A program made the translations under genes and the position numbers. From assembly GCF_009687865.1 (NCBI RefSeq), contig NZ_BLAE01000069.1, positions 1-64,000 of the forward strand: DNA of 64,000 bases. Reading direction: 5' to 3'. The DNA is from Acrocarpospora macrocephala. GTDB lineage: Bacteria > Actinomycetota > Actinomycetes > Streptosporangiales > Streptosporangiaceae. Shown here piece by piece: positions 1 through 64,000 of this stretch. The notes below the pieces were generated by a model, which was not told where the DNA came from, did not search any database, and was given only the letters and a program-made list of their open reading frames with translations. How positions within the stretch are numbered: position 1 is the stretch's first letter; each line of letters begins with the position of its first letter.

Positions 1-1199
1 GGCCATGGGCGGGATGACTCGACGACCTGGAGGGCTAGGTCGGTGAGCGGGATGTCGGGGTTCGGGGTCTCGTAGTTGAGGCTGGGTGGGAGTTCGCGGT
101 TCTTGAGGCTGAGGACGGTCTTGAGCAGGCCCGCGATGCCCGCCGCGCCTTCGAGATGGCCGATGTTCGTCTTGACGGAGCCGACCAGCAGCGGGTCGCT
201 CGCCGGGCGGGATCCGGCGTGGGCGGCGCCGAGGGCGGCGGCTTCGATCGGGTCGCCCACCTTCGTGCCGGGGCCGTGCAGCTCGACGTACTGGACGTCG
301 GCGGGAGCGACCCCGGCGGAGCGGCGGGCCAGCGTGATGACCTCCTGCTGGGCGCGGACGCTGGGCACGGTCAGGCCGTCGCCGCCGCCGTCGTTGTTGA
401 CGGCTCCGCCGAGGATCACGCAGTGCACAGCGTCCCCGTCGGCGAGGGCTGCCGCGAGCGGCTTGAGCACGACGAGCGCGCCGCCCTCGCCGCGCACGTA
501 CCCGTTCGCGCGGCTGTCGAAGGTGAAGCAGCGCCCGTCGGGCGAGAGCGCGCCGAAGCTGCCGATGGCGGCGGTCGTCTGGGCGAGCAGGTTCAGGTTG
601 ACGCCGCCGGCCAGCGCCAGGCCGGTCTCGCCCCGGCGCAGGCTCTGGCACGCCAGCTCCACGGCGACCAGCGACGACGACTGCCCGGCGTCCAGGGTGA
701 GGCTCGGACCGCGCAGGCCCAGGAAGTACGAGACGCGGTTGGCGATCATGGCGCGGTTGGCGCCGGTGTAGGTGTGCCGCCCGGGTTCGCCGAGCAGGGC
801 GGCGTGGTCGTTGGAGATCGCGCCGAGGAACACGCCGGCCGCCGCGCCACGCAGCGCGGTGGGGGCGAGCCTGGCACTTTCCAGCGCCTCCCAGGCGAGT
901 TCCAGCACGAGCCGCTGGTGCGGGTCCATGGCGGCGGCCTCGTTCGGGGAGATCCCGAAGAAGGCGGCGTCGAAACGATCCACACCGTCGACGAACCCGC
1001 CCCGGCCGTAGTCGAGCGCGCCGGCGTCCGTCCACCGGCCGGCGGGGACCGCGGTTACCGCGTCCACGCCGCCGGTGAGCAGGCGCCAGAAGCGCTCGGG
1101 GGTGTCGGCCTGGGGGAGCCGGCAGGACAGGCCCACCACAGCGACCGGTTCGACCGGCGAATCCCGCCGGGCGTCCGATTGAATCGACTCACCAACCAT
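1..1199 (-). CDS. Modular type I polyketide synthase, KSQ loading module (5' part, truncated by window edge)
   Basis: This is the N-terminus of a large modular PKS transcribed leftwards out of the window. A short leader of about 17 residues precedes a full ketosynthase domain (PVAVVGLSCRLP, MDPHQRL, VGSVKTNIGHLEGAAG). The nucleophile motif reads DAGQSSSL, so the catalytic Cys is Gln (codon at 681-683). In this family that marks a KSQ domain, which decarboxylates malonyl- or methylmalonyl-ACP to make the starter unit. The His motif reads HGPGTKVGDP, with Pro where Thr is usual. The AT and ACP that should follow lie beyond base 1. The ATG at 1199 was chosen because GAGGTGG lies just upstream. 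It is divergent from the membrane-protein gene at 1508. The KSQ call is secure; the substrate is not visible. Confidence 0.93.
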   Translation of the reverse strand, partial: MVGESIQSDARRDSPVEPVAVVGLSCRLPQADTPERFWRLLTGGVDAVTAVPAGRWTDAGALDYGRGGFVDGVDRFDAAFFGISPNEAAAMDPHQRLVLELAWEALESARLAPTALRGAAAGVFLGAISNDHAALLGEPGRHTYTGANRAMIANRVSYFLGLRGPSLTLDAGQSSSLVAVELACQSLRRGETGLALAGGVNLNLLAQTTAAIGSFGALSPDGRCFTFDSRANGYVRGEGGALVVLKPLAAALADGDAVHCVILGGAVNNDGGGDGLTVPSVRAQQEVITLARRSAGVAPADVQYVELHGPGTKVGDPIEAAALGAAHAGSRPASDPLLVGSVKTNIGHLEGAAGIAGLLKTVLSLKNRELPPSLNYETPNPDIPLTDLALQVVESSRPW

Positions 1200-1507
1200 G
1201 AATGCGCCACCTCAAGCCTCGGGTGTCTCCGGCATACCTCGCCGGTTTCTCTAAACCCATCAGAAGAAAATGAGGGTTATTCAAATAGTCACCGCTGGAA
1301 GTTACTGCGACCCTAAGGGCGGCTCCCGGCCCCGGGCCACGATCGCGTGCTGGCACCTTGTTGCCAGTAGCTAGCTGTCATCGCCACCCCGTGGTAGCGC
1401 CTTGACATCGCGGGGGGCGAGCTCAGATGCTGGTACGACACGCTATTATTGGCCGAAATCGAATACGCGCTATTCGCGAAATTCATCTCTTTGGAGCAGA
1501 GGCCGGG
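1200..1507. promoter_or_regulatory. Divergent intergenic region with AGGGTTATT and CCCTAAGGG elements
   Basis: About 308 bases separate the KSQ PKS start from the membrane-protein gene, with no convincing gene. AGGGTTATT (1273-1281) and CCCTAAGGG (1311-1319) resemble G-run, A/T-flanked elements in other promoter regions of this cluster (30.1, 33.9-34.1 and 40.7 kb). A perfect TTGACA sits at 1402-1407, but no good -10 lies at proper spacing. The role as a divergent promoter is inferred from gene orientation. Confidence 0.4.
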
Positions 1508-2356
1508 ATGAGCGACCAGCAGAACGCACCGGACTCCAGAATGGCAACCCCTATTTTCGATCCGGCCGATGTCGCCGATCGGTTGGAAGAGCACGTGCTG
1601 CCAGCGTGGCGGCCCCCACGCGTCGGCGAAAATCCTGTTCTCGAACCGGCCGATGCCACTGATCGGGCGGAAGAGCACGTGCTGCCAACGTGGCAGCCCC
1701 CACATGTCAGCGAAAATCCGCATCGCCCCGGCCGAGGTTCGCTTCGCCCAGGTCACCGCCTTGGGCTCGCCGGTGCCACGACCGCGGGCCTCGTGCCCAC
1801 CAGGTCCGCGCTGATATGGGCCGGTTTGGCCGGAGTGGGGCTGGTCGGGGAGAGCGTGCTGGTCCTGGTTCGCGGGATCGATCCGGTCGGGGTGGCCGCC
1901 TGGGTGGTCGAGCTGGTGGTCGTCGGGCTGCTGGTCTGGACGCGGCGGGCCGAGCCGGAGCCGGTGTCGGCGATCCGCTGGGGTTCCTTGGTCAGCCTGG
2001 CCGGGGGTACGGGCGCACTCGCTATCGGCGGAAATTTCACGTTGTTTCTGGCGATGCAGGCGCTGCCGGTGGTCGTGCTGAGCGCCGCGGTGCTCCGGCC
2101 GCTGGCCCGCCGTACCGGCTGGGTGTGGTCTGGCCAGGTCAGGGTGCGGCTCACGTGGACCGTCACCGGGACGTACGCCGGCCTGATCGCGTTCAGCCTG
2201 ATGCAAGATCGGCGGGGATTGCCGCTGATCCATCCCGATGTGGCGAGCCTGGTCACGCTCGGGACCATGTTCGAGACGGCGGTCACCGTCGCCATCGCCG
2301 TGATGTGGCTGGGGCGGCGGCAGCCGCGCCAGGACCCGGCGGAAACTACTCGCTAG
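1508..2356 (+). CDS. Putative integral membrane protein with duplicated N-terminal segment
   Basis: This 282-residue protein is of no family I recognise. Residues 1-90 are hydrophilic and hold a 28-residue segment present twice in tandem (EEHVLPAW / EEHVLPTW). About five hydrophobic helices follow: LIWAGLAGVGLVGESVLVLV, VAAWVVELVVVGLLVW, a segment around SLVSLAGGTGALAIGG, FLAMQALPVVVLSAAVL, and a C-terminal pair. The start at 1508 was preferred over 1427 because a GAGCAGAGG ribosome site precedes it. It ends 8 bases before the condensation-domain gene and is probably co-transcribed with it. A role in product export or membrane anchoring would fit the context but is not shown. Confidence 0.7.
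   Translation: MSDQQNAPDSRMATPIFDPADVADRLEEHVLPAWRPPRVGENPVLEPADATDRAEEHVLPTWQPPHVSENPHRPGRGSLRPGHRLGLAGATTAGLVPTRSALIWAGLAGVGLVGESVLVLVRGIDPVGVAAWVVELVVVGLLVWTRRAEPEPVSAIRWGSLVSLAGGTGALAIGGNFTLFLAMQALPVVVLSAAVLRPLARRTGWVWSGQVRVRLTWTVTGTYAGLIAFSLMQDRRGLPLIHPDVASLVTLGTMFETAVTVAIAVMWLGRRQPRQDPAETTR
1562..1719 (+). repeat. 84-bp tandem duplication inside the membrane-protein gene
   Basis: Two copies (1562-1645 and 1646-1719, the second slightly shorter) share the CCGGCCGAT start, the AGAGCACGTGCTGCCA core and the GAAAATCC end. The spacing is exactly 84 bp, so the frame is kept and 28 residues are duplicated. The copies have diverged at several positions, so the duplication is not brand new. Confidence 0.85.
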
Positions 2357-2364
2357 GAGAATCG

Positions 2365-3735
2365 ATGCCCGCCGACGCCCCCCTCAGCCACGGACAGCTT
2401 TTCAGCTGGCGCGAGATCGCACGGTATCCGGACGACTGGATGCAGGACGCGAACCTTCCCACCGTCTGGGACCTGCGGGGGCTCCCGCTGGCCCGGGTCG
2501 AGAACGCGCTGCGCGCGCTGATGGACCGGCACGAGGCGCTGCGTACCACCTACCACGTGGTGGACGGGCAGCCGGTGCAGCGCGTGCACGAATCGGCGGA
2601 GCCGCCGATCGAGCGGGTGGACCGGGTGGTCCCCGACCGGCAGGACCCGGAGGACACCAAGGACGCGCTCTGCGCGGTGCCGTTCCCGATGGAGGGCGGC
2701 CTGTGCTGGCGCGGGCAGCTGGTCACCACCGACGGGTCGCCGGTGTTCCTGGCGCTGTCCTTCTCGCACCTGATCCTGGACGTGTGGTCGATCAACCACC
2801 TGACCGACCAGTTCCGCGCCCTGGTCGCCGACCCGGAAGCGGTCGCAGAACTCGGGCCGACGCCGAGCGAGCTGGCCCGCGAGCAGCGGACCGAGCTGTG
2901 GCGGGAACGCAAGGAGGCGTCCGAGCGGTACTGGCGGCGCACCCTCGGCGACGTCCTGGCCGACCCGCTGCCGACCCTGCCGGCCCGGGTGAAGCGCAAC
3001 CGCGTCGAGGCGACCCTGCACTCGCACCGCCTCGGCGGGCTGGCCGCGCTGGCCGCCAGAAGGCTCGGCGTCACGCCGCCCGCAGTGGTGATGGCGCTGG
3101 TCGCGGCCGGTCTGGCCCGGCACACCAACACCGACACGGTGACGATGAGCCTGATGGCTTCCAACCGGTTCGCGCCGGAGCACCACCACGTGATCGGCAC
3201 GATGAACCAGCTCATCCCGGTCGTCGCGGCGGTCGACCCGGGGTCGTCGCTGGGCGAGCATGTCAAGCGCCTGCACTGGGCTGGGACCAGGGCGTACCGC
3301 TACTCGTCCTATGACTTCGACCGCATCGCCGCGCTGGCGGCGGAGGCCGCCGCGCAGCGCGGCGACGAGCCGGCCCACGACTGCTGGGTGAACCAGCTGT
3401 TCCGCTGCTGGTTCAACTACGTGCAGCTCGACCGCCAGCTGTCCGACCCCGTCGCCAAGAGCCCGGCCGAGCTGCTGTGGACGCCCCTGGCCCAGCAGTA
3501 CGGCCAGCCGTTCCGGGTCAGGGTGTCGGTGTTCAACGGCCGGACCAGCATCCTGATGCTCGCCGACCCGACGATCATCCCGGCCGAGGGCATGGCGGAC
3601 ATGCTGCGCGTGATCGCGCTCGGCGTCCAGGTCGCCGCGACCGACCCGGAGACCAGCCTCAAGGACCTGTGGAACAACGACCACGACACCCTGGCGCCGT
3701 CCCTGTTCCCTGCGGTGGTCCCCCTGCCGGAGTAA
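2365..3735 (+). CDS. Free-standing NRPS-type condensation domain protein (C1)
   Basis: This 456-residue protein consists of a single condensation domain (RHEALRTTY near residue 60, then SHLILDVWS, and a C-terminal half with a DRQLSDPV-like stretch). The usual HHxxxDG active site reads S-H-L-I-L-D-V: the second, catalytic His and the Asp are kept, while the first His and the Gly are replaced. C domains join a donor on a carrier protein to an amine (or hydroxyl) acceptor. With no A or PCP domain fused, it must work on separate carrier proteins such as the cluster ACPs. The ATG at 2365 follows AGGAGAATCG. It lies 8 bases after the membrane protein and ends back to back with the decarboxylase gene at 3736. 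The exact partners are inference. Confidence 0.88.
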   Translation: MPADAPLSHGQLFSWREIARYPDDWMQDANLPTVWDLRGLPLARVENALRALMDRHEALRTTYHVVDGQPVQRVHESAEPPIERVDRVVPDRQDPEDTKDALCAVPFPMEGGLCWRGQLVTTDGSPVFLALSFSHLILDVWSINHLTDQFRALVADPEAVAELGPTPSELAREQRTELWRERKEASERYWRRTLGDVLADPLPTLPARVKRNRVEATLHSHRLGGLAALAARRLGVTPPAVVMALVAAGLARHTNTDTVTMSLMASNRFAPEHHHVIGTMNQLIPVVAAVDPGSSLGEHVKRLHWAGTRAYRYSSYDFDRIAALAAEAAAQRGDEPAHDCWVNQLFRCWFNYVQLDRQLSDPVAKSPAELLWTPLAQQYGQPFRVRVSVFNGRTSILMLADPTIIPAEGMADMLRVIALGVQVAATDPETSLKDLWNNDHDTLAPSLFPAVVPLPE

Positions 3736-4938
3736 TCACACGAGCACTTCGACCGGCGCCGGATGGCCGAGAAAGGCTGTCGGGCTCGCCGTCAGGCCGT
3801 ACGCGCCGGCCTGGAACAGGACGATCAGATCGCCGATCTCGATTCGCGGGAGTTCCACCCGGTCACCGAGCAGGTCGAGCGGTGTGCACAGGCAGCCGAC
3901 CACGTTCACCGGCGCGTCCAGGGGCTCGCCCAGACGGTTGGCCACGGCCATCGGATAATTGCGCCGGATCACCTGCCCGAAATTCCCGGACGCCGCCAAC
4001 TGGTGATGCAGCCCGCCGTCCACGACCACGAAAGTCGTCCCCCGGGATTCCTTCCGGTCCACGACCCGCGTGATGTACACGCCGGCCTCGCCGACGAGAT
4101 AGCGCCCGAGCTCGATGACGACGCGGGCCTGCGGCAGGTGGGGCTTGATGCGCTCGCGCATGAGCCGCGCCAGATTGTCGCCGATCGGGTCCAGGTCGAG
4201 GGGATGGTCGCGACGCGAGTACGGGATGCCGAACCCGCCGCCGAGATTGAGATACCGAACCGGCGGCGACGCGGCGGCGAGTTCGAGAATCAGATCCACG
4301 GTGCGGTCCTGCGCCTCGCAGATACTGTCGGCGCGCAGGTTCTGCGAACCGCCGAACACGTGAAACCCCTGGAAATCAACGTCATCGCCCAACCCGGCGA
4401 GCACCTCGGGCACACGTTCCGCGTCGATCCCGAACTGCTGCGGCCCACCGCCCAGGCGCATCCCCGAGCCTCGTACGGTGAAATCGGGATTCACCCGCAG
4501 CGCGACTCGCGCCTGAACCCCGGTGGCGGCGCTGATCGCACGCACCCTGGCCAGTTCGGTCTCCGATTCCAGCTCCACGGTCACACCGGCCGCGATCGCC
4601 TGAGACAGCTCGTCGACGGTCTTGCCCGGCCCGGCGAAACTGATCCGCTCGGCAGGTGTCGACGTGTCGAGCGCATGCCGCATCTCCTGCGCCGAGGCCA
4701 CGTCGAAGCCGTCGACCAGCCCGCTCACATGCTGCAACAGCGCGGGCATCGGGTTCGCCTTGACGGCGTAACTCAGCTGGATTCCGTCCGGCAGGGCGGC
4801 GCGAACGGAGGCGACCCTGCGGGTGACGAGGTCGCGGTCATAGGCGAAGAACGGCGTGCTCCCGACCCGGGCGGCGAGCCGCTCGACCGGGACTCCCCCC
4901 ACGGTCAGGTGCCCGTCGCGGCGGCCTTCCCAGGTCAT
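3736..4938 (-). CDS. Group-IV PLP-dependent decarboxylase acting on a carrier-bound amino acid
   Basis: This 400-residue protein belongs to the alanine-racemase-fold/DAP-ornithine decarboxylase family. The PLP lysine lies in SYAVKANP, the phosphate-binding loop in LGGGFGIPY, and the C-terminal signatures in CTPLD and FQAGAYG. Relatives next to an AMP ligase and ACP (BtrK in butirosin, VinO in vicenistatin, and the decarboxylases of exosortase-A loci) decarboxylate an aminoacyl group while it is thioester-bound to the ACP. The same trio is present here, so a carrier-bound amine is the likely product. The start ATG shares one base with the stop of the ligase gene (TGATG at 4940-4936), so translation is coupled. 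The amino acid used cannot be read from sequence alone. Confidence 0.87.
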   Translation of the reverse strand: MTWEGRRDGHLTVGGVPVERLAARVGSTPFFAYDRDLVTRRVASVRAALPDGIQLSYAVKANPMPALLQHVSGLVDGFDVASAQEMRHALDTSTPAERISFAGPGKTVDELSQAIAAGVTVELESETELARVRAISAATGVQARVALRVNPDFTVRGSGMRLGGGPQQFGIDAERVPEVLAGLGDDVDFQGFHVFGGSQNLRADSICEAQDRTVDLILELAAASPPVRYLNLGGGFGIPYSRRDHPLDLDPIGDNLARLMRERIKPHLPQARVVIELGRYLVGEAGVYITRVVDRKESRGTTFVVVDGGLHHQLAASGNFGQVIRRNYPMAVANRLGEPLDAPVNVVGCLCTPLDLLGDRVELPRIEIGDLIVLFQAGAYGLTASPTAFLGHPAPVEVLV

Positions 4939-6569
4939 CAGGTCGCCCTCCGGCGGATCTCGGCGCGGTCGAACTTGCCGTTTCCGGACCGGGGCAGCGC
5001 GGTGGCGACCACGATCCGGCGCGGCACCATATACCGGGGCAGATCGCGTTCCAGCGCTGCGCGCAGCTCATCCGGAGCCGCGGCGGTGAGCACCACGTGG
5101 AGCACCACGTGCTCCCCCAGGTCCTCGTCCGGCACGCCGACGGCGACAGCCTCGGTGACCAGGCCGGTCGCGTACGCGGCCTCCTCCACCTCGGTCGGGC
5201 TCAGCCGATACCCGGACGTCTTGATCATGTCATCGGTACGCCCGACGAAGTAGATAAACCCCTCTTCGTCCCGGTACGCCACGTCGCCCGACCACACGGC
5301 GATCTCCTCGGCGCCAGGAGGAAACGGCCGAAACCTCTCCGCTGTACGAACCGGGTCATTCCAGTAGCCGAGTGACACCAGCGCCCCCCGATGCACGATC
5401 TCCCCTTCCTCGCCCGGGTCGCACGCCGAACCATCCGCCCGCACGACGAGGACCTCCGCGTTCGGAATCGCCTTGCCGATCGACCCCGGCCGGCGGTCGA
5501 TCTCCGCGGGCTCCAGGTACGTGGATCGGAACGCCTCGGTCAGGCCGTACATCAGAAAGGGCGTGGCCTGCGGGAACGTCTCGCGTAGCCAGGCCAGAGT
5601 GGTCTTGGGCAGCCGCCCGCCGGTGTTCGCGAAATACCGCAGGCTCCGCGTCGCCTCGGCCGGCCACCGCTGCGTCGCGAGCTGCGCCCACAGCGGCGGC
5701 ACGCAGGTCAGCGCCGTCACCCCATGCTTGGCGCAGAGCCGGACGACGTCGCGGGGCAGCAGGTAGTTGACCAGCACCACCTGCGCTCCGACCAGGAAGG
5801 ACGTGGTGAGCTGGCTCAAGCCCGCGTCGAAACTCAACGGCAGCGCCGCGAGCACCACATCGTCGGACGTGTGACCGAGGTAGCCAGCCACGCTCTCCGC
5901 GCCCGCGAGCAGATTGCCGTGACTCAGCACGACACCCTTCGGCGGGCCGGTGCTACCAGACGTGTAGAGAATGGCTGCAATACCCGATATATCCGGATCG
6001 GTGGGGGTGGACGCGGCCGGATCAGTGAGGGTGGGCGCGGCCGGATCAGTGAGGGTGGTGGACGCGGCCGGATCAGCCGCAGCGGTCGCCCCGGCCTGGC
6101 CAGGGCGGTTCGTGCCCGAGTCCCCGACCGGCCCTGCGTCTCTGACCAGCCCTGCGTCTCCGACCAGCCCCGTGTCTCCGACCAGCCCTGCGTCTCCGAC
6201 CAGCCCTGCGTCTCCGATCAGCAGCGTGGGCACCGAACCGCTCAGCGTGCGACCCCGCTCAGGAGTAGTGATCAGCAGCGCGGCGCCACAGTCCTCGACC
6301 ACATACTCAACCTGCCGAGCCTTAAAAAGCGGATTTATCGGGACAAAAACCCCACCAGCCGCCGCCACCGCGAACATCGCCACGACCGTTTCGAGCCGCT
6401 TCTCCGCATAAATCGCGACCCGAGCGCCCGACTCCAGCCCACGCAACCCCTCAGCCGCCCGAGCGACCCGATCACGCAGCTCACCATAGGTAAGAGTCGC
6501 GTTCTTGTACGTGACAGCCGCATGCTCAGCGACCCCGAACCGCAGCAGATCCTCGAAGCGCGTCACCAT
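4938..6569 (-). CDS. AMP-forming acyl/aminoacyl-ACP ligase with repetitive insertion
   Basis: This 543-residue adenylating enzyme carries the P-loop YTSGSTGPPKGV, the YGLTEAF motif, the hinge GYRLSPTEVEEAAY and the C-terminal catalytic Lys in SGNGKFD. It should activate a carboxylic acid, probably an amino acid, and load it on the ACP encoded just upstream (6573-6830). The decarboxylase downstream would then act on it. Between the Rossmann-like N-terminal part and the P-loop (about residues 115-200) is a low-complexity insertion made of GLVGDA hexapeptides followed by TDPAAPTL-like octapeptides. Relatives have no such insertion there, as far as I know. Its 1-bp overlap with the decarboxylase start supports an operon. 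Confidence 0.9.
   Translation of the reverse strand: MVTRFEDLLRFGVAEHAAVTYKNATLTYGELRDRVARAAEGLRGLESGARVAIYAEKRLETVVAMFAVAAAGGVFVPINPLFKARQVEYVVEDCGAALLITTPERGRTLSGSVPTLLIGDAGLVGDAGLVGDTGLVGDAGLVRDAGPVGDSGTNRPGQAGATAAADPAASTTLTDPAAPTLTDPAASTPTDPDISGIAAILYTSGSTGPPKGVVLSHGNLLAGAESVAGYLGHTSDDVVLAALPLSFDAGLSQLTTSFLVGAQVVLVNYLLPRDVVRLCAKHGVTALTCVPPLWAQLATQRWPAEATRSLRYFANTGGRLPKTTLAWLRETFPQATPFLMYGLTEAFRSTYLEPAEIDRRPGSIGKAIPNAEVLVVRADGSACDPGEEGEIVHRGALVSLGYWNDPVRTAERFRPFPPGAEEIAVWSGDVAYRDEEGFIYFVGRTDDMIKTSGYRLSPTEVEEAAYATGLVTEAVAVGVPDEDLGEHVVLHVVLTAAAPDELRAALERDLPRYMVPRRIVVATALPRSGNGKFDRAEIRRRAT
5995..6078. repeat. 24-bp tandem repeat inside the AMP-ligase gene
   Basis: Units begin GGATCAGTGAGGGTG and end GCGGCC, starting at 5995, 6019 and 6043 (the last is 27 bp), with a partial unit from 6070. 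All are multiples of three, so the frame is preserved. On the minus strand they encode TDPAAPTL-like octapeptides. Confidence 0.85.
6126..6215. repeat. 18-bp tandem repeat inside the AMP-ligase gene
   Basis: Five near-identical 18-bp units (consensus GACCAGCCCTGCGTCTCC) start at 6126, 6144, 6162, 6180 and 6198, with a degenerate sixth at 6216. They encode the GLVGDA hexapeptide on the minus strand. Near-identity of the copies implies recent slippage and possible length variation between strains. Confidence 0.92.
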
Positions 6570-6572
6570 GAC

Positions 6573-6830
6573 TCAGAGCCCGACCCGCGCCGACTCCAGC
6601 AGCACCGCCAGCGCCGCCCACAGCGACCCCACCGTCGCGAACGTCTCCTCATCGAGGATGTCGTCAGGCAGTTCGAGGTCGTACCCGTCCTCCAGATCGA
6701 CCAGCAACTGCACGACCCCCATCGAATCCAGCCCGAGCGCGGTGAGCTCGTCACCGGGAGCCAGCTCACCCGGCTCGGCATACGGCAGATGCCGGCGAAG
6801 AATGGCCTGGAACTCGTGAGGTATTTCCAT
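6573..6830 (-). CDS. Acyl carrier protein of the amino-acid loading cassette
   Basis: This 85-residue carrier protein has the phosphopantetheine attachment Ser in GLDSMGVVQL. The start at 6830 (MEIPHEF) was preferred over 6845 because GAGGAG lies eight bases upstream. It ends 3 bases before the ligase start and so heads an ACP-ligase-decarboxylase operon. It most likely carries the aminoacyl group that the ligase loads and the decarboxylase converts to an amine. It is divergent from the second C-domain gene at 7017. Confidence 0.9.
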   Translation of the reverse strand: MEIPHEFQAILRRHLPYAEPGELAPGDELTALGLDSMGVVQLLVDLEDGYDLELPDDILDEETFATVGSLWAALAVLLESARVGL

Positions 6831-7016
6831 CAGGGGTCTCCTCACAATACCTGCGCTGAATTACCTCGTTTCAGAGTCGTTGAATTCCGCGACAGGTGTC
6901 AAGCAAGCACTCTGGCAGCTTTTACCCGAAGACAATATGCCAGCGCCAACCCGGTACGGCGACCATATTCTCATTTAGCCTGAGTGGGCTGGACTGTTCA
7001 ACCGTGGGAGGCCGGG

Positions 7017-8366
7017 ATGTCCGGTGCGAAGAACGCGAATCTCGGCTGGGGCCAGCGTTATATCTGGCTCCGCTATCACGAACTGCCACCACACGCTCGC
7101 CACGATACACATATCATTCTGAATCTAGAGATTCCACCCGGCCTGACGATCCAGAACTGCCGGGCGATCCTCAACCAGCTGGTCCGCCGCCACGAGACGC
7201 TACGCACCACCTACCACGTCGACCCCGACGGCGACCCGTACCGGGTGGTGCTCCCACCGACCCCGTGTCCCCTCACCGTCATGTCCACCGAGAAGGACGG
7301 CACGCCCATGCCGGCCGAGGTCGTGGACCAACTCGGCCGCGCCGAGTTCGACATCGCCGCGGACCTGCCGATCCGGACCGCCATCAGCACCACCGCGGGC
7401 GAGCCCCGGCGGATCGTGCTGGTGCTGAACCACCTCGCGGTGGACATGTGGACGGTCCGCGAGCTCAAGCGCGAACTGCGGCTGAACTGCGCCGCCCTGG
7501 TGGCCCGCCGACCCGCCGCGATCGCACCGGTCCGGCACCGCCCGTCCGACCTCATCAGGTACGAGGCGACCCTGGACCCAGGCCCAGCGCTGGCCTATTG
7601 GGAGAAGGAAATCGAGTCCATGCGGACGGACGCGTTCGCCGACCGCCGCAGACCCGACGAGCCCCCGGAGACCCGGCGGGCGACACTGGTCTCCCCGGCC
7701 CTGCTGGCCGCCTCGCGCAGGATCGCGGCCCGCCACCGGGTGTGGCCGTCGCAGGTGCACCTGGCGGCCTACACGGCGCTGATGGCCACCTACACCGGCG
7801 GCCCGTCCTTCGACCACCTGACGTTCACGGGCAACCGCGAGACCGGCCCGTACGCGACGGTCCTGACCTGCATGTTCTCCCCGCTGCTCATGCGCGTCGA
7901 CGTAACGGACGACCCGAGTTTCGCCGAGCTACTGGCCCGGGTCGCCGACCGATTCGAGCAGGCGCGAGCGCACTCCTACGTCCCGTACGACAAGGTCGTC
8001 GAGCTGCTCGCCAAGAAGGGCACGCGCCTGGCGTCGGAGTTCAACTTCATCAAGCAGACCAGCCGCGAGTCCCGCGCGCGGCGCAGCCGGGTCACCTGGC
8101 AGGCGCCATCGGAAGATCACGGCGCCGACACCTACGTCCGGATCGACGAGTGGAAGGACGCCGTCGTGATCGCGCTGAGCGCCGCGTCCTCGGTCATGGC
8201 CGCGGACACCATCGAGCGCTTCCTGCGCGCCATGGAGACCGCGATCCTCACCTACGACGCGACCCCGGACGGCCTGCGGACCAGCGACATCGCCGCGCTG
8301 GCCGGTTTCCCCCCAGCACCTCCGCCCAGCCAGCAGACCGAACCGACGACCGGAGTCCGATCATGA
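7017..8366 (+). CDS. Free-standing NRPS-type condensation domain protein (C2)
   Basis: This 449-residue single condensation domain has LVRRHETLRTTYHV near the N-terminus and the active site N-H-L-A-V-D-M-W. As in C1, the catalytic second His and the Asp are present, while the first His and the Gly of HHxxxDG are changed. C1 and C2 are clearly paralogous (both have RHE-LRTTYHV) but not close. ATG 7017 follows GGGAGG at 7006-7011; an upstream in-frame ATG at 6984 has no such site. The stop overlaps the next start by four bases (ATGA), so it is translationally coupled to the unknown protein and the cysteine desulfurase. Amide or ester formation on carrier-bound intermediates is the expected role. 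Confidence 0.88.
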   Translation: MSGAKNANLGWGQRYIWLRYHELPPHARHDTHIILNLEIPPGLTIQNCRAILNQLVRRHETLRTTYHVDPDGDPYRVVLPPTPCPLTVMSTEKDGTPMPAEVVDQLGRAEFDIAADLPIRTAISTTAGEPRRIVLVLNHLAVDMWTVRELKRELRLNCAALVARRPAAIAPVRHRPSDLIRYEATLDPGPALAYWEKEIESMRTDAFADRRRPDEPPETRRATLVSPALLAASRRIAARHRVWPSQVHLAAYTALMATYTGGPSFDHLTFTGNRETGPYATVLTCMFSPLLMRVDVTDDPSFAELLARVADRFEQARAHSYVPYDKVVELLAKKGTRLASEFNFIKQTSRESRARRSRVTWQAPSEDHGADTYVRIDEWKDAVVIALSAASSVMAADTIERFLRAMETAILTYDATPDGLRTSDIAALAGFPPAPPPSQQTEPTTGVRS

Positions 8367-9253
8367 GTGAAGTGTTCGCAGAGACCATAACCAAGTCCCA
8401 GCAGCTCGTCGGTTCGGAGCAGGAGCTCCGCGCCGCCATCGACCGCGAACTCGCGTCGGCCGCCCTGGACGAGCTCGTCGTCATGGGCGGCCATTTCATG
8501 CTGTTCGAGGAGGAAGGCACCGGCAAACTCGTCCCCGGCGTCATGGAGGAGCAGTCCTCCGCCACGATGCGCCACCGGATCGCGGGCCGGGTCGGGATCT
8601 TCCCGAAATACACCTGGCAGCTGTCGGTCGACCTGATCACGTCGTACGCGCAGCTCGTCAACGACGCCAAGCTGCTGCTGCTGATCAACGACTGGCAGTA
8701 CGTCCCCACCGGCGGCCGCCCCGCCAGCCAGCTCCGCGCCGAGTTCTTCGAGGGCTTCACCGCGCTGCCGGACGGCTACCAGCAGGTCCTGCGCGACGCG
8801 GGTCTGAACGCGGACAGCGTGCTGCCCAGCCGCAAGCACGCGCTGGCGTTCCCGGAGACGTGGCTCAAGTACCGCTTCCAGAAGGCCGCCGACAAGTTCG
8901 TCAAGCAGGGCAAGCTGGAAAAGCGCGTGCTGGAGTCCGGCGCCAAGGACACCGAGGTCGCGTTCCTCGACGAAGCAGGCAACTACCGCACGCTGATCAG
9001 CTGCGGCATCACCGGCTGCGCCGGCGAGATCACCGAGATGATCTCGGAGGTGTACCTGGCCGGCTACCGGACCATCGTGATCTTCGCCCCGGGCGAGTGC
9101 CTGTCCCCGGTGCGCACCGGAGTGGAGATCGCGCTCAGCCTCTACCGGCTCACCGGCATGGTCGTCGTCATCGCCGACCCGGGCGGCAGCGGCGAGATGT
9201 CCACCGACGAGATCTACTCAAAACTGGTGACCGTCAGCACCTTCCGGAGCTGA
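8363..9253 (+). CDS. Unrecognised cysteine-containing protein between a C domain and a cysteine desulfurase
   Basis: I do not recognise the family of this 296-residue protein. It has no signal peptide or membrane helix. The C-terminal third looks like an alpha/beta fold. It carries Cys214 and Cys219 in ISCGITGCAG and Cys246 in APGECLSP, followed by the hydrophobic strand MVVVIADPGG. The N-terminal half is helical (FFEGFTALPDGYQQVL, TWLKYRFQKAADKF). It overlaps C2 by four bases and the desulfurase starts two bases after its stop, so the three are one translational unit. Because its partner mobilises sulfur from cysteine, the clustered cysteines could accept or carry sulfur. That is inference from context only. 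Confidence 0.8.
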   Translation: MSEVFAETITKSQQLVGSEQELRAAIDRELASAALDELVVMGGHFMLFEEEGTGKLVPGVMEEQSSATMRHRIAGRVGIFPKYTWQLSVDLITSYAQLVNDAKLLLLINDWQYVPTGGRPASQLRAEFFEGFTALPDGYQQVLRDAGLNADSVLPSRKHALAFPETWLKYRFQKAADKFVKQGKLEKRVLESGAKDTEVAFLDEAGNYRTLISCGITGCAGEITEMISEVYLAGYRTIVIFAPGECLSPVRTGVEIALSLYRLTGMVVVIADPGGSGEMSTDEIYSKLVTVSTFRS

Positions 9254-9254
9254 G

Positions 9255-10421
9255 ATGGACGTCATTTACCTGGACAACTGCGCCACCACCCGGGTGGACG
9301 AGGCCGTGCTCGACGCGATGCTGCCGTACCTGCGGGAGGAGTTCGGCAACCCGTCCTCCCCGCACCTGCTGGGCAAGCGGGCCCGCCGGGCGGTGGACGC
9401 CGCCACCGAGTCGGTCGCCGGACTCCTCGGCGCGGAGCCGGCCAGCATCGTGTTCACCTCGGGCGCGACCGAGAGCAACAACATCGCGCTGCTCGGCGCG
9501 TTCGCGCACGGCGACCGCGCCCCGGTCAACGCGGTGTTCTGCCCCACCGACCACAAGTCGTCGCTGTCGATCGCCCGGGCGCTGCGCGAGCGCGGCGTCG
9601 ACATCCGGACCATGGCGGTCCGGGCCGACGGCGTGGTCGACCTCCCCCAGTTCGCCAACCGGCTCGACTTCGACACCCGGACAGCCACGGTGGCCTGGGT
9701 GAACAGCGAGATCGGCACGATCCAGCCGGTCCGCGAGATGGCCGCGCTCTGCCACGAGAGCGGCGCGCTGCTGCACGTCGACGCCGCCCCCGCGGCGGGC
9801 CGGATCCCGATCGACGTGGCCGGCACGGCCGTCGACACGCTGGCCATGTCCGCCCACAAGATCGGCGGCCCGAAAGGCATCGGCGTCCTGTACGTGCGCC
9901 CGGAGATCCGCCGCCGGATCCGCCCGATCACCCACGGCGGCGGCCAGTACGACCTGCGCAGCGGCACCATCCCCACCCACCTGGTGGTCGGCCTCGGCAA
10001 GGCCTGCCAGCTGGCCGCGGCCCGGATGGAGGAGGACAGGAAGAAGGTCGCGCTGCTGCGCTCGATCGCGATGGAGCTGCTCACCCGCCGCATCCCCGGC
10101 CTGCGGATCAACGGGCACCCGCGGGCCGGCGTCCCGCACGTGCTGAACCTGGTGCTGCCGGGGGTGCGCGGCGAGAGCCTGGTCGCGAGCCTGCCGTCGG
10201 TGGCGCTGTCCACTGGCTCGGCGTGCAACTCCGACTCCCAGGAGCCCTCGCCGGTGCTCACCGCGATCGGAGTGAGCGCCGAGGACGCCAACAGCTCCAT
10301 CAGGATGTGCCTGAGCCCCAGCATGTCGGCCGAGGAACTGGTCAGGGGTCTGGACCTGGTCTGCGACCGGGCCCGTGGCCTCGCCGACGTCGTGGTGGCG
10401 ATGCACGGCGCTGTCCTCTGA
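9255..10421 (+). CDS. Cysteine desulfurase (NifS/IscS-like, PLP-dependent)
   Basis: This 388-residue aminotransferase class V enzyme has the N-terminal YLDNCATT motif, TSGATESNN, the PLP lysine in SAHKIGGPKG, HGGGQYDLRSGT and the catalytic Cys in STGSACNSD. It converts cysteine to alanine and forms an enzyme persulfide. It follows the unknown protein with one base between stop and start. No Fe-S assembly genes (IscU, SufB/D) are nearby, so it is more likely dedicated to the pathway than to housekeeping. Sulfur could go to the neighbouring Cys protein and then the product, but no sulfur-inserting enzyme is recognisable. Confidence 0.92.
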   Translation: MDVIYLDNCATTRVDEAVLDAMLPYLREEFGNPSSPHLLGKRARRAVDAATESVAGLLGAEPASIVFTSGATESNNIALLGAFAHGDRAPVNAVFCPTDHKSSLSIARALRERGVDIRTMAVRADGVVDLPQFANRLDFDTRTATVAWVNSEIGTIQPVREMAALCHESGALLHVDAAPAAGRIPIDVAGTAVDTLAMSAHKIGGPKGIGVLYVRPEIRRRIRPITHGGGQYDLRSGTIPTHLVVGLGKACQLAAARMEEDRKKVALLRSIAMELLTRRIPGLRINGHPRAGVPHVLNLVLPGVRGESLVASLPSVALSTGSACNSDSQEPSPVLTAIGVSAEDANSSIRMCLSPSMSAEELVRGLDLVCDRARGLADVVVAMHGAVL

Positions 10422-10427
10422 CGACGC

Positions 10428-10455
10428 GGGGCCCGCCGGAACTACGGCGGACCCC
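10428..10455. terminator. Bidirectional hairpin between convergent genes
   Basis: The 11-bp arms 10428-10438 and 10445-10455 (GGGGCCCGCCG / CGGCGGACCCC) pair with one mismatch around a 6-base loop. The hairpin lies exactly between the desulfurase stop and the end of the convergent regulator gene. No T-run follows, as is common in high-GC actinomycetes. Confidence 0.7.
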
Positions 10456-10458
10456 TCC

Positions 10459-11460
10459 TCACGCGCCGCTGGCCAGGAACTTTCTGGCCGCCTGCACCCC
10501 GGCCTGAAACCTGCTGGTGGCGTCCAGATCCCGCATCAGGGTGGCGATGTGCCGGCGGCAGCTCCGTACCGACATGCCGAGCTTTCGGGCCACCACCTCA
10601 TCGGTGTAACCCTTCGCCATCAGCCCGGCGATGGCCTGCCGCAGGTCGTCGGCCACATTCGCGTAGCCGGACTCGGCGCCCTCCAGCGGCATCGCGGTGT
10701 CCCACAGATGATCGAACAGGTCGAGCAGGAACCGGACGATGCCGTCGTGGTGCACCCGCGCCACGTTGGTCTCCCCATCGGCCAGGCCGAACAGCACGAC
10801 CAGCGACCGGTCGAAGACGACCGCCGAGCGCGGGATGTGGCTGACCGTCCCGATCGCGGCGCCCGCGTCGGTAAGCTGCTTCAACTTCATCCGGGTGGAC
10901 AGATCGGCCCGGTTCCGGTGCTGGCAGATGATCCGCACGGTGACCCCGCGCGCGAGCAGCGGCAGGTACGCCTGCGCCAGCTCCTCGGCGTCATCCTCAC
11001 TGGACTGCAGGACCAGCACCTCGGTACGGCACGCGTCACCGGCCATCTTGAGAAAGCCCCGCACCTCCAGCGACCCGACCAGATACTCGATCTGCGACGG
11101 CGCCGCGACAGGTCCGCCGTAGTCTTCTCGGAACACGTCGATCCGCTCCCGGATCTGGTCGATCAGCTCCCGCCGCTGGTAGATCTCCCGCTCCACCGAG
11201 GAGACCAGCGCGTTCGCCGCGACCTGCGGGTCCACCGGGATGAACCGGCGGGCCGCGCCGTCCACGGCGCGTAACAGGCGGCTCTCGACGAGCTGGTCCA
11301 CCGCCTCGTTCAGCTCGCGCATGCCGATGCCGAGCTCGACGGCGGCCACGTCGAGAGCGTCGATGGCGCCGTTCCTGGTCGCGTAGCGGTAGACACCGGT
11401 GACGTGGGCGCCCCCGGCGCGGACGGAATCGGCAAGCCACGTGGTGGTCGAATTCTTCAT
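10459..11460 (-). CDS. LuxR-type HTH transcriptional regulator with TrmB-like architecture
   Basis: This 333-residue protein has an N-terminal winged-helix-like segment (residues 1-75, ELGIGMRELNEAVDQL), a coiled region (YQRRELIDQIRERIDVF), a middle domain with VLVLQSSEDDAEEL and VFDRSLVVLFG (the PLD-like sensor fold of TrmB-type regulators), and a C-terminal LuxR HTH (KGYTDEVVARKLGMSVRSC). The start at 11460 has GAGGAGACAG upstream. It is the last gene of the long minus-strand operon, 11 bases after the exporter permease, so it probably regulates the cluster or its own exporter. It has no phospho-acceptor domain. Confidence 0.85.
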   Translation of the reverse strand: MKNSTTTWLADSVRAGGAHVTGVYRYATRNGAIDALDVAAVELGIGMRELNEAVDQLVESRLLRAVDGAARRFIPVDPQVAANALVSSVEREIYQRRELIDQIRERIDVFREDYGGPVAAPSQIEYLVGSLEVRGFLKMAGDACRTEVLVLQSSEDDAEELAQAYLPLLARGVTVRIICQHRNRADLSTRMKLKQLTDAGAAIGTVSHIPRSAVVFDRSLVVLFGLADGETNVARVHHDGIVRFLLDLFDHLWDTAMPLEGAESGYANVADDLRQAIAGLMAKGYTDEVVARKLGMSVRSCRRHIATLMRDLDATSRFQAGVQAARKFLASGA

Positions 11461-11471
11461 GGACTGTCTCC

Positions 11472-12614
11472 TCAGAGGGTTCTCGTGCGTCGGCTGAACA
11501 GGACGAGGGACAGGCTCAGCAGGGCGGCGGCCATCAGGGCCAGTACGGCGACGTCGAGCAGCACGTCGCCGAGCCCGGTGCCGGGCCGGGACAGGGTCAG
11601 CAGGGCGTCCATTCCCCAGGCGTGCGGGAAGAGGCGGCCGATGGCGTTGAGCACGTCGCCGGCGGCCTCGCTGGGCCACAGGCAGCCGCCGAGCATGCCG
11701 AGCACGATGCCGAGCGGCGGCCCGATCGCGGACGGCTGCGCGGACGAGCGCACCAGGCTGCCCATCAGGATCGCGGCGCCGGTGGAGACCAGCGCGAACA
11801 CGCCGACGACGGTGGCGACGCCGAGCGGCTCGCCCCAGGAGACGCCGAACAGCAGCGAGCTCACCACCATGATCAGCACGGCTTGGGCGGCGGCCACGAG
11901 GAACCGGCTGAGCGCCTCGCCGAACAGGACGGCGCCGCGCCGCACCGGGGCGGTGAAGGCCCGCTGCAGCATGCCGATGCGGCGGCTCTCGGCGAGCGCG
12001 GCGGCGACGGCCATGGAGTTGATGAACGTGAACAGCAGCAGGTTGGCCGGGGCGGTGTAGGCGAACCCGCGCGGGGTGCCGGACGCGGTGTCGGAGTTGA
12101 CCACTTCGACGTCGGCGGAGGCGTCCTGCGCCTTCCGTACCAGCGCGGCGGCCTCGGCCGGGGTCGCGCCGGCCGACGTGGCGGCGCGGGTGGCCTCGAG
12201 GACGGCCGCGACCTTGCCGACGGCGACGTCGACGGCGCTGCGGGCGGCCATGCCGCTGCCGTTGGACTGGGTCATGACCAGCTCGAACCTGGTCGAGCCC
12301 GGCGGGATGACGAGCCCGGCGGCCAGCGAGCCCTCCCGGACACCGGCCCGCAGCTCTTCCTTGTCGCCGACCGTGGTGATCTCCAGGTCGGGGTGCGCGC
12401 GCAGTTCCGTCAGGACGGCGGCGGCCACCGGGTCGGAGCCCTGGGCGACCACGCCGACCGGCAGCCGGGACGCGGCGGTGCCGCCGCCCAGCGCCATGCC
12501 GACGAAGATGATGCTGACGAACGGCATCACCACGATGAAGAACAGGCCGACCCGGTCGCGGGAGTGGCGGCGCAGGTTGGCGGCGACGAGCGCCAGGACG
12601 GGGTGCGGTCTCAT
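11472..12614 (-). CDS. ABC-2 type exporter permease
   Basis: This 380-residue ABC-2 permease has one N-terminal membrane helix (LFFIVVMPFVSIIFVGMAL), a large extracytoplasmic loop of about 150 residues, then five or six C-terminal helices. It pairs with the paralogous permease upstream (ATGA overlap at 12611-12614) and the ATPase at 13791. Together they should form a heterodimeric drug/product exporter, giving self-resistance or secretion of the cluster product. Confidence 0.9.
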   Translation of the reverse strand: MRPHPVLALVAANLRRHSRDRVGLFFIVVMPFVSIIFVGMALGGGTAASRLPVGVVAQGSDPVAAAVLTELRAHPDLEITTVGDKEELRAGVREGSLAAGLVIPPGSTRFELVMTQSNGSGMAARSAVDVAVGKVAAVLEATRAATSAGATPAEAAALVRKAQDASADVEVVNSDTASGTPRGFAYTAPANLLLFTFINSMAVAAALAESRRIGMLQRAFTAPVRRGAVLFGEALSRFLVAAAQAVLIMVVSSLLFGVSWGEPLGVATVVGVFALVSTGAAILMGSLVRSSAQPSAIGPPLGIVLGMLGGCLWPSEAAGDVLNAIGRLFPHAWGMDALLTLSRPGTGLGDVLLDVAVLALMAAALLSLSLVLFSRRTRTL

Positions 12615-13789
12615 CCGAGTAGTCCCTTCCTGAAGCCCATCGCGGCGAGGCAGAAGGCGGCCAACGCGATCGCGCACAGGACGCCGATCGGCGCGGCCAC
12701 CGAGGCCAGACCCGCGCCGGAGCCGGCCAGGCCGGTCAGCCCGGTGGTGGTCCAGGCGTTCGGGGTGAACAGGGCGATCTTCTGGAGCAGGTCGGGCAGG
12801 TTGTAGAGCGGGACCAGGCTGCCGCCGAAGAACGCGGCCACGAACGAGATCACCATGATCACCCCGTCCGCCTGGGCGTCGGTCCTGGCCCGGCTGGCGA
12901 CCAGCATGGTGATCGCGGTGGCGGCCAGCACGTGCGCGAGCAGGAGGGTGAAGACGGCCACCGGATCACCCCAGGTGGAGCCGAAGATCAGCACCGAGGA
13001 CGCCCAGGTGACGCAGACGCTGACCATGGCGAGCGCGAACCCGACGACGGCCTTGCCGGCGATCGGGACCCAGGCGTGGATCGGCCCGGCCCGCATCCGG
13101 TCCAGGGTGCCCTGCTTGCGTTCGATCAGCAGGCTGCGGAAGGACGCGCCGACCACGAAAAAGGCGAACAGCGCGGCCATGCCGGCGCCGTAGTAGACCG
13201 ACAGGTCCACCTTGCCGCCGGCCATCGGGTCGTTCTCCAGGGTCAGGGCGGGTCCGGTCGCGCCGTTGCGCTCCACGAACTCCTTGACCTCGGCGGCGGG
13301 GATGCCCGCGTCCAGGGAGGCGCGGACCGCGAGTGTGCGGGCCCGCACCAGGGAGGAGATCCGGTCCACGACCGCGTTCGCGACCACTCCGGCCAGCGGC
13401 GAATCGGCCGAGGTGAGCACGCCGACCTGGCCGCCCTCGCCCGCGCCGACGCTGGCGCTGAACCCCTTCGGGAACACGATCGCGGCCCCGATGTCGCCGG
13501 CGTCCAGGGCGGTCTGGGCCTGCTCGCGGCCGGGCAGGTCGCGCAGCGTCAGCACGCCGTCGAGCTCGGTGGACGCCATGACTTCGCGGCGGACGCCGGC
13601 CGGGAACTCGCCGCCGTCCAGGTCGACGAAGCCCACGGTGGCCCGCAGCGGCGGGTCGTCGCCGCCGAGCGCCACCCCGAACAGGGTGGCCATGGCCACC
13701 GGCACGATGATCGCGATGACCAGGGCGGTGCGATCCCGCACCCGGGTGCGGAACTCCAGGGCGCTCACGGTGAGCAGCGGTCGCAACAT
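12611..13789 (-). CDS. ABC-2 type exporter permease
   Basis: This 392-residue ABC-2 permease has an N-terminal helix (ALVIAIIVPVAMATLFGVAL), a long extracellular loop, and C-terminal helices including the LLIERKQGTLDRMRAGP segment typical of ABC-2 transporters. It starts one base after the ATPase stop and overlaps the next permease by four bases. It is functionally part of the exporter with 11472-12614 and 13791-14729. Confidence 0.9.
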   Translation of the reverse strand: MLRPLLTVSALEFRTRVRDRTALVIAIIVPVAMATLFGVALGGDDPPLRATVGFVDLDGGEFPAGVRREVMASTELDGVLTLRDLPGREQAQTALDAGDIGAAIVFPKGFSASVGAGEGGQVGVLTSADSPLAGVVANAVVDRISSLVRARTLAVRASLDAGIPAAEVKEFVERNGATGPALTLENDPMAGGKVDLSVYYGAGMAALFAFFVVGASFRSLLIERKQGTLDRMRAGPIHAWVPIAGKAVVGFALAMVSVCVTWASSVLIFGSTWGDPVAVFTLLLAHVLAATAITMLVASRARTDAQADGVIMVISFVAAFFGGSLVPLYNLPDLLQKIALFTPNAWTTTGLTGLAGSGAGLASVAAPIGVLCAIALAAFCLAAMGFRKGLLG

Positions 13790-13790
13790 G

Positions 13791-14729
13791 TCAGTCCCTG
13801 AGCGTGCTGCCGGTGAGGTGCAGGAAGGTGGCCTCGAGGTCGGGTTCGACGACCTCGACGGCGGTGACGGTGGCGATGCCGTCGACGGTGGCGATGATCG
13901 CAGGCAGCAGGTACCGGCCGCCTTCGGCGATCAGCCGGACCGACCCGGCCGCGGTGCGGGCCGCTTCGGTGACGCCGCCCACGCCGCGGAGCTTGGCGAT
14001 CGCGGTCTCGACGTCGCCGTCCAGGGTGAGCTCGATCCGGTCCGCGCCGCCGACCAGCTCGACCAGCTCGTGGCGGGTGCCCTCGGCGACGATGGCGCCG
14101 TGGTCGATGATGGCGACCCGGTGGCAGATCCGCTCGACTTCCTCCATGTAGTGCGAGGTGTAGAGCAGGGCCATGCCGTCGGCGACCAGGCGTTCGACGC
14201 CGTCCAGGATGGCCTTGCGGCTCTGCGGGTCGACGCCGACCGTGGGCTCGTCCAGGATGAGCAGTTCGGGGCGGTGCAGCAGGGCGGCGCCGATGTTGAT
14301 GCGCCGCTTCATGCCCCCGGAGTAGGTGTCGAGCTTGGCGTCGGCGCGGTCGGCGAGGCCGACCAGGTCGAGCACCTCGTCGATGCGCCCGCGCAGCTCC
14401 TTGCGCGGGAGGCCGAACAGGCGGCCGAAGAAGCGCAGGTTCTCCCGGCCGGTCAGGTCCGGGTAGAGGGCGATCTCCTGCGGGACGTAGCCGATCTTCG
14501 CCTTGGCCGCCATCGGGTCGGTCGCCAGGTCGGTGCCGCCGACCACGACCGTCCCGGTGTCGGGCTTGAGCAGGCCGACCAGCATGGAGATCGTGGTGGT
14601 CTTGCCGGCGCCGTTCGGGCCCAGCAGCCCGTACGCCTCCCCCGGCGCGATGGTGAATCCGACATCGGCCACCGCCACTACGTCGCCGTACTTCTTGCTG
14701 AGATTTTCGCAGTTCAGCGTGTTGGTCAT
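13791..14729 (-). CDS. ABC exporter ATP-binding protein (DrrA-like)
   Basis: This 312-residue ATPase has Walker [12 protein letters not shown]-loop [11 protein letters not shown], signature YSGGMKRR, Walker [14 protein letters not shown] and the switch His in [11 protein letters not shown]-terminal domain of about 90 residues is typical of DrrA-type multidrug exporters. The start at 14729 was chosen because it overlaps the stop of the beta-helix gene (ATGA). It energises the two downstream permeases. Confidence 0.94.
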
Positions 14730-15730
14730 GGCCGCCACCCCGCCACTTCGTCCGGTTCTCCCTTGGCGGCGACGTTGCCGGCGAAGGTCTGGAGTTCGAG
14801 GTCGACGCCGAGCTGGTAGTCCAGCGGCGTGTTGCCGGTGACCCGGTTCCAGAGGATGTGGTTAGCCACCGCGTCGTCGCCGCCCCAGCCCTTGGACGAG
14901 CCCATCACGAAGGCGGCGCCCATCACGGACTCGCCGCTGGGGTGGTTGTCGTGGATGTGGTTGTCGACCACGCTGATCCGCTCGGTGCCGATCAGCGCGA
15001 TCCCGACCCCCGAGATCGGCGGGCCCGCCGCGCCCAGCGAGCCGGGGTCCTCGCCGCCGGCGGCCAGGTCGTTGCCGTAGACGTCGTTGCCGGCGATCAG
15101 GCAGTCCCGGACCCCGCCGTCCGGTTCCCCCTTGTAGGTCTGGTTGAGCAGCATCAGCCCGATCGCGTTGCCGTGGCTGGTGTTGCGCAGCACCCGTACG
15201 CCGCTGGAGTTGTCGACGAACACGCCGAACGCGTTGGCGAACGTCTCGTTGCCCTCGATGAGCGCCCCGCCGCGGGCGCAGAAGCTGACCGCGACACCGG
15301 CGTACTGGCTGCCGGAGGCCCGGCACCTGAGCACCTCGCAGCCGGTGGTCTCGCGCACGTAGACACCCCAGACCGCGTTGTCCACGACGGTCGCGTCCCG
15401 GACGGCGAGGCCGGTGACGGAGTGGGCGTAGAGGCCGGCGCCGGAGAAGCCGCGCACCGTGAGCCCGGTGACGGTGAGGTCGCGGACGCCGTGCGCGACG
15501 ACGCCGGAGACCACGTCCTCGCTCGCGTCGTGCAGCTTGGGGATGTCGGCTCGGACCCCTGGTCCGGGGACCAGCACGGCCCCTTCACCGTGCAGGGTCA
15601 CCCCGTCGTGCCTGATCCAGGCGCTCCCCGGGTACGTCCCGGCGGCGAGCAGGATCGTCGCGCCGGGGCCTGCCTCGTCCAGGGCGGTCTGGAGGGACTC
15701 GCCGGGCTGGACCGTTCTGGTTATGGACAT
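14726..15730 (-). CDS. Cytoplasmic right-handed parallel beta-helix protein
   Basis: This 334-residue protein has no signal peptide or membrane helix. It starts with SLQTALDEAGPGATILLAAGTYPG, the usual cap of pectate-lyase/NosD-type beta-helices. Successive coils with Asn-rich turns follow (GNETFANAFGVFVDNSSGV, NTSHGNAIGL, NDVYGND, NHIHDNH). Such folds are usually secreted polysaccharide lyases or epimerases, so an intracellular copy deep in a PKS operon is unusual. It could be a tailoring or cyclising enzyme or a scaffold. No catalytic set is obvious. GGAAGGAC precedes the ATG, and it overlaps its neighbours by 10 and 4 bases. Confidence 0.85.
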   Translation of the reverse strand: MSITRTVQPGESLQTALDEAGPGATILLAAGTYPGSAWIRHDGVTLHGEGAVLVPGPGVRADIPKLHDASEDVVSGVVAHGVRDLTVTGLTVRGFSGAGLYAHSVTGLAVRDATVVDNAVWGVYVRETTGCEVLRCRASGSQYAGVAVSFCARGGALIEGNETFANAFGVFVDNSSGVRVLRNTSHGNAIGLMLLNQTYKGEPDGGVRDCLIAGNDVYGNDLAAGGEDPGSLGAAGPPISGVGIALIGTERISVVDNHIHDNHPSGESVMGAAFVMGSSKGWGGDDAVANHILWNRVTGNTPLDYQLGVDLELQTFAGNVAAKGEPDEVAGWRP

Positions 15731-16182
15731 CGGGCGTCCTTCCTGTCGACGTAGACGACGGCGAGGGAGACGAGCAGCCCGTCGCCGCTCCCCCAGCGGG
15801 CCGCGCCCGCCACGGGGCCGGCCAGCCGCAGGCGGGCGGCGTCCCGGCAGGCGCCGCGCAGGGTGTAGGCCGCGCCGCCGGTCAGGGCCAGGCCGGTGGC
15901 GGCGGTGAGCTCGGCCGCCGCCTCGTCGAGCAGCTCGCCGGTCCAGGCCGGCGGCGGTTCCGGCGTGGCCTCGAAGTCGTGCCAGGTGAAGCCTGGTGGA
16001 CGACCGCCGACCGCCTTGATGAAGCTCTCCTTGACCGAGAACGTGGCCGTGCCCGGGCCGAGGTCGCGCTCGGCGACGGTGGTGAGGTGGCGGGTGAAGG
16101 TCGCGCCGCCGCGCGCGGCGGCCCTGGCCAGCCGGTCGGCTGCGACGATGTCCACCCCGATCAGGACGGCCGGCGTGGTCAT
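15721..16182 (-). CDS. AcpS-type 4'-phosphopantetheinyl transferase, canonical residues
   Basis: This 153-residue AcpS-family protein has GVDIVAADRL at the N-terminus (Mg-binding Asp) and FSVKESFIKAVGG (the conserved K-E pair). It should transfer phosphopantetheine from CoA to the cluster carrier proteins. It starts by ATGA overlap with the hydrolase gene. It is the second AcpS-like protein in the operon and the one that keeps the catalytic residues. Confidence 0.85.
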   Translation of the reverse strand: MTTPAVLIGVDIVAADRLARAAARGGATFTRHLTTVAERDLGPGTATFSVKESFIKAVGGRPPGFTWHDFEATPEPPPAWTGELLDEAAAELTAATGLALTGGAAYTLRGACRDAARLRLAGPVAGAARWGSGDGLLVSLAVVYVDRKDARCP

Positions 16183-16964
16183 GCGGGGACCCGTCCGCAG
16201 CGGTCCAGGAACGGCTCCAGGATCGCGGTGTACTCGGCGGCCCGCTCGATCATCGGGATGTGGCCGCTGTCCGCCACGACGACGACCTCGGTCTCGGGGT
16301 ATTCGGCGAGCAGCTCCAGCCAGGGGTCGACGGGGGTCATCCGGTCGTGCCTCCCCCACACGTACGCGGACGGGCAGCGCACCTTGTCCAGCGCGGGCCG
16401 TACCTGGTAGCGGCGGGTGGCCTTGATGCTGCGGGCCATGCTGACCATCGCCTCGGGCCGCAGCAGCATGGTGCCGACGCCGTCCATCTGCTCCTGGGTG
16501 AAGAACCGCTCCTCGCCGTGGAACAGCGCGGCCATCATCCGGTCGCCGAACTCCGCGCCGACCGGCCGCACGCTGGCTCGCCGGTCGAAGCTGAGGCCGA
16601 CGTCGGGGTCGGGGGTGAGGCCGGGGGCGCCGCTGACCGCGATGCCGCGCACCCGGTCGGGGTGCCGCCCGGCGAGGTCGATCGCGACAAGACCGCCGAG
16701 CGAGTTGGCGCACACGATCACATCGCCCACGCCGGCCTCGTCGCAGGCGTCGAGGAGCGCGTCGCCGAGCCGTTCGATCGACCCGGCCACCCGCCGGTCC
16801 AGGGCGCAGATGGCCTCGTGGGTGCGGAGCACCGGCCGACCGGCCGCCGCCAGATGCCGGTAGGGGTGCTCCCAGATCCAGCCGCCGGCGAACAGCGCGG
16901 ACATGAACACCACGGTCGGCCGGTCGCCGTCCCCCGGCGCGTGCTCGAAGGTGAAGACGGTCAT
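16179..16964 (-). CDS. Alpha/beta hydrolase
   Basis: This 261-residue alpha/beta hydrolase has the nucleophile elbow CANSLGG (Ser), Asp in WGRHDRMTP and His in DSGHIPMIE, so the catalytic triad is complete. It could release an acyl chain from a carrier protein (type II thioesterase-like) or hydrolyse an ester or C-C bond. ATG 16964 with GGAG upstream was chosen; a GTG at 16979, overlapping the previous stop, is the alternative. It sits between the SnoaL-like gene and the second AcpS gene of the operon. Confidence 0.87.
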   Translation of the reverse strand: MTVFTFEHAPGDGDRPTVVFMSALFAGGWIWEHPYRHLAAAGRPVLRTHEAICALDRRVAGSIERLGDALLDACDEAGVGDVIVCANSLGGLVAIDLAGRHPDRVRGIAVSGAPGLTPDPDVGLSFDRRASVRPVGAEFGDRMMAALFHGEERFFTQEQMDGVGTMLLRPEAMVSMARSIKATRRYQVRPALDKVRCPSAYVWGRHDRMTPVDPWLELLAEYPETEVVVVADSGHIPMIERAAEYTAILEPFLDRCGRVPA

Positions 16965-16975
16965 CGCTGCTCCAG

Positions 16976-17809
16976 TCACAGTAGGGGGACGTCGTCAGGG
17001 GTCCACCCGCAGCCGCAGGCGGCGCCGTGCTTGACGACGGTGCCGCAGTCGGCGCAGCGGGCGTACTCGCGGATGGCCTCGGGGATCAGGACGCTGGTGA
17101 GGGCCCGGGTGCAGAGTCCGGCCTTGAAGAATCGGCGCATCGCCCGCTGGTGCGGCCGCGCGTGCACGGCGCGCACCGACTCCGGCCGGTCGAACGCGGT
17201 GAGCGTGTACTTGCGGTCGCCGATGTCGAACGTGGCGACCCCGAGAAAGCCCTTGGAGGTCCGCAGCCCTTTGACGATCTCCACGCTGAGCAGGTCCACG
17301 TCGGCCGCCTCCGCCTCGTCGCGGACCTCCAGCCAGGTCAGGGTGAACGCGCCGGGCCGGTCGGTACGGCTGCTCGCGGCCCGCGCGCTGACCCCGAACT
17401 CGCGCACCTCGTCGGCGGCGGGCACGAACCTGGCCGTGTACCCGAGCGCCTCGGCGACGGCCAGCCGGTCGAAGCAACGCCGGACCCGCCCGTCGGCGGT
17501 GACGAGGTCGGTCCCGGCGAATCGGACGGCGCGGCCGACGGCGGGCATGCCCAGGTAGGTGGCGCGGTGGTCGGCTTCGATGGTCCACCAGACGGTCGCC
17601 GCGTCCGCGTCGCCGGTCACCTGCTCCACCTGGAGGCGCAGGTTCCTGAAGCGGTCCAGCACCGCCGCCGCGTGCGCGGCCAGCGCGTCACCGGCCAGCG
17701 ATCCTGCGGTGTCAGGGTCCTGGAACCCGGTGACCGCGGCGGCCACGGCGGCGGGGTCGGCGTTCCGCCAGGCCTCCAGATGCGCTTCGGCGATCTTCCT
17801 GGCGTCCAT
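16976..17809 (-). CDS. SnoaL-like domain fused to a C-terminal zinc-ribbon segment
   Basis: In this 277-residue protein, residues 1-125 resemble the SnoaL/NTF2-like cone fold (AEAHLEAWRNADPAAVAAAV, WWTIEADHRATYLGMPAVG), a family that includes polyketide cyclases. A middle region of about 90 residues is unrecognised. The last 30 residues carry CADC and CGC motifs spaced like a zinc ribbon. The ATG at 17809 shares one base with the previous stop (TGATG). Because of the NTF2-like fold and PKS context, cyclase or isomerase activity is possible. The added Cys cluster suggests metal binding or interaction with a partner. Confidence 0.75.
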   Translation of the reverse strand: MDARKIAEAHLEAWRNADPAAVAAAVTGFQDPDTAGSLAGDALAAHAAAVLDRFRNLRLQVEQVTGDADAATVWWTIEADHRATYLGMPAVGRAVRFAGTDLVTADGRVRRCFDRLAVAEALGYTARFVPAADEVREFGVSARAASSRTDRPGAFTLTWLEVRDEAEAADVDLLSVEIVKGLRTSKGFLGVATFDIGDRKYTLTAFDRPESVRAVHARPHQRAMRRFFKAGLCTRALTSVLIPEAIREYARCADCGTVVKHGAACGCGWTPDDVPLL

Positions 17810-18219
17810 CACGCGTCCTCCGGGAGCCCGGCCGACGCCACGGCTACCGCCAGGGCCCGGCCGGAGGTGTGGCTGAGCGAGAGCCGGATCCGCTGGTCGG
17901 TCCGGGCGGCGAGGGCCGGGCTGAGCCGTACGAAAGGAGGGTGGCCGTCGTTGCAGGCGGCGGTACGGGCGCAGGCGGCGGTGGGCTGGGGCAGGACCTC
18001 GACCTGGGCCAGGTGCTCGGCCGTCGGCGGCACCCCGAGCAGGCGCAGGACGGCGCGTTTGGCGGCCAGCCGACCGGCCCAGTGCTGGAGCGACCGACCG
18101 GCGCCGGAGCGCAGCCGCTCCGCGGGGGTGTAGACGTCTTCGATCCGCATGCCGTCCAGCAGGTCATGCGGCAGGGTGAGCCCGGCGAAGCCGACCACGG
18201 CGCTACCCCACCGGTTCAT
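17809..18219 (-). CDS. AcpS-like phosphopantetheinyl-transferase family protein with altered catalytic motif
   Basis: This 136-residue protein shows the AcpS pattern WAGRLAAKRAVLRLLG and a C-terminal LSLSHTSGRALAVAV. In active AcpS enzymes the first motif reads A-K-E; here it is A-K-R, so the Mg-coordinating Glu is missing. Activity is therefore doubtful, and it may be a non-catalytic or differently specialised homologue beside the canonical copy at 15721-16182. The ATG at 18219 overlaps the malonyl transferase stop (ATGA). Confidence 0.75.
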   Translation of the reverse strand: MNRWGSAVVGFAGLTLPHDLLDGMRIEDVYTPAERLRSGAGRSLQHWAGRLAAKRAVLRLLGVPPTAEHLAQVEVLPQPTAACARTAACNDGHPPFVRLSPALAARTDQRIRLSLSHTSGRALAVAVASAGLPEDA

Positions 18220-19121
18220 GCCGCCGGCTCCCTGGCCAGGCGGCGCAGCGTGCCGGGGTCGGCCATGCTCAGGCAGCGCGCGCCGACCCGGCGGGACAGC
18301 CCGGCCAGCACCTTGCTGTCGCCCACCTCGACGGCGGGCCCGAACGCGTCCACCACCGCGACGGTGTCCGTCCAGCGGACCCGGCCGGTCAGCTGGGCGA
18401 TCAGCGAGTCCTTGATCAGTTCGAGATCGGTGGTGGGCCTGCCAGTGACGTTCGGGACGACCGGCACCTGGGGCGGACTCATCGGCGCGGCCCGGACCGC
18501 GTCCGCCCACCCCGGCACGGCCGCGGCCATCAGCGGCGAGTGGAACGCGTTGCCCACCGCCAGCTGCACGATCTTGCTGGCGTCGGTGGCCAGCTCGGCC
18601 AGCCGGTCCAGCGCCGCCAGCGAGCCGGAGACGACCACGTGTCCTGGCGCGTTCTCCAGCCCGACCACGAGCGGCTCTTCCGCGGTCCCGGCCAGCGCGG
18701 CCAGCTCCTCGACCCGCTCAACCGGCAGGCCCATCACCGCACGCATCCCGCCGGTGACGCCTACCTGCGACATCAGCCGCGACCTGGTCTCCACCAGCCG
18801 GACCGTGTCGGCTCGCCCGAGCACCCCGGCCGCGTGCAGCGCGGCCAGCTCGCCAACGCTGTGACCGGCCACAATGCCCGGCTCGAAACCCTCTTCTTCC
18901 AGTACCGCCAGCGCCGCCAGGTTGCACGCGGTCACCGCGATCTGCGCATGCTCGGTGGCCACCAGCCGATCCAGCGGCCCGCGCACGCACAGCCCCGAGA
19001 TCGGCCGCGCCAGCAGCTCGTCCACCTCGTCGAGCACGGCCCGGGCCACCGGCCGGCGGCGCAGCCAGGCGCCCATGCCGACCCGGACGGTGCCCTGACC
19101 GGGGAACAGGTAGCCGAGCAT
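18216..19121 (-). CDS. Malonyl-CoA:ACP transacylase (free-standing AT)
   Basis: This 301-residue FabD-type acyltransferase has FPGQGT at the N-terminus, the nucleophile in GHSVGE and the catalytic His in NAFHSP. It should load malonyl groups onto the discrete ACP(s), including the one at 25699-25989 used by the iterative KS-CLF system. The ATG shares one base with the stop of the upstream epoxide-hydrolase-like gene. It could also serve the modular PKS if that lacks AT domains, which cannot be seen here. Confidence 0.9.
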   Translation of the reverse strand: MLGYLFPGQGTVRVGMGAWLRRRPVARAVLDEVDELLARPISGLCVRGPLDRLVATEHAQIAVTACNLAALAVLEEEGFEPGIVAGHSVGELAALHAAGVLGRADTVRLVETRSRLMSQVGVTGGMRAVMGLPVERVEELAALAGTAEEPLVVGLENAPGHVVVSGSLAALDRLAELATDASKIVQLAVGNAFHSPLMAAAVPGWADAVRAAPMSPPQVPVVPNVTGRPTTDLELIKDSLIAQLTGRVRWTDTVAVVDAFGPAVEVGDSKVLAGLSRRVGARCLSMADPGTLRRLAREPAA

Positions 19122-19990
19122 CAGAGCCGCCGACGCGGGCGTCGCTCGGCCTGCGCGGAATCCTCTGTGCCGAGGAAGCCCAGCAGCAGCTTGTTGACCA
19201 CCTCGGGGGCGTCGAGCGGGATCCAGTGGCCGGCGTCCTCGACCCGCTCGTACCGCCACGGGCCCTTCACGAACTTGGCCGACCCGAGCATGCCCTCCTC
19301 GCGGAGCGCCCGGTCGCCGGCCCCCCAGATGCCGAGGGTCGGGGCCAGGATGGGCGGGAACGGCCGGGCGGGCCGCAGCTCCGACTCCGGCGAGCGGTTC
19401 GCGCGGTACCAGTTCAGCCCCGCGGTCAGCGCGCCGGGGCGGGCCATGTCGCGCAGGTAGCGGTCGTAGTCGCCGTCCCTGCCCATGATCTCCTTGAACA
19501 GCCGCCAGCCGTTGCGGCGCAGCAGCTCCTCGCTGATCCCGGGGAACTGGTAGAGCAGCATGTACCAGGAGGCGGCGCGCTGCTCGATGGACGGGTTCGC
19601 GAACACCCCCGGGTGGCCGACCGACAGCACGGCCAGGTGGTCGATCCGGCGCGGCATCAGGAACGCGTACATCCAGGCGATGGCCGCGCCCCAGTCGTGG
19701 CCGACCACGTGCGGGCGGCGGATGCCGAGCTTGGTGGTGAGCGCGACGATGTCGTTGACGATCGTCTGCATGCCGTACGCCTCGATCTCCTGCGGCTTGG
19801 AGGAGTCGCCGAAGCCGCGCAGGTCCGGCGCGATCACCCGGAAGCCGCCCTCGGCGAGCGCCGGGATCTGGTGCCGCCACAGGTAGGAGGAGTCGGGGTA
19901 GCCGTGCAGCAGGATGACGGGGTCGCCCTCGCCCTCCTCCACGTAGGCGATGTCGACGTCGTTGACGCGCACCGTCTTCTTCTCAGTCAT
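19121..19990 (-). CDS. Epoxide-hydrolase-like alpha/beta hydrolase
   Basis: This 289-residue hydrolase has the oxyanion motif HGYPDSSYLW and the nucleophile motif GHDWG, where the nucleophile is Asp as in epoxide hydrolases and haloalkane dehalogenases. The catalytic His is in DAGHWIP. In a cluster with two FAD oxygenases, opening an epoxide on the product is the natural guess. The start overlaps the upstream FAD oxidoreductase by four bases. Confidence 0.88.
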   Translation of the reverse strand: MTEKKTVRVNDVDIAYVEEGEGDPVILLHGYPDSSYLWRHQIPALAEGGFRVIAPDLRGFGDSSKPQEIEAYGMQTIVNDIVALTTKLGIRRPHVVGHDWGAAIAWMYAFLMPRRIDHLAVLSVGHPGVFANPSIEQRAASWYMLLYQFPGISEELLRRNGWRLFKEIMGRDGDYDRYLRDMARPGALTAGLNWYRANRSPESELRPARPFPPILAPTLGIWGAGDRALREEGMLGSAKFVKGPWRYERVEDAGHWIPLDAPEVVNKLLLGFLGTEDSAQAERRPRRRL

Positions 19991-21216
19991 GCCGTCTCCC
20001 TGAACAACCGCTCCGCGAAGAACTCGCTGAATCCGAACTCGGGCACATCCTCGGGGGCCACCATGTTCAGCAGGCCCGTGACCTGGGCGGCGAAGTTCTT
20101 CGCCATCAACCGGCGGGCCCGCCGCCGGCGCTCGACCGCCACCTCGCCGAACTCCACGTGCAGCCGGCTGACGATGTCGGCGCCGAACGCGAGCCGGTCC
20201 AGCCGGAACTGGCGTTCTGCCACGTACGGATCGAACGCCGCCGGCGACCAGTCGTCGGAGCCGAGCAGGATGTCGCACACGGTCCTGGAGTCGCGCATCG
20301 CGCAGGACAGGCCGGTGCCGAGCACGGTGTCGGCGTTGCCGGCCTCGTCGCCGATCAGCACCACGCCCTCGGCCAGCGGCGGCCCTTCCGGCACGCTCGA
20401 CACCGACGGCCACACCGACAGCGGCCCGGCCGGGATCGCCTCGGTGACGGCCTTGCCGCGATCGGGCAGGCAGTCGAGCTCGAACGCGGCCAGGAATCGT
20501 TCGACGCCGCCCTCGCCCCGGTAGCGCAGCTTGTTCTCGGCGGGGAAGTTCAGGTAGAGGCGGGCGCGGCCGTACCCCTGCGGGAAGACCATGAACATCA
20601 CGTCGCCCTCGGTGCCCATGGCCTGCACGTCGGCCGGCCAGGAGTCCAGGCCCTCGACCATCATGCCGCCGCCCCAGTGGTGCATGGAGTTGCGCATGGT
20701 GACGCCGATCTGCCGCCCGACCGTGCAGCCGCGTCCGGTCGCGCCGAGCACCATCCGGGGGCGGATCTCGTGCTCGCCCTCGGGGGTCTTGTAGGTGACG
20801 ACGGGTTCCCGGCCGGCGGTGACGTTGATCCGGGACGCGTCCATCACCAGGCGGGCGCCGGAACCGGCGGCCTGGGCGGCCATCAGCTCGCACACCGCGT
20901 GGTGCGGGAACGACATCGGGCCGCCGATGCCGGGGATGAACCGGGTCATGTCCACGGCTTCGACCTCGTCGTCGGCGACCGCCTCGTCCCAGGTCATCCA
21001 CTCCCGGATCTCCCAGCCGCCGCCCGCGCCGAAGCAGTCGTACACGCCGAGCCGCTGCGCCTCGCGGATGCCCCAGGGGGCCAGCCACTCGCCGCGGACC
21101 AGGTCGTGGTAGGCGGCCTGCTTCTCCAGCAGCACAACGTCCAGCCCACCGGCGGACAGCTTGCAGGCCGCCGACGCGCCCGCGATGCCACCTCCGACGA
21201 TCACGACATCGGTCAT
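19987..21216 (-). CDS. FAD-dependent oxidoreductase/monooxygenase
   Basis: This 409-residue flavoprotein has the dinucleotide-binding motif VVIVGGGIAGASAA at residues 4-17 and the second FAD motif VVLIGDEAGNADTVLGTGLS. The overall plan resembles group A monooxygenases and geranylgeranyl-reductase-like oxidoreductases. It likely oxidises (epoxidises or hydroxylates) the polyketide, supporting the epoxide-hydrolase-like neighbour. ATG 21216 overlaps the nitroreductase stop (ATGA). Confidence 0.88.
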   Translation of the reverse strand: MTDVVIVGGGIAGASAACKLSAGGLDVVLLEKQAAYHDLVRGEWLAPWGIREAQRLGVYDCFGAGGGWEIREWMTWDEAVADDEVEAVDMTRFIPGIGGPMSFPHHAVCELMAAQAAGSGARLVMDASRINVTAGREPVVTYKTPEGEHEIRPRMVLGATGRGCTVGRQIGVTMRNSMHHWGGGMMVEGLDSWPADVQAMGTEGDVMFMVFPQGYGRARLYLNFPAENKLRYRGEGGVERFLAAFELDCLPDRGKAVTEAIPAGPLSVWPSVSSVPEGPPLAEGVVLIGDEAGNADTVLGTGLSCAMRDSRTVCDILLGSDDWSPAAFDPYVAERQFRLDRLAFGADIVSRLHVEFGEVAVERRRRARRLMAKNFAAQVTGLLNMVAPEDVPEFGFSEFFAERLFRETA

Positions 21217-21935
21217 GCCTCCCACCTCTCCCAGTACGTGCGTTCCTTCGCGCTGGCCCGATCGGCCGGGCGGAACCCGGTGCCCACCGTGTAGGCGACC
21301 GGGATCATGCAGACCTGCGTGACCCCGGACGGGATGCCCAGCAGCTCGCCGACCTGCCGCTCGTGCGGGACGTGCATGCAGGTGATCGTGCTGCCGAGGC
21401 CACGGCTGCGCAGCGCCAGCTGGAAGGACCAGATGGCGGGGAAGATCGAGCCGTAGAAGATGCTGGCCCGCATCGGGCCGAGCCGGACGTGGTGGCCCGG
21501 GTCCTGCGGCGGCTTGGTCGACATGCGCTCCCGCCAGGCGGCGTCGATCGCCTCGGTGTCCGGCGGGCGGCCGAGCACGCACGGGATGACCAGGATCGGC
21601 ACCCGCGCGATCGTCTCGGCCAGCACGACCACCGACTCGTTGTTGCGGCGCGCCTGCGCCGTGTTCCGCCGCCGCCCGGCGTTGGTCCACACGTCGTTGC
21701 GGTGGAACAGCCAGGACGACAGCGTCATCTCGGCGATCTTCTCTTTGACCGCCGGTTCGCTGATCACCATCCAGCGCCAGTTCTGGTGGTTGTTGGCGGT
21801 GGGCGCCTGGACGGCGACCTCCAGCGTCTCCTCGACGATCTCTCTGGGCACCGGGCGGTCCAGATCCAGGCGGCGGCGTACGGACCGGGTCGTGGTCAGC
21901 AGCCGGTCCGTCTCGCCCACGTCGAAGGGGGTCAT
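21213..21935 (-). CDS. Nitroreductase-family FMN oxidoreductase
   Basis: This 240-residue protein has the FMN-binding start SVRRRLDLDRPV, the APTANNHQNWRWMVI segment and the C-terminal RGLGSTITCMHVPHERQVGELLGIP. Members reduce nitro groups or enones or oxidise or desaturate small rings. In biosynthetic clusters they often act as azoline oxidases or ene reductases. It is linked by ATGA overlaps to KS-CLF upstream and the FAD enzyme downstream. The substrate is unknown. Confidence 0.87.
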   Translation of the reverse strand: MTPFDVGETDRLLTTTRSVRRRLDLDRPVPREIVEETLEVAVQAPTANNHQNWRWMVISEPAVKEKIAEMTLSSWLFHRNDVWTNAGRRRNTAQARRNNESVVVLAETIARVPILVIPCVLGRPPDTEAIDAAWRERMSTKPPQDPGHHVRLGPMRASIFYGSIFPAIWSFQLALRSRGLGSTITCMHVPHERQVGELLGIPSGVTQVCMIPVAYTVGTGFRPADRASAKERTYWERWEA

Positions 21936-24133
21936 ACCGCCCCCAGCAGGACCGCGCCGCGCACCGATCCCGGCGCGGAGCTGAGCACGAGCGCCCGCTC
22001 GGGCGGTTCCGGCAGGTTCGGTTTGCTGAGGTAGTCCGCTAGCCCGCCCGCCGCCGGAGTGGTCAGCCCGGTCAGCGCGGGGGCGACCCCGTCCCTGATC
22101 GCGAGCGCGGCCAGCGCGATGTTCAGCGCCCCGGTCGCGGCCTGGCAGTCGCCGGTGAGCCCGGCCGACGCGGTCAGCGGCACGCCGGGCAGCGCGGCGA
22201 GTACCGACGCGGCCTCCTCGGCGTCGCCGCCACCGATGACCAGCTCTGGCCGCTCATCCCAGGTGAGCCCGTCGGCGTGGCTCGTGCCCAGCACCCGCGC
22301 GTAGGGCGTGCCACCCCGCGCCGCGCAGTGCTCGGCCGCCTCCACCACGAACGCCACCGCCGCGGAGCCGGGCACGCTGGCCGAATCCCGGTCGTACGGC
22401 GACACGAACGAGCCCTCGGGAACCACCCCGACATGCTCGTCCGCGGCGACCACCAGGACGACCTCCGCCTTGCCCGCTCTGATCATCTCCAGCGCGCAGT
22501 CCAGCGCGATCGACGCCGACGCCCCGCCGTTGCAGATCGTCGTGGTCGGCCCGCGCAGCCCGAGGGTCTGGCAGACCGCGCCGCCGGTGGCGTTCAGCAC
22601 CACGTTGGAGAAGCTCAGCACGGCCGGTTTGTTGGGGTTGGCCGCGATGCTGTCGTCGAACCCGCCGGTGCTCTCGGCCGACCCTGCACCGGTGGCGAAC
22701 ACCAGACCGACGTCGTCGAGCTCCTTGCGCGGCAGCTTCAGCCCCGCGTCCTCCCAGCTGAGCCGGGAGGCCGCGATCGCCATCCTGGACAGGTTGTTCA
22801 TGTGCCGCCAGAGCGAGCGGGGCGCGAACGTCCTGCCCTCCAGGGAGGGCCGCGCGCCGAGCGCCTGCCGTCCGGCCAGGATCGCCTCGGTGGTCTCGGC
22901 GATCCCGACACCCAGCCCGCTGACCGGCCCGAGCCCGGTGATCACAGCCTCCCGCCGGGGCAGCTCCTCGTACGCCCGATCCGGTCCTGGCGTGGTCAGG
23001 ATCAGCGAGACGTTGTTCCCGCCGAACGCGTAGTTGTTGGACACGACCGTGTCAATCGGGAGCTTCCGCGCCACGTTGGGCACGAAGTCCAGATCACCCG
23101 GTACGGCATCCGCCGCGAAGCCGATCGTGGGCGGCGCGATGCCGTCCCGCAGGGCGAGCACCGCGGCGACCGCCTCGACCGCGCCGGCCGCGCCCAGGGT
23201 GTGGCCGACGAACGACTTGATGCTGCTGGTCGGCACCTGCCCGGCGCGCGGCCCGAAGACCGTGCGCATGACCTTGGCCTCCATCGCGTCGTTGGCCGGG
23301 GTGCCGGTGCCGTGCCCGCTGACATAGCCGACGTCGCCGGTGGTCAGTCCGGCGTCGGCGAGCGCCCGCCGCATCGCGGACGTGCCGCCCCGGCCGGTGG
23401 GGTCGGGGGCGGTGGCGTGGTAGGCGTCGGCCGACAGGCCGTACCCGGCGACCTCGGCCAGCGGCACCGCGCCCCGGGCCAGGGCCAGATCCAGCGGCTC
23501 CAGCAGCAGGAACGCGGCTCCCTCGCCGAGGTTCAAGCCGTCGGAGTGGCTGTAGGGACGGCAGGGTCCGGTGCTCAGGGCCTTGAGCCCGGCGAAGCCG
23601 GCGTAGGTGCCGAACAGCAGCGGGTCGACGCCGCCGGCGAGGACGGCGTCGGCCGCACCGGTGAGGATCTTGTCCTTGGCCAGGCCGACCGCGTTGCCGC
23701 CGGCCGCGCAGGCCGTCGACACCAGGATGCGCGGGCCGCGCAGGCTCAGCCGGTCGGCGAGCACGTCCTGGGTGCGGTGCATGGGCTGGTAGTGGCCGGC
23801 CGCGTCCGGGGTGGCCTGGCATTTGCCGAGGATCATCCCGAACCGGGCGGCGTCGATGCTGGTCAGCCCCGCCTGGGCGACCGCCTGGCGGGCCGCGATC
23901 AGGGCCAGCCGGGCGGTGCGGTCCAGGGCGGCGTCGGACTCGGGCAGCTGTCCGGTAATCCACTCGTCCGGGACCTGGCCGGCGTACCTGGCCTCGAAGA
24001 CCGCGAAGGCCGGGTCCTGGATGGGGGTGAGGCCCCCCTGGCCGGTGGTGAGCCGGTGCCAGAATTCGGCGGGGTCGCGGCCGATGGCACAGATGACTCC
24101 AAGGCCGGTGACGACGACGGGCCGCAGCGCCAT
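21932..24133 (-). CDS. Fused ketosynthase-chain length factor (KS-CLF)
   Basis: This 733-residue protein has two thiolase-fold halves. Residues 1-385 are an intact KS: nucleophile in VSTACAAGG, His in GHGTGTPAND, the second His in SFVGHTLGAAGA and NNYAFGGNN. Residues from about 392 (REAVITGLGPVSGLGVG) form a degenerate KS. Aligning LRGP in both halves puts Gly (in ICNGGASAS) opposite the catalytic Cys, and the His motifs are lost, as in chain length factors. Type II PKSs normally encode KS and CLF as separate proteins; fusions are known in PUFA synthases. With discrete ACP, DH, KR and AT in the same operon this should be an iterative, reducing system. AAGGAG precedes the ATG. Confidence 0.93.
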   Translation of the reverse strand: MALRPVVVTGLGVICAIGRDPAEFWHRLTTGQGGLTPIQDPAFAVFEARYAGQVPDEWITGQLPESDAALDRTARLALIAARQAVAQAGLTSIDAARFGMILGKCQATPDAAGHYQPMHRTQDVLADRLSLRGPRILVSTACAAGGNAVGLAKDKILTGAADAVLAGGVDPLLFGTYAGFAGLKALSTGPCRPYSHSDGLNLGEGAAFLLLEPLDLALARGAVPLAEVAGYGLSADAYHATAPDPTGRGGTSAMRRALADAGLTTGDVGYVSGHGTGTPANDAMEAKVMRTVFGPRAGQVPTSSIKSFVGHTLGAAGAVEAVAAVLALRDGIAPPTIGFAADAVPGDLDFVPNVARKLPIDTVVSNNYAFGGNNVSLILTTPGPDRAYEELPRREAVITGLGPVSGLGVGIAETTEAILAGRQALGARPSLEGRTFAPRSLWRHMNNLSRMAIAASRLSWEDAGLKLPRKELDDVGLVFATGAGSAESTGGFDDSIAANPNKPAVLSFSNVVLNATGGAVCQTLGLRGPTTTICNGGASASIALDCALEMIRAGKAEVVLVVAADEHVGVVPEGSFVSPYDRDSASVPGSAAVAFVVEAAEHCAARGGTPYARVLGTSHADGLTWDERPELVIGGGDAEEAASVLAALPGVPLTASAGLTGDCQAATGALNIALAALAIRDGVAPALTGLTTPAAGGLADYLSKPNLPEPPERALVLSSAPGSVRGAVLLGAV

Positions 24134-24160
24134 GCTGGTCTCCTTACCTGGCGGAACCGA

Positions 24161-25225
24161 TCAGATGATCGGGATGCTCCAGCTCTTGGGCACGATGTAG
24201 GGGCTGGTCAGCGTGGTCACACCGGCGCCTTCGACGGTGAACTCCAGACCGGCGGCGGCCAGCTCGGCGTCCACCCTGGCCAGGCCGAGGGTCGCGCCGA
24301 GGCCGACGCTGCGGACCGCGAGCACCACCTCGCCGACGTCCTCGCCGCCGGCCAGGACGCGCGCGCCCGGCTCGGGCACGGTGTCGCCGCCGGAGAAGCC
24401 GACGGTCCGGCGGCCCTGCCCGGACTCGAACGCGGCGAGCACGGCCTCCTTGCCGACGAACTCGTCCTTGGTGACGTCGACCAGCCAGTTGGCGCCGATC
24501 TCGATCACGTTCGCGCCGCCGGCGGTCTCCAGCCGGGGGATCGGCTGGCGCACCTCCAGCATGGCCAGCTCCAGCGCCTCCTGCCCGGCGGCGGTGACGT
24601 GCTCCAGGGAGGCCTGCCACAGGTCGGCGGCGGACTCGATCGGCACGATCATCTGGTAGCCGTACTCGCCGGTGAACCCGGTCCTGGCGAAGATGATCTC
24701 GACGTCGTTCCAGACGGTGTCCGCCACCGCCTCGAACGGCAGCGAGGCCAGCTCGCCGTCGATCAGCCGGCCGACCACGCCCCACGCGTACGGGCCTTCG
24801 AGCCCGAGCACGGTGAGGTCGCCGGACCGGTCGGTGATCTCCACACCCTCGTCGTTGTTGGCCCGCAGGTGCTCGATCAGCCGGTCACCGGCCCCGACCG
24901 AGCTCTCCAGCAGCAGTCCGTTCTCCCGGCCGAACGCCAGGACCTGGTCGACGACCTGCCCGCTGTCGTCCAGCACCAGGCTCATCATGCAGCGCTCGGA
25001 GGTGAGGTATTCGACGTCGCGGGCCAGCAGCCGCTGCGCGAAGTCCACGGCGGCCGGGCCGCTGATCTCGATCAGCCGGTGCCCGCTCAGGTCGAGCAGC
25101 GCGGCCCGATCCCTGAGCACCTGGTACTCATCCGGCAGGTCGCCGAAGCGGAGCGGGACGGAGGCGTCGCCGACCTGGCCGTAAACGGTGTCCCCCGGAT
25201 GCACATGCGCGAGGACGGTAGTCAT
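24161..25225 (-). CDS. GcvT-like (aminomethyltransferase/folate-binding fold) protein in PKS operon
   Basis: This 354-residue protein is of the glycine cleavage T-protein/YgfZ superfamily. It has YQVLRDRAALLDLSGHRLIEISGP at the N-terminus, FARTGFTGEYGYQMIVP in the middle and a C-terminal barrel with LGLARVDAELAAAG. No glycine cleavage P, H or L genes are nearby, so housekeeping glycine cleavage is unlikely. The family binds tetrahydrofolate and can transfer one-carbon units, so a C1 modification of an intermediate is possible. A starting role such as N- or O-demethylation is equally open. It lies 3 bases after the DH gene and 27 bases before KS-CLF. GAAAGGTG is the ribosome site. Confidence 0.85.
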   Translation of the reverse strand: MTTVLAHVHPGDTVYGQVGDASVPLRFGDLPDEYQVLRDRAALLDLSGHRLIEISGPAAVDFAQRLLARDVEYLTSERCMMSLVLDDSGQVVDQVLAFGRENGLLLESSVGAGDRLIEHLRANNDEGVEITDRSGDLTVLGLEGPYAWGVVGRLIDGELASLPFEAVADTVWNDVEIIFARTGFTGEYGYQMIVPIESAADLWQASLEHVTAAGQEALELAMLEVRQPIPRLETAGGANVIEIGANWLVDVTKDEFVGKEAVLAAFESGQGRRTVGFSGGDTVPEPGARVLAGGEDVGEVVLAVRSVGLGATLGLARVDAELAAAGLEFTVEGAGVTTLTSPYIVPKSWSIPII

Positions 25226-25228
25226 TGC

Positions 25229-25702
25229 TCACACCTTTCGTACGGCGGTGTTGCCCGCCGGATCAACGATCGTGAGGATTCCTTCGGCCGCGACCTGGCC
25301 GTCGACCCGGGCCGAGACCCGGAACTCGGCGAAGCCCGTGCCGCCCCCGGTCCGCTCGGCGGTCAGGGCGAGCTGGTCGCCGGGCACGACGGGGCGGCGG
25401 AACCGCATCGACCTGACCCCGGCCAGGTAGCTGATCCGGCTGGCCCCGGACAGGGCGAAGACCAGGCCGGCGAGCTGCGCCAGCGCCTCGATGATCACCA
25501 CGCCGGGCAGCACCGCCTCGGTCGGGAAGTGCCCCTGGAACCACAGCTCGGTCCCGGTGACGTTCTTGGTGGCCGTGCCCTTCGTGCCCGGCTCGACCTT
25601 GCCGACCCGGTCCAGCAGCAGCATCGGCCAGCGATGCGGCAGCACGTCGCGGATCTGGTCGTTGCTCAGCCCGGTGATCGGGGCCGCCTCCGTGATCGTC
25701 AT
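25229..25702 (-). CDS. FabZ-like 3-hydroxyacyl-ACP dehydratase
   Basis: This 157-residue hotdog-fold dehydratase has HFPTEAVLPGVVIIEALAQ, which holds the FabZ catalytic His and the downstream Glu. It starts by ATGA overlap with the ACP stop. It would dehydrate 3-hydroxyacyl-ACP made by the KS-CLF and the KR to give trans-enoyl units. As there is no enoyl reductase gene, a polyene chain is expected. Confidence 0.9.
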   Translation of the reverse strand: MTITEAAPITGLSNDQIRDVLPHRWPMLLLDRVGKVEPGTKGTATKNVTGTELWFQGHFPTEAVLPGVVIIEALAQLAGLVFALSGASRISYLAGVRSMRFRRPVVPGDQLALTAERTGGGTGFAEFRVSARVDGQVAAEGILTIVDPAGNTAVRKV

Positions 25703-25989
25703 GCGGTCACCTTGAGCTGCGGATTGACCTCGTCGGCGAGGCGGGAGACGGACCCGAAGACGGCCATCTCGCTGTCGTACAGGGCCACCCCGAACTCGGC
25801 CTCGATCGCGACGTACAGCTCCAGCACGTCCAGGCTGTCGAGTTCGAGGCCGCGCCCGAAGAGCGGCTGGTCGTCGGTGATCCAGTCGGGCTCGATCTCC
25901 AGGTCGAGGCGGGACACGATCATCTTCTTGATCTGGGTGCACGTCTGCTGGCGCTCGGCGGCCTTGGCGCGCAGCTCGTCGATGGTCAT
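25699..25989 (-). CDS. Acyl carrier protein of the iterative PKS
   Basis: This 96-residue carrier protein has the attachment Ser in GLELDSLDVLELY. GGAGGACAG just before ATG 25989 is a strong ribosome site. Directly coupled to the DH gene and adjacent to the KR, it should tether the growing chain made by KS-CLF. It differs from the ACP at 6573-6830 (LDSLD versus LDSMG), in line with separate roles. Confidence 0.93.
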   Translation of the reverse strand: MTIDELRAKAAERQQTCTQIKKMIVSRLDLEIEPDWITDDQPLFGRGLELDSLDVLELYVAIEAEFGVALYDSEMAVFGSVSRLADEVNPQLKVTA

Positions 25990-26019
25990 CTGTCCTCCAG
26001 GTTGGGGGTACCGGGGTCT

Positions 26020-26772
26020 TCAGCCGAGGCCGCCGCCGTGGGCGACCACGACAGCGCCGGAGATGTAGGACGCCTTGTCCGAGGCGAGGAAGCTGACGAT
26101 CGAGGCGATCTCCTCGGGCCGCCCCATCCGGCCCAGCCGGATGCGGGACTCGTACTGCTTCCTGATCTCGGCGGGCACCCTGCGGGTCATGTCGGTGGCG
26201 ACGAAACCAGGCGCGACGACGTTGGCGCGCACCCCGTGCGGGGCGGCCTCGTTGGACAGCGCCCGGGTGAACGCGATGATCGCGCCCTTGGACGCCACGT
26301 AGTTGGTCTGGCCGGGGAAGCCGCCGTCCAGGCCGCTGGTCGAGGACAGCGTCACGATCGCGCCGCTGCGCTGGTGCTGCATGAGACGCAGGCCTTCCCG
26401 GCAGGTCAGGAACGTGCCGGTCATGTTGATGTCCATCGGCTTGCGGAACTGCTCCAGGTTCATCGCGACGAGGTAGCGGTCCAGGGTGATGCCGGCGCTG
26501 GTCACCAGGACGTCCAGCCGGCCGCGGGTGGTGCGGATGTCGCGGAACATCTGCCGCACCGCGTCCTCATCGGTCACATCCGCCTGTACGGCCGTCCCGG
26601 TGCCGCCGCGCTCCTCGATGAGGGCGACGACCTCCTTGGCGTCCGCCTCGGAGCGGGCGTAGTTGACGATGACGTGCGCGCCCTCGGCGGCGAGGTCGAG
26701 CGCGACGGCCCGGCCGATGCCGCGGGAACCGCCCGTAACCAGGGCCACGGAGCCTTCGGCAAAGAGCATCAT
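26020..26772 (-). CDS. FabG-like 3-oxoacyl-ACP reductase (KR)
   Basis: This 250-residue short-chain dehydrogenase has the NADPH motif TGGSRGIGRA, the catalytic Ser in LSSTSG and YVASK (Tyr, Lys), and the C-terminal VAPGFVATDM. It is the first gene of the long minus-strand operon. ATG 26772 with GGAG seven bases upstream was chosen; the adjacent ATG 26769 is equivalent. It would reduce 3-oxoacyl-ACP in each cycle of the iterative PKS. Confidence 0.92.
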   Translation of the reverse strand: MMLFAEGSVALVTGGSRGIGRAVALDLAAEGAHVIVNYARSEADAKEVVALIEERGGTGTAVQADVTDEDAVRQMFRDIRTTRGRLDVLVTSAGITLDRYLVAMNLEQFRKPMDINMTGTFLTCREGLRLMQHQRSGAIVTLSSTSGLDGGFPGQTNYVASKGAIIAFTRALSNEAAPHGVRANVVAPGFVATDMTRRVPAEIRKQYESRIRLGRMGRPEEIASIVSFLASDKASYISGAVVVAHGGGLG

Positions 26773-26911
26773 CGTCTCCAGATTCGCGGGACAATCACAC
26801 TGCAAATAGTCCGTATCTTCACGAATCAAGCTACTAAGGCGCGATATCACGCCTGTATCACCGAGTTATCCCAGGATTGACGTGCATTAGCGGATATATG
26901 ACTCTGGCGCA

Positions 26912-28465
26912 ATGGACGAGCTGCGCAGCGAAAAAGTTGAAGTTTTGATCGTCGGCGGCGGCCCGGTCGGGCTGGCCGCGTCCATCGAGCTGTCCCGGTA
27001 CGGAATATCGTCGCTGCTCGTCGAAAGGCACCCGGGCACCTCCCTTTTCCCGAAGGCGCGGCTGGTCTCCACCCGGACCATGGAGATCCTGCGCGCCTGG
27101 GGCCTCCAGGAGGAGGTGGAGCGGGCCGGCATGCCGCGCGAGGACGTGCTGGCGGTCGGCGTCGGCACCTCGCTGAGCGCCGACGACTACCTCCGCAAGG
27201 CGGCGGCCATCGCCGAGGACGCCGCGCAGAGCCCGACCTACACCTATCTCTGCTCGCAGGACATCCTCGAAGTGATCATGCGCAGGCTCGCCGAGTCGGC
27301 GGGTGACGTGCGCTTCGGCACCACCATGACGGACCTGTGCGTCGACCGGGACGGGGTCGAGGCGGTGCTGGAATCCGGCGGTGCCGCCACCAGGGTCAGC
27401 GCCCGCTACCTGATCGCCGCCGACGGCAGCCGCAGCGGCATCCGCGAGCGGCTCGGCATCGCCGTCGAGGGCCCGCCCCCGCTCGGCCACATGGTCAGCA
27501 TCATGTTCGACGCCGACTTCGACTTCCTGCCCCCCGGCCGCCGGGCCGCCCTCTCCTTCGTCCGCAGCACCCCGGGCGGCGCGATCGAGGCGGTCGACAA
27601 CCGCCGCCGCTGGATCATGCAGACCGGGTACGACCCCGCCAAGGGCGGCAGCGCCGACGACTTCACCGAGGAGTACTGCCTGGCCGCGGTGCGTTCGGCG
27701 ATCGGCATCCCCGATCATCCGGTCCACATCGTCGGCGTGATGCCCTGGCTCCAGCAGGCCGTGGTGGCCGCCGAGTTCGCCAGGGACCCGGTCTACCTGG
27801 TCGGGGACGCCGCGCACGTGGCCACCCCGCAGGGCGGGTTCGGTATGAACTGCGGCATCCAGGACGCGCACAACCTGGCCTGGAAGCTGGCCGCCGTCCT
27901 GCGCGGCACGGCCGGCCCGGAACTGCTGGCCACCTATGCGGTGGAACGCCGTCCTGTCGCGGTCCGTACCGTGGACGAGAGCCTGGTCAACGCCATGATC
28001 ACGTTTCGGATGATGGCCGGGCGGCTGTCCATGCACGAGGCGATCGAGCAACAGGCGGGGCGGCGCGGGTCGGAAGGGCTGGTGCTGGGATTCCACTACG
28101 AGTCGGCCGGCGTCGTCCCGGATGGCACGCCGGAGCCCGCGCCGGCGGATCCGTACCGGACATATGTGGCGACCGCCCGGCCGGGGCACCGCGCGCCGCA
28201 CGTCTGGGTGTCGCCGGGGGTGTCCACGCTCGACCTGCTCGGCCCATCGTTCACGCTGCTCACCGCGCCGGGGAGCGGGTGGGCGCGGGCCGCGGCGGGG
28301 GTGGCGGTCGTGGAGATCGATTCGACCGAGTGGGCCGAGGAGTACGGCGTCGGCGCCGACGGCGCGGTTCTGGTGCGCCCTGACGGTCATGTCGGCTGGC
28401 GCACCCAGAACGCGGATTTCGCCGAGCTGGAGAAGGCGCTGAGCGTCATCCTGGCCAGGTCGTGA
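26912..28465 (+). CDS. FAD-dependent aromatic-hydroxylase-type monooxygenase
   Basis: This 517-residue group A flavoprotein monooxygenase has VLIVGGGPVGLAASIELSRYG at the N-terminus, YLIAADGSRSGIRERLG (the FAD/NADPH DG motif), YLVGDAAHVATPQGGFGMN and a C-terminal thioredoxin-like domain (FTLLTAPGSGW). It is a relative of RdmE/PgaE-type polyketide hydroxylases. It is transcribed divergently from the KR operon, with only 139 bases between. No clear ribosome site precedes ATG 26912. The 3' end overlaps the convergent SARP gene by 20 bases. It probably tailors the polyketide by hydroxylation or epoxidation. Confidence 0.92.
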   Translation: MDELRSEKVEVLIVGGGPVGLAASIELSRYGISSLLVERHPGTSLFPKARLVSTRTMEILRAWGLQEEVERAGMPREDVLAVGVGTSLSADDYLRKAAAIAEDAAQSPTYTYLCSQDILEVIMRRLAESAGDVRFGTTMTDLCVDRDGVEAVLESGGAATRVSARYLIAADGSRSGIRERLGIAVEGPPPLGHMVSIMFDADFDFLPPGRRAALSFVRSTPGGAIEAVDNRRRWIMQTGYDPAKGGSADDFTEEYCLAAVRSAIGIPDHPVHIVGVMPWLQQAVVAAEFARDPVYLVGDAAHVATPQGGFGMNCGIQDAHNLAWKLAAVLRGTAGPELLATYAVERRPVAVRTVDESLVNAMITFRMMAGRLSMHEAIEQQAGRRGSEGLVLGFHYESAGVVPDGTPEPAPADPYRTYVATARPGHRAPHVWVSPGVSTLDLLGPSFTLLTAPGSGWARAAAGVAVVEIDSTEWAEEYGVGADGAVLVRPDGHVGWRTQNADFAELEKALSVILARS

Positions 28466-29912
28466 CGTGCCTGCCCCGGGAGCGCATCCGGGCCGCGCCC
28501 ATCCGCAGCCGCAGCGGGTTGCCGAAGGAGTGCGCCAGCAGGTCGGTCACGGCCTGCGCCTCGACCTTGCCGACCAGCAGATCGGCCAGTTCCCTGGCGG
28601 CCTCGGTGCCGAGCGGGCGGACGAACTCGCGGTGCGCGCCCTGCCGGGCCACCAGCTCGTCCAGCGGATTGGTGCTGGTCACGAGCACCCGGCAGTTCGC
28701 GCCGCCGGGCAGCAGCGGCAGCACCTGGGCGCCGTCCCTGGCCCGGTCCAGCACCACGACCAGCCGGCGGCGGGCCGTCCAGCTGCGGAACAGCGCGACC
28801 TTCTCGGCGCGGTCGGCGGGCAGGTCGGCGCGGGGCACGCCGAGCGCGCGCAGGAACCGGTCCAGCACGACGGCGGGCTCGGCCTCGTCCAGGTCGGCGA
28901 AGAGGTGGCCGTCGGGGAACCAGTCGGCCCGGTCGTGCGCCCACTGCAACGCCAGCGCGGTCTTGCCGACGCCGACCGGGCCGCTCAGCACGGTGGTGCC
29001 GGGCAGCGCCACCTCGGGGTCGGGCCGCAGCACCGCGTCCAGCGCGGCCATCTCCTCACCCCGGCCGACGAAGGGCACGACCCGCGGCGGGAGCTGGGAC
29101 GGCACGACCATCCCGGCCCGGGGCACGGGCTGCCGCATCAGGCTGGACTCGTCGCGCAGGATCTGGTCGTGCAGGTGGCGCAGCGCGGGGCCGGGCTCCA
29201 GGCCGATCTGGTCGCGCAGGTAGCGGCGGGTCTCCTGGTAGGTGCGCAGCGCGTCGGCGCGGCGGCCGGCCCGGTAGTGGGCCAGCATGAGCAGGGCCCG
29301 GACCCGCTCCCGGAACGGGTGCTCGGCGACCAGCGCCAGCAGTTCGGGAATCACCTGGTGGTGCTGGCCGAGCTCGATCTCCAGCTCCAGGCAGGCCTCG
29401 GCGGCCTCCAGCCGGGACTCCTCCATCCGGGCCACGTCGTAGCGCAGGCCCCGGATGTCCTCGAACGGGTTCCCGCGCCACAGCGCGAGCGCCTCCCGCA
29501 GCAGCCGGACCGCCTCTTCCCGGTTCTTGCCCGCGACCTCGCGACGGGAGCGGGCCACCAGGGCCCGGAACTGCAGCCAGTCGACGCTGTCGGGGGCCGG
29601 GCGGATCAGGTAGCCGGGGCTGGACGTCTCGATCGCGCCGGCGCCCAGGATGCGGCGGAGCCGGGACACGCAGATGGCGATCTGGCGGCGCGCGCTACGC
29701 GGGGCGGACCCGGCCCAGACCGTCTCGATCAGGCGGTCGACGCTGACCACGCGGCCCGCGTTGAGCACCAGGCTGGCCAGGATCGCCAGCTCGCGGCTGG
29801 CGCAGATCTGCAGCTCGGCGCCGTCCCTGAGCACCTGCATGGGGCCGAGCAGGCGGAATCTGAGGCCCTCGTCCATCATCGGGCCCGCACAGGTATCGGG
29901 AAATTTCCACAT
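28446..29912 (-). CDS. AfsR/SARP-type regulator with BTAD and NTPase domain
   Basis: This 488-residue protein has an N-terminal OmpR-type winged helix (FRLLGPMQVL, ARRQIAICVSRLRRILG), a bacterial transcriptional activation domain (about residues 110-255, LEPGPALRHLHDQIL) and an NB-ARC-like ATPase with Walker A GPVGVGKTAL. It stops after the ATPase, so the C-terminal TPR domain of full-length AfsR-type proteins is missing. A start at 29879 (MMDEGLRF) is as plausible as 29912; neither has a strong ribosome site. It is probably a pathway-specific activator. Confidence 0.88.
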   Translation of the reverse strand: MWKFPDTCAGPMMDEGLRFRLLGPMQVLRDGAELQICASRELAILASLVLNAGRVVSVDRLIETVWAGSAPRSARRQIAICVSRLRRILGAGAIETSSPGYLIRPAPDSVDWLQFRALVARSRREVAGKNREEAVRLLREALALWRGNPFEDIRGLRYDVARMEESRLEAAEACLELEIELGQHHQVIPELLALVAEHPFRERVRALLMLAHYRAGRRADALRTYQETRRYLRDQIGLEPGPALRHLHDQILRDESSLMRQPVPRAGMVVPSQLPPRVVPFVGRGEEMAALDAVLRPDPEVALPGTTVLSGPVGVGKTALALQWAHDRADWFPDGHLFADLDEAEPAVVLDRFLRALGVPRADLPADRAEKVALFRSWTARRRLVVVLDRARDGAQVLPLLPGGANCRVLVTSTNPLDELVARQGAHREFVRPLGTEAARELADLLVGKVEAQAVTDLLAHSFGNPLRLRMGAARMRSRGRHVTTWPG

Positions 29913-30227
29913 GGTAGGGAAATTGCTAGTAGGGAAGGTATTACACTGCCGTCATGCGGAGGTAACATGAAGCGATATTTTTGCGCCATTTAAGAATCTC
30001 TCCCGCAGATTGCTGGAGGGGGATCCGCTACTTCCGAACCTAATGAATAGGCCTGCCATCCCGGCACCCCTAGGCGCCCCCTGACACCCCCTGACGCCGG
30101 CGCCCGATAAGGGTTCCCCTATTTCTCCGGGAACCAGCGGCGTTCAGACCGCCGCTTGTACGCTTTTGACCGGGCTTTGACCGGCGCAGGCTATCAATGG
30201 AATCAACCGGCGCGCTAAGGGGGGCAA
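29913..30227. promoter_or_regulatory. Divergent regulatory region with G-run motifs
   Basis: These 315 bases lie between the divergent SARP and aldo-keto reductase genes and contain no gene I can support. They hold a 10-bp direct repeat CCCCCTGACA/CCCCCTGACG (30077-30096) and ATAAGGGTTCCCCTATTT (30107-30124), an imperfect palindrome similar to elements at 34.0 kb. AAGGGGGG just before 30228 is the ribosome site of the reductase. Confidence 0.4.
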
Positions 30228-31139
30228 TTGCGTTACACGAGGCTCGGGCGGGACGGCCCGATGATCTCCAGTATCGGGCTCGGCACGCTCGCGCTGTCCG
30301 GGGCGTACGGGCCGGTGGACCCCGGCGACGCGTTCGACCTGATCGGCCGCGCGCTGGACGCGGGCGTCAGCTTCGTCGACACCGCCGACCGGTACGACGA
30401 CGGCCAGGTCGAGCGCCTGATCGGCCGGGCGGTCGCGAGCCGCCGCGAGGAGATCGTCATCGCCACCCGGGGCAGCGGCACCGCGCAGGCGTGCGAGGCG
30501 TCGCTGAAACGGCTCGGCGTCGACGCCATCGACCTCTACTACCTGAGCCCGCACCAGGACGCCCCGATCGAGGAGGGCATGTCCCAGCTGGCCGACCTGG
30601 TCAAAGCCGGAAAGATCCGCCATGTCGGCCTGTCCAACGGCTCGCTGCGGCAGCTCCGCCAGGCCCATGCCGTGCATCCGGTCGCCGCGCTCGCGGTGGA
30701 GTACTCGCTGTGGGGGCTGCGCGCCGAGCCCGATCTGCTGGCCGAGGTCCCGCAGCTGGGCATCAGCGTGGTGGCCGCGCGCCCGGTCGGCCGGGGTTTC
30801 CTCACCGGCCGCATCCGCTCCGCCGACCAGCTGACGCCCGGCGACTGGCGGCACCGCGACCCCCGCTTCCAGCCCGCCAGCCTGCACCGCGAGCTGGGCC
30901 CGCTGCGCGAGGTCGAGGACGTCGCCGCCCGGCTGGACCTCGGCGCGGGCCGGCTCGCGATCGGCTGGCTGCTGTCCCAGGGCGAGCACGTCGTCCCGGT
31001 GCCGAGCACCCGCGACCAGATCCATCTGGAGATGAACCTCGCCGCCTCCGAGGTCACCCTCGCCCCCGACATCCGGGACAAGCTCGGCCGGATCTTCCCG
31101 CCCGGGGCGGCGGATCAGTCCGACTCCCTCCTGCTCTGA
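30228..31139 (+). CDS. Aldo/keto reductase family protein with altered catalytic tetrad
   Basis: This 303-residue TIM-barrel AKR has DTADRY, which carries the Asp and Tyr of the tetrad. The strand that normally ends in ATK reads IVIATRGS, so Lys is replaced by Arg. The usual LYYLH reads LYYLSPHQD, with His displaced by two residues. Reduction by the classical mechanism is therefore uncertain. TTG at 30228 was chosen because AAGGGGGG precedes it and homology begins at once (YTRLGRDGPMISSIGLGT). It is convergent with the response regulator (25-base overlap). Confidence 0.82.
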   Translation: MRYTRLGRDGPMISSIGLGTLALSGAYGPVDPGDAFDLIGRALDAGVSFVDTADRYDDGQVERLIGRAVASRREEIVIATRGSGTAQACEASLKRLGVDAIDLYYLSPHQDAPIEEGMSQLADLVKAGKIRHVGLSNGSLRQLRQAHAVHPVAALAVEYSLWGLRAEPDLLAEVPQLGISVVAARPVGRGFLTGRIRSADQLTPGDWRHRDPRFQPASLHRELGPLREVEDVAARLDLGAGRLAIGWLLSQGEHVVPVPSTRDQIHLEMNLAASEVTLAPDIRDKLGRIFPPGAADQSDSLLL

Positions 31140-31783
31140 GCCGGGATCAGCGACGCGGCCAGCGCCTTGTTGACCGCGTCGATCCGGGAGACCGCGTTGA
31201 GCTTCACGAAGATGTTCCGCATGTGCCGCTTCACGGTCGCCTCGGCGAGCCCGAGCCGGCGGGCGATCTGCAGGTTGCTCAGCGCCTGCGCCGCCAGCTG
31301 CAGGATCTCCTTCTCCTTGTCGGTCAGCACCCCCGCCTGCGGGCCTTCCACCTGGGCCAGGCTGGTCCGGGACACGGCGAGCACGACCCGGCCCGGGTCC
31401 TCGTACACGCTCCGGACGGCCGCGATCAGCTCGTGCCGGTGGATGCTCTTGAGCAGGTAGCCGCTGATCCCGGCCGCCAGCAGGCGGGTGAGCAGCTGCG
31501 GGCCGTCGTACATGCTCAGAATGATGATCTGCGTGCACGGCGACAGCGCCCGGATCCGGGTGACGGTCTCGGTCACCTCGTCACCGGGGATCTCGACGTC
31601 CAGCAGCACCACGTTCGGGCGGGTGTCCTCGACCAGCTGTACGGCGTCGGCCGAGTTGCCCGCCTCGCCGACGATGGCCAGGTCGGCGGTGGATTCGAGG
31701 ATCTCCCGCAGGCCCTCCCGGAACAGGGCGTGGTCGTCCACGAGCGCGACCGAGATCTTGCCGTCAGAGCTGCTCGGACTCAC
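31115..31783 (-). CDS. NarL-type response regulator
   Basis: This 222-residue response regulator has a receiver domain with the acidic pocket VALVDDHALF, the phospho-acceptor Asp in NVVLLDVEIPG and Lys in YLLKSIHR. A C-terminal LuxR HTH follows (LTDKEKEILQLAAQ, LAEATVKRHMRNIF). The GTG start overlaps the kinase gene by 20 bases, so the pair is coupled. It probably responds to the soluble kinase upstream and controls cluster promoters. Confidence 0.93.
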   Translation of the reverse strand: MSPSSSDGKISVALVDDHALFREGLREILESTADLAIVGEAGNSADAVQLVEDTRPNVVLLDVEIPGDEVTETVTRIRALSPCTQIIILSMYDGPQLLTRLLAAGISGYLLKSIHRHELIAAVRSVYEDPGRVVLAVSRTSLAQVEGPQAGVLTDKEKEILQLAAQALSNLQIARRLGLAEATVKRHMRNIFVKLNAVSRIDAVNKALAASLIPAQSRRESD

Positions 31784-32867
31784 GGGACTGCCTCTTGAGC
31801 GGGATGAACAGCTCGACCAGGCAGCCGTTGCCCGGTTCGCTGGTGATCGCCAACCGGCCGCCGAGCAGCTCGGCCCTTTCCCGCATCGAGGTCAGCCCGA
31901 CCCCGCCGTTGCGGACCCTGGGCCGGGACGGCTCGAAGCCCCGGCCGTTGTCCTGCACGAACGCCTGGAGCACATGCGGGGCGATGTCCACCCGCATCAG
32001 GATCACCGTCGGCGTGCCGTGGGTCAGCGCGTTCCTGGTCGCCTCGCGGATGATCAGGAAGGACTCGTCCAGGACGCGCGGCTCGGCCCACGACTCGTCG
32101 CCGTTCACGTCCAGGCCGACCGAGACCGTGTCCTCCTCGACCGCTTCGAGGAAGCCGAGCAGCGCCTTCTCCAGGCTCTTGACCGGCACCTGCGGGTGCA
32201 GCTCCGAGGTGATCTGGCGGAGGTTCTCCATCGCCTCCCTGATGGCCTGCTGGGCGACCCCGATCTTGATGGCCGCCCGGGCCGGGTCGGTGCCGCGGTG
32301 CAGTTCCGACAGCGCGAGCTGCTGGTGCGCGACGCTGATGCCGTGGCCGATCCGGTCGTGCAGCTCGCGCGCGATCCGGCGCCGCTCCTCCTCCTGCACC
32401 TCCTGGACCTGGTTGAGCAGGAACCCCGTGTAGCTCTCGGAGGCCTCCCTGACCCGGCGCGACAGGCTCTCCTCCATGCCGGTGGCGACCAGCGCGAACG
32501 TGTCGGAAGGGCGATCGGAATCGGCCGCTATTCGCCGCGCCAGATGCGTCAGCGCGGACTTGAAGAAAAGTGAGCCCGCCTCAAGAGAGGCCCTCGGATG
32601 AACTCCGGAAGCGGCCCTACTGATGCCGACTTCCCAGGCGTGAAATTTATAAAGGTCGTTGACCTGCACTTTTCCGGTGCGTAGCGTCGCGGCCACGTCG
32701 TCGAGGACGTACTGGGCGGTCATAAGAGCCTGGCGGATGGCGCTCGGATCCGCGGAGAGCGCGTTACCGGTGGCTTGCAGCTCCGACTCGAATTCCGAAA
32801 GGATTTCGGCCCGGCACGCATCTACGAATCTCGCTGGATCGCTCCCGGCCCCGAATTCAGCACCCAA
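31764..32867 (-). CDS. Soluble NarL-family sensor histidine kinase
   Basis: This 367-residue kinase has the phospho-acceptor region EEERRRIARELHDRIGHG (HisKA_3 type) and an HATPase domain with REATRNALTHG, DNGRGF and GGVGLTSMRERAELLGG. It has no membrane helix, and the N-terminal 170 residues are helical without a sensor domain I recognise. The signal is therefore cytoplasmic or is relayed by a partner. The TTG start at 32867 is supported by GGAGGGG seven bases upstream. Confidence 0.9.
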   Translation of the reverse strand: MGAEFGAGSDPARFVDACRAEILSEFESELQATGNALSADPSAIRQALMTAQYVLDDVAATLRTGKVQVNDLYKFHAWEVGISRAASGVHPRASLEAGSLFFKSALTHLARRIAADSDRPSDTFALVATGMEESLSRRVREASESYTGFLLNQVQEVQEEERRRIARELHDRIGHGISVAHQQLALSELHRGTDPARAAIKIGVAQQAIREAMENLRQITSELHPQVPVKSLEKALLGFLEAVEEDTVSVGLDVNGDESWAEPRVLDESFLIIREATRNALTHGTPTVILMRVDIAPHVLQAFVQDNGRGFEPSRPRVRNGGVGLTSMRERAELLGGRLAITSEPGNGCLVELFIPLKRQSRESEQL

Positions 32868-32940
32868 GGAAGCCCCTCCGCTTTGGGACGCGTGAGACCC
32901 TTACTATCTCTCACTTACGTCTGCAAAGCAACATATCCTG

Positions 32941-33873
32941 TCAGATATTGGAGAACAGGACGGTAATGTGAACGATATGTTGTGTGGCCATGAACGCTCG
33001 GTAAGGTCTACGTCGGCGACTCCGGTCGGCGCCGGCATCCGCCGCGCGGCCGGCCAGGGTGACCGCCACCGCGCCGACGAGCATGGCCAGCGCGGCCCAG
33101 GCGAGCGGCACCCCGAGGGCCAGGCTGACCACGCAGAATGACGCCGCCAGGATCAGCGCGGCGGCCGACATGACATTGCTGGTCACCCTCGCGCCGCAGG
33201 TCACGGCGATGGTGCGCCGGCCGGCGGCGGCGTCCCCCGCGATGTCGGACAGGTCCTTGGCCGGCACGCCGACGAGCGTCATCCAGCAGGTCGCGGCCAC
33301 CGCGAACATGATGAGCGGGATCGGCGTGGACTCGCCCGCGCCGCCGATGACCACGGTGAACCCGCCCCAGTAGGCCAGCAGCCCCGACCCGCAGAGCACC
33401 ACGATGGTGCCGCCGGACCGGCTCTTCAGGTGGAACGGCGCGCCCGAGTACAGGTACCCGAGGACCAGGTTGGCCGCGATCACCCAGGTCATCGCGCCGG
33501 GCAGCCCGGCGGTGACCACCAGCGACACGACCGCGGCGGCCGCGGCGACCCAGGCCGCCACGCGCGGGTCCAGGTCGCCCCGGGCGATCGGCCGGCGGGA
33601 CCCGTTCACCTGGTCCTCGGTGACGTCCGAGACCCCGTTCCCGACGTAGATCGCGAAGATCGACAACACCCAGGCGGCAGCGCCCTGCAGCACCTCCGCC
33701 GGTGCCGGGGCGACGGCGACCGGCAGCGCCAGCATCGCCCCCGCCAGGAACCTCAGCATGGACACGGCCAGCACGGCCGGCCGGGCCTCGACCACGCAGA
33801 ATCGCAGCACTCGCGCCGCGCTCATGAGGGCGGAGGTGCCGGACGCCCGGCCCGATGCCCATGTACTTGCCAT
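32941..33873 (-). CDS. UbiA-family prenyltransferase
   Basis: This 310-residue integral membrane protein has about eight helices. The first Asp-rich loop reads GVSDVTEDQVNGSRRP and the second KDLSDIAGD, matching the two polyprenyl-diphosphate/Mg sites of UbiA enzymes. It would transfer a prenyl group to an aromatic or other acceptor at the membrane. No prenyl diphosphate synthase or aromatic acceptor pathway is visible. It lies 73 bases downstream of the kinase start and is divergent from the SARP at 34085. Membership of the cluster is uncertain. Confidence 0.87.
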   Translation of the reverse strand: MASTWASGRASGTSALMSAARVLRFCVVEARPAVLAVSMLRFLAGAMLALPVAVAPAPAEVLQGAAAWVLSIFAIYVGNGVSDVTEDQVNGSRRPIARGDLDPRVAAWVAAAAAVVSLVVTAGLPGAMTWVIAANLVLGYLYSGAPFHLKSRSGGTIVVLCGSGLLAYWGGFTVVIGGAGESTPIPLIMFAVAATCWMTLVGVPAKDLSDIAGDAAAGRRTIAVTCGARVTSNVMSAAALILAASFCVVSLALGVPLAWAALAMLVGAVAVTLAGRAADAGADRSRRRRPYRAFMATQHIVHITVLFSNI

Positions 33874-34084
33874 GACCGGATTGTTACGCCGGGACGGTCA
33901 TCCGTTAAGGGGATAATCCGAGAGTTGTAGGCCGCAATACAACTTTTGATACCCCCCCTTACCACTCCGGGCTACTTTCCCTGAACTGCTGATTCCCGGT
34001 CTTGTCGGGTGGGGGTGACCCTTATTAGCTTGGGGCCAGCGGAATAAGGGTCGTACAACTTTCAACAAGACCTTAGGGAATCAG
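33874..34084. promoter_or_regulatory. Divergent promoter region between UbiA and SARP genes
   Basis: These 211 bases are rich in symmetrical elements: AGTTGTA-N8-TACAACT (33923-33944), a 10-bp inverted repeat at 34017-34052, and TACAACTTT repeated at 33938-33946 and 34054-34062. GTTAAGGGGATAAT (33904 on) and a C-run before TTACC (about 33958) are further G/C-run elements. The density is the highest in the cluster and points to a regulator-binding hub. Confidence 0.6.
34017..34052. promoter_or_regulatory. Perfect 10-bp inverted repeat GACCCTTATT-N16-AATAAGGGTC
   Basis: The arms are 34017-34026 and 34043-34052 and the centres lie 26 bp apart. The site ends 32 bases before the SARP start codon, where an activator or repressor of the SARP-leuA-LAL operon would bind. 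NarL-type dimers and autoregulating SARPs are both possible ligands. Confidence 0.6.
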
Positions 34085-34831
34085 ATGCCGGATTTCAAGC
34101 TGCTGGGCCCGACCGAGGTGCTGGACGGCGACGGCCATTCTCACACCCCCGGTGGCCCCAAGCTCCGGCAGGTGCTGGCGCTGCTGGCGCTCAATGCGGG
34201 AAAAGTCGTCAGCGTCGACGTCTTCGTCACGGAATTGTGGGGCGAGGTCGCCAAGAAGGCCGAGATAAAGACGCTGCAGACGCATATCTACCATCTGCGC
34301 CAGGTGCTGGCCGGCGGCATCGTCGCCACCCAGGCGCCCGGCTACGCGCTGCGGGTCGATCCGCACCGGGTCGACGCCCTGGTCTTTCCCCGCCTGGTCG
34401 ACCGGGCCGCCGAGCACCAGCAGGTGGGCGACCACCGGGCCGCCGAGCTGGTCCTCCGCGACGCGCTGGCCATGTGGACCGGGCCGGCGCTGGCCGATGT
34501 GCGGCTCGGGCCGGCGCTCGCGCCGTACGCGACGGCCCTGCACGAGCGGCGGCTGCGCGCGCAGGAGATGCACATGGACGCCAGGATCAGCCTGGGCCTG
34601 CACGGCGAGGTCATCGAGGAGCTGCGCATGCTGGTCGCCGCCCATCCACTCAACGAGAACTTCCACGCCCAGCTCATCACCGCGCTCAGCCACACCGGCC
34701 GGCGCACCGACGCGCGGCACGCCTACGAAGGGCTGCGCGCGCTCCTGCACGCCGAACTCGGCGTCGGGCCGTCATTCGCCATCCCCGATCCGCACGTCAG
34801 GAGCCATCCAGGAAAGGAAATCCGACGATGA
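34085..34831 (+). CDS. SARP-family transcriptional activator
   Basis: This 248-residue SARP has an N-terminal winged helix (FKLLGPTEVLD, IKTLQTHIYHLRQVL) and a BTAD (about residues 95-240, AALVLRDALAMW-like segment, AYEGLRALLHAELGVGPS). Its length is standard for small pathway activators. It heads an operon with the LeuA-like gene (4-base overlap) and the LAL regulator. TAGGGAA lies upstream of the ATG. Confidence 0.92.
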   Translation: MPDFKLLGPTEVLDGDGHSHTPGGPKLRQVLALLALNAGKVVSVDVFVTELWGEVAKKAEIKTLQTHIYHLRQVLAGGIVATQAPGYALRVDPHRVDALVFPRLVDRAAEHQQVGDHRAAELVLRDALAMWTGPALADVRLGPALAPYATALHERRLRAQEMHMDARISLGLHGEVIEELRMLVAAHPLNENFHAQLITALSHTGRRTDARHAYEGLRALLHAELGVGPSFAIPDPHVRSHPGKEIRR

Positions 34832-36567
34832 AGGGTGTCGAGCGTTATTCCGGATTCACCCCCCTAGCTCTGACCGACCGCACCTGGCCGGGAAACCGCA
34901 TCACCGCGGCGCCGCGCTGGCTCTCCACCGACCTCAGGGACGGCAACCAGTCGCTCGCCGATCCGATGACACCCGAGCGGAAACTCCTGATGTTCGACCT
35001 TCTGGTCGGGATCGGCTACAAGGAGATCGAGGTCGGTTTCCCGGTGGCCAGCCGGAGCGACCACGACTTCGTCCGGATGCTGATCGAAGGCGACCGCATC
35101 CCGGACGACGTCCGGATCACCGTGCTCACCCAGGCCCGCGAGGACCAGATCCGGCGCACCGTCGAGTCCGTGCGCGGCACGAGCCGGGCGCTCGTGCACA
35201 TCTACAACGCGACCTCCCCCCTGTTCCGCCGCACCGTGTTCAACCTGGACCGGGCGGGCGTGCGGGACCTCGCCGTCCAGGGCACCCGGACGATGCTGGA
35301 CCACGCCGAGCGGGTGCTGCGCGACTGCGACCTGGCCTTCCAGTACTCCCCCGAGCTGTTCAACGAGACCGAGGCGGACTTCGCCCTCGAGGTGTGCGAG
35401 GCCGTCATGGACGTCTGGCAGCCCGAGCGCGGGCGCGGCATCATCCTCAACTTCCCGACGACGGTCGAGCGGTCGCTCCCGAACGTCTTCGCCGACCAGA
35501 TCGAGTGGCTGCACCGCAACCTGTCCAGGCGCGAGCACGTCTGCCTGTCGGTGCACCCGCACAACGACCGGGGCACCGGGGTCGCCGCCGCCGAACTGGC
35601 CCTGCTGGCCGGCGCCGAGCGGATCGAAGGCTGCCTGTTCGGCAACGGCGAGCGCGCCGGCAACGTCTGCCTGGTCACGCTCGCGATGAACCTGTACAGC
35701 CACGGCGTCGACCCCGGCATCGACTTCTCCGACATCAACGCGGTCCGGCGCACGGTCGAGCGGTGCACCGGACTGCCGGTCCATCCGCGCCACCCCTACG
35801 GCGGCGATCTCGTCTACACCGCGTTCTCCGGGTCGCACCAGGACGCCATCAAGAAGGGCTTCGACGCGCTCGAAAGGCAGGCCGCCGAGACCGGCGTGCG
35901 CCCGGACGCGCTGCCGTGGCAGGTGCCGTACCTGCCGGTGGATCCCAAGAACGTGGGCCGCACGTACGAGGCGGTGGTCCGGGTGAACGGGCAGTCCGGC
36001 AAGGGTGGCGTGGCGTACATCATGAGCGCCTGGCACGGCCTGAACCTGCCGCGCGGTCTGCAGGCCGACCTGTCCGCGCGGGTGCAGCGGCAGGCGGACG
36101 CGGGCGGCGGCGAGCTGAGCCCGAGCCGGATCGGCGCGCTGTTCGCCGAGGAGTACCTCTACCACGGCGACCCGTCCGACCCGCTCCAGGTGGGCCGCGA
36201 ACCGCTCGCGACGGCCCTGCACGTGGACGGCGGGTTCGACGTCAGCGGCGATCAGGCCGACGCGTTCCGCACCCTCGGCTCGGTGCTGAGCCCGTGGGGC
36301 ATCCAGGTCGGCGTCGTGCACCGGACCGGGCGGCCGCTGGACCACGCGGATCTCACCCCGAACCAGGCGGTCCGGTCGGGCGACGAGACCGTGATCTACG
36401 CCGAGTGCCGCAGCGGCGGAGCCGTCGCCTGGGGCGCGGGCATCGACAGGGACATCGCGGCGGCGGCCTTCTCCGCCGTCCGCGCGGCGGCCGACCGGCT
36501 CGCCCGCGACGGTCATCTGGACGGCGGCGAACCCGCCTCCCACCGGCTAGCCGCTGCCGGGCACTAA
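34828..36567 (+). CDS. 2-isopropylmalate synthase homologue (LeuA-like)
   Basis: This 579-residue DRE-TIM metallolyase has LSTDLRDGNQSLADPM at the active site, VHPHNDRGTGVAAAELALLAGA and GCLFGNGERAGNV, then a C-terminal LeuA-type regulatory domain (VNGQSGKGGVAYIM). It condenses acetyl-CoA with a 2-keto acid, 2-ketoisovalerate in leucine synthesis. Its position between two cluster regulators, coupled to the SARP by ATGA overlap, and the absence of leuB/C/D suggest a pathway role: supply of a branched or elongated keto acid, or an insensitive copy keeping leucine flux open. Orthology to the housekeeping enzyme cannot be excluded. Confidence 0.88.
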   Translation: MKGVERYSGFTPLALTDRTWPGNRITAAPRWLSTDLRDGNQSLADPMTPERKLLMFDLLVGIGYKEIEVGFPVASRSDHDFVRMLIEGDRIPDDVRITVLTQAREDQIRRTVESVRGTSRALVHIYNATSPLFRRTVFNLDRAGVRDLAVQGTRTMLDHAERVLRDCDLAFQYSPELFNETEADFALEVCEAVMDVWQPERGRGIILNFPTTVERSLPNVFADQIEWLHRNLSRREHVCLSVHPHNDRGTGVAAAELALLAGAERIEGCLFGNGERAGNVCLVTLAMNLYSHGVDPGIDFSDINAVRRTVERCTGLPVHPRHPYGGDLVYTAFSGSHQDAIKKGFDALERQAAETGVRPDALPWQVPYLPVDPKNVGRTYEAVVRVNGQSGKGGVAYIMSAWHGLNLPRGLQADLSARVQRQADAGGGELSPSRIGALFAEEYLYHGDPSDPLQVGREPLATALHVDGGFDVSGDQADAFRTLGSVLSPWGIQVGVVHRTGRPLDHADLTPNQAVRSGDETVIYAECRSGGAVAWGAGIDRDIAAAAFSAVRAAADRLARDGHLDGGEPASHRLAAAGH

Positions 36568-36579
36568 GGAGGAAAGACG

Positions 36580-39279
36580 GTGGACGACAGACGTGAGGGT
36601 ATGGCGACCCTGCGGGCGCTGCTGGCCGAGGCGGTCGCGGGCAAGGGCAGGATCGCGATGGTCACCGGCGCGGTGGCGACCGGCAAGAGCGAGCTGCTGT
36701 ACGCGATCGCCGAGCGCGCCTTCGACCTGGGCGCGCTGCACCTGACGGCCACCGGTTCACCGGCTGAGAGCGGGCTGCCGCTGGGCGTGCTGTCCCAGCT
36801 CCTGCACCACGCGCCGCTGCTGGACCAGCAGCGGGTCACCACGCTCAGCCTGCTGGACGAGGGCGTCCGCTCGCAGCTGTCCAGGGACCCGGCGGCCACC
36901 GAGTCGATCGAGCACGTGGACGTGCAGATCGTGGACGCCCTCTGCACGGTCCTGCTGGAACTGGCCGAACGCTGCCCGCTGGTGATCGCGGTCGACGACG
37001 TGCACCACGCCGACCGCGCCTCCCAGCTGTGCCTGGCCTACCTGGCCAGGCGGGTCAAGTTCGCCAACGTCATGCTCGTGCTCAGCGCCGCGGAACACAG
37101 CCCCCACCTGCGCACCCTCTTCCACACCGAGATACTCAGGCAGCCGCACTGCCGGCCGGTACGGCTCACGCACCTGTCCCGCGACGGCGTCGACGCCCGG
37201 CTCGGCGAGGACGCCGCCCGCCGGTTCGGCGCGGTCGTGCACGCGCTGAGCGGCGGCAACCGGCTGCTCGTCGACGCCCTGCTGGAGGACCTCCAGACCA
37301 CCGGCGCCCCCGGCGACCGCTACGGCGAAGCGGTTCTCGCGTGCGTGCGCAGGCTCGGACCGTACGTCCAGGAGACGGCCCAGGGCCTGGCGGTGCTGGG
37401 CGAGCCCGGCTCGATCGGCCGCCTGCTCGGCCGCGGCGAGAGCGAAGCCGCCGTCGCCAAGTCGCTGCAGGCGCTGGCCGGGGCCGGGCTGCTGGCCGAC
37501 GGCCGGTTCCGGCACGAGGCGGCGCGCTCGGCCGTGCTGGCGGAACTGGACGCCGCCGACCGCATCCACCTGCACCGCCGCGCCGCCGAACTGGCCCACC
37601 GCGACGGCGCGACGGCCGATGTCGTGGCCGGCCACCTCCTGCACGCCAGCCACGCGGGCGACCCGTGGGCGCTGTCGGCCCTGGAGGAGGCGGCCAGGCT
37701 CGAGTTGCGCGACAACGGCGTGGAATCCGCCATCGAGTACCTCAAGCTGGCCTGGCGCACCTGCGACGACGAGCGCCGCCGGGCCAGAATCGCCACCACG
37801 CTGGTCCGGGCCGAATGGCGGATCAACCCCAGCACCCCCGTCGGCCACCTGGCCGGACTGACCGACGCCCTGCACAAGGGCCACCTCGGCGGCGGCGACA
37901 CCGTCATCCTGGCCAAGGCACTGCTCTGGCACGGCCACACCCAGGACGCCATGGACGTCCTGGGCCGCCTGCGCGAGCTCGGCGAACCCGACCGGGAGAC
38001 CGCGGCCGAACTCGCCGCCGCCCGCCCGTGGTTCCGCGCCCTCTACCCGTCGTTCCTGCCGCACCTGCCGGAGGTCGGCGCCGTCGTGTCCTCCTTTGGC
38101 GTCGGCCGCCGGATCCAGTCGGCCGGAGCGCTCGCCGACGTGCTCACCCACGGTCCGCGCGAGGAGACCATGGCCACCGCCGAGCACATCCTGCGCGGCT
38201 GCCGCCTGGATGAGATGACCATGGACACGGTCGAGACGGCGCTGCTGGCCCTCACCTACACCGACCGCCCCGGCCGCGCCGCCCCCTGGTGCGACGCCTT
38301 CATCGCCGAGGCCGAAACCCGCCGCGCCCCCAGCCGCCAGGCCCGCCTGGCGGCCATCCGCGCCGAGATCGGCCTCCGGGGAGGCGACTTGGCCGCGGCG
38401 GCCGCGGACGCGCGGCACGCCTTGGAGATCATCCCGGCGGGGAGCTGGGGGGTGGCCGTGGGCGGACCGCTGGGCACCCTGCTGCTGGCCGGGGCCGCGA
38501 TGGGCCGACTGGACGATTGCCTGGCCGAGTTCAACCTGCCCATTCCCGACGCCATGCTGGAGACTCGGTTCGGCTTGCAGTACCTGCGGGGCAAGGGCCG
38601 TTTCAACCTGATGGCCGGCCAGCCCGATCAGGCCCTGCGAGACTTCTTGCTGTGCGGCGAGCTGATGACCCGGTGGGAGCTGGACGTCCCCAGCTTCATC
38701 GCGTGGCGCTTGGACGCCGCCGAAGCGCTGATCGCGTTACGGAACAACGATGAGGCCCGGCGGCTGGTGAACGAGCAGCTCTCCCGGTGCGGGCGCCAGT
38801 CCCAGCGGGTGCGGGGTTCGGCGTTACGCTTGCTGGCCGCCGTCAGCGAGGTTCGCCACCGGCCGATGCTCCTGCGGCAGGCCGCCGATCTGCTCCAGGC
38901 GGGGGGCGATCGGTACGAGTACGCCCGGTTGCTGTTCGACCTCACCGAGGCCTATCACGCCACGGGCGAATATCGCCGGGCCGGGATGCTCGGGCAGCGC
39001 GCCCGCGCCCTGGCCAAGGAGTGCCACGCCGAGTCGCTGCGCCGGGCGCTGCCCCGGATGGATCGGGATGATCCTGCCGGCGTTCCGGTGCTGCTCAGCG
39101 ACGCCGAACGCCGGGTGGCGGAGCTTGCCGCCGAGGGGTATACGAACCGGGAGATCTCCGCGCGGCTGTTCATCACGGTCAGCACGGTCGAGCAGCATAT
39201 GACCCGCGTGTTCCGCAAGCTGAAGGTGTCCCGCCGGACGGAGTTGCCGGAGAGCCTCGGGCATGACGCGCGAACTTAG
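36580..39279 (+). CDS. LAL-family (LuxR) large ATP-binding regulator with two TTA codons
   Basis: This 899-residue regulator has the N-terminal ATPase Walker A TGAVATGKSE and Walker B VIAVDDVHHAD, a long TPR-like middle and a C-terminal LuxR HTH (LSDAERRVAELAAEGYTNREIS, STVEQHMTRVFRKL). The GTG start follows AAGGAGGAAA. Codons 720 (38737) and 749 (38824) are TTA, which needs the bldA tRNA in filamentous actinomycetes, so production is probably tied to development. Codon use in the last 900 bases is slightly less GC-rich than upstream. It overlaps the convergent carboxylase gene by four bases. Confidence 0.93.
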   Translation: MDDRREGMATLRALLAEAVAGKGRIAMVTGAVATGKSELLYAIAERAFDLGALHLTATGSPAESGLPLGVLSQLLHHAPLLDQQRVTTLSLLDEGVRSQLSRDPAATESIEHVDVQIVDALCTVLLELAERCPLVIAVDDVHHADRASQLCLAYLARRVKFANVMLVLSAAEHSPHLRTLFHTEILRQPHCRPVRLTHLSRDGVDARLGEDAARRFGAVVHALSGGNRLLVDALLEDLQTTGAPGDRYGEAVLACVRRLGPYVQETAQGLAVLGEPGSIGRLLGRGESEAAVAKSLQALAGAGLLADGRFRHEAARSAVLAELDAADRIHLHRRAAELAHRDGATADVVAGHLLHASHAGDPWALSALEEAARLELRDNGVESAIEYLKLAWRTCDDERRRARIATTLVRAEWRINPSTPVGHLAGLTDALHKGHLGGGDTVILAKALLWHGHTQDAMDVLGRLRELGEPDRETAAELAAARPWFRALYPSFLPHLPEVGAVVSSFGVGRRIQSAGALADVLTHGPREETMATAEHILRGCRLDEMTMDTVETALLALTYTDRPGRAAPWCDAFIAEAETRRAPSRQARLAAIRAEIGLRGGDLAAAAADARHALEIIPAGSWGVAVGGPLGTLLLAGAAMGRLDDCLAEFNLPIPDAMLETRFGLQYLRGKGRFNLMAGQPDQALRDFLLCGELMTRWELDVPSFIAWRLDAAEALIALRNNDEARRLVNEQLSRCGRQSQRVRGSALRLLAAVSEVRHRPMLLRQAADLLQAGGDRYEYARLLFDLTEAYHATGEYRRAGMLGQRARALAKECHAESLRRALPRMDRDDPAGVPVLLSDAERRVAELAAEGYTNREISARLFITVSTVEQHMTRVFRKLKVSRRTELPESLGHDART

Positions 39280-40682
39280 AGCGGAATGTTGTTGTGTCGT
39301 CCTCGTGCGTAGGGGGCTTGGTCGAGAGCCTCGGCCAGGCGGAATCGGGTGGAGTCGGGGGAAATGACCTCGTCGACGACGCCGAGCGCGAGTGCGCGTT
39401 GGACGCCGCCGGAGACGCGGAGGTGCTCCTCGGTGAGGTGTGCCTTCAGGGCGGCGCGCTCGTCGTCAGGGGCGGCGGCCAGGGCCTTGCGGTGCAGAAT
39501 GCCGACGGCGGATTCGGCGCCCATGACCGCGACTTCGGCGTCCGGCCAGGCGAAGACCGCGGTGGCGCCGAGGGAGCGGGAGTTCATCGCGATGTACGCG
39601 CCGCCATACGACTTGCGGGTGATCAGGGTGACCCGGGGGACGACCGATTCGGCGAAGGCGTGCAAGAGTTTCGCGCCGCGACGGACGACACCGTCCCATT
39701 CCTGGGCGATGCCGGGCAGATAGCCGGGTACGTCGACTAGCACCACCAAGGGCACGCCGAGCGAGTCGCACATCCGTACAAACCGGGAGGCCTTTTCGGC
39801 GGAGAGGGTGTCCAGGCAGCCGCCCTTGCGGATCGGGTTGTTGGCCAGCACGCCCACCGAGCGCCCGCCGAGGCGGCCGAGGCCGACCAGGATGTTGGCG
39901 GCCCAGCGGGGCTGGAGCTCCTGGAATCCTTCGTCGACGATCGCGTGCACGAGCGGGCGGACGTCGTACGCGCGGCGCGGCGAGTCGGGCAGGAACGCGG
40001 CCAGGTCGCGGCGTTCGGACAGCGCGCCGAGGTCGAAACCGCCGGGCCGGGTGAAGATGCCGGTGAGGCGGCGGGCCTGCTGGTACGCCTCATCCTCGCC
40101 GCCGACGACCATGTGGGCGACGCCGGATTTGGGGCCGTGCGCCTCGGGGCCGCCGAGGCCGGCCATGTCGATGCGCTCGCCGGTGACGCTGCGGACGATC
40201 TCGGGGCCGGTGATGAAGATCCGCGCGTCCTCGGCCATGATCACGATGTCGGTGAGGGCGGGCCCGTACGCGGCGGCTCCAGCGGCGGGGCCAAGGACGA
40301 CCGAGATCTGCGGGATCACGCCGGAAACCCTGGTCATCGCGGCGAACATGCGGCCCACGCCGTGCATCGACTCGACGCCGTCCGCCAGGCGCGCGCCGCC
40401 CGAGTGCCACAGGCCGATCACCGGGCAGCCGAGACGTTCGGCCGCGCCGATGGCCTCCACGATGTGCTCCGCACCGGCCGCCCCAAGCGCGCCGCCCATC
40501 CGGGTCGCGTCGGTGCAGTACGCGACGACAGGCGAGCCGTCCACCCGCCCGCAGACGGCCTGGACGCCGCTGTCATCGTCCGCGTGCAAGGGCACCGGCG
40601 AGTCGGGGTCAAGCAACCGGCCCAGCCGGACCTCTGGGGCCCGGTGGTCCATCTCGATTTCGACGATCGGCATGGCAGTCAT
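39276..40682 (-). CDS. Acyl-CoA carboxylase beta (carboxyltransferase) subunit
   Basis: This 468-residue biotin-dependent carboxyltransferase has CPVIGLWHSGGARLADGVESM, LGPAAGAAAYGPALTDIVIM, LVVLVDVPGYLPGIAQEWDG and SYGGAYIAMNSRSLGATAVFAWPDAEVAVMG. It is about 50 residues shorter at the N-terminus than typical PccB/AccD proteins. No biotin-carrying alpha subunit is nearby, so it must use one encoded elsewhere. It would make malonyl- or methylmalonyl-CoA for the PKSs. ATG 40682 was chosen; ATG 40673 is the alternative. Confidence 0.9.
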   Translation of the reverse strand: MTAMPIVEIEMDHRAPEVRLGRLLDPDSPVPLHADDDSGVQAVCGRVDGSPVVAYCTDATRMGGALGAAGAEHIVEAIGAAERLGCPVIGLWHSGGARLADGVESMHGVGRMFAAMTRVSGVIPQISVVLGPAAGAAAYGPALTDIVIMAEDARIFITGPEIVRSVTGERIDMAGLGGPEAHGPKSGVAHMVVGGEDEAYQQARRLTGIFTRPGGFDLGALSERRDLAAFLPDSPRRAYDVRPLVHAIVDEGFQELQPRWAANILVGLGRLGGRSVGVLANNPIRKGGCLDTLSAEKASRFVRMCDSLGVPLVVLVDVPGYLPGIAQEWDGVVRRGAKLLHAFAESVVPRVTLITRKSYGGAYIAMNSRSLGATAVFAWPDAEVAVMGAESAVGILHRKALAAAPDDERAALKAHLTEEHLRVSGGVQRALALGVVDEVISPDSTRFRLAEALDQAPYARGRHNNIPL

Positions 40683-40917
40683 TCGCGAATCCCAACAGCT
40701 CGGCGATATCGCCGAATGTGCCAAGCCGCGCCCGCGGCGGCCAACCCCTATTTTCCCCTATCCCTATTTCCAGCCCGTACGGCCCGGCCCGGCAGGCCGG
40801 TGACCCGCGAAAACACGGCAATGGCAACTTGTGACCGGCACTTCTCCTGATTGACCGCCATCTCACATTCCCGTTTTCTCGTCGTGATCACGATGATCGC
40901 AACGATGGAGGAATCCC
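40683..40917. promoter_or_regulatory. Divergent region with repeated CCCCTATTTT elements; right border of the cluster
   Basis: Bases 40743-40772 contain CCCCTATTTT, CCCCTAT and CCCTATTTCC one after another, similar in composition to elements at 1.3, 30.1 and 34.0 kb. The region lies between the carboxylase and the GH92 gene, where biosynthetic content ends. GGAGG at 40906-40911 is the ribosome site for the mannosidase. Confidence 0.4.
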
Positions 40918-43900
40918 TTGTCCATATGGTCAGCACCGATGGTCGCCACCCTCCTGGCGGCCATGGCATTGCCAGCAGGCGCGGTGCACGATCCCGTGCC
41001 GACCCCGGTCACCGACGTGGCCGCATTGGTCAACCCCTTCCTCGGCACCAAAGCGGGCGCCGCGGACTTCGGGCACGGCGGCGGCGCGGGAATGAACTTC
41101 CCCGGCGCGGTCGTGCCGTTCGGAATGATGCAGTGGAGCCCCGACACGATGGAGAACGCCGGGGGCGGCTACGCGTGGGAGGACAACCGCCTGCGCGGTT
41201 TCTCGATGACACACATCTCCGGGCCGGGTTGCACCGGCGCGCAGGATTTCCCCGTGATCCCGATCTCCGGAAAGATCGGCCGGTCGCCCGCGACGCACGG
41301 CGCCGATTACATTCAGACGTTCAAGCATGAGAATGAGAAGGCCTCCCCCGGCTTCTACAGCTCGGTTCTCGACACCGGCATCAAGACCGAGCTGTCGGCG
41401 AGCACGCGCGGCGGCGTGGGCCGGTTCACCTTCCCGGCCGGCAAGCCGGGCACGCTCCTGCTGAACACCAGCGGCTCGGTCAACGGCGTGGACGACGGCG
41501 AGACCAGGATCAGCGGCAACACGGTGACCGGCTGGGTGCAGACGGGCGGCTTCTGCGGCCCGCCGATGCGGTACAAGGTGTACTTCCACGCCACGTTCGA
41601 CCAGCCGATCCTCGGTTACGGCACCTGGAAGGACGGCACCGTCACGCCGGGGGCCGCGACCGTGCGGAACGCCTCCGAGGCGAAGGTCGCCAACGCCGAG
41701 GTGGTCACCGCGGGCGACATCACGGTGAACGGGCCCGGCTCGGGGGCGTACCTGGAGTTCGATCCCGCCCGGCCGGTCCAGATGCGGGTGGGTCTGTCCT
41801 ACGTGAGCCTGGCCGGCGCGAAGAACAACCTGGCCGCCGAGATCGGCCAGGACGGGGTGGATCAGGTCGCCGCGAAAGCGCGGGCCACCTGGAACACCCG
41901 GCTGGGACAGGTGAAGATCGGCGGCGGCACCACCGAGCAACGGCGCACCTTCTACAGCAACCTCTACCACGCGCTGCTCCAGCCGTACGTGTTCGAGGAC
42001 GTGGATGGCACCTACACCGGCATGAACGGCCAGCCGTACAAGGTGGCGCCCGGAAAGCACCACTACGCGACCTTCTCCGGCTGGGACATCTACCGCAGCG
42101 AGGTACAACTCCTCGCCCTGCTCGCGCCCGATGTGGCGAGTGACATCGCCCAGTCGATGTACGACAACGCGCAATCGGTGGGGAATGTCTGGGACCGCTG
42201 GTCACACCAGAACGCGATCACCGGCGTCATGGTGGGCGATCCGTTCCACTCGATCCTGTCCAGCATGTACGCCTTCGGCGCGCGCGGTTTCGACGCCCCC
42301 GCGGCGCTGGACGCGATGGCCAAGGCAGCCCGCAGGGTCGGCCCGCAGGACATCGGCCACCCGCTGCTCGGCTACGACGAGCGCCCCGGCAACGCCGACT
42401 TCATGGCCAAGGGCTACGTCCCGATGGACCCGTCGACCACCCTGGAGTACGGCGTCGCCGACTTCGGCATCGCCCAGCTGGCCGCCCGCCTGGGCAACAC
42501 CGCGCTGGCGAGCGAGTTCATGAAACGGTCGCAGTCCTGGCAGAGCACCTACAACCCGGCGAACACCTGGATCCAGCCGAAGATGGCCGACGGCGCGTTC
42601 CGGTCGCCGTTCGACCCGGCCTCGATGAACTCCTACATCGAGGGCAACGGCGCGCAATACCACTGGCTGGTGCCGCACAACGTGCGCGGCCTGTTCGACT
42701 CGATGGGCGGCAACGCGGCGGCGATCTCCCGCCTGGACAACTTCTTCAAGGTCCTCAACGCGGGCCCGAACCAGCCGTACGCCTACCTCGGCAACGAGCC
42801 GTCGGCGGCCACGCCGTGGCTGTACGCGTGGGCCGGCCAGCCGTACAAAACCCAGGATCTGGTACGGCGAGTCCAGAAGGAACTCTTCACCTCAGCCCCG
42901 GACGGACTGGTCGGAAACGACGACCTCGGCGCGATGGGCTCCTGGTACGTCTGGTCCGCGATCGGCCTGTTCCCGGCGATCCCCGGCCGGGCCGAACTGC
43001 TGGTCAACACGCCCCTGTTCGACTCGATCACGATCAAGCGCCCCGCCGGCGACCTGATCATCAACGCACCGGGTTCGGCCAACCGGTACGTACGGACGCT
43101 GAAGGTCAACGGCGTGGCCACGACGAAGGCGTGGCTGCCGGAGACGATCGCCCAGCGCGGCGGCAAGCTGGACTTCACCACCGCGACCACCCCGAACACT
43201 GCGTTCGGTTCGGCCCCCGCGGACGCACCGCCCGCGTTCAACGAAGGCGCGAAGCCGCTGCTGCTCGGCCTGAACCCCGGCAGCGGCCCAGTCGAGCCAG
43301 GCAAGACGTTCGAGACCACGATCACGGCACGGTCGACCGGAAGCGTCGGAGGGTCGGTGCGCTGGGAGGCGAAGCCGCCGCCCGGCATCTCGGTCACCCC
43401 GATCAGCGGCACCCTCTACCCCACCTCCGGCGGCGGCGCGGCTTCGCAGAAGATCACGGTGACCGTACCCGCGAACACCCCACTCGGCATGGTCAGCATC
43501 CCGATCCTCGGATCCGGCCAGATCAACGCCGGCATCCGGCTGAACGTGGCCAAGCCCGGCACCCCCGCCTGGCACCACAACAACGCCAGCATCGGCGACG
43601 ACACCAAGCCCGGCAGCGCCAACGTCGACGGCGCCAACTTCAGCTACTCCGCCCAGGCCCTCAGCGCGGTCGGCCTCACCCCCGGCGCGACAATCAACTG
43701 GAACGGCTTCACCTTCACCTGGCCAAACCGCAACCCCGGCGAATGGGACGACATCCAGCCCGGCACCAAACCCCTGGACGTCACGGCCCCCACCGGCGCC
43801 ACCAAGATCGCCTTCCTCGGCTCCGGCACCGGCGGCTACCCCGAGGTAGACGCGACAATCACCTACACCGACGGCACCACAACCACCACGAAACTCGGCA

Positions 43901-44130
43901 TGAGCGACTGGCTACTCGACTTCGGCGGCGGCCAACCCCAGTACGGCAACGAGATCATCGCCTCCAGCCCCTACCGCCTGTACGGCGGCTCCTGGGCCAT
44001 GCAGCCCATCCCAGCACACGTGTTCGCAGCCCAACCGATCGCCCTGAACCCGGCAAAAACCCTGAAGACCATCAAGTTCTCCCCACCCGACGACGGCATC
44101 CTGCACATCTTCACCTGGGCCTTCCTCTAG
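40918..44130 (+). CDS. Secreted GH92 alpha-mannosidase with C-terminal NEW3-like and carbohydrate-binding-like domains
   Basis: This 1070-residue protein has a signal peptide at residues 1-22 and the GH92 fold from about 35 to 760. It shows [27 protein letters not shown] (catalytic acid region) and [21 protein letters not shown] (paired catalytic Asp). A NEW3-like beta domain follows ([12 protein letters not shown]), then a lectin-like domain of about 170 residues. GH92 enzymes remove alpha-linked mannose with Ca2+. The TTG at 40918 is favoured by GGAGG upstream; ATG 40939 is possible. It is not expected to belong to the neighbouring cluster. Confidence 0.9.
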   Translation: [1070 protein letters not shown]

Positions 44131-44144
44131 GCACCCGGCGCTAA

Positions 44145-44173
44145 GCGGGTCACCCCAAACCGGGGTGACCCGC
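44145..44173 (+). terminator. Strong hairpin after the GH92 gene
   Basis: This is a perfect 12-bp stem, GCGGGTCACCCC (44145-44156) and GGGGTGACCCGC (44162-44173), with a 5-base loop. It begins 14 bases after the stop codon. Confidence 0.9.
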
Positions 44174-44283
44174 ACGCGGGTCCGATTCCCCTCATTCACT
44201 CCGCGACAGGTCTGACTTCTCGCCTGTGCATGAAGGATGTCTCCCCCTCTCTGTAGTCTTAGGGACAGGGAAGGGAGCACGGT

Positions 44284-44616
44284 ATGACCGCACAACCGCA
44301 GGACTTCATCTCCCTCGGTGCAGCTCCGCCTGAGAGGAACCTGCGAGCCATCCGTGCTGCGCTGGTCGTCCCAGAAGATCGCGAGGCTTTCGACGCCGGA
44401 CTAAAGGCCGTGCTCGATGAGGTCAGGGTGAGCCTGGATCTTGAAGCCCTGCACACCTTCGTGCACCGCTGGTGGATCTCCGCCTGTGACACCACGAAGG
44501 ACCCCGAGGGGCGCCGCCAGATGCATGTCCGAGCCCAGCAAGCTCTGGCTGGCGAACCAGTTCCCCAGGGGAGGCCGTGGCGGGAGATCCTTGCTGCTCG
44601 CGGGATCGATGTCTAG
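44284..44616 (+). CDS. DUF6247-like putative antitoxin
   Basis: This 110-residue protein contains AIRAALVVPEDREAFDAGLKAVLDEV and HTFVHRWWISACD, the pattern of small actinomycete proteins (DUF6247-like) found before RelE/ParE-type toxins. GGGAG precedes the ATG. The stop is directly followed by the GTG of the toxin gene, so expression is coupled. The antitoxin role is inferred from the pairing. Confidence 0.75.
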   Translation: MTAQPQDFISLGAAPPERNLRAIRAALVVPEDREAFDAGLKAVLDEVRVSLDLEALHTFVHRWWISACDTTKDPEGRRQMHVRAQQALAGEPVPQGRPWREILAARGIDV

Positions 44617-44862
44617 GTGTTCAAGCTCATCATTGACCCTGTAGCCGAGGAACAGATCGCTGCGCTACCTGCTCACGCATTGCGGCCCCTCGCTGAGCTG
44701 TTCGCGCTCCTGGAGACCGCTCCTTGGAGCGGCAGCCCATATAACTCCAAGAACCCTAGAGCGAACATGCTTACGCATCCGTTCGGAGAACGTGGTCTCG
44801 CCACCTATGTGGTCTTGGACCAGCAGCGTGAAACCTATCTTGTTCGCATTGAATGGCCGTAG
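44617..44862 (+). CDS. RelE/ParE-type toxin-like protein
   Basis: This 81-residue protein has the plan of RelE/ParE toxins: IIDPVAEEQIAALPAHALRPLAELFALLE as the helical hairpin, then strands ending YVVLDQQRETYLVRIEW. GTG directly after the antitoxin stop is the likely start. It is probably an mRNA interferase or gyrase-directed toxin; the catalytic residues are too variable to decide. Confidence 0.75.
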   Translation: MFKLIIDPVAEEQIAALPAHALRPLAELFALLETAPWSGSPYNSKNPRANMLTHPFGERGLATYVVLDQQRETYLVRIEWP

Positions 44863-44993
44863 GCACGCGCTCGTTGTGGGTTCATCCGAACTCGCGCCGG
44901 ATAGGTGGAACGAACCATGGAGAACAAGAACGCTGCCATGGAACTGGCGGCACGATCGAGGCCGCCAGTTCGCACAGCCTGACCAGTGCGCCG

Positions 44994-46193
44994 TCAGTTG
45001 ATGTTGAAGGACACGCACTTGTCTCCATCGGGGAGCGGGTTGATCCTGACGAAGCCCGCGTCATCGATGATCTTGTCGATGGCGAGACCGTAGTTGCGTT
45101 CGGCGCCCGCATGTGGGACGCCCAGGCCGGGGTCGCCTACAGGCTTGATGTGCATGGAGTTGGAGCGGCAGAGCCATCCGTGCGGATACTCGCCGATGTA
45201 GGAGCGGATCCGCCATCTCAGTACGGGGTCGCCGGTGACCGGGCGGCGGTACACGTTGTACAGGAAGTTGGTGTACTGATAGGTGGAGCTCTGGATCGAG
45301 GGGGCGCTGGGAGCCACGCCGTTGACGCCGATCAGGTCGGTCGCGGCATCTGTGCAGTTGGTGGCTCCGGTCGCGTACTTGCCGTACGACACCCACCAGA
45401 TCGACCGGCCCCTGTCTCCGGCCGGCAGATCGTTGATCGGGGTGCAGTCGTTCTCTGGCAGCAACTGGCCGCCCGTTTCCAGGGCGCAGTAGTTGGCATT
45501 GCCGCCGAGATAGGTCTGGAAGGTGCCGAAAGAGGAGGTGAGGGGCTCAACGCCATGGACCAGGATTTGCTCACCCGGCGTGCCGCCGAAGTCGCCCCAG
45601 TCCTCGGCACACCCGTCCCCGGAGATATCAGTGAAGATCTCCTTGATCTGGGAGTGGCTCAGACTGGTGACGGGTTCGCTCGCTCCGCCGAGCCACTTGG
45701 GGATCGCGATAGCGTCCTTGGCCCAGCCGACGTAGGTGAGCTTGTCGCTCACGTTACAGATCGACGGCAGGCTGCTGGGCGACGTCGAAGAACGCGCGTA
45801 GCCGATATCCGTGGTGCCGGGGGTGCCGTCGTTGCCTTGGCAGAGCATGCGCAGCCCCGCACTGGTGCCCTGAGAGAACATCGAGGCCGCGACATCGTGG
45901 TAATAGTTCTCAGTCGTCACCACGCTGGTCGGCTGCGGTGACACGCATGTCCACTGCGGGGTCGTCGGCGGGACCACCAGATCACAGCCCGCCGATTCGT
46001 TGTAAATGATGTCCATCTCCTGCATCGCGTCGAACGTGTTGAGCGAGCCCGCGCCCAACATGACGGCGGGCTGATCCGCCTGCGCGACTCCGGCCATCGC
46101 CACCACGCTGACCAGCGCGCCGACGACCACCGCCACTCGTCGGGCGAACCCGCGGCGTCGCGCCTTTCCATCGTTCCGAATTTTGCTGGACAT
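44994..46193 (-). CDS. Secreted PstS-like substrate-binding protein
   Basis: This 399-residue protein has a signal peptide (RRVAVVVGALVSVVAMAGVAQA) and the periplasmic-binding fold of phosphate/anion binders: GAGSLNTFDAMQEMD, TDIGYARSSTSPSSL and SHSQIKEIFTDI. Six or more Cys suggest disulfides. No transporter genes are adjacent. The ATG at 46193 has GAGGAAT upstream. The ligand is unknown, and phosphate is only a family-based guess. Confidence 0.78.
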   Translation of the reverse strand: MSSKIRNDGKARRRGFARRVAVVVGALVSVVAMAGVAQADQPAVMLGAGSLNTFDAMQEMDIIYNESAGCDLVVPPTTPQWTCVSPQPTSVVTTENYYHDVAASMFSQGTSAGLRMLCQGNDGTPGTTDIGYARSSTSPSSLPSICNVSDKLTYVGWAKDAIAIPKWLGGASEPVTSLSHSQIKEIFTDISGDGCAEDWGDFGGTPGEQILVHGVEPLTSSFGTFQTYLGGNANYCALETGGQLLPENDCTPINDLPAGDRGRSIWWVSYGKYATGATNCTDAATDLIGVNGVAPSAPSIQSSTYQYTNFLYNVYRRPVTGDPVLRWRIRSYIGEYPHGWLCRSNSMHIKPVGDPGLGVPHAGAERNYGLAIDKIIDDAGFVRINPLPDGDKCVSFNIN

Positions 46194-46885
46194 GAATTCC
46201 TCGATCCTGCTGCGACGAAACAAAGGCCGCGTCGTTTCGGCCGCAAGGCCGAAGATCGGGCGCGTGCCAGCAGCGATGATCCGCGCGCGAGGGTCCCCGC
46301 CAACCAACGGCACATGTCAACGGAAGGAACGGCCGCTGAGTGATTTCTTCGCAAAAGCGCCACTATTATTTCTCGACCGGTTCACCGTTCCTGCATTCTC
46401 ACGATCGACTGCGGGCACAAGACCACGAAATGATGGCGGCAATTGCGTCACCACAAATTTCGGCCAATAACGGACGAGAACCGAAATATATCTGTCCAGT
46501 GCCGGGGAACCGCGGCCTTTCCCGCCGGGCCTCCGTGCTGGTCTTCGGTGGGAGTGGCGGCTCCACTCGGCGTCACCGGGGTCATGTCGAGGTGGATGGC
46601 CCGGACGTGCCCCGGTAGCAGCGGGCCACCCACGAATCGCGCGGGACGACAAGGACCGCGAGCGGCTCACCCTTAAGCAACTCGTGTTGACTAATCCTAG
46701 ATTAGTCAACTAAGGTTGCTTACATGCCCGCGAGTGACACCCCGCCCCCCAGAACCCCACCAACGCGCTGGCAGCCGTAGTAGCGCGCTTTCCGTAGCCT
46801 TCGGCGATCTTTCGCGCTCTTTTTGGTATGCCCCTTTCCGTATGGCCATGTCTGACCCCTTCATGCCCAAGGAGGCAAAATATCA
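46194..46885. other. Gene-poor 692-base stretch with a palindromic operator-like site
   Basis: I find no supportable gene. Bases 46340-46500 are lower in GC than the surroundings. The only clear structure is the 11-bp palindrome at 46686-46710. The stretch ends with AAGGAGG (46869-46875), the ribosome site of the serine hydrolase. Confidence 0.5.
46686..46710. promoter_or_regulatory. MarR/TetR-like palindromic operator candidate
   Basis: GTTGACTAATC-CTA-GATTAGTCAAC is a perfect 11-bp inverted repeat with a 3-base spacer. It contains a TTGACT element that could be a -35 in either direction. MarR-family sites have this size and AT-rich symmetry. The nearest gene is the serine hydrolase 176 bases downstream. 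No cognate regulator gene is present. Confidence 0.6.
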
Positions 46886-47989
46886 ATGTTTCGCGCCCGT
46901 ACGGGCCTGCTCGTCGTTGCCCTGACTGTGGCAGGGACCGCCTTAACGACCCCCGCCGCCTCCGCGGCCGACCGCGACCGAGGTCACGCCAAGCTCCAGC
47001 GCGCGCTCGACCAGGCCGTGGCCAACGGCGGCGGCCCTGGCATCGTCGCCGAGATCAGAGACGGTCGCACGACGCCGTGGTTCGGCACGGCGGGGGTGGC
47101 CGACATGACGACCGGTCGCAAGCGCAAATCGGGTGAGCACTTCCACATTGGAAGCTTCACCAAGGCGTTCACCGGGACGGTGGTCCTGCAACTGGTGGCC
47201 GAAGGCAAGCTGAGCCTGGACGACACGGTGGCTAAGTGGCTGCCCGGCGTGGTGGAGGAGTATCTCGGCGCGGACGGTATCAAGATCACCATTAGGCAGC
47301 TGCTCAACCACACCAGCGGACTCCCCGACGCCATCCTCGGCCAGGAGACCCCGCGTCCCGAAGAACCCGGGAAACGCTTCATCTACTCCAAGGTCAACTA
47401 CAACCTCGCAGGAATGATCGTCGAGCGTGCGACGGGCTCGACCCTCGCGGGCGAGATCGAGCGCCGTATCGCCCGCCCGCTGCGCCTGGCGGGAACCTAC
47501 CTCCCGGGCACCGACAGGACGATCCGCGACCCGCACGCCCGCCACTACTCCAAGCTGGGCGAGACCGGCCCCGACGCGGAAATCCACGACGTGACCGGGA
47601 TGGACTTGAGCTGGGCCTGGGCCGCCGGCGGCATGATCTCCACGACCTCGGACCTGCACCGGTTCCTGAGCGCCCTGCTGCACGGCCGCCTCCTCCCGCC
47701 CGCCCAGCAGAAGGAGATGTTCACCGCCGTCTCGACAGAAGGCTCCGGCTGGGTCCCCGGCACCAGGTACGGCCTCGGCATCTACTCCCAGAAACTCCCC
47801 TGCGGAGTCACACTCTGGGGCGGTGGCGGCTACATCCAGGGCTCAACGTCGTACGCGATGGGCAACCGCCGGGGCACCCACATGCTGGTCAGCAACCTGA
47901 ACGGCGACTGGAACGACTTCCAGAAGACCTTCACCACCCTCTTCACCCCTTCCTTCTGCCCAACGACCTCCCCAAACCCGGCCTCATAA
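46886..47989 (+). CDS. Secreted serine hydrolase (class C beta-lactamase / DD-peptidase family)
   Basis: This 367-residue protein has a signal peptide (LLVVALTVAGTALTTPAASA), the SxxK nucleophile motif SFTK, the second motif YSKVNYN, HTSGLPD and a C-terminal WGGGGYIQGS in place of KTG. That places it in the beta-lactamase class C/penicillin-binding-protein-like esterase family. AAGGAGG precedes the ATG. Beta-lactam hydrolysis, D-Ala-D-Ala carboxypeptidase and esterase activity are all possible. Confidence 0.88.
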   Translation: MFRARTGLLVVALTVAGTALTTPAASAADRDRGHAKLQRALDQAVANGGGPGIVAEIRDGRTTPWFGTAGVADMTTGRKRKSGEHFHIGSFTKAFTGTVVLQLVAEGKLSLDDTVAKWLPGVVEEYLGADGIKITIRQLLNHTSGLPDAILGQETPRPEEPGKRFIYSKVNYNLAGMIVERATGSTLAGEIERRIARPLRLAGTYLPGTDRTIRDPHARHYSKLGETGPDAEIHDVTGMDLSWAWAAGGMISTTSDLHRFLSALLHGRLLPPAQQKEMFTAVSTEGSGWVPGTRYGLGIYSQKLPCGVTLWGGGGYIQGSTSYAMGNRRGTHMLVSNLNGDWNDFQKTFTTLFTPSFCPTTSPNPAS

Positions 47990-48825
47990 CCTTACGAACG
48001 CGATAGCCGCTGCCGGATGGCCACCCCCGCGCCTCTGGTAGGTACGGCATGCGCTGAAGCCAACACGGCCCTGGAGGCGAACCACAAACAGGCAGCCTGC
48101 TCGAGATCCAATGACATGGCGAGGCGGCTCACCTTGCAGGCGATGCCGTGACAGTCATGGAAACGCCCCGCAGGAGTTGGGGTTATCTCCATGACGAGGC
48201 TCATGCCTTTTCATGACGCCAATAGCGGGCAGATGGCGCAACCGGGCGTCACACACCGCCGGAGGGGTTCGCCCCGATGACCCGCCGAGCAGCAACATGA
48301 ATATAACCACCGTGCAAGAAGGGGCACATGACTTATATCTGAAGGGGTGAGCTGGCTGACCGAATTCCCGCGCTGCCGGGTGGGAGGCGGCACTCACAAG
48401 CGATCTCCTGATCGTGGGAGACCGGGTCTTTCGGGTGGTACGGCGGGCGCGAGCGCCCTGGCCACGCGAGGTGGTGCCAGGACCAAACTGCCTGCTCGTT
48501 GTCCTGTCGATCACCAGTGGCGCTGCACAGGCGGTGGAGGCGGCTGGCTGGTCGTGGGCGAGTGACGCGACGGCCGGATCTACCTACGCGGCGTGACCTG
48601 CCTGCCGAAGCTCGCGGTGACGACCGAGCGGCCAAGCCGGGTAAGCATAGCCGCCAGGCCAGGCCCCATAGCGCGTGTGCGGGCCTTGGACTCACCCAAC
48701 GCGGGCGATCTCAGGAAACTGGACGAGGATGCGGTGCGTCTCTTCGCACAGCTCCTCGCGACGGGTCTCGCTATGTAGTGGACATGCCAAACAGCCAAAG
48801 ATAATGGGACCGACGCGGAACGGCA
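47990..48825. other. Gene-poor stretch, no supportable gene
   Basis: Only short, poorly biased reading frames exist here. One at 48593-48778 (+) encodes LRKLDEDAVRLFAQLLA and could be a gene fragment, but I cannot place it. Codon structure is typical of decayed sequence, in line with the broken toxin-antitoxin genes directly to the right. Confidence 0.4.
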
Positions 48826-48959
48826 TCAGTCTCGGAGTGCCGCGGCCGATTCCACCAGTCCGGCACGTTCGAGGGCGTCGAGGATGGCCGCGAAGGCCTT
48901 GGGCGGTCGACCTCATTGCCGTACAGCACATTCACGTCGTACACCACGGCGAACGCCAT
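48826..48959 (-). pseudogene. Remnant of PIN-domain toxin gene (internal deletion)
   Basis: The first 18 codons read MAFAVVYDVNVLYGNEVD, the start of a PIN-domain toxin with its first acidic residue. The frame is then lost, and in another frame RPPKAFAAILDALERAGLV to the stop at 48826-48828 matches the usual C-terminus of such proteins. About 100 central codons with the remaining active-site acids are missing. Its ATG overlaps the stop of the antitoxin remnant (TGATG), the gene order of intact excisionase/PIN modules. Confidence 0.75.
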
Positions 48960-49137
48960 CAGTACAGGTCCAGTTCCTCGCTGAGGGAAATGAGGTCATC
49001 AGCGGCCTTGCGCCTGTCGGCATCGCTCTGCCGCTTGTAGGCCATGAGATCCTCGAACCGGACACGCCGGTGCCGCGCTCGGTGTTGTACCAGCGCGTCC
49101 AGTCGGTGTGGCGGGGTGTTCTCCCAGGACAGCGTCC
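48959..49137 (-). pseudogene. Remnant of excisionase-type HTH antitoxin gene
   Basis: The readable C-terminus has RHRRVRFEDLMAYKRQSDADR followed by KAADDLISLSEELDLY. This is the distal half of the helix-turn-helix (MerR/excisionase-like) antitoxins that pair with PIN toxins. Upstream codons drift out of homology and no start lies before the inverted repeat at 49142-49172, so the DNA-binding half is lost or frame-shifted. Confidence 0.7.
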
Positions 49138-49141
49138 ACGC

Positions 49142-49172
49142 TATCGCAGATAATGCACCCCTATCTGCGATA
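49142..49172. promoter_or_regulatory. Inverted repeat TATCGCAGATA-N9-TATCTGCGATA
   Basis: The perfect 11-bp arms are at 49142-49152 and 49162-49172. It may be the old operator of the decayed toxin-antitoxin genes on its left or a site for the TPR-protein gene on its right. The break in antitoxin homology lies next to it, so it could also mark a recombination point. Confidence 0.55.
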
Positions 49173-49315
49173 ACAATCCATGGTCATCTCTACCATCAAC
49201 TTCTGCGCTCAGTCCCGAAGGCCGGGAGTCACGGTTGAATGTCCGGTCTGTTTGGGGCGATTCAGGATGGGAGTCTGGGTGGTCAAGGCTGCCAGACAGG
49301 GGAGCGGGTGGGCAG

Positions 49316-51544
49316 GTGAAGGGGAACCGGGTGGTGAGGGTCGGGTTCCTAGCTACGGCGGGAGTCTTGCTGGTGGCCGCGCCGTCGGTGCTGGCGGTGG
49401 CCGGGGTGAAGGACTGGCGATGGCTGACCCTGGCGGCGATCGTCGCTCCGGTCGCAGCCCTGTTGTCGGGGGTATGGCAGGAGCGGTTCACCAGGGCCGT
49501 GCAGGTCCGAGACGAGCGAGCCTGGGAGTTGGCCGAAGGCAGTTACACATTGGGCGGGAAACTGCCACGGGTCCGGGACGTGGATCCGATAGTGCTCGGG
49601 GTGCATCCCGCACCGACGAGGGAACCGGGTCCTGGCCGTGATCGGGTTCCGGTTTACATCGAGCGGGACACCGATCGCGGTTTGCGGGCGCGGCTGGGCG
49701 GGTCAGGGTTTGTGCTGCTAGTGGGTGACTCCACGGCTGGGAAGTCGCGGGCGGCGTTCGAGGCGATCCGGGCAGTGCTCCCCGACCACATGTTGATCGT
49801 CCCGCTGGGCCGGGAAGCGGTGGCAGCCGCGGTACGCGCAGCCGGGTCGGCGCGGCGGTGTGTCCTGTGGCTGAACGATCTGGAGTTCTACCTCGGAGCG
49901 GGCGGCCTGTCGTACAAGCAGGTCGCCGAGATGCTCGCCGGAGACGGGCACCACCGGGTGATCGTGGCGACGTTGCGGACCGCAGAAGAGGATCGACTCA
50001 CCGCCGCAAGCGAAGAGAAAACGGCCCGGCAGCTTCAACGCGACACCCAAGCGGTACTCGATCTGGCTCACCGGATCTTTCTCGAACGACAGTTCACCGC
50101 AGCGGAGCGGACCAGGGCCGGAGAGGCGGCAGGAGCAGATCCCCGGATCGCTGACGCGCTCACCCATGCCGACACCTGCGGGATCGCCGAGTACCTGGCG
50201 TGTGGGCCGCGGCTGTTGCGGGAATGGGAGAACGCCTGGTCCCGGGGCGCGCATCCACGGGGAGCGGCGTTGATCGCCGCAGCCGTCGACCTGCGCCGCG
50301 CGGGCTACCTCTCGGGCGCGCCCAGGCCGCTGCTGGAGGAAGCGCACGCTGGCTACTTGGAGGCGCGTGGAGGGGCACGGTTACGCCCGGAATCCATGGA
50401 CGAAGCCTGGCGGTGGGCCACCCAGGTTCGGCAGACAGGCAACCCCTTGCTCCAAAGCACCGGCGACGACGACCACGTCGAAGTGTTCGATTACCTCCTG
50501 GACGTCACCCAACGCCGCAGCCCGGCAGGGGATCACGTCCCCGCCGAAGTGATCACCGCCGCGCTCCGGTACGGCGACGCCGCCCAAGCCGCTGACCTCG
50601 CCACTACTGCCTATAACAAGGGCCGTTATCAACTCGCCGCCACTGCCTACCAGTACGCCCTCAACGCCAACCTCGACCAGCACGGCCCCGAGCACCCCGA
50701 TACCCTGACCAGCCGCAGTGACCTCGCCCTCGTGTTGTGGGCGTTGGGTCGGCCGGCGGAGGCAGAAGCCGAGAACCGGGCGGTCCTTAAAGTCCGGTCA
50801 CAGCTGCTGGGTGCCGATCACCCCGACACTCTGACCAGCCGCAGCAACCTGGCCCTGGTGCTTTGGGAGGTGGGCCGCTTGGCGGAGGCGGAGACTGAGA
50901 ACCGGACAGTCCTGGAGGTTCAGAAGCGGCTGTTCGGGCCTGACCACCCCGACACCCTGACCAGCCGCCATAACCTCGCCAATGTACTGCGGGACCTTGG
51001 CCAGTGGATCGAGGCCGAGACTGAGAATCGGGTCGTCTTCGAAGCGCGGACACGGCTGTTCGGGCCTGACCACCCCGATACCCTGACCAGCCGCGATAAC
51101 CTCGCCTATGTGCTGCGGGACCTTGGCCAGTGGATGGAGGCCGAAGCTGAGCACCGGGCAGTCCTGGAGACCCGGACGCGTCTGTTCGGGGCTGACCATC
51201 CCGACACCTTGAACAGCCGTAACAACCACGCCAAGGTGCTGCGGGACCTTGGCCAATGGATGGAGGCCGAAGCTGAGCACCGGGCAGTCCTGGAGACCCG
51301 GACGCGTCTGTTCGGGGCCGACCATCCCGACACCCTGACCAGCCGCAGCGATCATGCCGTTGTGCTGCGCGACCTGGGCCGACCAGCCGAGGCCGAAGCT
51401 GAGCACCGCGCAGTCCTGGAGACCCGGACACGCCTCTTCGGCGCTGAAGCCCCCGACACCCTGACCAGCCGCAGCAACCTTGCCGTTGTGCTGCGCGACC
51501 TGGGCCGATCAGCCGAGGCCGACGAACTAGGCGAACCGAACTGA
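49316..51544 (+). CDS. Membrane-anchored P-loop NTPase with C-terminal TPR array
   Basis: This protein is about 742 residues. The N-terminus has two membrane helices (VGFLATAGVLLVAAPSVLAVAG, LTLAAIVAPVAALLSG). A P-loop (LLVGDSTAGKSRAAFEAI) and LWLNDLEFYLG follow as a STAND-like NTPase region. From residue 450 there are seven TPR units of 42 residues with PDTLTSRSNLA and EAEAEHRAVLETRTR signatures. Such NTPase-TPR proteins act as sensors or scaffolds in signalling and sometimes in phage defence. GTG 49316 was chosen; an upstream start at 49235 is possible. It stands alone with no partner gene. Confidence 0.8.
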   Translation: MKGNRVVRVGFLATAGVLLVAAPSVLAVAGVKDWRWLTLAAIVAPVAALLSGVWQERFTRAVQVRDERAWELAEGSYTLGGKLPRVRDVDPIVLGVHPAPTREPGPGRDRVPVYIERDTDRGLRARLGGSGFVLLVGDSTAGKSRAAFEAIRAVLPDHMLIVPLGREAVAAAVRAAGSARRCVLWLNDLEFYLGAGGLSYKQVAEMLAGDGHHRVIVATLRTAEEDRLTAASEEKTARQLQRDTQAVLDLAHRIFLERQFTAAERTRAGEAAGADPRIADALTHADTCGIAEYLACGPRLLREWENAWSRGAHPRGAALIAAAVDLRRAGYLSGAPRPLLEEAHAGYLEARGGARLRPESMDEAWRWATQVRQTGNPLLQSTGDDDHVEVFDYLLDVTQRRSPAGDHVPAEVITAALRYGDAAQAADLATTAYNKGRYQLAATAYQYALNANLDQHGPEHPDTLTSRSDLALVLWALGRPAEAEAENRAVLKVRSQLLGADHPDTLTSRSNLALVLWEVGRLAEAETENRTVLEVQKRLFGPDHPDTLTSRHNLANVLRDLGQWIEAETENRVVFEARTRLFGPDHPDTLTSRDNLAYVLRDLGQWMEAEAEHRAVLETRTRLFGADHPDTLNSRNNHAKVLRDLGQWMEAEAEHRAVLETRTRLFGADHPDTLTSRSDHAVVLRDLGRPAEAEAEHRAVLETRTRLFGAEAPDTLTSRSNLAVVLRDLGRSAEADELGEPN
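50680..51530 (+). repeat. 126-bp tandem repeats encoding the TPR array
   Basis: Seven units of 126 bp (42 codons) are present. Units five and six (about 51140-51340) are almost identical at nucleotide level, including long matching runs around GTCCTGGAGACCCGGACGCG. Recent unit duplication or gene conversion is likely. Confidence 0.85.
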
Positions 51545-51590
51545 CAGCAGTCGCGGTGGCAACACCAAGAAGCGACGCATGACGGATCTC

Positions 51591-53579
51591 CTAGAGGGGG
51601 TGGTCGTCGCCGATGATCGGGGCCGTGTGGGTGCTCACGTCCAGGGCCGTACGGGCGATGACCGTGCCGCCGGAGACGAGGGCGAGGTGGAGCCGGCCCG
51701 CTGGCCAGCCCGCCGGCAGTTCGGCCTCAACCGGTACGGCGGAGCCGAGCACGAACGGTTTGGCGCTCGCGGCGGGCCCTTCGGTCCAGGAGCCGTCCAC
51801 GGGAGTAGGGGCGAGCAGGCCGGTCCACGCCGTGTGGATGACGCCGTCGACCGGCTCGGGACCGTGGTGCGAGACATGCACAGGGATGGTGAAATTTCGG
51901 GACTCGGTGAGCAGGTCGCGGGCGGGCCCCACCGGAACCACGTCAACGACCAGGGTGGTCACCGCGTTCACCTCGGCGGGGCGGACCCCCGCCAGATCCT
52001 TGGCACGCCGCTCGAAGTCGAGCAGCCCGGCCGACTCGTGCTCGATGTCGTACAACTCCGTGTACACGTAGCCGGCCAGCCGGTCATACCTGCGCAGTTC
52101 CTGCGTCTGCCAGCGCAGGTGCCAGGCGCGTTCGACGCAGGTGAAGCCCCCGCCGTACTCGCTGTTGAGGTTCGGCACGCCCGCCAGCGGCTCGACGGCG
52201 AGCACCTTGCGCACCACGAAGTCCGGCCCCAGCTTCACCGGGAAGTCGTCGCGGACGCCGTTCATCAGGTCGGCGACATTCCGCGCCCAGGCCGACGGCG
52301 ACTCGTCGTAGTAGTGCCAGTCGAGCAGGTCGGTCTTCACGTGGGCCCAGCCCGAGTTCTCCACCACGGGCCTGCTGGCGTCGAGCGCCTTGAGCAGGTC
52401 GTACGACCGGACAGCCGCCTCAGCCTTCAGCGGGTCGCCCGGGATGTCCCAGTCCAGCCCCCATTCCTCGTTGTACAACCCCCAGATGACGATCGACGGA
52501 GCATTGCCGTGCAGTTCCACCATCGGCGCGATCTGCGCCTCGAAGGCGGCGACGGACTCGGCGGAGAAGCGGCCGGTGGCGGCGGGCTCGGCCCAGACCA
52601 GCATGCCCATCGTGTCGCACAGATGGTAGAAGCGCGGATCCTCGAGCTTCAGGTGCTTGCGCACCAGGTTGTACCCAGCGGCCGCGGCGGCCTCGATGTC
52701 GGCCACCAGCGCCTCGTCCGAGGGCGGGGTGATCCCGGTCAGCGGCCAGTACCCCTGGTCGAGCACGCCGCGCACGAAGAACCGCCGGCCGTTCAGATAC
52801 AGCTCCTCGCCGACCGCCTCGATCCTGCGCAACCCGGTGTACGCCGTGACCCGGTCACCCGAGGACAGTTCGGCGTCGACGTAGTACAGCCGCGGATTCT
52901 CCGGCGACCAGTGCAGCGGCTCCGCCACCGGCAGCGACGCCCGCGCGACCCCGTCGACCACGGGCACCTCAAGAACGCCGCCCCCGCGCAGGGACAGTCG
53001 CAACGTCCCGTCCGAGGCGAGCGCCTCCACCTCGATCCCGTCGAGCGTCTCGTTCGGCCGCAGCCGCAACGCCGAGATGTGGGCGGCGGGCCGCCCCTCC
53101 AGCCACACGCTCTGCCAGATCCCCGACGACGGCGTGAAGCAGACCCCGTCGAAGTCGTCACGCGGCACGCTGCGCTGCTTGCCGTGCGCGATGTCCCGCT
53201 TGTCGAGCGGCGCGTGCACGCGGACGACGATCTCCTGCTCCCCGGGGACGAGCGCGTCGGTGATGTCGGCCTCGAACGGCGTGTACCCGCCGGCGTGCCG
53301 TACCACCTCGACGCCGTTCACCCACACGGTCGCCTCGTGGTGCACGGCGCCGAAGTGCAGGATCACCCGCTCGGTGAAGGCGGCGGGAACGGTGACGGTC
53401 CGCCGATACCAGGCCAGGGACACCCAGTGCCGCGCCACCCCGGACGCGGGCGTCTCCCACGCGTAGGGCACCGTGATGCGGCCCCATTCCGCGTCAGTGT
53501 CGGCGCGGAAGTCCCACTCGCCGTTCAGGCTCGCCCAGGCGTGCGACCGGTCGAAGTGGGGGCGGGGGTAGGGGGTCAT
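51591..53579 (-). CDS. Glycoside hydrolase family 2 enzyme (beta-galactosidase/glucuronidase-like)
   Basis: This 662-residue GH2 protein has the jelly-roll N-domain (WASLNGEWDFRAD, VHHEATVWVNGVEV), an immunoglobulin-like domain, and a TIM barrel with the acid/base Glu in WGLYNEEWG and the nucleophile Glu in NLNSEYGGG. There is no signal peptide, so it acts inside the cell on the imported sugar. It is the last gene of the LacI-linked ABC operon. ATG 53579 with GGAG upstream was chosen over 53594. The sugar specificity is not readable. Confidence 0.92.
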   Translation of the reverse strand: MTPYPRPHFDRSHAWASLNGEWDFRADTDAEWGRITVPYAWETPASGVARHWVSLAWYRRTVTVPAAFTERVILHFGAVHHEATVWVNGVEVVRHAGGYTPFEADITDALVPGEQEIVVRVHAPLDKRDIAHGKQRSVPRDDFDGVCFTPSSGIWQSVWLEGRPAAHISALRLRPNETLDGIEVEALASDGTLRLSLRGGGVLEVPVVDGVARASLPVAEPLHWSPENPRLYYVDAELSSGDRVTAYTGLRRIEAVGEELYLNGRRFFVRGVLDQGYWPLTGITPPSDEALVADIEAAAAAGYNLVRKHLKLEDPRFYHLCDTMGMLVWAEPAATGRFSAESVAAFEAQIAPMVELHGNAPSIVIWGLYNEEWGLDWDIPGDPLKAEAAVRSYDLLKALDASRPVVENSGWAHVKTDLLDWHYYDESPSAWARNVADLMNGVRDDFPVKLGPDFVVRKVLAVEPLAGVPNLNSEYGGGFTCVERAWHLRWQTQELRRYDRLAGYVYTELYDIEHESAGLLDFERRAKDLAGVRPAEVNAVTTLVVDVVPVGPARDLLTESRNFTIPVHVSHHGPEPVDGVIHTAWTGLLAPTPVDGSWTEGPAASAKPFVLGSAVPVEAELPAGWPAGRLHLALVSGGTVIARTALDVSTHTAPIIGDDHPL

Positions 53580-53600
53580 GGTTCTCCGTTCCATGAAAAA

Positions 53601-54434
53601 TCAGCCTTTGACGCTGCCGGCGAGGATGCCGTTGATGAAGTGGCGCTGGAGCAGTACGAAGATCACCAACAGCGGCACCATGGCGACGCTGCCCGCGGCG
53701 AGCAGCTCGCCCCAGACGGTGGTGAAGTCGGAGCCGATCCTGTTGCCGGTGATGTTCTGCGCGAGTGTCGACAACACGACCTGCAGGGTCTGGTGCTCGG
53801 TGTCGTTGACGGCGACCACCGGCCAGACGAAGTCGTTGTAGACGTTCATGGTGGTCAGCACGGCGAGCGCGGCCAGCCCCGGCCGGATCACCGGCAGCAC
53901 GACGCGGACGAAGATGCCCAGCTCCGAGGCCCCGTCCACGCGTCCGGCGTCGATGAGTTCGGTGGGGATCGCGGCGATCGTCTGGCGCATCCAGAAGATG
54001 CTGAAGGCGTCGATCGAGCCGGGCAGGATGAGCGCCTGGTAGGTGTTCACCCAGCCGAGCGCGCTCATCTCCAGCAGCAGCGGGATGATCAGCACCAGCG
54101 TCGGCAACATCAGCGTCAGCAACACCACGCCGAACAGCACGTTCTTGCCGGGGAAGGTGAACTTGGCGAACGCGTACCCGGCCAGCGGGCAGAACACCAT
54201 GGTCATCGCGCCCTTGACGACCAGCACGAGCGCGGTGTTGGCGAAGCCGGTGCCGATGGGCACGTCGGCGAACATCGCCTGGTAGTTGTGCAGCGTCGGG
54301 CCCGAGAGCGTCAGCGGGTCGGTGACGATGTCGTTCGGCGGCTTGAACGAGGAGCTGATCGCCCACCAGATCGGGTAGAGGAAGCCGATCGCGAGCACGC
54401 CGAGGATCGTGTACTGGCCGATACCGGGTTTCAT
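53601..54434 (-). CDS. ABC sugar transporter permease (MalG type)
   Basis: This 277-residue permease has about six membrane helices and the EAA-type loop LIDAGRVDGASELGIFVRVVLPVIRPG that docks the ATPase. It overlaps the MalF-type gene by four bases (ATGA). The ATPase is not in the operon, so a shared MsiK-like ATPase elsewhere is probably used, as is common in actinomycetes. Confidence 0.93.
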   Translation of the reverse strand: MKPGIGQYTILGVLAIGFLYPIWWAISSSFKPPNDIVTDPLTLSGPTLHNYQAMFADVPIGTGFANTALVLVVKGAMTMVFCPLAGYAFAKFTFPGKNVLFGVVLLTLMLPTLVLIIPLLLEMSALGWVNTYQALILPGSIDAFSIFWMRQTIAAIPTELIDAGRVDGASELGIFVRVVLPVIRPGLAALAVLTTMNVYNDFVWPVVAVNDTEHQTLQVVLSTLAQNITGNRIGSDFTTVWGELLAAGSVAMVPLLVIFVLLQRHFINGILAGSVKG

Positions 54435-55300
54435 GACGTGCCGTCCTTGGGCCGCAGCAGCCTGACCGCGCCGAGCGAGAGCCCGAACACCAGCAACACC
54501 AGCAGGAACGAGTTCGCCGCTCCGGTGCCGAGGTCGGACGCGGAAATGTGGTCGAAGAGGTAGAGGCCCGCCGTCTCGGTGGAGCCGTAGGGCCCGCCCT
54601 GGGTGACGACGAACGGCTCGGCGAACATCTGGAACACCGCCAGCGTCTGCACCACGACCAGGAAGGCGATGCTGCGCCGTACCAGCGGAACGGTCAGCGA
54701 CCAGAACTGGCGCCACCGCGAAGCGCCGTCGAGGCTGGCCGCCTCGTAGACCTGTCCGGGTACGGCCTGCAGCCCCGCCAGCAGGATGATGATCGCGAAG
54801 CCGGTCGTCTTCCACAGGACCAGCAGCGCCAGCGTCGGCTTCGACCACGTCGTCGAGGTCAGCCAGCCCACGTCAGGCAGCCCGACCAGGTTGAGCAGGT
54901 AGTTGACGAGACCGTAGTCGGTGTCGAACACGACGATCCACACCTGCGCCATCGCCACCAGCGGCGTCACGAACGGCGCGATGAACGCCACCCGGAAGAA
55001 CCCGCGCAGCCGCAGCTTCGCGTTCGCCAGCAGGACGGCGGCGCCCAGCCCCGCCACCACCTGGATCGGGACGATCAGCACCCACATGACGGCCGAGTTG
55101 CCCAGCGAGGCCCAGAAGTCGGGGCTGCTCAGCAGGTAGGAGTAGTTGCCGAGCCCGACGAACGTGGCCTCGCCCGCCCCACGCCACCGGGTGAAGCTGA
55201 GCTGGAGCGCGAAGATCAGCGGGTAGACGCCGAACGCGGCGAACACCAGGAAGAACGGCGACACGAACACGTACGGCGTCAGCCACGTCCGAACCCGCAT
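54431..55300 (-). CDS. ABC sugar transporter permease (MalF type)
   Basis: This 289-residue permease has six helices and the EAA loop VYEAASLDGASRWRQFWSLTVPLVRR. Its ATG at 55300 shares one base with the stop of the binding-protein gene. It forms the membrane channel with the MalG-type partner downstream. Confidence 0.93.
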   Translation of the reverse strand: MRVRTWLTPYVFVSPFFLVFAAFGVYPLIFALQLSFTRWRGAGEATFVGLGNYSYLLSSPDFWASLGNSAVMWVLIVPIQVVAGLGAAVLLANAKLRLRGFFRVAFIAPFVTPLVAMAQVWIVVFDTDYGLVNYLLNLVGLPDVGWLTSTTWSKPTLALLVLWKTTGFAIIILLAGLQAVPGQVYEAASLDGASRWRQFWSLTVPLVRRSIAFLVVVQTLAVFQMFAEPFVVTQGGPYGSTETAGLYLFDHISASDLGTGAANSFLLVLLVFGLSLGAVRLLRPKDGTS

Positions 55301-56655
55301 CAGCCGCGGTCGACCAGGTTGCGCTGGATCTTCTTGGCCGAGTCGGCGATCACGTCGTCGGGCGACATCTTGCCCTCGATGAGCCGCTGCACGTTGTTGC
55401 CCAGGTAGTCGACCGACTGGGCCCACCACCACGGGATCGGCGCGGCGGCGGGGATCGTGCTCGACGCCTCGGTGGCGACCTTCCACAGGTCCTGGCCGCC
55501 GAGCGCCTCGATGGGCTGGAAGAGCGGCTTGGCCGGGTCGAGGACCGGGAGGTAGCTGGGGACGGAGGTGGACAGGCCGCCCGGGTAGACGCTGTTGGGG
55601 CCGTACACGGCCTGGATGCCCTCGTCCTTGAAGCACAGGTACTCGTACAGCAACCAGGCCAGTTCGGGGTTCTTGGCCTTGGCGGGGATCACGAAGCTGC
55701 TGCCGCCCATGACGCCGCTGCGCGCCCCGCCCGGCGTCCACGCGGGCAGCGGGGCGGCGCGCCACTTGCCCTTGGTGGCCTTGAGCAGGTTCTGCGGCGC
55801 GAACGACCACCAGATGGCCCACGGCACGAACACCTGCTGGCCATTGTCGAGCGTGTTGACGTCGGCAGGCTCCAGGTAGGGCGCGTGGGTGACCAGGCCG
55901 TCGCCGGTCGCCTGCTCGATCCAGGTGAAGATCTTCTTGTACTCCGGGGAGTCGAGGCGCAGCTTGCCGCTCGCGTCGGTCAGGCTCGTGCCCTGCTGGT
56001 TGGCCAGCATCTCCAGCCACAGCTGCGACAGGAACGGGTTCTTGTCCAGGTGGATCGGCTTGCTGGCCGGGTTCTTGTCCTTGATGGTCCGCGCCGCGGT
56101 GAGCAGGTCGTCGTAGGTGGCGATGCTCGCGATGTCGACGCCGGCCGCTTCGAGGATGTCCTCGCGGTACCAGAGCAGGCCGGGGTCGAGGTCCCACGGA
56201 ACGCCGTAGATCTTGCCGTCGACGGTGTTCACCGAGATCTTGTACGGCGCCGTTTTGTCCTGGTAGGGCGCGATCAGATCGGTCAGGTCGTACAGGTGCT
56301 CGGCCTGGCCGCCGATCTTGGCGTCGTCCCAGAAACTCCCGTCCGGCACGTCGGTGCCGCTGATCAGGGTGTTGGCCAGCTTGGCGTCGATGTCGACCTG
56401 CTGGTGGTTGACCGTCACGCCGGGGTAGGCCTGCTTGAACTTGGCGATCGCGGCGTCGAAGACCTTGAACAGGTCGCCCGAGCGGTTCCAGATCGTGATC
56501 TCGCCCTTGACGGTCGAGGCGGTGGCGCTCGGGGCTGCCAGCTTGCTCGGTACGGCCTGGCCGCTTCCGCCTGGCGCGCAGCCGGCTACGGCCAGCGCGC
56601 CGACGCCGAGCGCGCCTTTGATGAAGCCGCGCCGCCCGATAGGGGGTGTGGACAT
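55300..56655 (-). CDS. Extracellular sugar-binding lipoprotein of ABC importer
   Basis: This 451-residue family 1 solute-binding protein has the N-terminus IGRRGFIKGALGVGALAVAGC, combining a twin-arginine motif with a lipobox Cys at about residue 26. The mature part begins ITIWNRSGDLF and has the usual VPWDLDPGLLWYRED segment. It is the first gene of the operon, divergent from the LacI gene. Confidence 0.93.
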   Translation of the reverse strand: MSTPPIGRRGFIKGALGVGALAVAGCAPGGSGQAVPSKLAAPSATASTVKGEITIWNRSGDLFKVFDAAIAKFKQAYPGVTVNHQQVDIDAKLANTLISGTDVPDGSFWDDAKIGGQAEHLYDLTDLIAPYQDKTAPYKISVNTVDGKIYGVPWDLDPGLLWYREDILEAAGVDIASIATYDDLLTAARTIKDKNPASKPIHLDKNPFLSQLWLEMLANQQGTSLTDASGKLRLDSPEYKKIFTWIEQATGDGLVTHAPYLEPADVNTLDNGQQVFVPWAIWWSFAPQNLLKATKGKWRAAPLPAWTPGGARSGVMGGSSFVIPAKAKNPELAWLLYEYLCFKDEGIQAVYGPNSVYPGGLSTSVPSYLPVLDPAKPLFQPIEALGGQDLWKVATEASSTIPAAAPIPWWWAQSVDYLGNNVQRLIEGKMSPDDVIADSAKKIQRNLVDRG

Positions 56656-56793
56656 GTGGTGCTCCTTAACCGTGCCCCGATCCGACCTTGTGAGGGCTCT
56701 GCAACGATGTAGACATCATGCATACAGCAATGCAACGATGCAAGAGCGAGTTAAGATCTAGCAAAGCCGAGCAGGGGAAGGTATAGGAGACGC
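56656..56793. promoter_or_regulatory. Divergent promoter with LacI-type operator candidates
   Basis: TGCAACGATG occurs twice, at 56700-56709 and 56731-56740. The second copy extends to TGCAACGATGCA, close to the symmetric TGCA...TGCA sites bound by LacI-family repressors. ATGCAT (56719-56724 region) lies between them. The regulator encoded at 56794 probably binds here to control both its own gene and the importer operon. Confidence 0.6.
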
Positions 56794-57807
56794 ATGGCCG
56801 GTCCCACTCTGCGCGACGTCGCCCGGCGCGCCAACGTCTCGATCCGCACGGTCTCGAACGTCGTCAACGGCTATGCCCCGGTCTCCGACGAGTTGCGCAC
56901 CCGGGTGCAGGCCGTGCTCGACGAGCTCGGGTACCGGCCGAACCTGATCGCCAGAAACCTGCGGCAGGGCCGTACCGGCATGATCGCGCTCGTCGTGCCG
57001 GAGCTGGACGTGCCCTACTTCGCCGAGCTGGCGCGTGAGGTGATCACGGCGGCGCGCGCGCACGACTACGTGGTGATGATCGACCAGACCGACGGCGACG
57101 CGGAGCACGAGCGCGCCCTGCTCGGCCGCGACTCGCGGGCCGCCATGTTCGACGGCCTGCTGCTCAGCCCGCTGACGATCACCGCCAAGGAGCTGCGCGA
57201 ACGCGGCAATCGGGTGCCGATCGTGCTGCTGGGCGAGCACATCTTCAACGGCAGTTTCCACCACGTGGCGATCGACAACGTCGCCGCCGCCTTCGACGCG
57301 ACCTCCCACCTGCTGGACCTCGGCCGTACGCGGGTGGCGGCCATCGGCGACCAGCCGTACGCGACGGGCGAGACCGCGCAGTTGCGCACGATCGGCTACC
57401 GGCAGGCGCACGCGCGCCGCGGCCTGCCCGTGGTGGATGAGCTGGTTGTCCCGACGGCCCGCTTCCACCGGCGGCTGGGCGCCGAGGCGATGGACCGCCT
57501 GCTGGCCCTGCCCGAGCCGCCCGACGCGGTGTTCTGCTACAACGACCTGCTCGCCCTTGGCGCGATCCGCGCGCTGACCAGGGCAGGAGTCCGGGTGCCC
57601 GACGACGTGGCCGTGGTCGGCGTGGACGACATCGAGGAGGGGCAGTACAGCACTCCGAGCCTCACGACCGTCGCCCCTGACAAGGCCGCCATCGCCCACA
57701 CGGCCGTCGACACGCTGCTGTCAGCGATCAACGGAACGGCGACATCCAGCGCGGCCGAGGTCGTCGTACCCCACCGAATGATCGTCAGGGAGAGCACGAC
57801 CGGCTGA
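56794..57807 (+). CDS. LacI-family transcriptional repressor
   Basis: This 337-residue regulator has the N-terminal HTH (TLRDVARRANVSIRTVSNVVNG), the hinge helix (RPNLIARNLRQG) and a periplasmic-binding-like sugar sensor domain (VAVVGVDDIEEGQYSTPSLTTV). AGGAGACGC precedes the ATG. The neighbouring divergent sugar importer and GH2 gene are its likely targets. Confidence 0.95.
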   Translation: MAGPTLRDVARRANVSIRTVSNVVNGYAPVSDELRTRVQAVLDELGYRPNLIARNLRQGRTGMIALVVPELDVPYFAELAREVITAARAHDYVVMIDQTDGDAEHERALLGRDSRAAMFDGLLLSPLTITAKELRERGNRVPIVLLGEHIFNGSFHHVAIDNVAAAFDATSHLLDLGRTRVAAIGDQPYATGETAQLRTIGYRQAHARRGLPVVDELVVPTARFHRRLGAEAMDRLLALPEPPDAVFCYNDLLALGAIRALTRAGVRVPDDVAVVGVDDIEEGQYSTPSLTTVAPDKAAIAHTAVDTLLSAINGTATSSAAEVVVPHRMIVRESTTG

Positions 57808-57966
57808 AGAGGCTGCTGGAAAGGGGCTCATTGACGTGATGGTGATCAGCGGCTAACAATGTGGGAGCTCGGACCTGACGGCTGTGGCATGCCGGATGGT
57901 CTGAGGAAATGATTTGTTGTGACGTGGTCGGCGCACGCGTTCTTCCTGTGAAGGGATACGTGTGTG

Positions 57967-59109
57967 ATGTTTCGTCATCCGCAAGTAGACGCACCTGACG
58001 AGGGTCACGAGCTGGGCCGCAAGCTGGGTCTCAGCCGACGGCAGCTCCTCGCGGCCACCACCGGGATGGCCGCGGCGGCCGTCGCCGCCTCGACGATTCT
58101 GAAGCCCGGACGCGCCGCAGCCGCCGAAGGCGTCCCCCTGATCCGGGACAGCAAGCGCGGCATCATCCTCTTCACCGTCCGGGACGCCATCTCCCGCAAC
58201 CCGCTCACCTCCGACCTGCCTTCGGGCTTCCGCGAGGTCTTCAAGGCGCTCAGCGACATCGGTTACGAGCGCGTCGAGTTCGCCGGCTACACCCAGAACG
58301 CCAACGCCGAGGGCGGCGCCAACCTGGAGACCGTCGCCGGTGCGACGCTGCTGCGCCAGTGGCTGGACGACAACGGGCTGCGGGCCGAGGGCAACCACGG
58401 CTTCATCCCCGCCTCCTGGCCGCTGACCCAGGCCGATCTCGACCGGTTCAAGGCGTCCCTGGAGATCGCCAACATCCTGGGCATGGGCCACATGGGCACC
58501 GGCAACGACCCCACGTCGAGCAACTACAAGGCCGACTGGGACGTCGCCGCGGCCAAGTGGAACACTCTGGGCGAGATCGCCCGTTCCTCCGGCTACGTCA
58601 AGCTGTACACCCACAATCACGACGCGGCGTACAACTTCCTGCTGGACAGCGGGCCGCTCGATGCGCTGGGCCGTCCCACGCGCTCCTCGGGCGTACGCAA
58701 GCTGGAGTACTTCCTCGGCATCACCGACCCCAAGTTCGTCAACCTGGAGATGGACATCTACTGGGCGCACGTCGCCCAGTACAAGTTCAAGACCTACACC
58801 GCGCCGGACGGCTCCACCCAGACGAACGTCTTCAACCCGCTCGCCCTGGTCCAGGCCCAGGAGGGCCGCTACCCGCTGTTCCACGCCAAGGATGGCGCGA
58901 TCAACACCTCGACCGCCAACGGCTACGACATGGTGCCGTTCGGCACCGGCGCCATCGACTACACCGGGTTCTTCCGCGGCCTGACCAGCGGGCACCACTA
59001 CCCGATGTACGAGCAGGACAACGCGCCGGGCAACGCCACGACGGCGCCGAACCAGTCCCTGCAGTACGCCGAGATCAGCTACGACAACATGGCTGCTCTT
59101 CGCGCCTAG
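57967..59109 (+). CDS. Tat-exported sugar phosphate isomerase/epimerase-like TIM-barrel protein
   Basis: This 380-residue protein has a twin-arginine signal (LSRRQLLAATTGMAAAAVAA) and a xylose-isomerase-like TIM barrel. The likely metal ligands are Glu in RVEFAGY, His in EGNHGF, His in YTHNHD, Glu/Asp in NLEMDIYW and His in LFHAKD. ATG 57967 is used; GTG 57964 just before it is equivalent. It lies downstream of the LacI gene and upstream of the sugar-dehydrogenase-like gene, with which it may act on an oxidised sugar outside the cell. Confidence 0.85.
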   Translation: MFRHPQVDAPDEGHELGRKLGLSRRQLLAATTGMAAAAVAASTILKPGRAAAAEGVPLIRDSKRGIILFTVRDAISRNPLTSDLPSGFREVFKALSDIGYERVEFAGYTQNANAEGGANLETVAGATLLRQWLDDNGLRAEGNHGFIPASWPLTQADLDRFKASLEIANILGMGHMGTGNDPTSSNYKADWDVAAAKWNTLGEIARSSGYVKLYTHNHDAAYNFLLDSGPLDALGRPTRSSGVRKLEYFLGITDPKFVNLEMDIYWAHVAQYKFKTYTAPDGSTQTNVFNPLALVQAQEGRYPLFHAKDGAINTSTANGYDMVPFGTGAIDYTGFFRGLTSGHHYPMYEQDNAPGNATTAPNQSLQYAEISYDNMAALRA

Positions 59110-59326
59110 CCCTGCTGGGCCTGCGAGGTCGACCGGTCGCCGTGTCTACTTCGCCGTGACCGGACGCGTGACGGCCGGTTTCCCCTGTCGCTGATTCCCG
59201 CCCGGTCCCTGGCTGCGCCTGGGGCCGGCCGCGGGGCCTGCTCAAGCGGGCTCCGGAGACAACTGACCGCCAGAGGAGCTCCTCCAGCACGGCGGTCGAA
59301 ATCATCCCCACTCCGTGGAGAGATCC

Positions 59327-62300
59327 ATGCCTTTCGCGCGCCGCCTTATGGTGGCCTTCTTGTCCTCGTCCCTGTTGATGACATCCCTGATGCCCGCGAC
59401 GAGCGTCGTGGCACATCCCGGAGAGCACAGCTCACCGCCCCCTCCGGACGAGCGCTTCCAGAAGGTCTTGCTGGAGAACACCGGTCTCACACAGCCGATG
59501 CGGATCAGTGTCGCCCCGGACGGGCGTGTGGTCTATATCGAGCGTGATGGCCGGGTAAAGGTCTGGGACCCGACGACCAAGGCCTCCGTGGTCGCCGGTA
59601 CGGTACCGGTCCGGGTCGTCGGTGAACTCGGCATGGTGGGGCTCGCACTCGCCCCGGACTTCGCCACGACCGGCCACCTCTACCTGCATTTCTCCCGGCC
59701 GGACTGGGCGTCCAGCTTCATCTCCCGGGTGTCGCGCTTCACCCTCGGCGACGACAACATGCTGGACCTCTCCTCGGAGAAGGTGATCCTGGACATCCAG
59801 CACCCGCAGGGCGTCGGTGGCGGGCACAGCGCCGGTGACCTGCTGATGTCAGATGACGGTTACCTGTTCATCGCCACCGGCGACAACACCAACTGCTGTG
59901 CCTCGCGGGGCTTTCCTGGCACCGACGAGCGTCCCGGCCAGGCGGGCGGCGACGCGCAGCGGACTTCGGCCAACACCAACGACCTCAATGGCAAGATCCT
60001 TCGGATCGTGCCCAAGCCCGAGGGCGGCTACGACATCCCCGAGGGCAACCTGTTCCCGGTCGGCACCGCGAAGACCCGTCCGGAAATCTACGCGATGGGG
60101 TTCCGTAACCCCTTCACCATCGGCGACTACGACGAGGCCACGGGCAAGTTGTGGATGGCCGACTACGGGCCCGACGCGGTGCTCGCCGACCCCCAGCGTG
60201 GACCGGCCGGGCACGTGAGAGTGTTCCTCATGGACGGGCCCGGCAACTACGGCTGGCCGTACTGCACGATGAACAACGTCCCCTACAACGACTGGAACTA
60301 CGTCACCGACCAGCCCGGCCCCTGGTTCGACTGCGCCGCACCGGTCAACGACTCGCCCAACAACACCGGCCTGGTGAACCTGCCGCCGATCAAGCCCGCC
60401 ACCGTCTATTACACCTACGACAAGCAGTCCTACTTCCCCGAGCTGTACGGCGGCGGCGCCATGGCCGGACCGCAGTATCACTACGACGCCGCCAGCACCT
60501 CCAAGACCAAGTTCCCCGAGTGGTTCGACAATCGCCGGTTCTTCTTCGACTGGACCACCGACTGGGTCCAGACGACGGCGTTCGACGAGACCGGCGCCCC
60601 TGCCGAAATGCATGAACTCCTGCCCGACCTGGACTTCCGTAAGCCGATGGACATGCAGTTCGGCCCCGACGGTTCGTTGTACGTGCTGGAGTACGGCAAC
60701 GGCTGGGGCGCCAGCAACGACGACTCGGGCATCTACCGGATCGACTACGTCGAAGGCAACCGGACGCCCGCGATCCAGACCGACCTGAGTGCCGACTCCG
60801 GCCAGCTCCCCCTCACCGTCGATTTCGACGCCTCGGCCACCACCGACCCCGACGGCGACCCGCTGACGTTCTCCTGGGACCTCGACGGTGACGGCACCGC
60901 CGATGCGACAGGGCCGACCGCCAGCTACACCTACACCACGTCCGGGCAGTTCCATCCCCGGCTGACCGTCACCGACTCCGGCGGCGCCGAAGCGATCGCG
61001 AACCTTTCGGTAGTGGCCGGCAACACCCGTCCCACCGTCGAGCTCACCCTGCCCGAGGACGGCAGGTTCGCGGAGTTCGGCCAGAACCTGCCGTTCAAGG
61101 TCAAGGTGACCGACCCCGAGGACGGCACCATCGACTGCACCAAGGTCAAAGTGACCTATCAGCTCGGCCACAACCAGCACGGTCACCCGATGGCCGAGGC
61201 CACACCCAACGCCGACTGCGCAGGTGTGCTGGTGCCGGGCCGCGACGCCTCCCACGGCACCAACGCCTACGTCTTCCACGTCGTCGAGGCCTCCTACACC
61301 GACCAGGGCGGCGCCGGCGACACCCCTGCGCTCGAAGGCTCCAGCGACGTCGTCCTGCACCCCCGCCAGTACGCCGCCTCCACCTATCAAAAGGGTCTCG
61401 GTGTCGGCCTCTACACCGGGCAGCTGTTCATCCCCGACACCGGCAACTGGTTCATGTTCCCCCGCATCAACCTCAAGGGCGTCGACCACCTCAACATGGA
61501 GTTCGCCACCCGCCTGCCCGGCGTCAACTTCACTGTGCACGCCGATTCTCCCACCGGACCCACCGTCGCGAGCTTCGCGAACGTGCCCGGCACCGGATCG
61601 ACATCACTGTCCAGCAGGGTCTACAAGTGGTTCACCACCCCGATCACCGACCCGGGCGGCGCCCACGACCTGTACTTCGTCGCCACCTGGACCGGCGGCG
61701 TCCAGCCCGAACTGTTCGCCCGAAACTTCCAGTTCCAGACCATCCCCGACATCCGCGTCACCCTCGACCCGGCCGCTCCCACCGGGAACAACGGCTGGTA
61801 CACCAGCGACGTCAAGCTCACCTACAGCGGGCTGACCGCCGGCCTGTGGACCGGCCAATACTCCATCAACGACGGCACCACCTGGGTCAACGTACCCGCG
61901 ACCGGAATCCAGACCGTGAGCGCCGACGTCAACGGAACCCTCCTCTACCGGGCCACCGACAGCGCGGGCACCACCTCTCCGTCCGGCAGCCTCCCCCTCA
62001 AGGTCGACAAGACCGCCCCTGGGATCGCCGCGATCGGCGTCGAACCCAAGCCGTACGGCGACGCCGAGTCGATCACCCCGGTGTTCACCGCGAGCGACGC
62101 GACCTCCGGCGTCAGCAGCGTCAAGGCCACGATCGACGGCACCGGCGTCGATTCCAGCGCACCAGTCCCGCTGTGGTCGCTGCCGCTGGGCGAACACACC
62201 TTCACCGTCACCGCTACCGACAACGCCGGCAACACCGCCACACAGACCATCACCTTCACGACCCGGACCTCCTACGACGAGGTCCGCGCCCTCATCACCC

Positions 62301-62530
62301 AGTTCCAGCTAGCCGGCAAATTCAACGCCGATACGGCCGCCAAGCTCCGCGACCGTATCGACCGTTCTCAGGAACAGGCCCTCAAGGGCAGGATCCAGCA
62401 CGCCATCAACCCACTGGAGAACTTCATCTCCGAAGCAGGGAAGCCCAACAAGATCGCTGACTCCGCGGTCCGGGCCGCACTCGCCAGAGACGGCCAGGCA
62501 CTCATCGCCGACCTGGCGGAACAGCAGTAA
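59327..62530 (+). CDS. Secreted sugar-dehydrogenase-like multidomain protein (GSDH, PKD, CBM6-like, FIMAH)
   Basis: This 1067-residue protein has a signal peptide at the N-terminus (LMVAFLSSSLLMTSLMPATSVVA). A six-bladed beta-propeller of the glucose/sorbosone dehydrogenase family covers about residues 45-470 (GELGMVGLALAPDF, GHSAGDLLMSDDGYLFIATGD, AMGFRNPF). Next come a PKD domain (TVDFDASATTDPDGDPLTFSWD), a CBM6-like domain (about 690-800), OmpL47/Ig-like repeats, and a C-terminal FIMAH domain (ALITQFQLAGKFNADTAAKL). It probably binds PQQ or acts as a lectin-like oxidoreductase on polysaccharide-derived sugars. ATG 59327 has GGAG upstream. Confidence 0.88.
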   Translation: MPFARRLMVAFLSSSLLMTSLMPATSVVAHPGEHSSPPPPDERFQKVLLENTGLTQPMRISVAPDGRVVYIERDGRVKVWDPTTKASVVAGTVPVRVVGELGMVGLALAPDFATTGHLYLHFSRPDWASSFISRVSRFTLGDDNMLDLSSEKVILDIQHPQGVGGGHSAGDLLMSDDGYLFIATGDNTNCCASRGFPGTDERPGQAGGDAQRTSANTNDLNGKILRIVPKPEGGYDIPEGNLFPVGTAKTRPEIYAMGFRNPFTIGDYDEATGKLWMADYGPDAVLADPQRGPAGHVRVFLMDGPGNYGWPYCTMNNVPYNDWNYVTDQPGPWFDCAAPVNDSPNNTGLVNLPPIKPATVYYTYDKQSYFPELYGGGAMAGPQYHYDAASTSKTKFPEWFDNRRFFFDWTTDWVQTTAFDETGAPAEMHELLPDLDFRKPMDMQFGPDGSLYVLEYGNGWGASNDDSGIYRIDYVEGNRTPAIQTDLSADSGQLPLTVDFDASATTDPDGDPLTFSWDLDGDGTADATGPTASYTYTTSGQFHPRLTVTDSGGAEAIANLSVVAGNTRPTVELTLPEDGRFAEFGQNLPFKVKVTDPEDGTIDCTKVKVTYQLGHNQHGHPMAEATPNADCAGVLVPGRDASHGTNAYVFHVVEASYTDQGGAGDTPALEGSSDVVLHPRQYAASTYQKGLGVGLYTGQLFIPDTGNWFMFPRINLKGVDHLNMEFATRLPGVNFTVHADSPTGPTVASFANVPGTGSTSLSSRVYKWFTTPITDPGGAHDLYFVATWTGGVQPELFARNFQFQTIPDIRVTLDPAAPTGNNGWYTSDVKLTYSGLTAGLWTGQYSINDGTTWVNVPATGIQTVSADVNGTLLYRATDSAGTTSPSGSLPLKVDKTAPGIAAIGVEPKPYGDAESITPVFTASDATSGVSSVKATIDGTGVDSSAPVPLWSLPLGEHTFTVTATDNAGNTATQTITFTTRTSYDEVRALITQFQLAGKFNADTAAKLRDRIDRSQEQALKGRIQHAINPLENFISEAGKPNKIADSAVRAALARDGQALIADLAEQQ

Positions 62531-62536
62531 CCAAGC

Positions 62537-62569
62537 CGGGGAGAGCCTCAGTGCGCGAGGCTCTCCCCG
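62537..62569 (+). terminator. Strong hairpin after the sugar-dehydrogenase-like gene
   Basis: A 13-bp perfect stem (CGGGGAGAGCCTC / GAGGCTCTCCCCG) encloses a 7-base loop and starts six bases after the stop codon. Confidence 0.9.
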
Positions 62570-62579
62570 CCACGCATCT

Positions 62580-62837
62580 CCGCCTCCGCCCGGGCAGGCG
62601 ATGCTGAGCGTTGGTGGCAGTGTGGAAACTCACTTGGTGAGTCCTCATCACTTCGTGGATGGTGGGAATCGGTTCGCCCTTGGCGAAGATTCCGTCGGTG
62701 ATCCGAGCAGTCAGTAGCCCAGCGATTTCCTCGTCGCTCGTGACTTTCCGGCGGTTGTTCGGCTCAGCGGTGGATTCGGGGATGAGAAGGGCGTTTTCTC
62801 GGGGCAATGTGTCTGTGAACATGTCAACGCCGTTCAT
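62580..62837 (-). pseudogene. Possible fragment of a GntR-like winged-helix regulator
   Basis: From ATG 62837 the frame reads ... SDEEIAGLLTARITDGIFAKG and TIHEVMRTHQVSFHTATNA, a pattern like the GntR DNA-binding domain. After that, homology ends and the open frame runs through the terminator into the previous gene, so the protein is probably truncated or frame-shifted. Low confidence. Confidence 0.3.
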
Positions 62838-63007
62838 CTTTGGCTTCCTTGACCGGCAATATCGGATCCTCCACCTCGAACCACACCGCCCGGCCCGCTC
62901 GTCGTCCTTGAACCCCGATGCAGTCGAGATCTGCTCGACCGGCCACAACCCATGGCCGCCGGTACTCTCCGAGCCTGCGTGAGCGCGCACCATCGGCCTG
63001 CTGGTCG

Positions 63008-63336
63008 CTGACCCTGGTCGACAACAACGTGGTGGCCCGGCTGCGGCGGCTCGGGGTGTCCATCGAGGAGGCGTCGGCGGACCTGGGGGCGGACACGTTC
63101 ACCACGTTCCGGCTGGCGACGTTCCCGATGATGCGATCGGTGGCGGGCGGGCTGCTGGCGTTCGCGCTGTCCTTCTTCGAGATCATCGTGACAACGTTCA
63201 CGGCCGGAGCGGGGTCAGGACGCTCCCGATCTGGATCTTCGAGAACCTGTTCAGGCCCAACCAGGCACCGGTGGTGCACGTGGTCGCGGCGGCGCTCATC
63301 CTGCTGTCGGTACTGCCGATCTGGCTGGCCCAGTAG
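63008..63336 (+). pseudogene. Remnant of PotC-type polyamine ABC permease
   Basis: TLVDNNVVARLRRLGVSIEEA and ADLGADTFTTFRLATFPMMR are the EAA-loop region of spermidine/putrescine permeases, followed by LLAFALSFFEIIVTTFTAG. Near 63215 the frame shifts; in the new frame TLPIWIFENLFRPNQAPVV leads to a stop at 63334-63336, again typical of the family C-terminus. The 5' half is absent. The gene is truncated and frame-shifted and is not functional. Confidence 0.8.
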
Positions 63337-63570
63337 ATCACGGGCGAGGCCGCCAGGCCTGTTCTTCGCGGGTTGACGGTCCGCCGGTTGGTGTCCTACT
63401 CCTGATCGGGCGTGGCGGATGGATCTTCGGATGCCGGTGGGTAGGTAGATCTTTTCACGGGGCGCGTGACCTGCGGTTTTGTCGTGGATCTAGGCCAGGT
63501 TTTGTCGTAGGTGCTGGATAGCGTGAGGGTGGTTGTTCGGATCCGCCGGAGCGAAAGGGGGGCACCTTCC
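63337..63570. promoter_or_regulatory. Upstream region with GGTTTTGTCGT direct repeat
   Basis: GGTTTTGTCGT occurs at 63475-63485 and 63498-63508, 23 bases apart (about two helix turns), upstream of the repeat-protein start at 63571. AAGGGGGG lies 12 bases before that ATG. A regulator site or an extended promoter repeat is possible. Confidence 0.45.
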
Positions 63571-64000
63571 ATGCTCGGTTCTCCAATCGACGTGCGGGAT
63601 CCCGCCCGTGCGAAGGGTGCCCGCGGACGCGAGCTGCCCGCGTTCCTGAAGGGCACGATGCTGGACCCTGACTACGTCCCGCCCCAGCGTTCCGCCCACG
63701 ACACCCACGACGACACATACGGCGACGCGCACAGGGACGCGTGCGGCGACGCAGGGCAGCAGAACGCACGGCAGCAGTTCCTCCACGGCCGCTCCACCGA
63801 CCCTGGCCGCTCCACCGACGCCGGTCGCTTCACCGATCCTGGCCGCTCGGCCGATCCTGGCCGCTCGGCCGATCCTGGCCGCTCGGCCGATCCTGACCGC
63901 TCGGCCGATCCTGACCGCTCGGCCGATCCTGACCGCTCGGCCGATCCTGGCCGCTCGGCCGATCCTGGCCGCTCGGCCGATCCTGGCCGCTCGGCTGACG
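63571..64000 (+). CDS. Unrecognised protein with hexapeptide repeats (3' end beyond window)
   Basis: The frame is open from ATG 63571 to the window end (143 codons seen). The first 75 residues are hydrophilic and include RGRELPAFLKGTMLDPDYVPP, which I cannot assign. From about residue 77 the chain is a tandem array of the hexapeptide DPGRSA (variants DPGRST, DPDRSA) with no break to base 64000. No signal peptide or membrane segment is seen. The periodic Arg/Asp pattern suggests an extended, possibly disordered linker. What follows the repeats is unknown, so the function is open. Confidence 0.65.
   Translation, partial: MLGSPIDVRDPARAKGARGRELPAFLKGTMLDPDYVPPQRSAHDTHDDTYGDAHRDACGDAGQQNARQQFLHGRSTDPGRSTDAGRFTDPGRSADPGRSADPGRSADPDRSADPDRSADPDRSADPGRSADPGRSADPGRSAD
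63799..64000 (+). repeat. 18-bp tandem repeat (at least 11 units) at window end
   Basis: Units of 18 bp (consensus GATCCTGGCCGCTCGGCC) start at 63799 and recur every 18 bases to 63997. The first two are divergent and the rest nearly identical (Gly/Asp swap in three). The frame is conserved throughout. The array continues past the window. Confidence 0.95.

Follow-up and report, generated by a model that had tools for sequence, protein, structure and literature searches.

Which chemistry unites a cysteine desulfurase, a condensation domain and a small protein encoded between them? This question is raised by a stretch of 64,000 nucleotides from Acrocarpospora macrocephala (the window), in which three genes follow each other closely on the plus strand. 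The first encodes a free-standing condensation (C) domain protein of 449 aa with an ATG start (7017-8366; PF00668, E 4.5e-26), for which an alternative GTG start at 6984 would give 460 aa. The second encodes a protein of 296 aa (8363-9253) and the third an IscS/NifS-type cysteine desulfurase of 388 aa (9255-10421; PF00266, E 1.2e-68). The bases ATGA at 8363-8366 are common to the end of the C domain gene and the start of the second gene, and a single base (9254) separates the latter from the desulfurase gene. This agrees with the first-pass annotation, which had described a unit of three genes with an overlap and a one-base gap. Its account of the middle protein stood in part: three clustered cysteines are present (Cys214, Cys219 and Cys246 are the only ones), and the label 'unknown' had to be dropped for a match to LPD16 (PF18830; residues 101-193, E 7.4e-7, 29.3 bits against a gathering threshold of 27), the only Pfam match of this protein. 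The absence of Fe-S partners near the desulfurase was borne out by a Pfam scan of 30 window translations (most ORFs of the first 33 kb), in which none was found.

The surrounding gene cluster

The Pfam match places the first protein among the NRPS condensation domains. Its active-site motif reads NHLAVDM for HHxxxDG, with the second His and the Asp kept and the first His and the Gly changed. In the 27 other genomes of the family Streptosporangiaceae that carry LPD16, the desulfurase adjoins LPD16 in all 27 and a C domain is found on the same contig in 26, with G245 having it on a different contig. Because of these counts, the arrangement of C domain, LPD16 and desulfurase is not due to chance.

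The neighbourhood is wider than had been described, as a carrier protein, a ligase, a decarboxylase and a second C domain also belong to it. A free-standing acyl/peptidyl carrier protein of 90 aa (6573-6845, minus strand; PF00550, E 5.2e-9) has a counterpart beside the unit at every other family locus but L043 (26 of 27), which is cut by its contig end. It is accompanied by an AMP-forming acyl/aminoacyl ligase (4938-6569, minus strand; TIGR03098, 665.7 bits against a cut-off of 592.35) and a DAP-decarboxylase-like PLP decarboxylase (3736-4938, minus strand; TIGR03099, 584.6 against 478.45), which is present in 10 of the 27 loci. Both are of the exosortase-A-associated type, and with the carrier protein they form a trio (3736-6845) within an actinobacterial PKS cluster. 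The second C domain protein, likewise free-standing (456 aa; 2365-3735, plus strand; the longer frame 1690-3732 matches PF00668 with E 6.3e-30), has an orthologue in 25 of the 27 loci, the remaining two (L037 and L043) being cut by contig ends. At the edge of the contig the translation shows the first part of a modular type I PKS (1-1199, minus strand), whose loading ketosynthase is of the KSQ type (DAGQSSSL) and which runs off the contig end; an orthologous PKS was read in G109. The Herbidospora orthologue has seven PKS proteins, and the six that were scanned showed no thioesterase domain. According to the literature, Herbidospora pks-1 encodes a polyene-like PKS of nine modules, and the available portion of that paper's main text does not contain the word 'desulfurase' (PMC4599437).

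Downstream of the unit, a LuxR-type HTH regulator (10459-11679, minus strand; GerE match below the Pfam cut-off) is syntenic in 26 of the 27 loci, and the contig of the other one (L054) stops short of it. Then follow an ABC exporter with two ABC-2 permeases and an ATPase (11472-14738, minus strand; PF12698, PF00005) and, at the cluster edge, a NosD/right-handed beta-helix protein (14726-15730, minus strand; PF13229, PF05048). Permeases and the beta-helix gene of the G109 cluster both have homologues in G263 and G239. Three open reading frames were dropped: 2353-3684 (minus strand) is antisense to the second C domain, 156-1316 (plus strand) is antisense to the PKS start over 156-1199, and 1313-2233 (minus strand) is doubtful, with no family match.

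The cluster is adjoined by a type II PKS-like set (16179-32867) with a SnoaL-like cyclase, FAD monooxygenases, a KS protein of 733 aa, an ACP, a ketoreductase and a BTAD/SARP-type regulator; a GcvT-like aminomethyltransferase (24161-25225) is unusual company for an aromatic PKS. Elsewhere, the genome of the window (L194, contig 47 of G000) and its genus relatives have an extra CysRS-like paralogue with KMSKS degenerated to KIRKV. A conserved in-frame TAG of this paralogue was set aside, since it sits just upstream of the coding part.

Distribution of LPD16 and its pairing with the desulfurase

LPD16 was found in 28 of 297 genomes of the family, which are of common descent and do not count as 28 independent events. 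Among 396 genomes sampled across the phylum, only the window's own genome carries it. Scanning 84,980 species genomes yielded 35 loci, and as the scan was seeded by two peptide patterns, divergent relatives are missed. Of these loci, 26 are in genera of Streptosporangiaceae and 9 in other bacteria: Pseudomonas TH31, S31 and guariconensis, Paenibacillus, Halalkalibacter, Caldalkalibacillus, Pandoraea, Brucella pecoris and a verrucomicrobial MAG. In addition, two Priestia plasmids encode LPD16 with 59% identity. The window protein has no match in NCBIfam and a single one in PHROGs (E 0.37); PHROG, viral-contig and phage searches yielded no phage or viral relatives, and sequence search gave no credible solved relative.

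The two plasmids, 27 family stretches and 35 scan loci make 64 loci; 25 scan loci duplicate LPD16 genes of the family stretches, leaving 38 distinct LPD16 matches. A desulfurase lies on the strand of LPD16, at most 127 bases away (match end to match end), in 63 of the 64 loci and 37 of the 38 distinct ones. The sole exception (L091) is a contig that ends 128 bases past the LPD16 match. In the verrucomicrobial MAG the gene order is reversed and LPD16 is 27% identical. The 28 of 297 family genomes with LPD16 are also precisely those that have the desulfurase orthologue (E <= 1e-110). When loci are compared in pairs, the identity of LPD16 is correlated with that of the desulfurase (Spearman 0.94 for 36 loci and 0.84 for 11 diverse loci), with host relatedness contributing to both values. 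The window desulfurase is 41-50% identical to LPD16 partners of other phyla (33% for the MAG) and 29-36% to the four other members in its own genome, the two ranges being derived by different methods. We judge a dedicated functional partnership of both proteins to be very probable, and the sulfur route proposed at first gains from this constant pairing, as LPD16 homologues without a desulfurase were not seen among the 64 loci, bar the one at a contig end.

By sequence, the desulfurase itself is of the IscS/NifS type: it belongs to the class V aminotransferase family and has the PLP lysine (Lys202) and the persulfide cysteine (Cys324 in STGSACNS). The best PDB matches are NFS1/IscS desulfurases (top 8pk8_A, E 8.4e-86). 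It misses the NCBIfam equivalog cut-offs for NifS (336.8 against 530.75) and IscS (337 against 548; 327.3 against 643.2), as might be expected of a dedicated branch. The missed cut-offs also suit a PLP enzyme recruited for non-sulfur chemistry, with LPD16 as its ligase partner. We hold this very improbable, however, as the persulfide loop and the PLP lysine motif are intact and all 63 of the 63 partner loci retain the catalytic Cys.

The link to condensation is a different matter. An orthologue of the window C domain (E <= 1e-60) is present in all 28 LPD16 genomes among the 297 of the family and, beyond these, in G035. In this 74%-complete genome a 43% identical C domain homologue lies beside a PLP decarboxylase (L198, 9902-14015), and neither LPD16 nor desulfurase was found in a 19-kb stretch. 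Beside the pair, no C domain match was seen in any of the 10 loci outside Streptosporangiaceae that hold both genes. The proposed intrinsic tie between sulfur mobilisation and acyl or peptidyl condensation is not supported by these two observations.

The pair in other bacteria

Outside the family, the pair has varied company. In Paenibacillus and Halalkalibacter it is joined by a DMT exporter (TIGR00950, below cut-off), and no other biosynthetic genes were recognised by eye beside pair and exporter. Caldalkalibacillus has the pair with a desulfurase ORF of only 363 aa. The Priestia cluster comprises, next to LPD16 and desulfurase, a short Ddl-like ligase, ComX-type signalling genes, holo-ACP synthase, ACP, acyl-CoA dehydrogenase, aminoacyl-ACP ligase, DMT transporter, ATP-grasp, alpha/beta hydrolase, alanine permease and alanine racemase. 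In Pseudomonas TH31 the pair is found with a Ddl-like gene and, by eye, a transporter and LuxR/LuxI-like neighbours. Pandoraea, Brucella pecoris and Pseudomonas S31 combine pair and Ddl-like gene with a cystathionine-lyase-like PLP enzyme and a B12-radical SAM protein of the TIGR04434 type, for which S31 has two ORFs; the latter two are present in P. guariconensis, too. B. pecoris, S31 and P. guariconensis have an additional full-length Ddl.

Quorum-sensing genes thus flank LPD16 operons at two places, LuxR/LuxI-like ones in Pseudomonas TH31 (L083, 7975-9836; by eye) and ComX-type ones in Priestia (L029, 18073-22164). In the verrucomicrobial locus (L092, 8161-13658) the pair has an alpha/beta hydrolase-like gene on one side and a gene for a 954-aa methyltransferase-like protein on the other (by eye), and possibly serves a different product.

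The Ddl and alanine racemase companions hint at a D-alanine-type target. A tblastn search of the window and of the cluster stretches of G109, G263 and G239 detected no homologues of Ddl or Alr, which speaks either against the same target there or for a different immunity. LPD16 proteins might be a new, synthetase-derived 'amino acid thiolating' class. Such enzymes would trap activated amino acids with persulfide from the desulfurase, which would yield an amino thioacid, or with cysteine, which would yield a cycloserine-like cyclic acyl disulfide. Such a warhead would antagonise D-alanine metabolism and would be joined to a polyene-type polyketide in Streptosporangiaceae. It would explain the exporters, the extra D-Ala-D-Ala ligases and the alanine racemase in Priestia and Proteobacteria; as a whole, we regard this proposal as decidedly unlikely. 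A thiolactone, or an isothiocyanate as in paulomycin, would be alternative candidate products.

Cysteine site and predicted fold of LPD16

His44, Cys219 and Cys246 are present in 35 of 35 LPD16 sequences (the 34 of alignment A2 and the MAG protein) and Cys214 in 34, the MAG having a cysteine one column ahead. In the alignment of 30 sequences (A1), with Priestia included, all three cysteines are invariant. The cysteines have thus not been lost, and they would fit the role of persulfide acceptor or sulfur-transfer enzyme that the first-pass annotation had suggested for the protein. Binding of a metal or of an Fe-S cluster would suit them equally well. In the latter case LPD16 would carry or assemble a cluster fed by the desulfurase. 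The conserved cysteines speak for this, as does the B12-radical SAM enzyme, an Fe-S protein, beside the pair in four proteobacterial loci. We regard it as distinctly unlikely: no homologue of this radical SAM protein was detected in the window, in the clusters of three further family members or at the other loci searched, and there was no match to a scaffold or carrier family.

Two models indicate a class I aminoacyl-tRNA synthetase catalytic-domain fold for LPD16. In the predicted structure, His44 is part of the first core strand, the segment from a strand to helix 218-232 carries Cys214 and Cys219, and Cys246 is found where helix 244-260 starts; both helices, beside the cysteines, are located at ends of core strands, and the Cys214 loop has a pLDDT below 50. 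Foldseek gave only two rows at E <= 0.001, and the synthetase rows have low TM-scores (0.29-0.40 by query length) with an rmsd of 6.7-14.0. Thiouridylases and class I synthetases are HUP-fold proteins. A tRNA 2-thiouridylase or PP-loop ATPase is not indicated, with SGGxDS in 0 of 35 LPD16 sequences and no NCBIfam match. MnmA/ThiI are not among the 50 VIA rows listed, which does not by itself speak against them. HIGH and KMSKS are likewise absent from all 35, and ATP use by LPD16 is therefore unproven. As a control, HxGH was detected in 12 of 14 ArgRS and 18 of 18 MshC/CysRS sequences, and KMSKS-like motifs in 5 of these ArgRS and 17 of these MshC/CysRS sequences. Profile comparison by hhalign gave probabilities of 0.2 percent against ArgRS and 0.6 against MshC/CysRS with a shallow LPD16 alignment (Neff 2.5).

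From the topology of the models, we infer that His44 and the cysteines may take places comparable to those of the zinc ligands in CysRS and MshC, whose motifs are visible in the sequences. LPD16 might then be a metal-dependent cysteine-binding ligase of the MshC/CysRS kind, with zinc on His44 and the cysteines holding the cysteine thiolate and the desulfurase stripping or reusing substrate sulfur later. This reading as a whole is unlikely: ArgRS scores higher (13.9), HIGH and KMSKS are lacking and the shallow LPD16 alignment gave no profile match.

Cyclodipeptide synthases (CDPS) keep the class I fold and lack the ATP motifs. With the same combination in LPD16 and a CDPS as weak Foldseek row (rank 29, E 0.093), an enzyme using aminoacyl-tRNA comes into view. 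Nevertheless, it is highly unlikely, given an hhalign probability of 0.1 percent against 25 CDPS (Neff 2.5, shallow LPD16 alignment), no CDPS among the 50 VIA rows listed and no match of LPD16 to the Pfam family (PF16715). It would also leave the desulfurase unexplained.

Proposed route of sulfur

By analogy, the reading we prefer is that LPD16 and desulfurase may form a self-contained two-protein module that passes a persulfide through LPD16 to an activated acyl or aminoacyl group, a tentative view held with slightly less than even confidence. The desulfurase would draw sulfur from L-cysteine to form a persulfide on Cys324, and this sulfur would reach the cysteine site of LPD16 (Cys214/219/246, perhaps with His44). 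LPD16 would be a degenerate enzyme of the class I aminoacyl-tRNA synthetase fold, whose pocket, the amino acid site of a synthetase, would accommodate an activated (amino)acyl or similar substrate; onto this substrate LPD16 would transfer the sulfur. In the window, the two free-standing C domains, together with ACP, ligase and decarboxylase, would couple the sulfur-bearing unit to the polyketide. This reading is supported by the pairing, the shared set of family genomes, the correlated divergence, the closeness of partner desulfurases across phyla, their catalytic Cys, the conserved cysteines of LPD16, the fold models, the thiotetronate precedent and the lack of a thioesterase in six PKS proteins.

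If true, a fold of protein synthesis would have become a sulfur-delivery enzyme, spread over four phyla as a portable pair. LPD16 beside a desulfurase would then be a sequence handle for sulfur-bearing antibiotics, also in clusters of two or three genes which standard miners may miss, and the substrate to which the pair adds sulfur would be directly testable chemistry.

Comparison with known systems

Neither the LPD16-desulfurase pair nor a desulfurase partner of synthetase fold was found in print, in a search that was thin on subscription journals. The occurrence of the pair in antibiotic-type clusters of several unrelated bacteria suggests an undescribed way to put sulfur into small molecules. 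In the available part of its source, LPD16 is described as a domain of polyvalent proteins from conjugative elements with elusive function (PMC5512222). The window protein shares with it the PF18830 match over residues 101-193; unlike the domain described there, it is a stand-alone protein of about 296 aa adjoining a desulfurase. With ArgRS, CysRS and MshC it has the predicted catalytic-domain fold in common, whereas it lacks HIGH and KMSKS, leaves no space in 296 aa for a separate tRNA-binding domain, and has the conserved cysteines and the constant desulfurase neighbour.

Dedicated desulfurase/sulfurtransferase pairs for antibiotics are already known. In a further published cluster, a desulfurase lies beside ACP, ligase and acyl-CoA dehydrogenase, which resembles the Priestia cluster; there a ThiF-like sulfur relay was proposed, and the gene-table rows listed do not name LPD16. 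Thiotetronate sulfur, in the portion of the report available, depends on a NifS-like desulfurase and a thiouridylase-like transferase, StuS/StuJ (TlmS/TlmJ): loss of the desulfurase gene abolished the product, and a triple mutant was fully restored only with both genes (PMC5518548). As far as this portion goes, both systems have a dedicated desulfurase with a sulfurtransferase partner, here putative, for a PKS/NRPS product. LPD16, in contrast, matches no thiouridylase profile and has no SGGxDS loop, and whereas the stu/tlm pair is encoded at a separate locus, the pair of the window is located inside the cluster.
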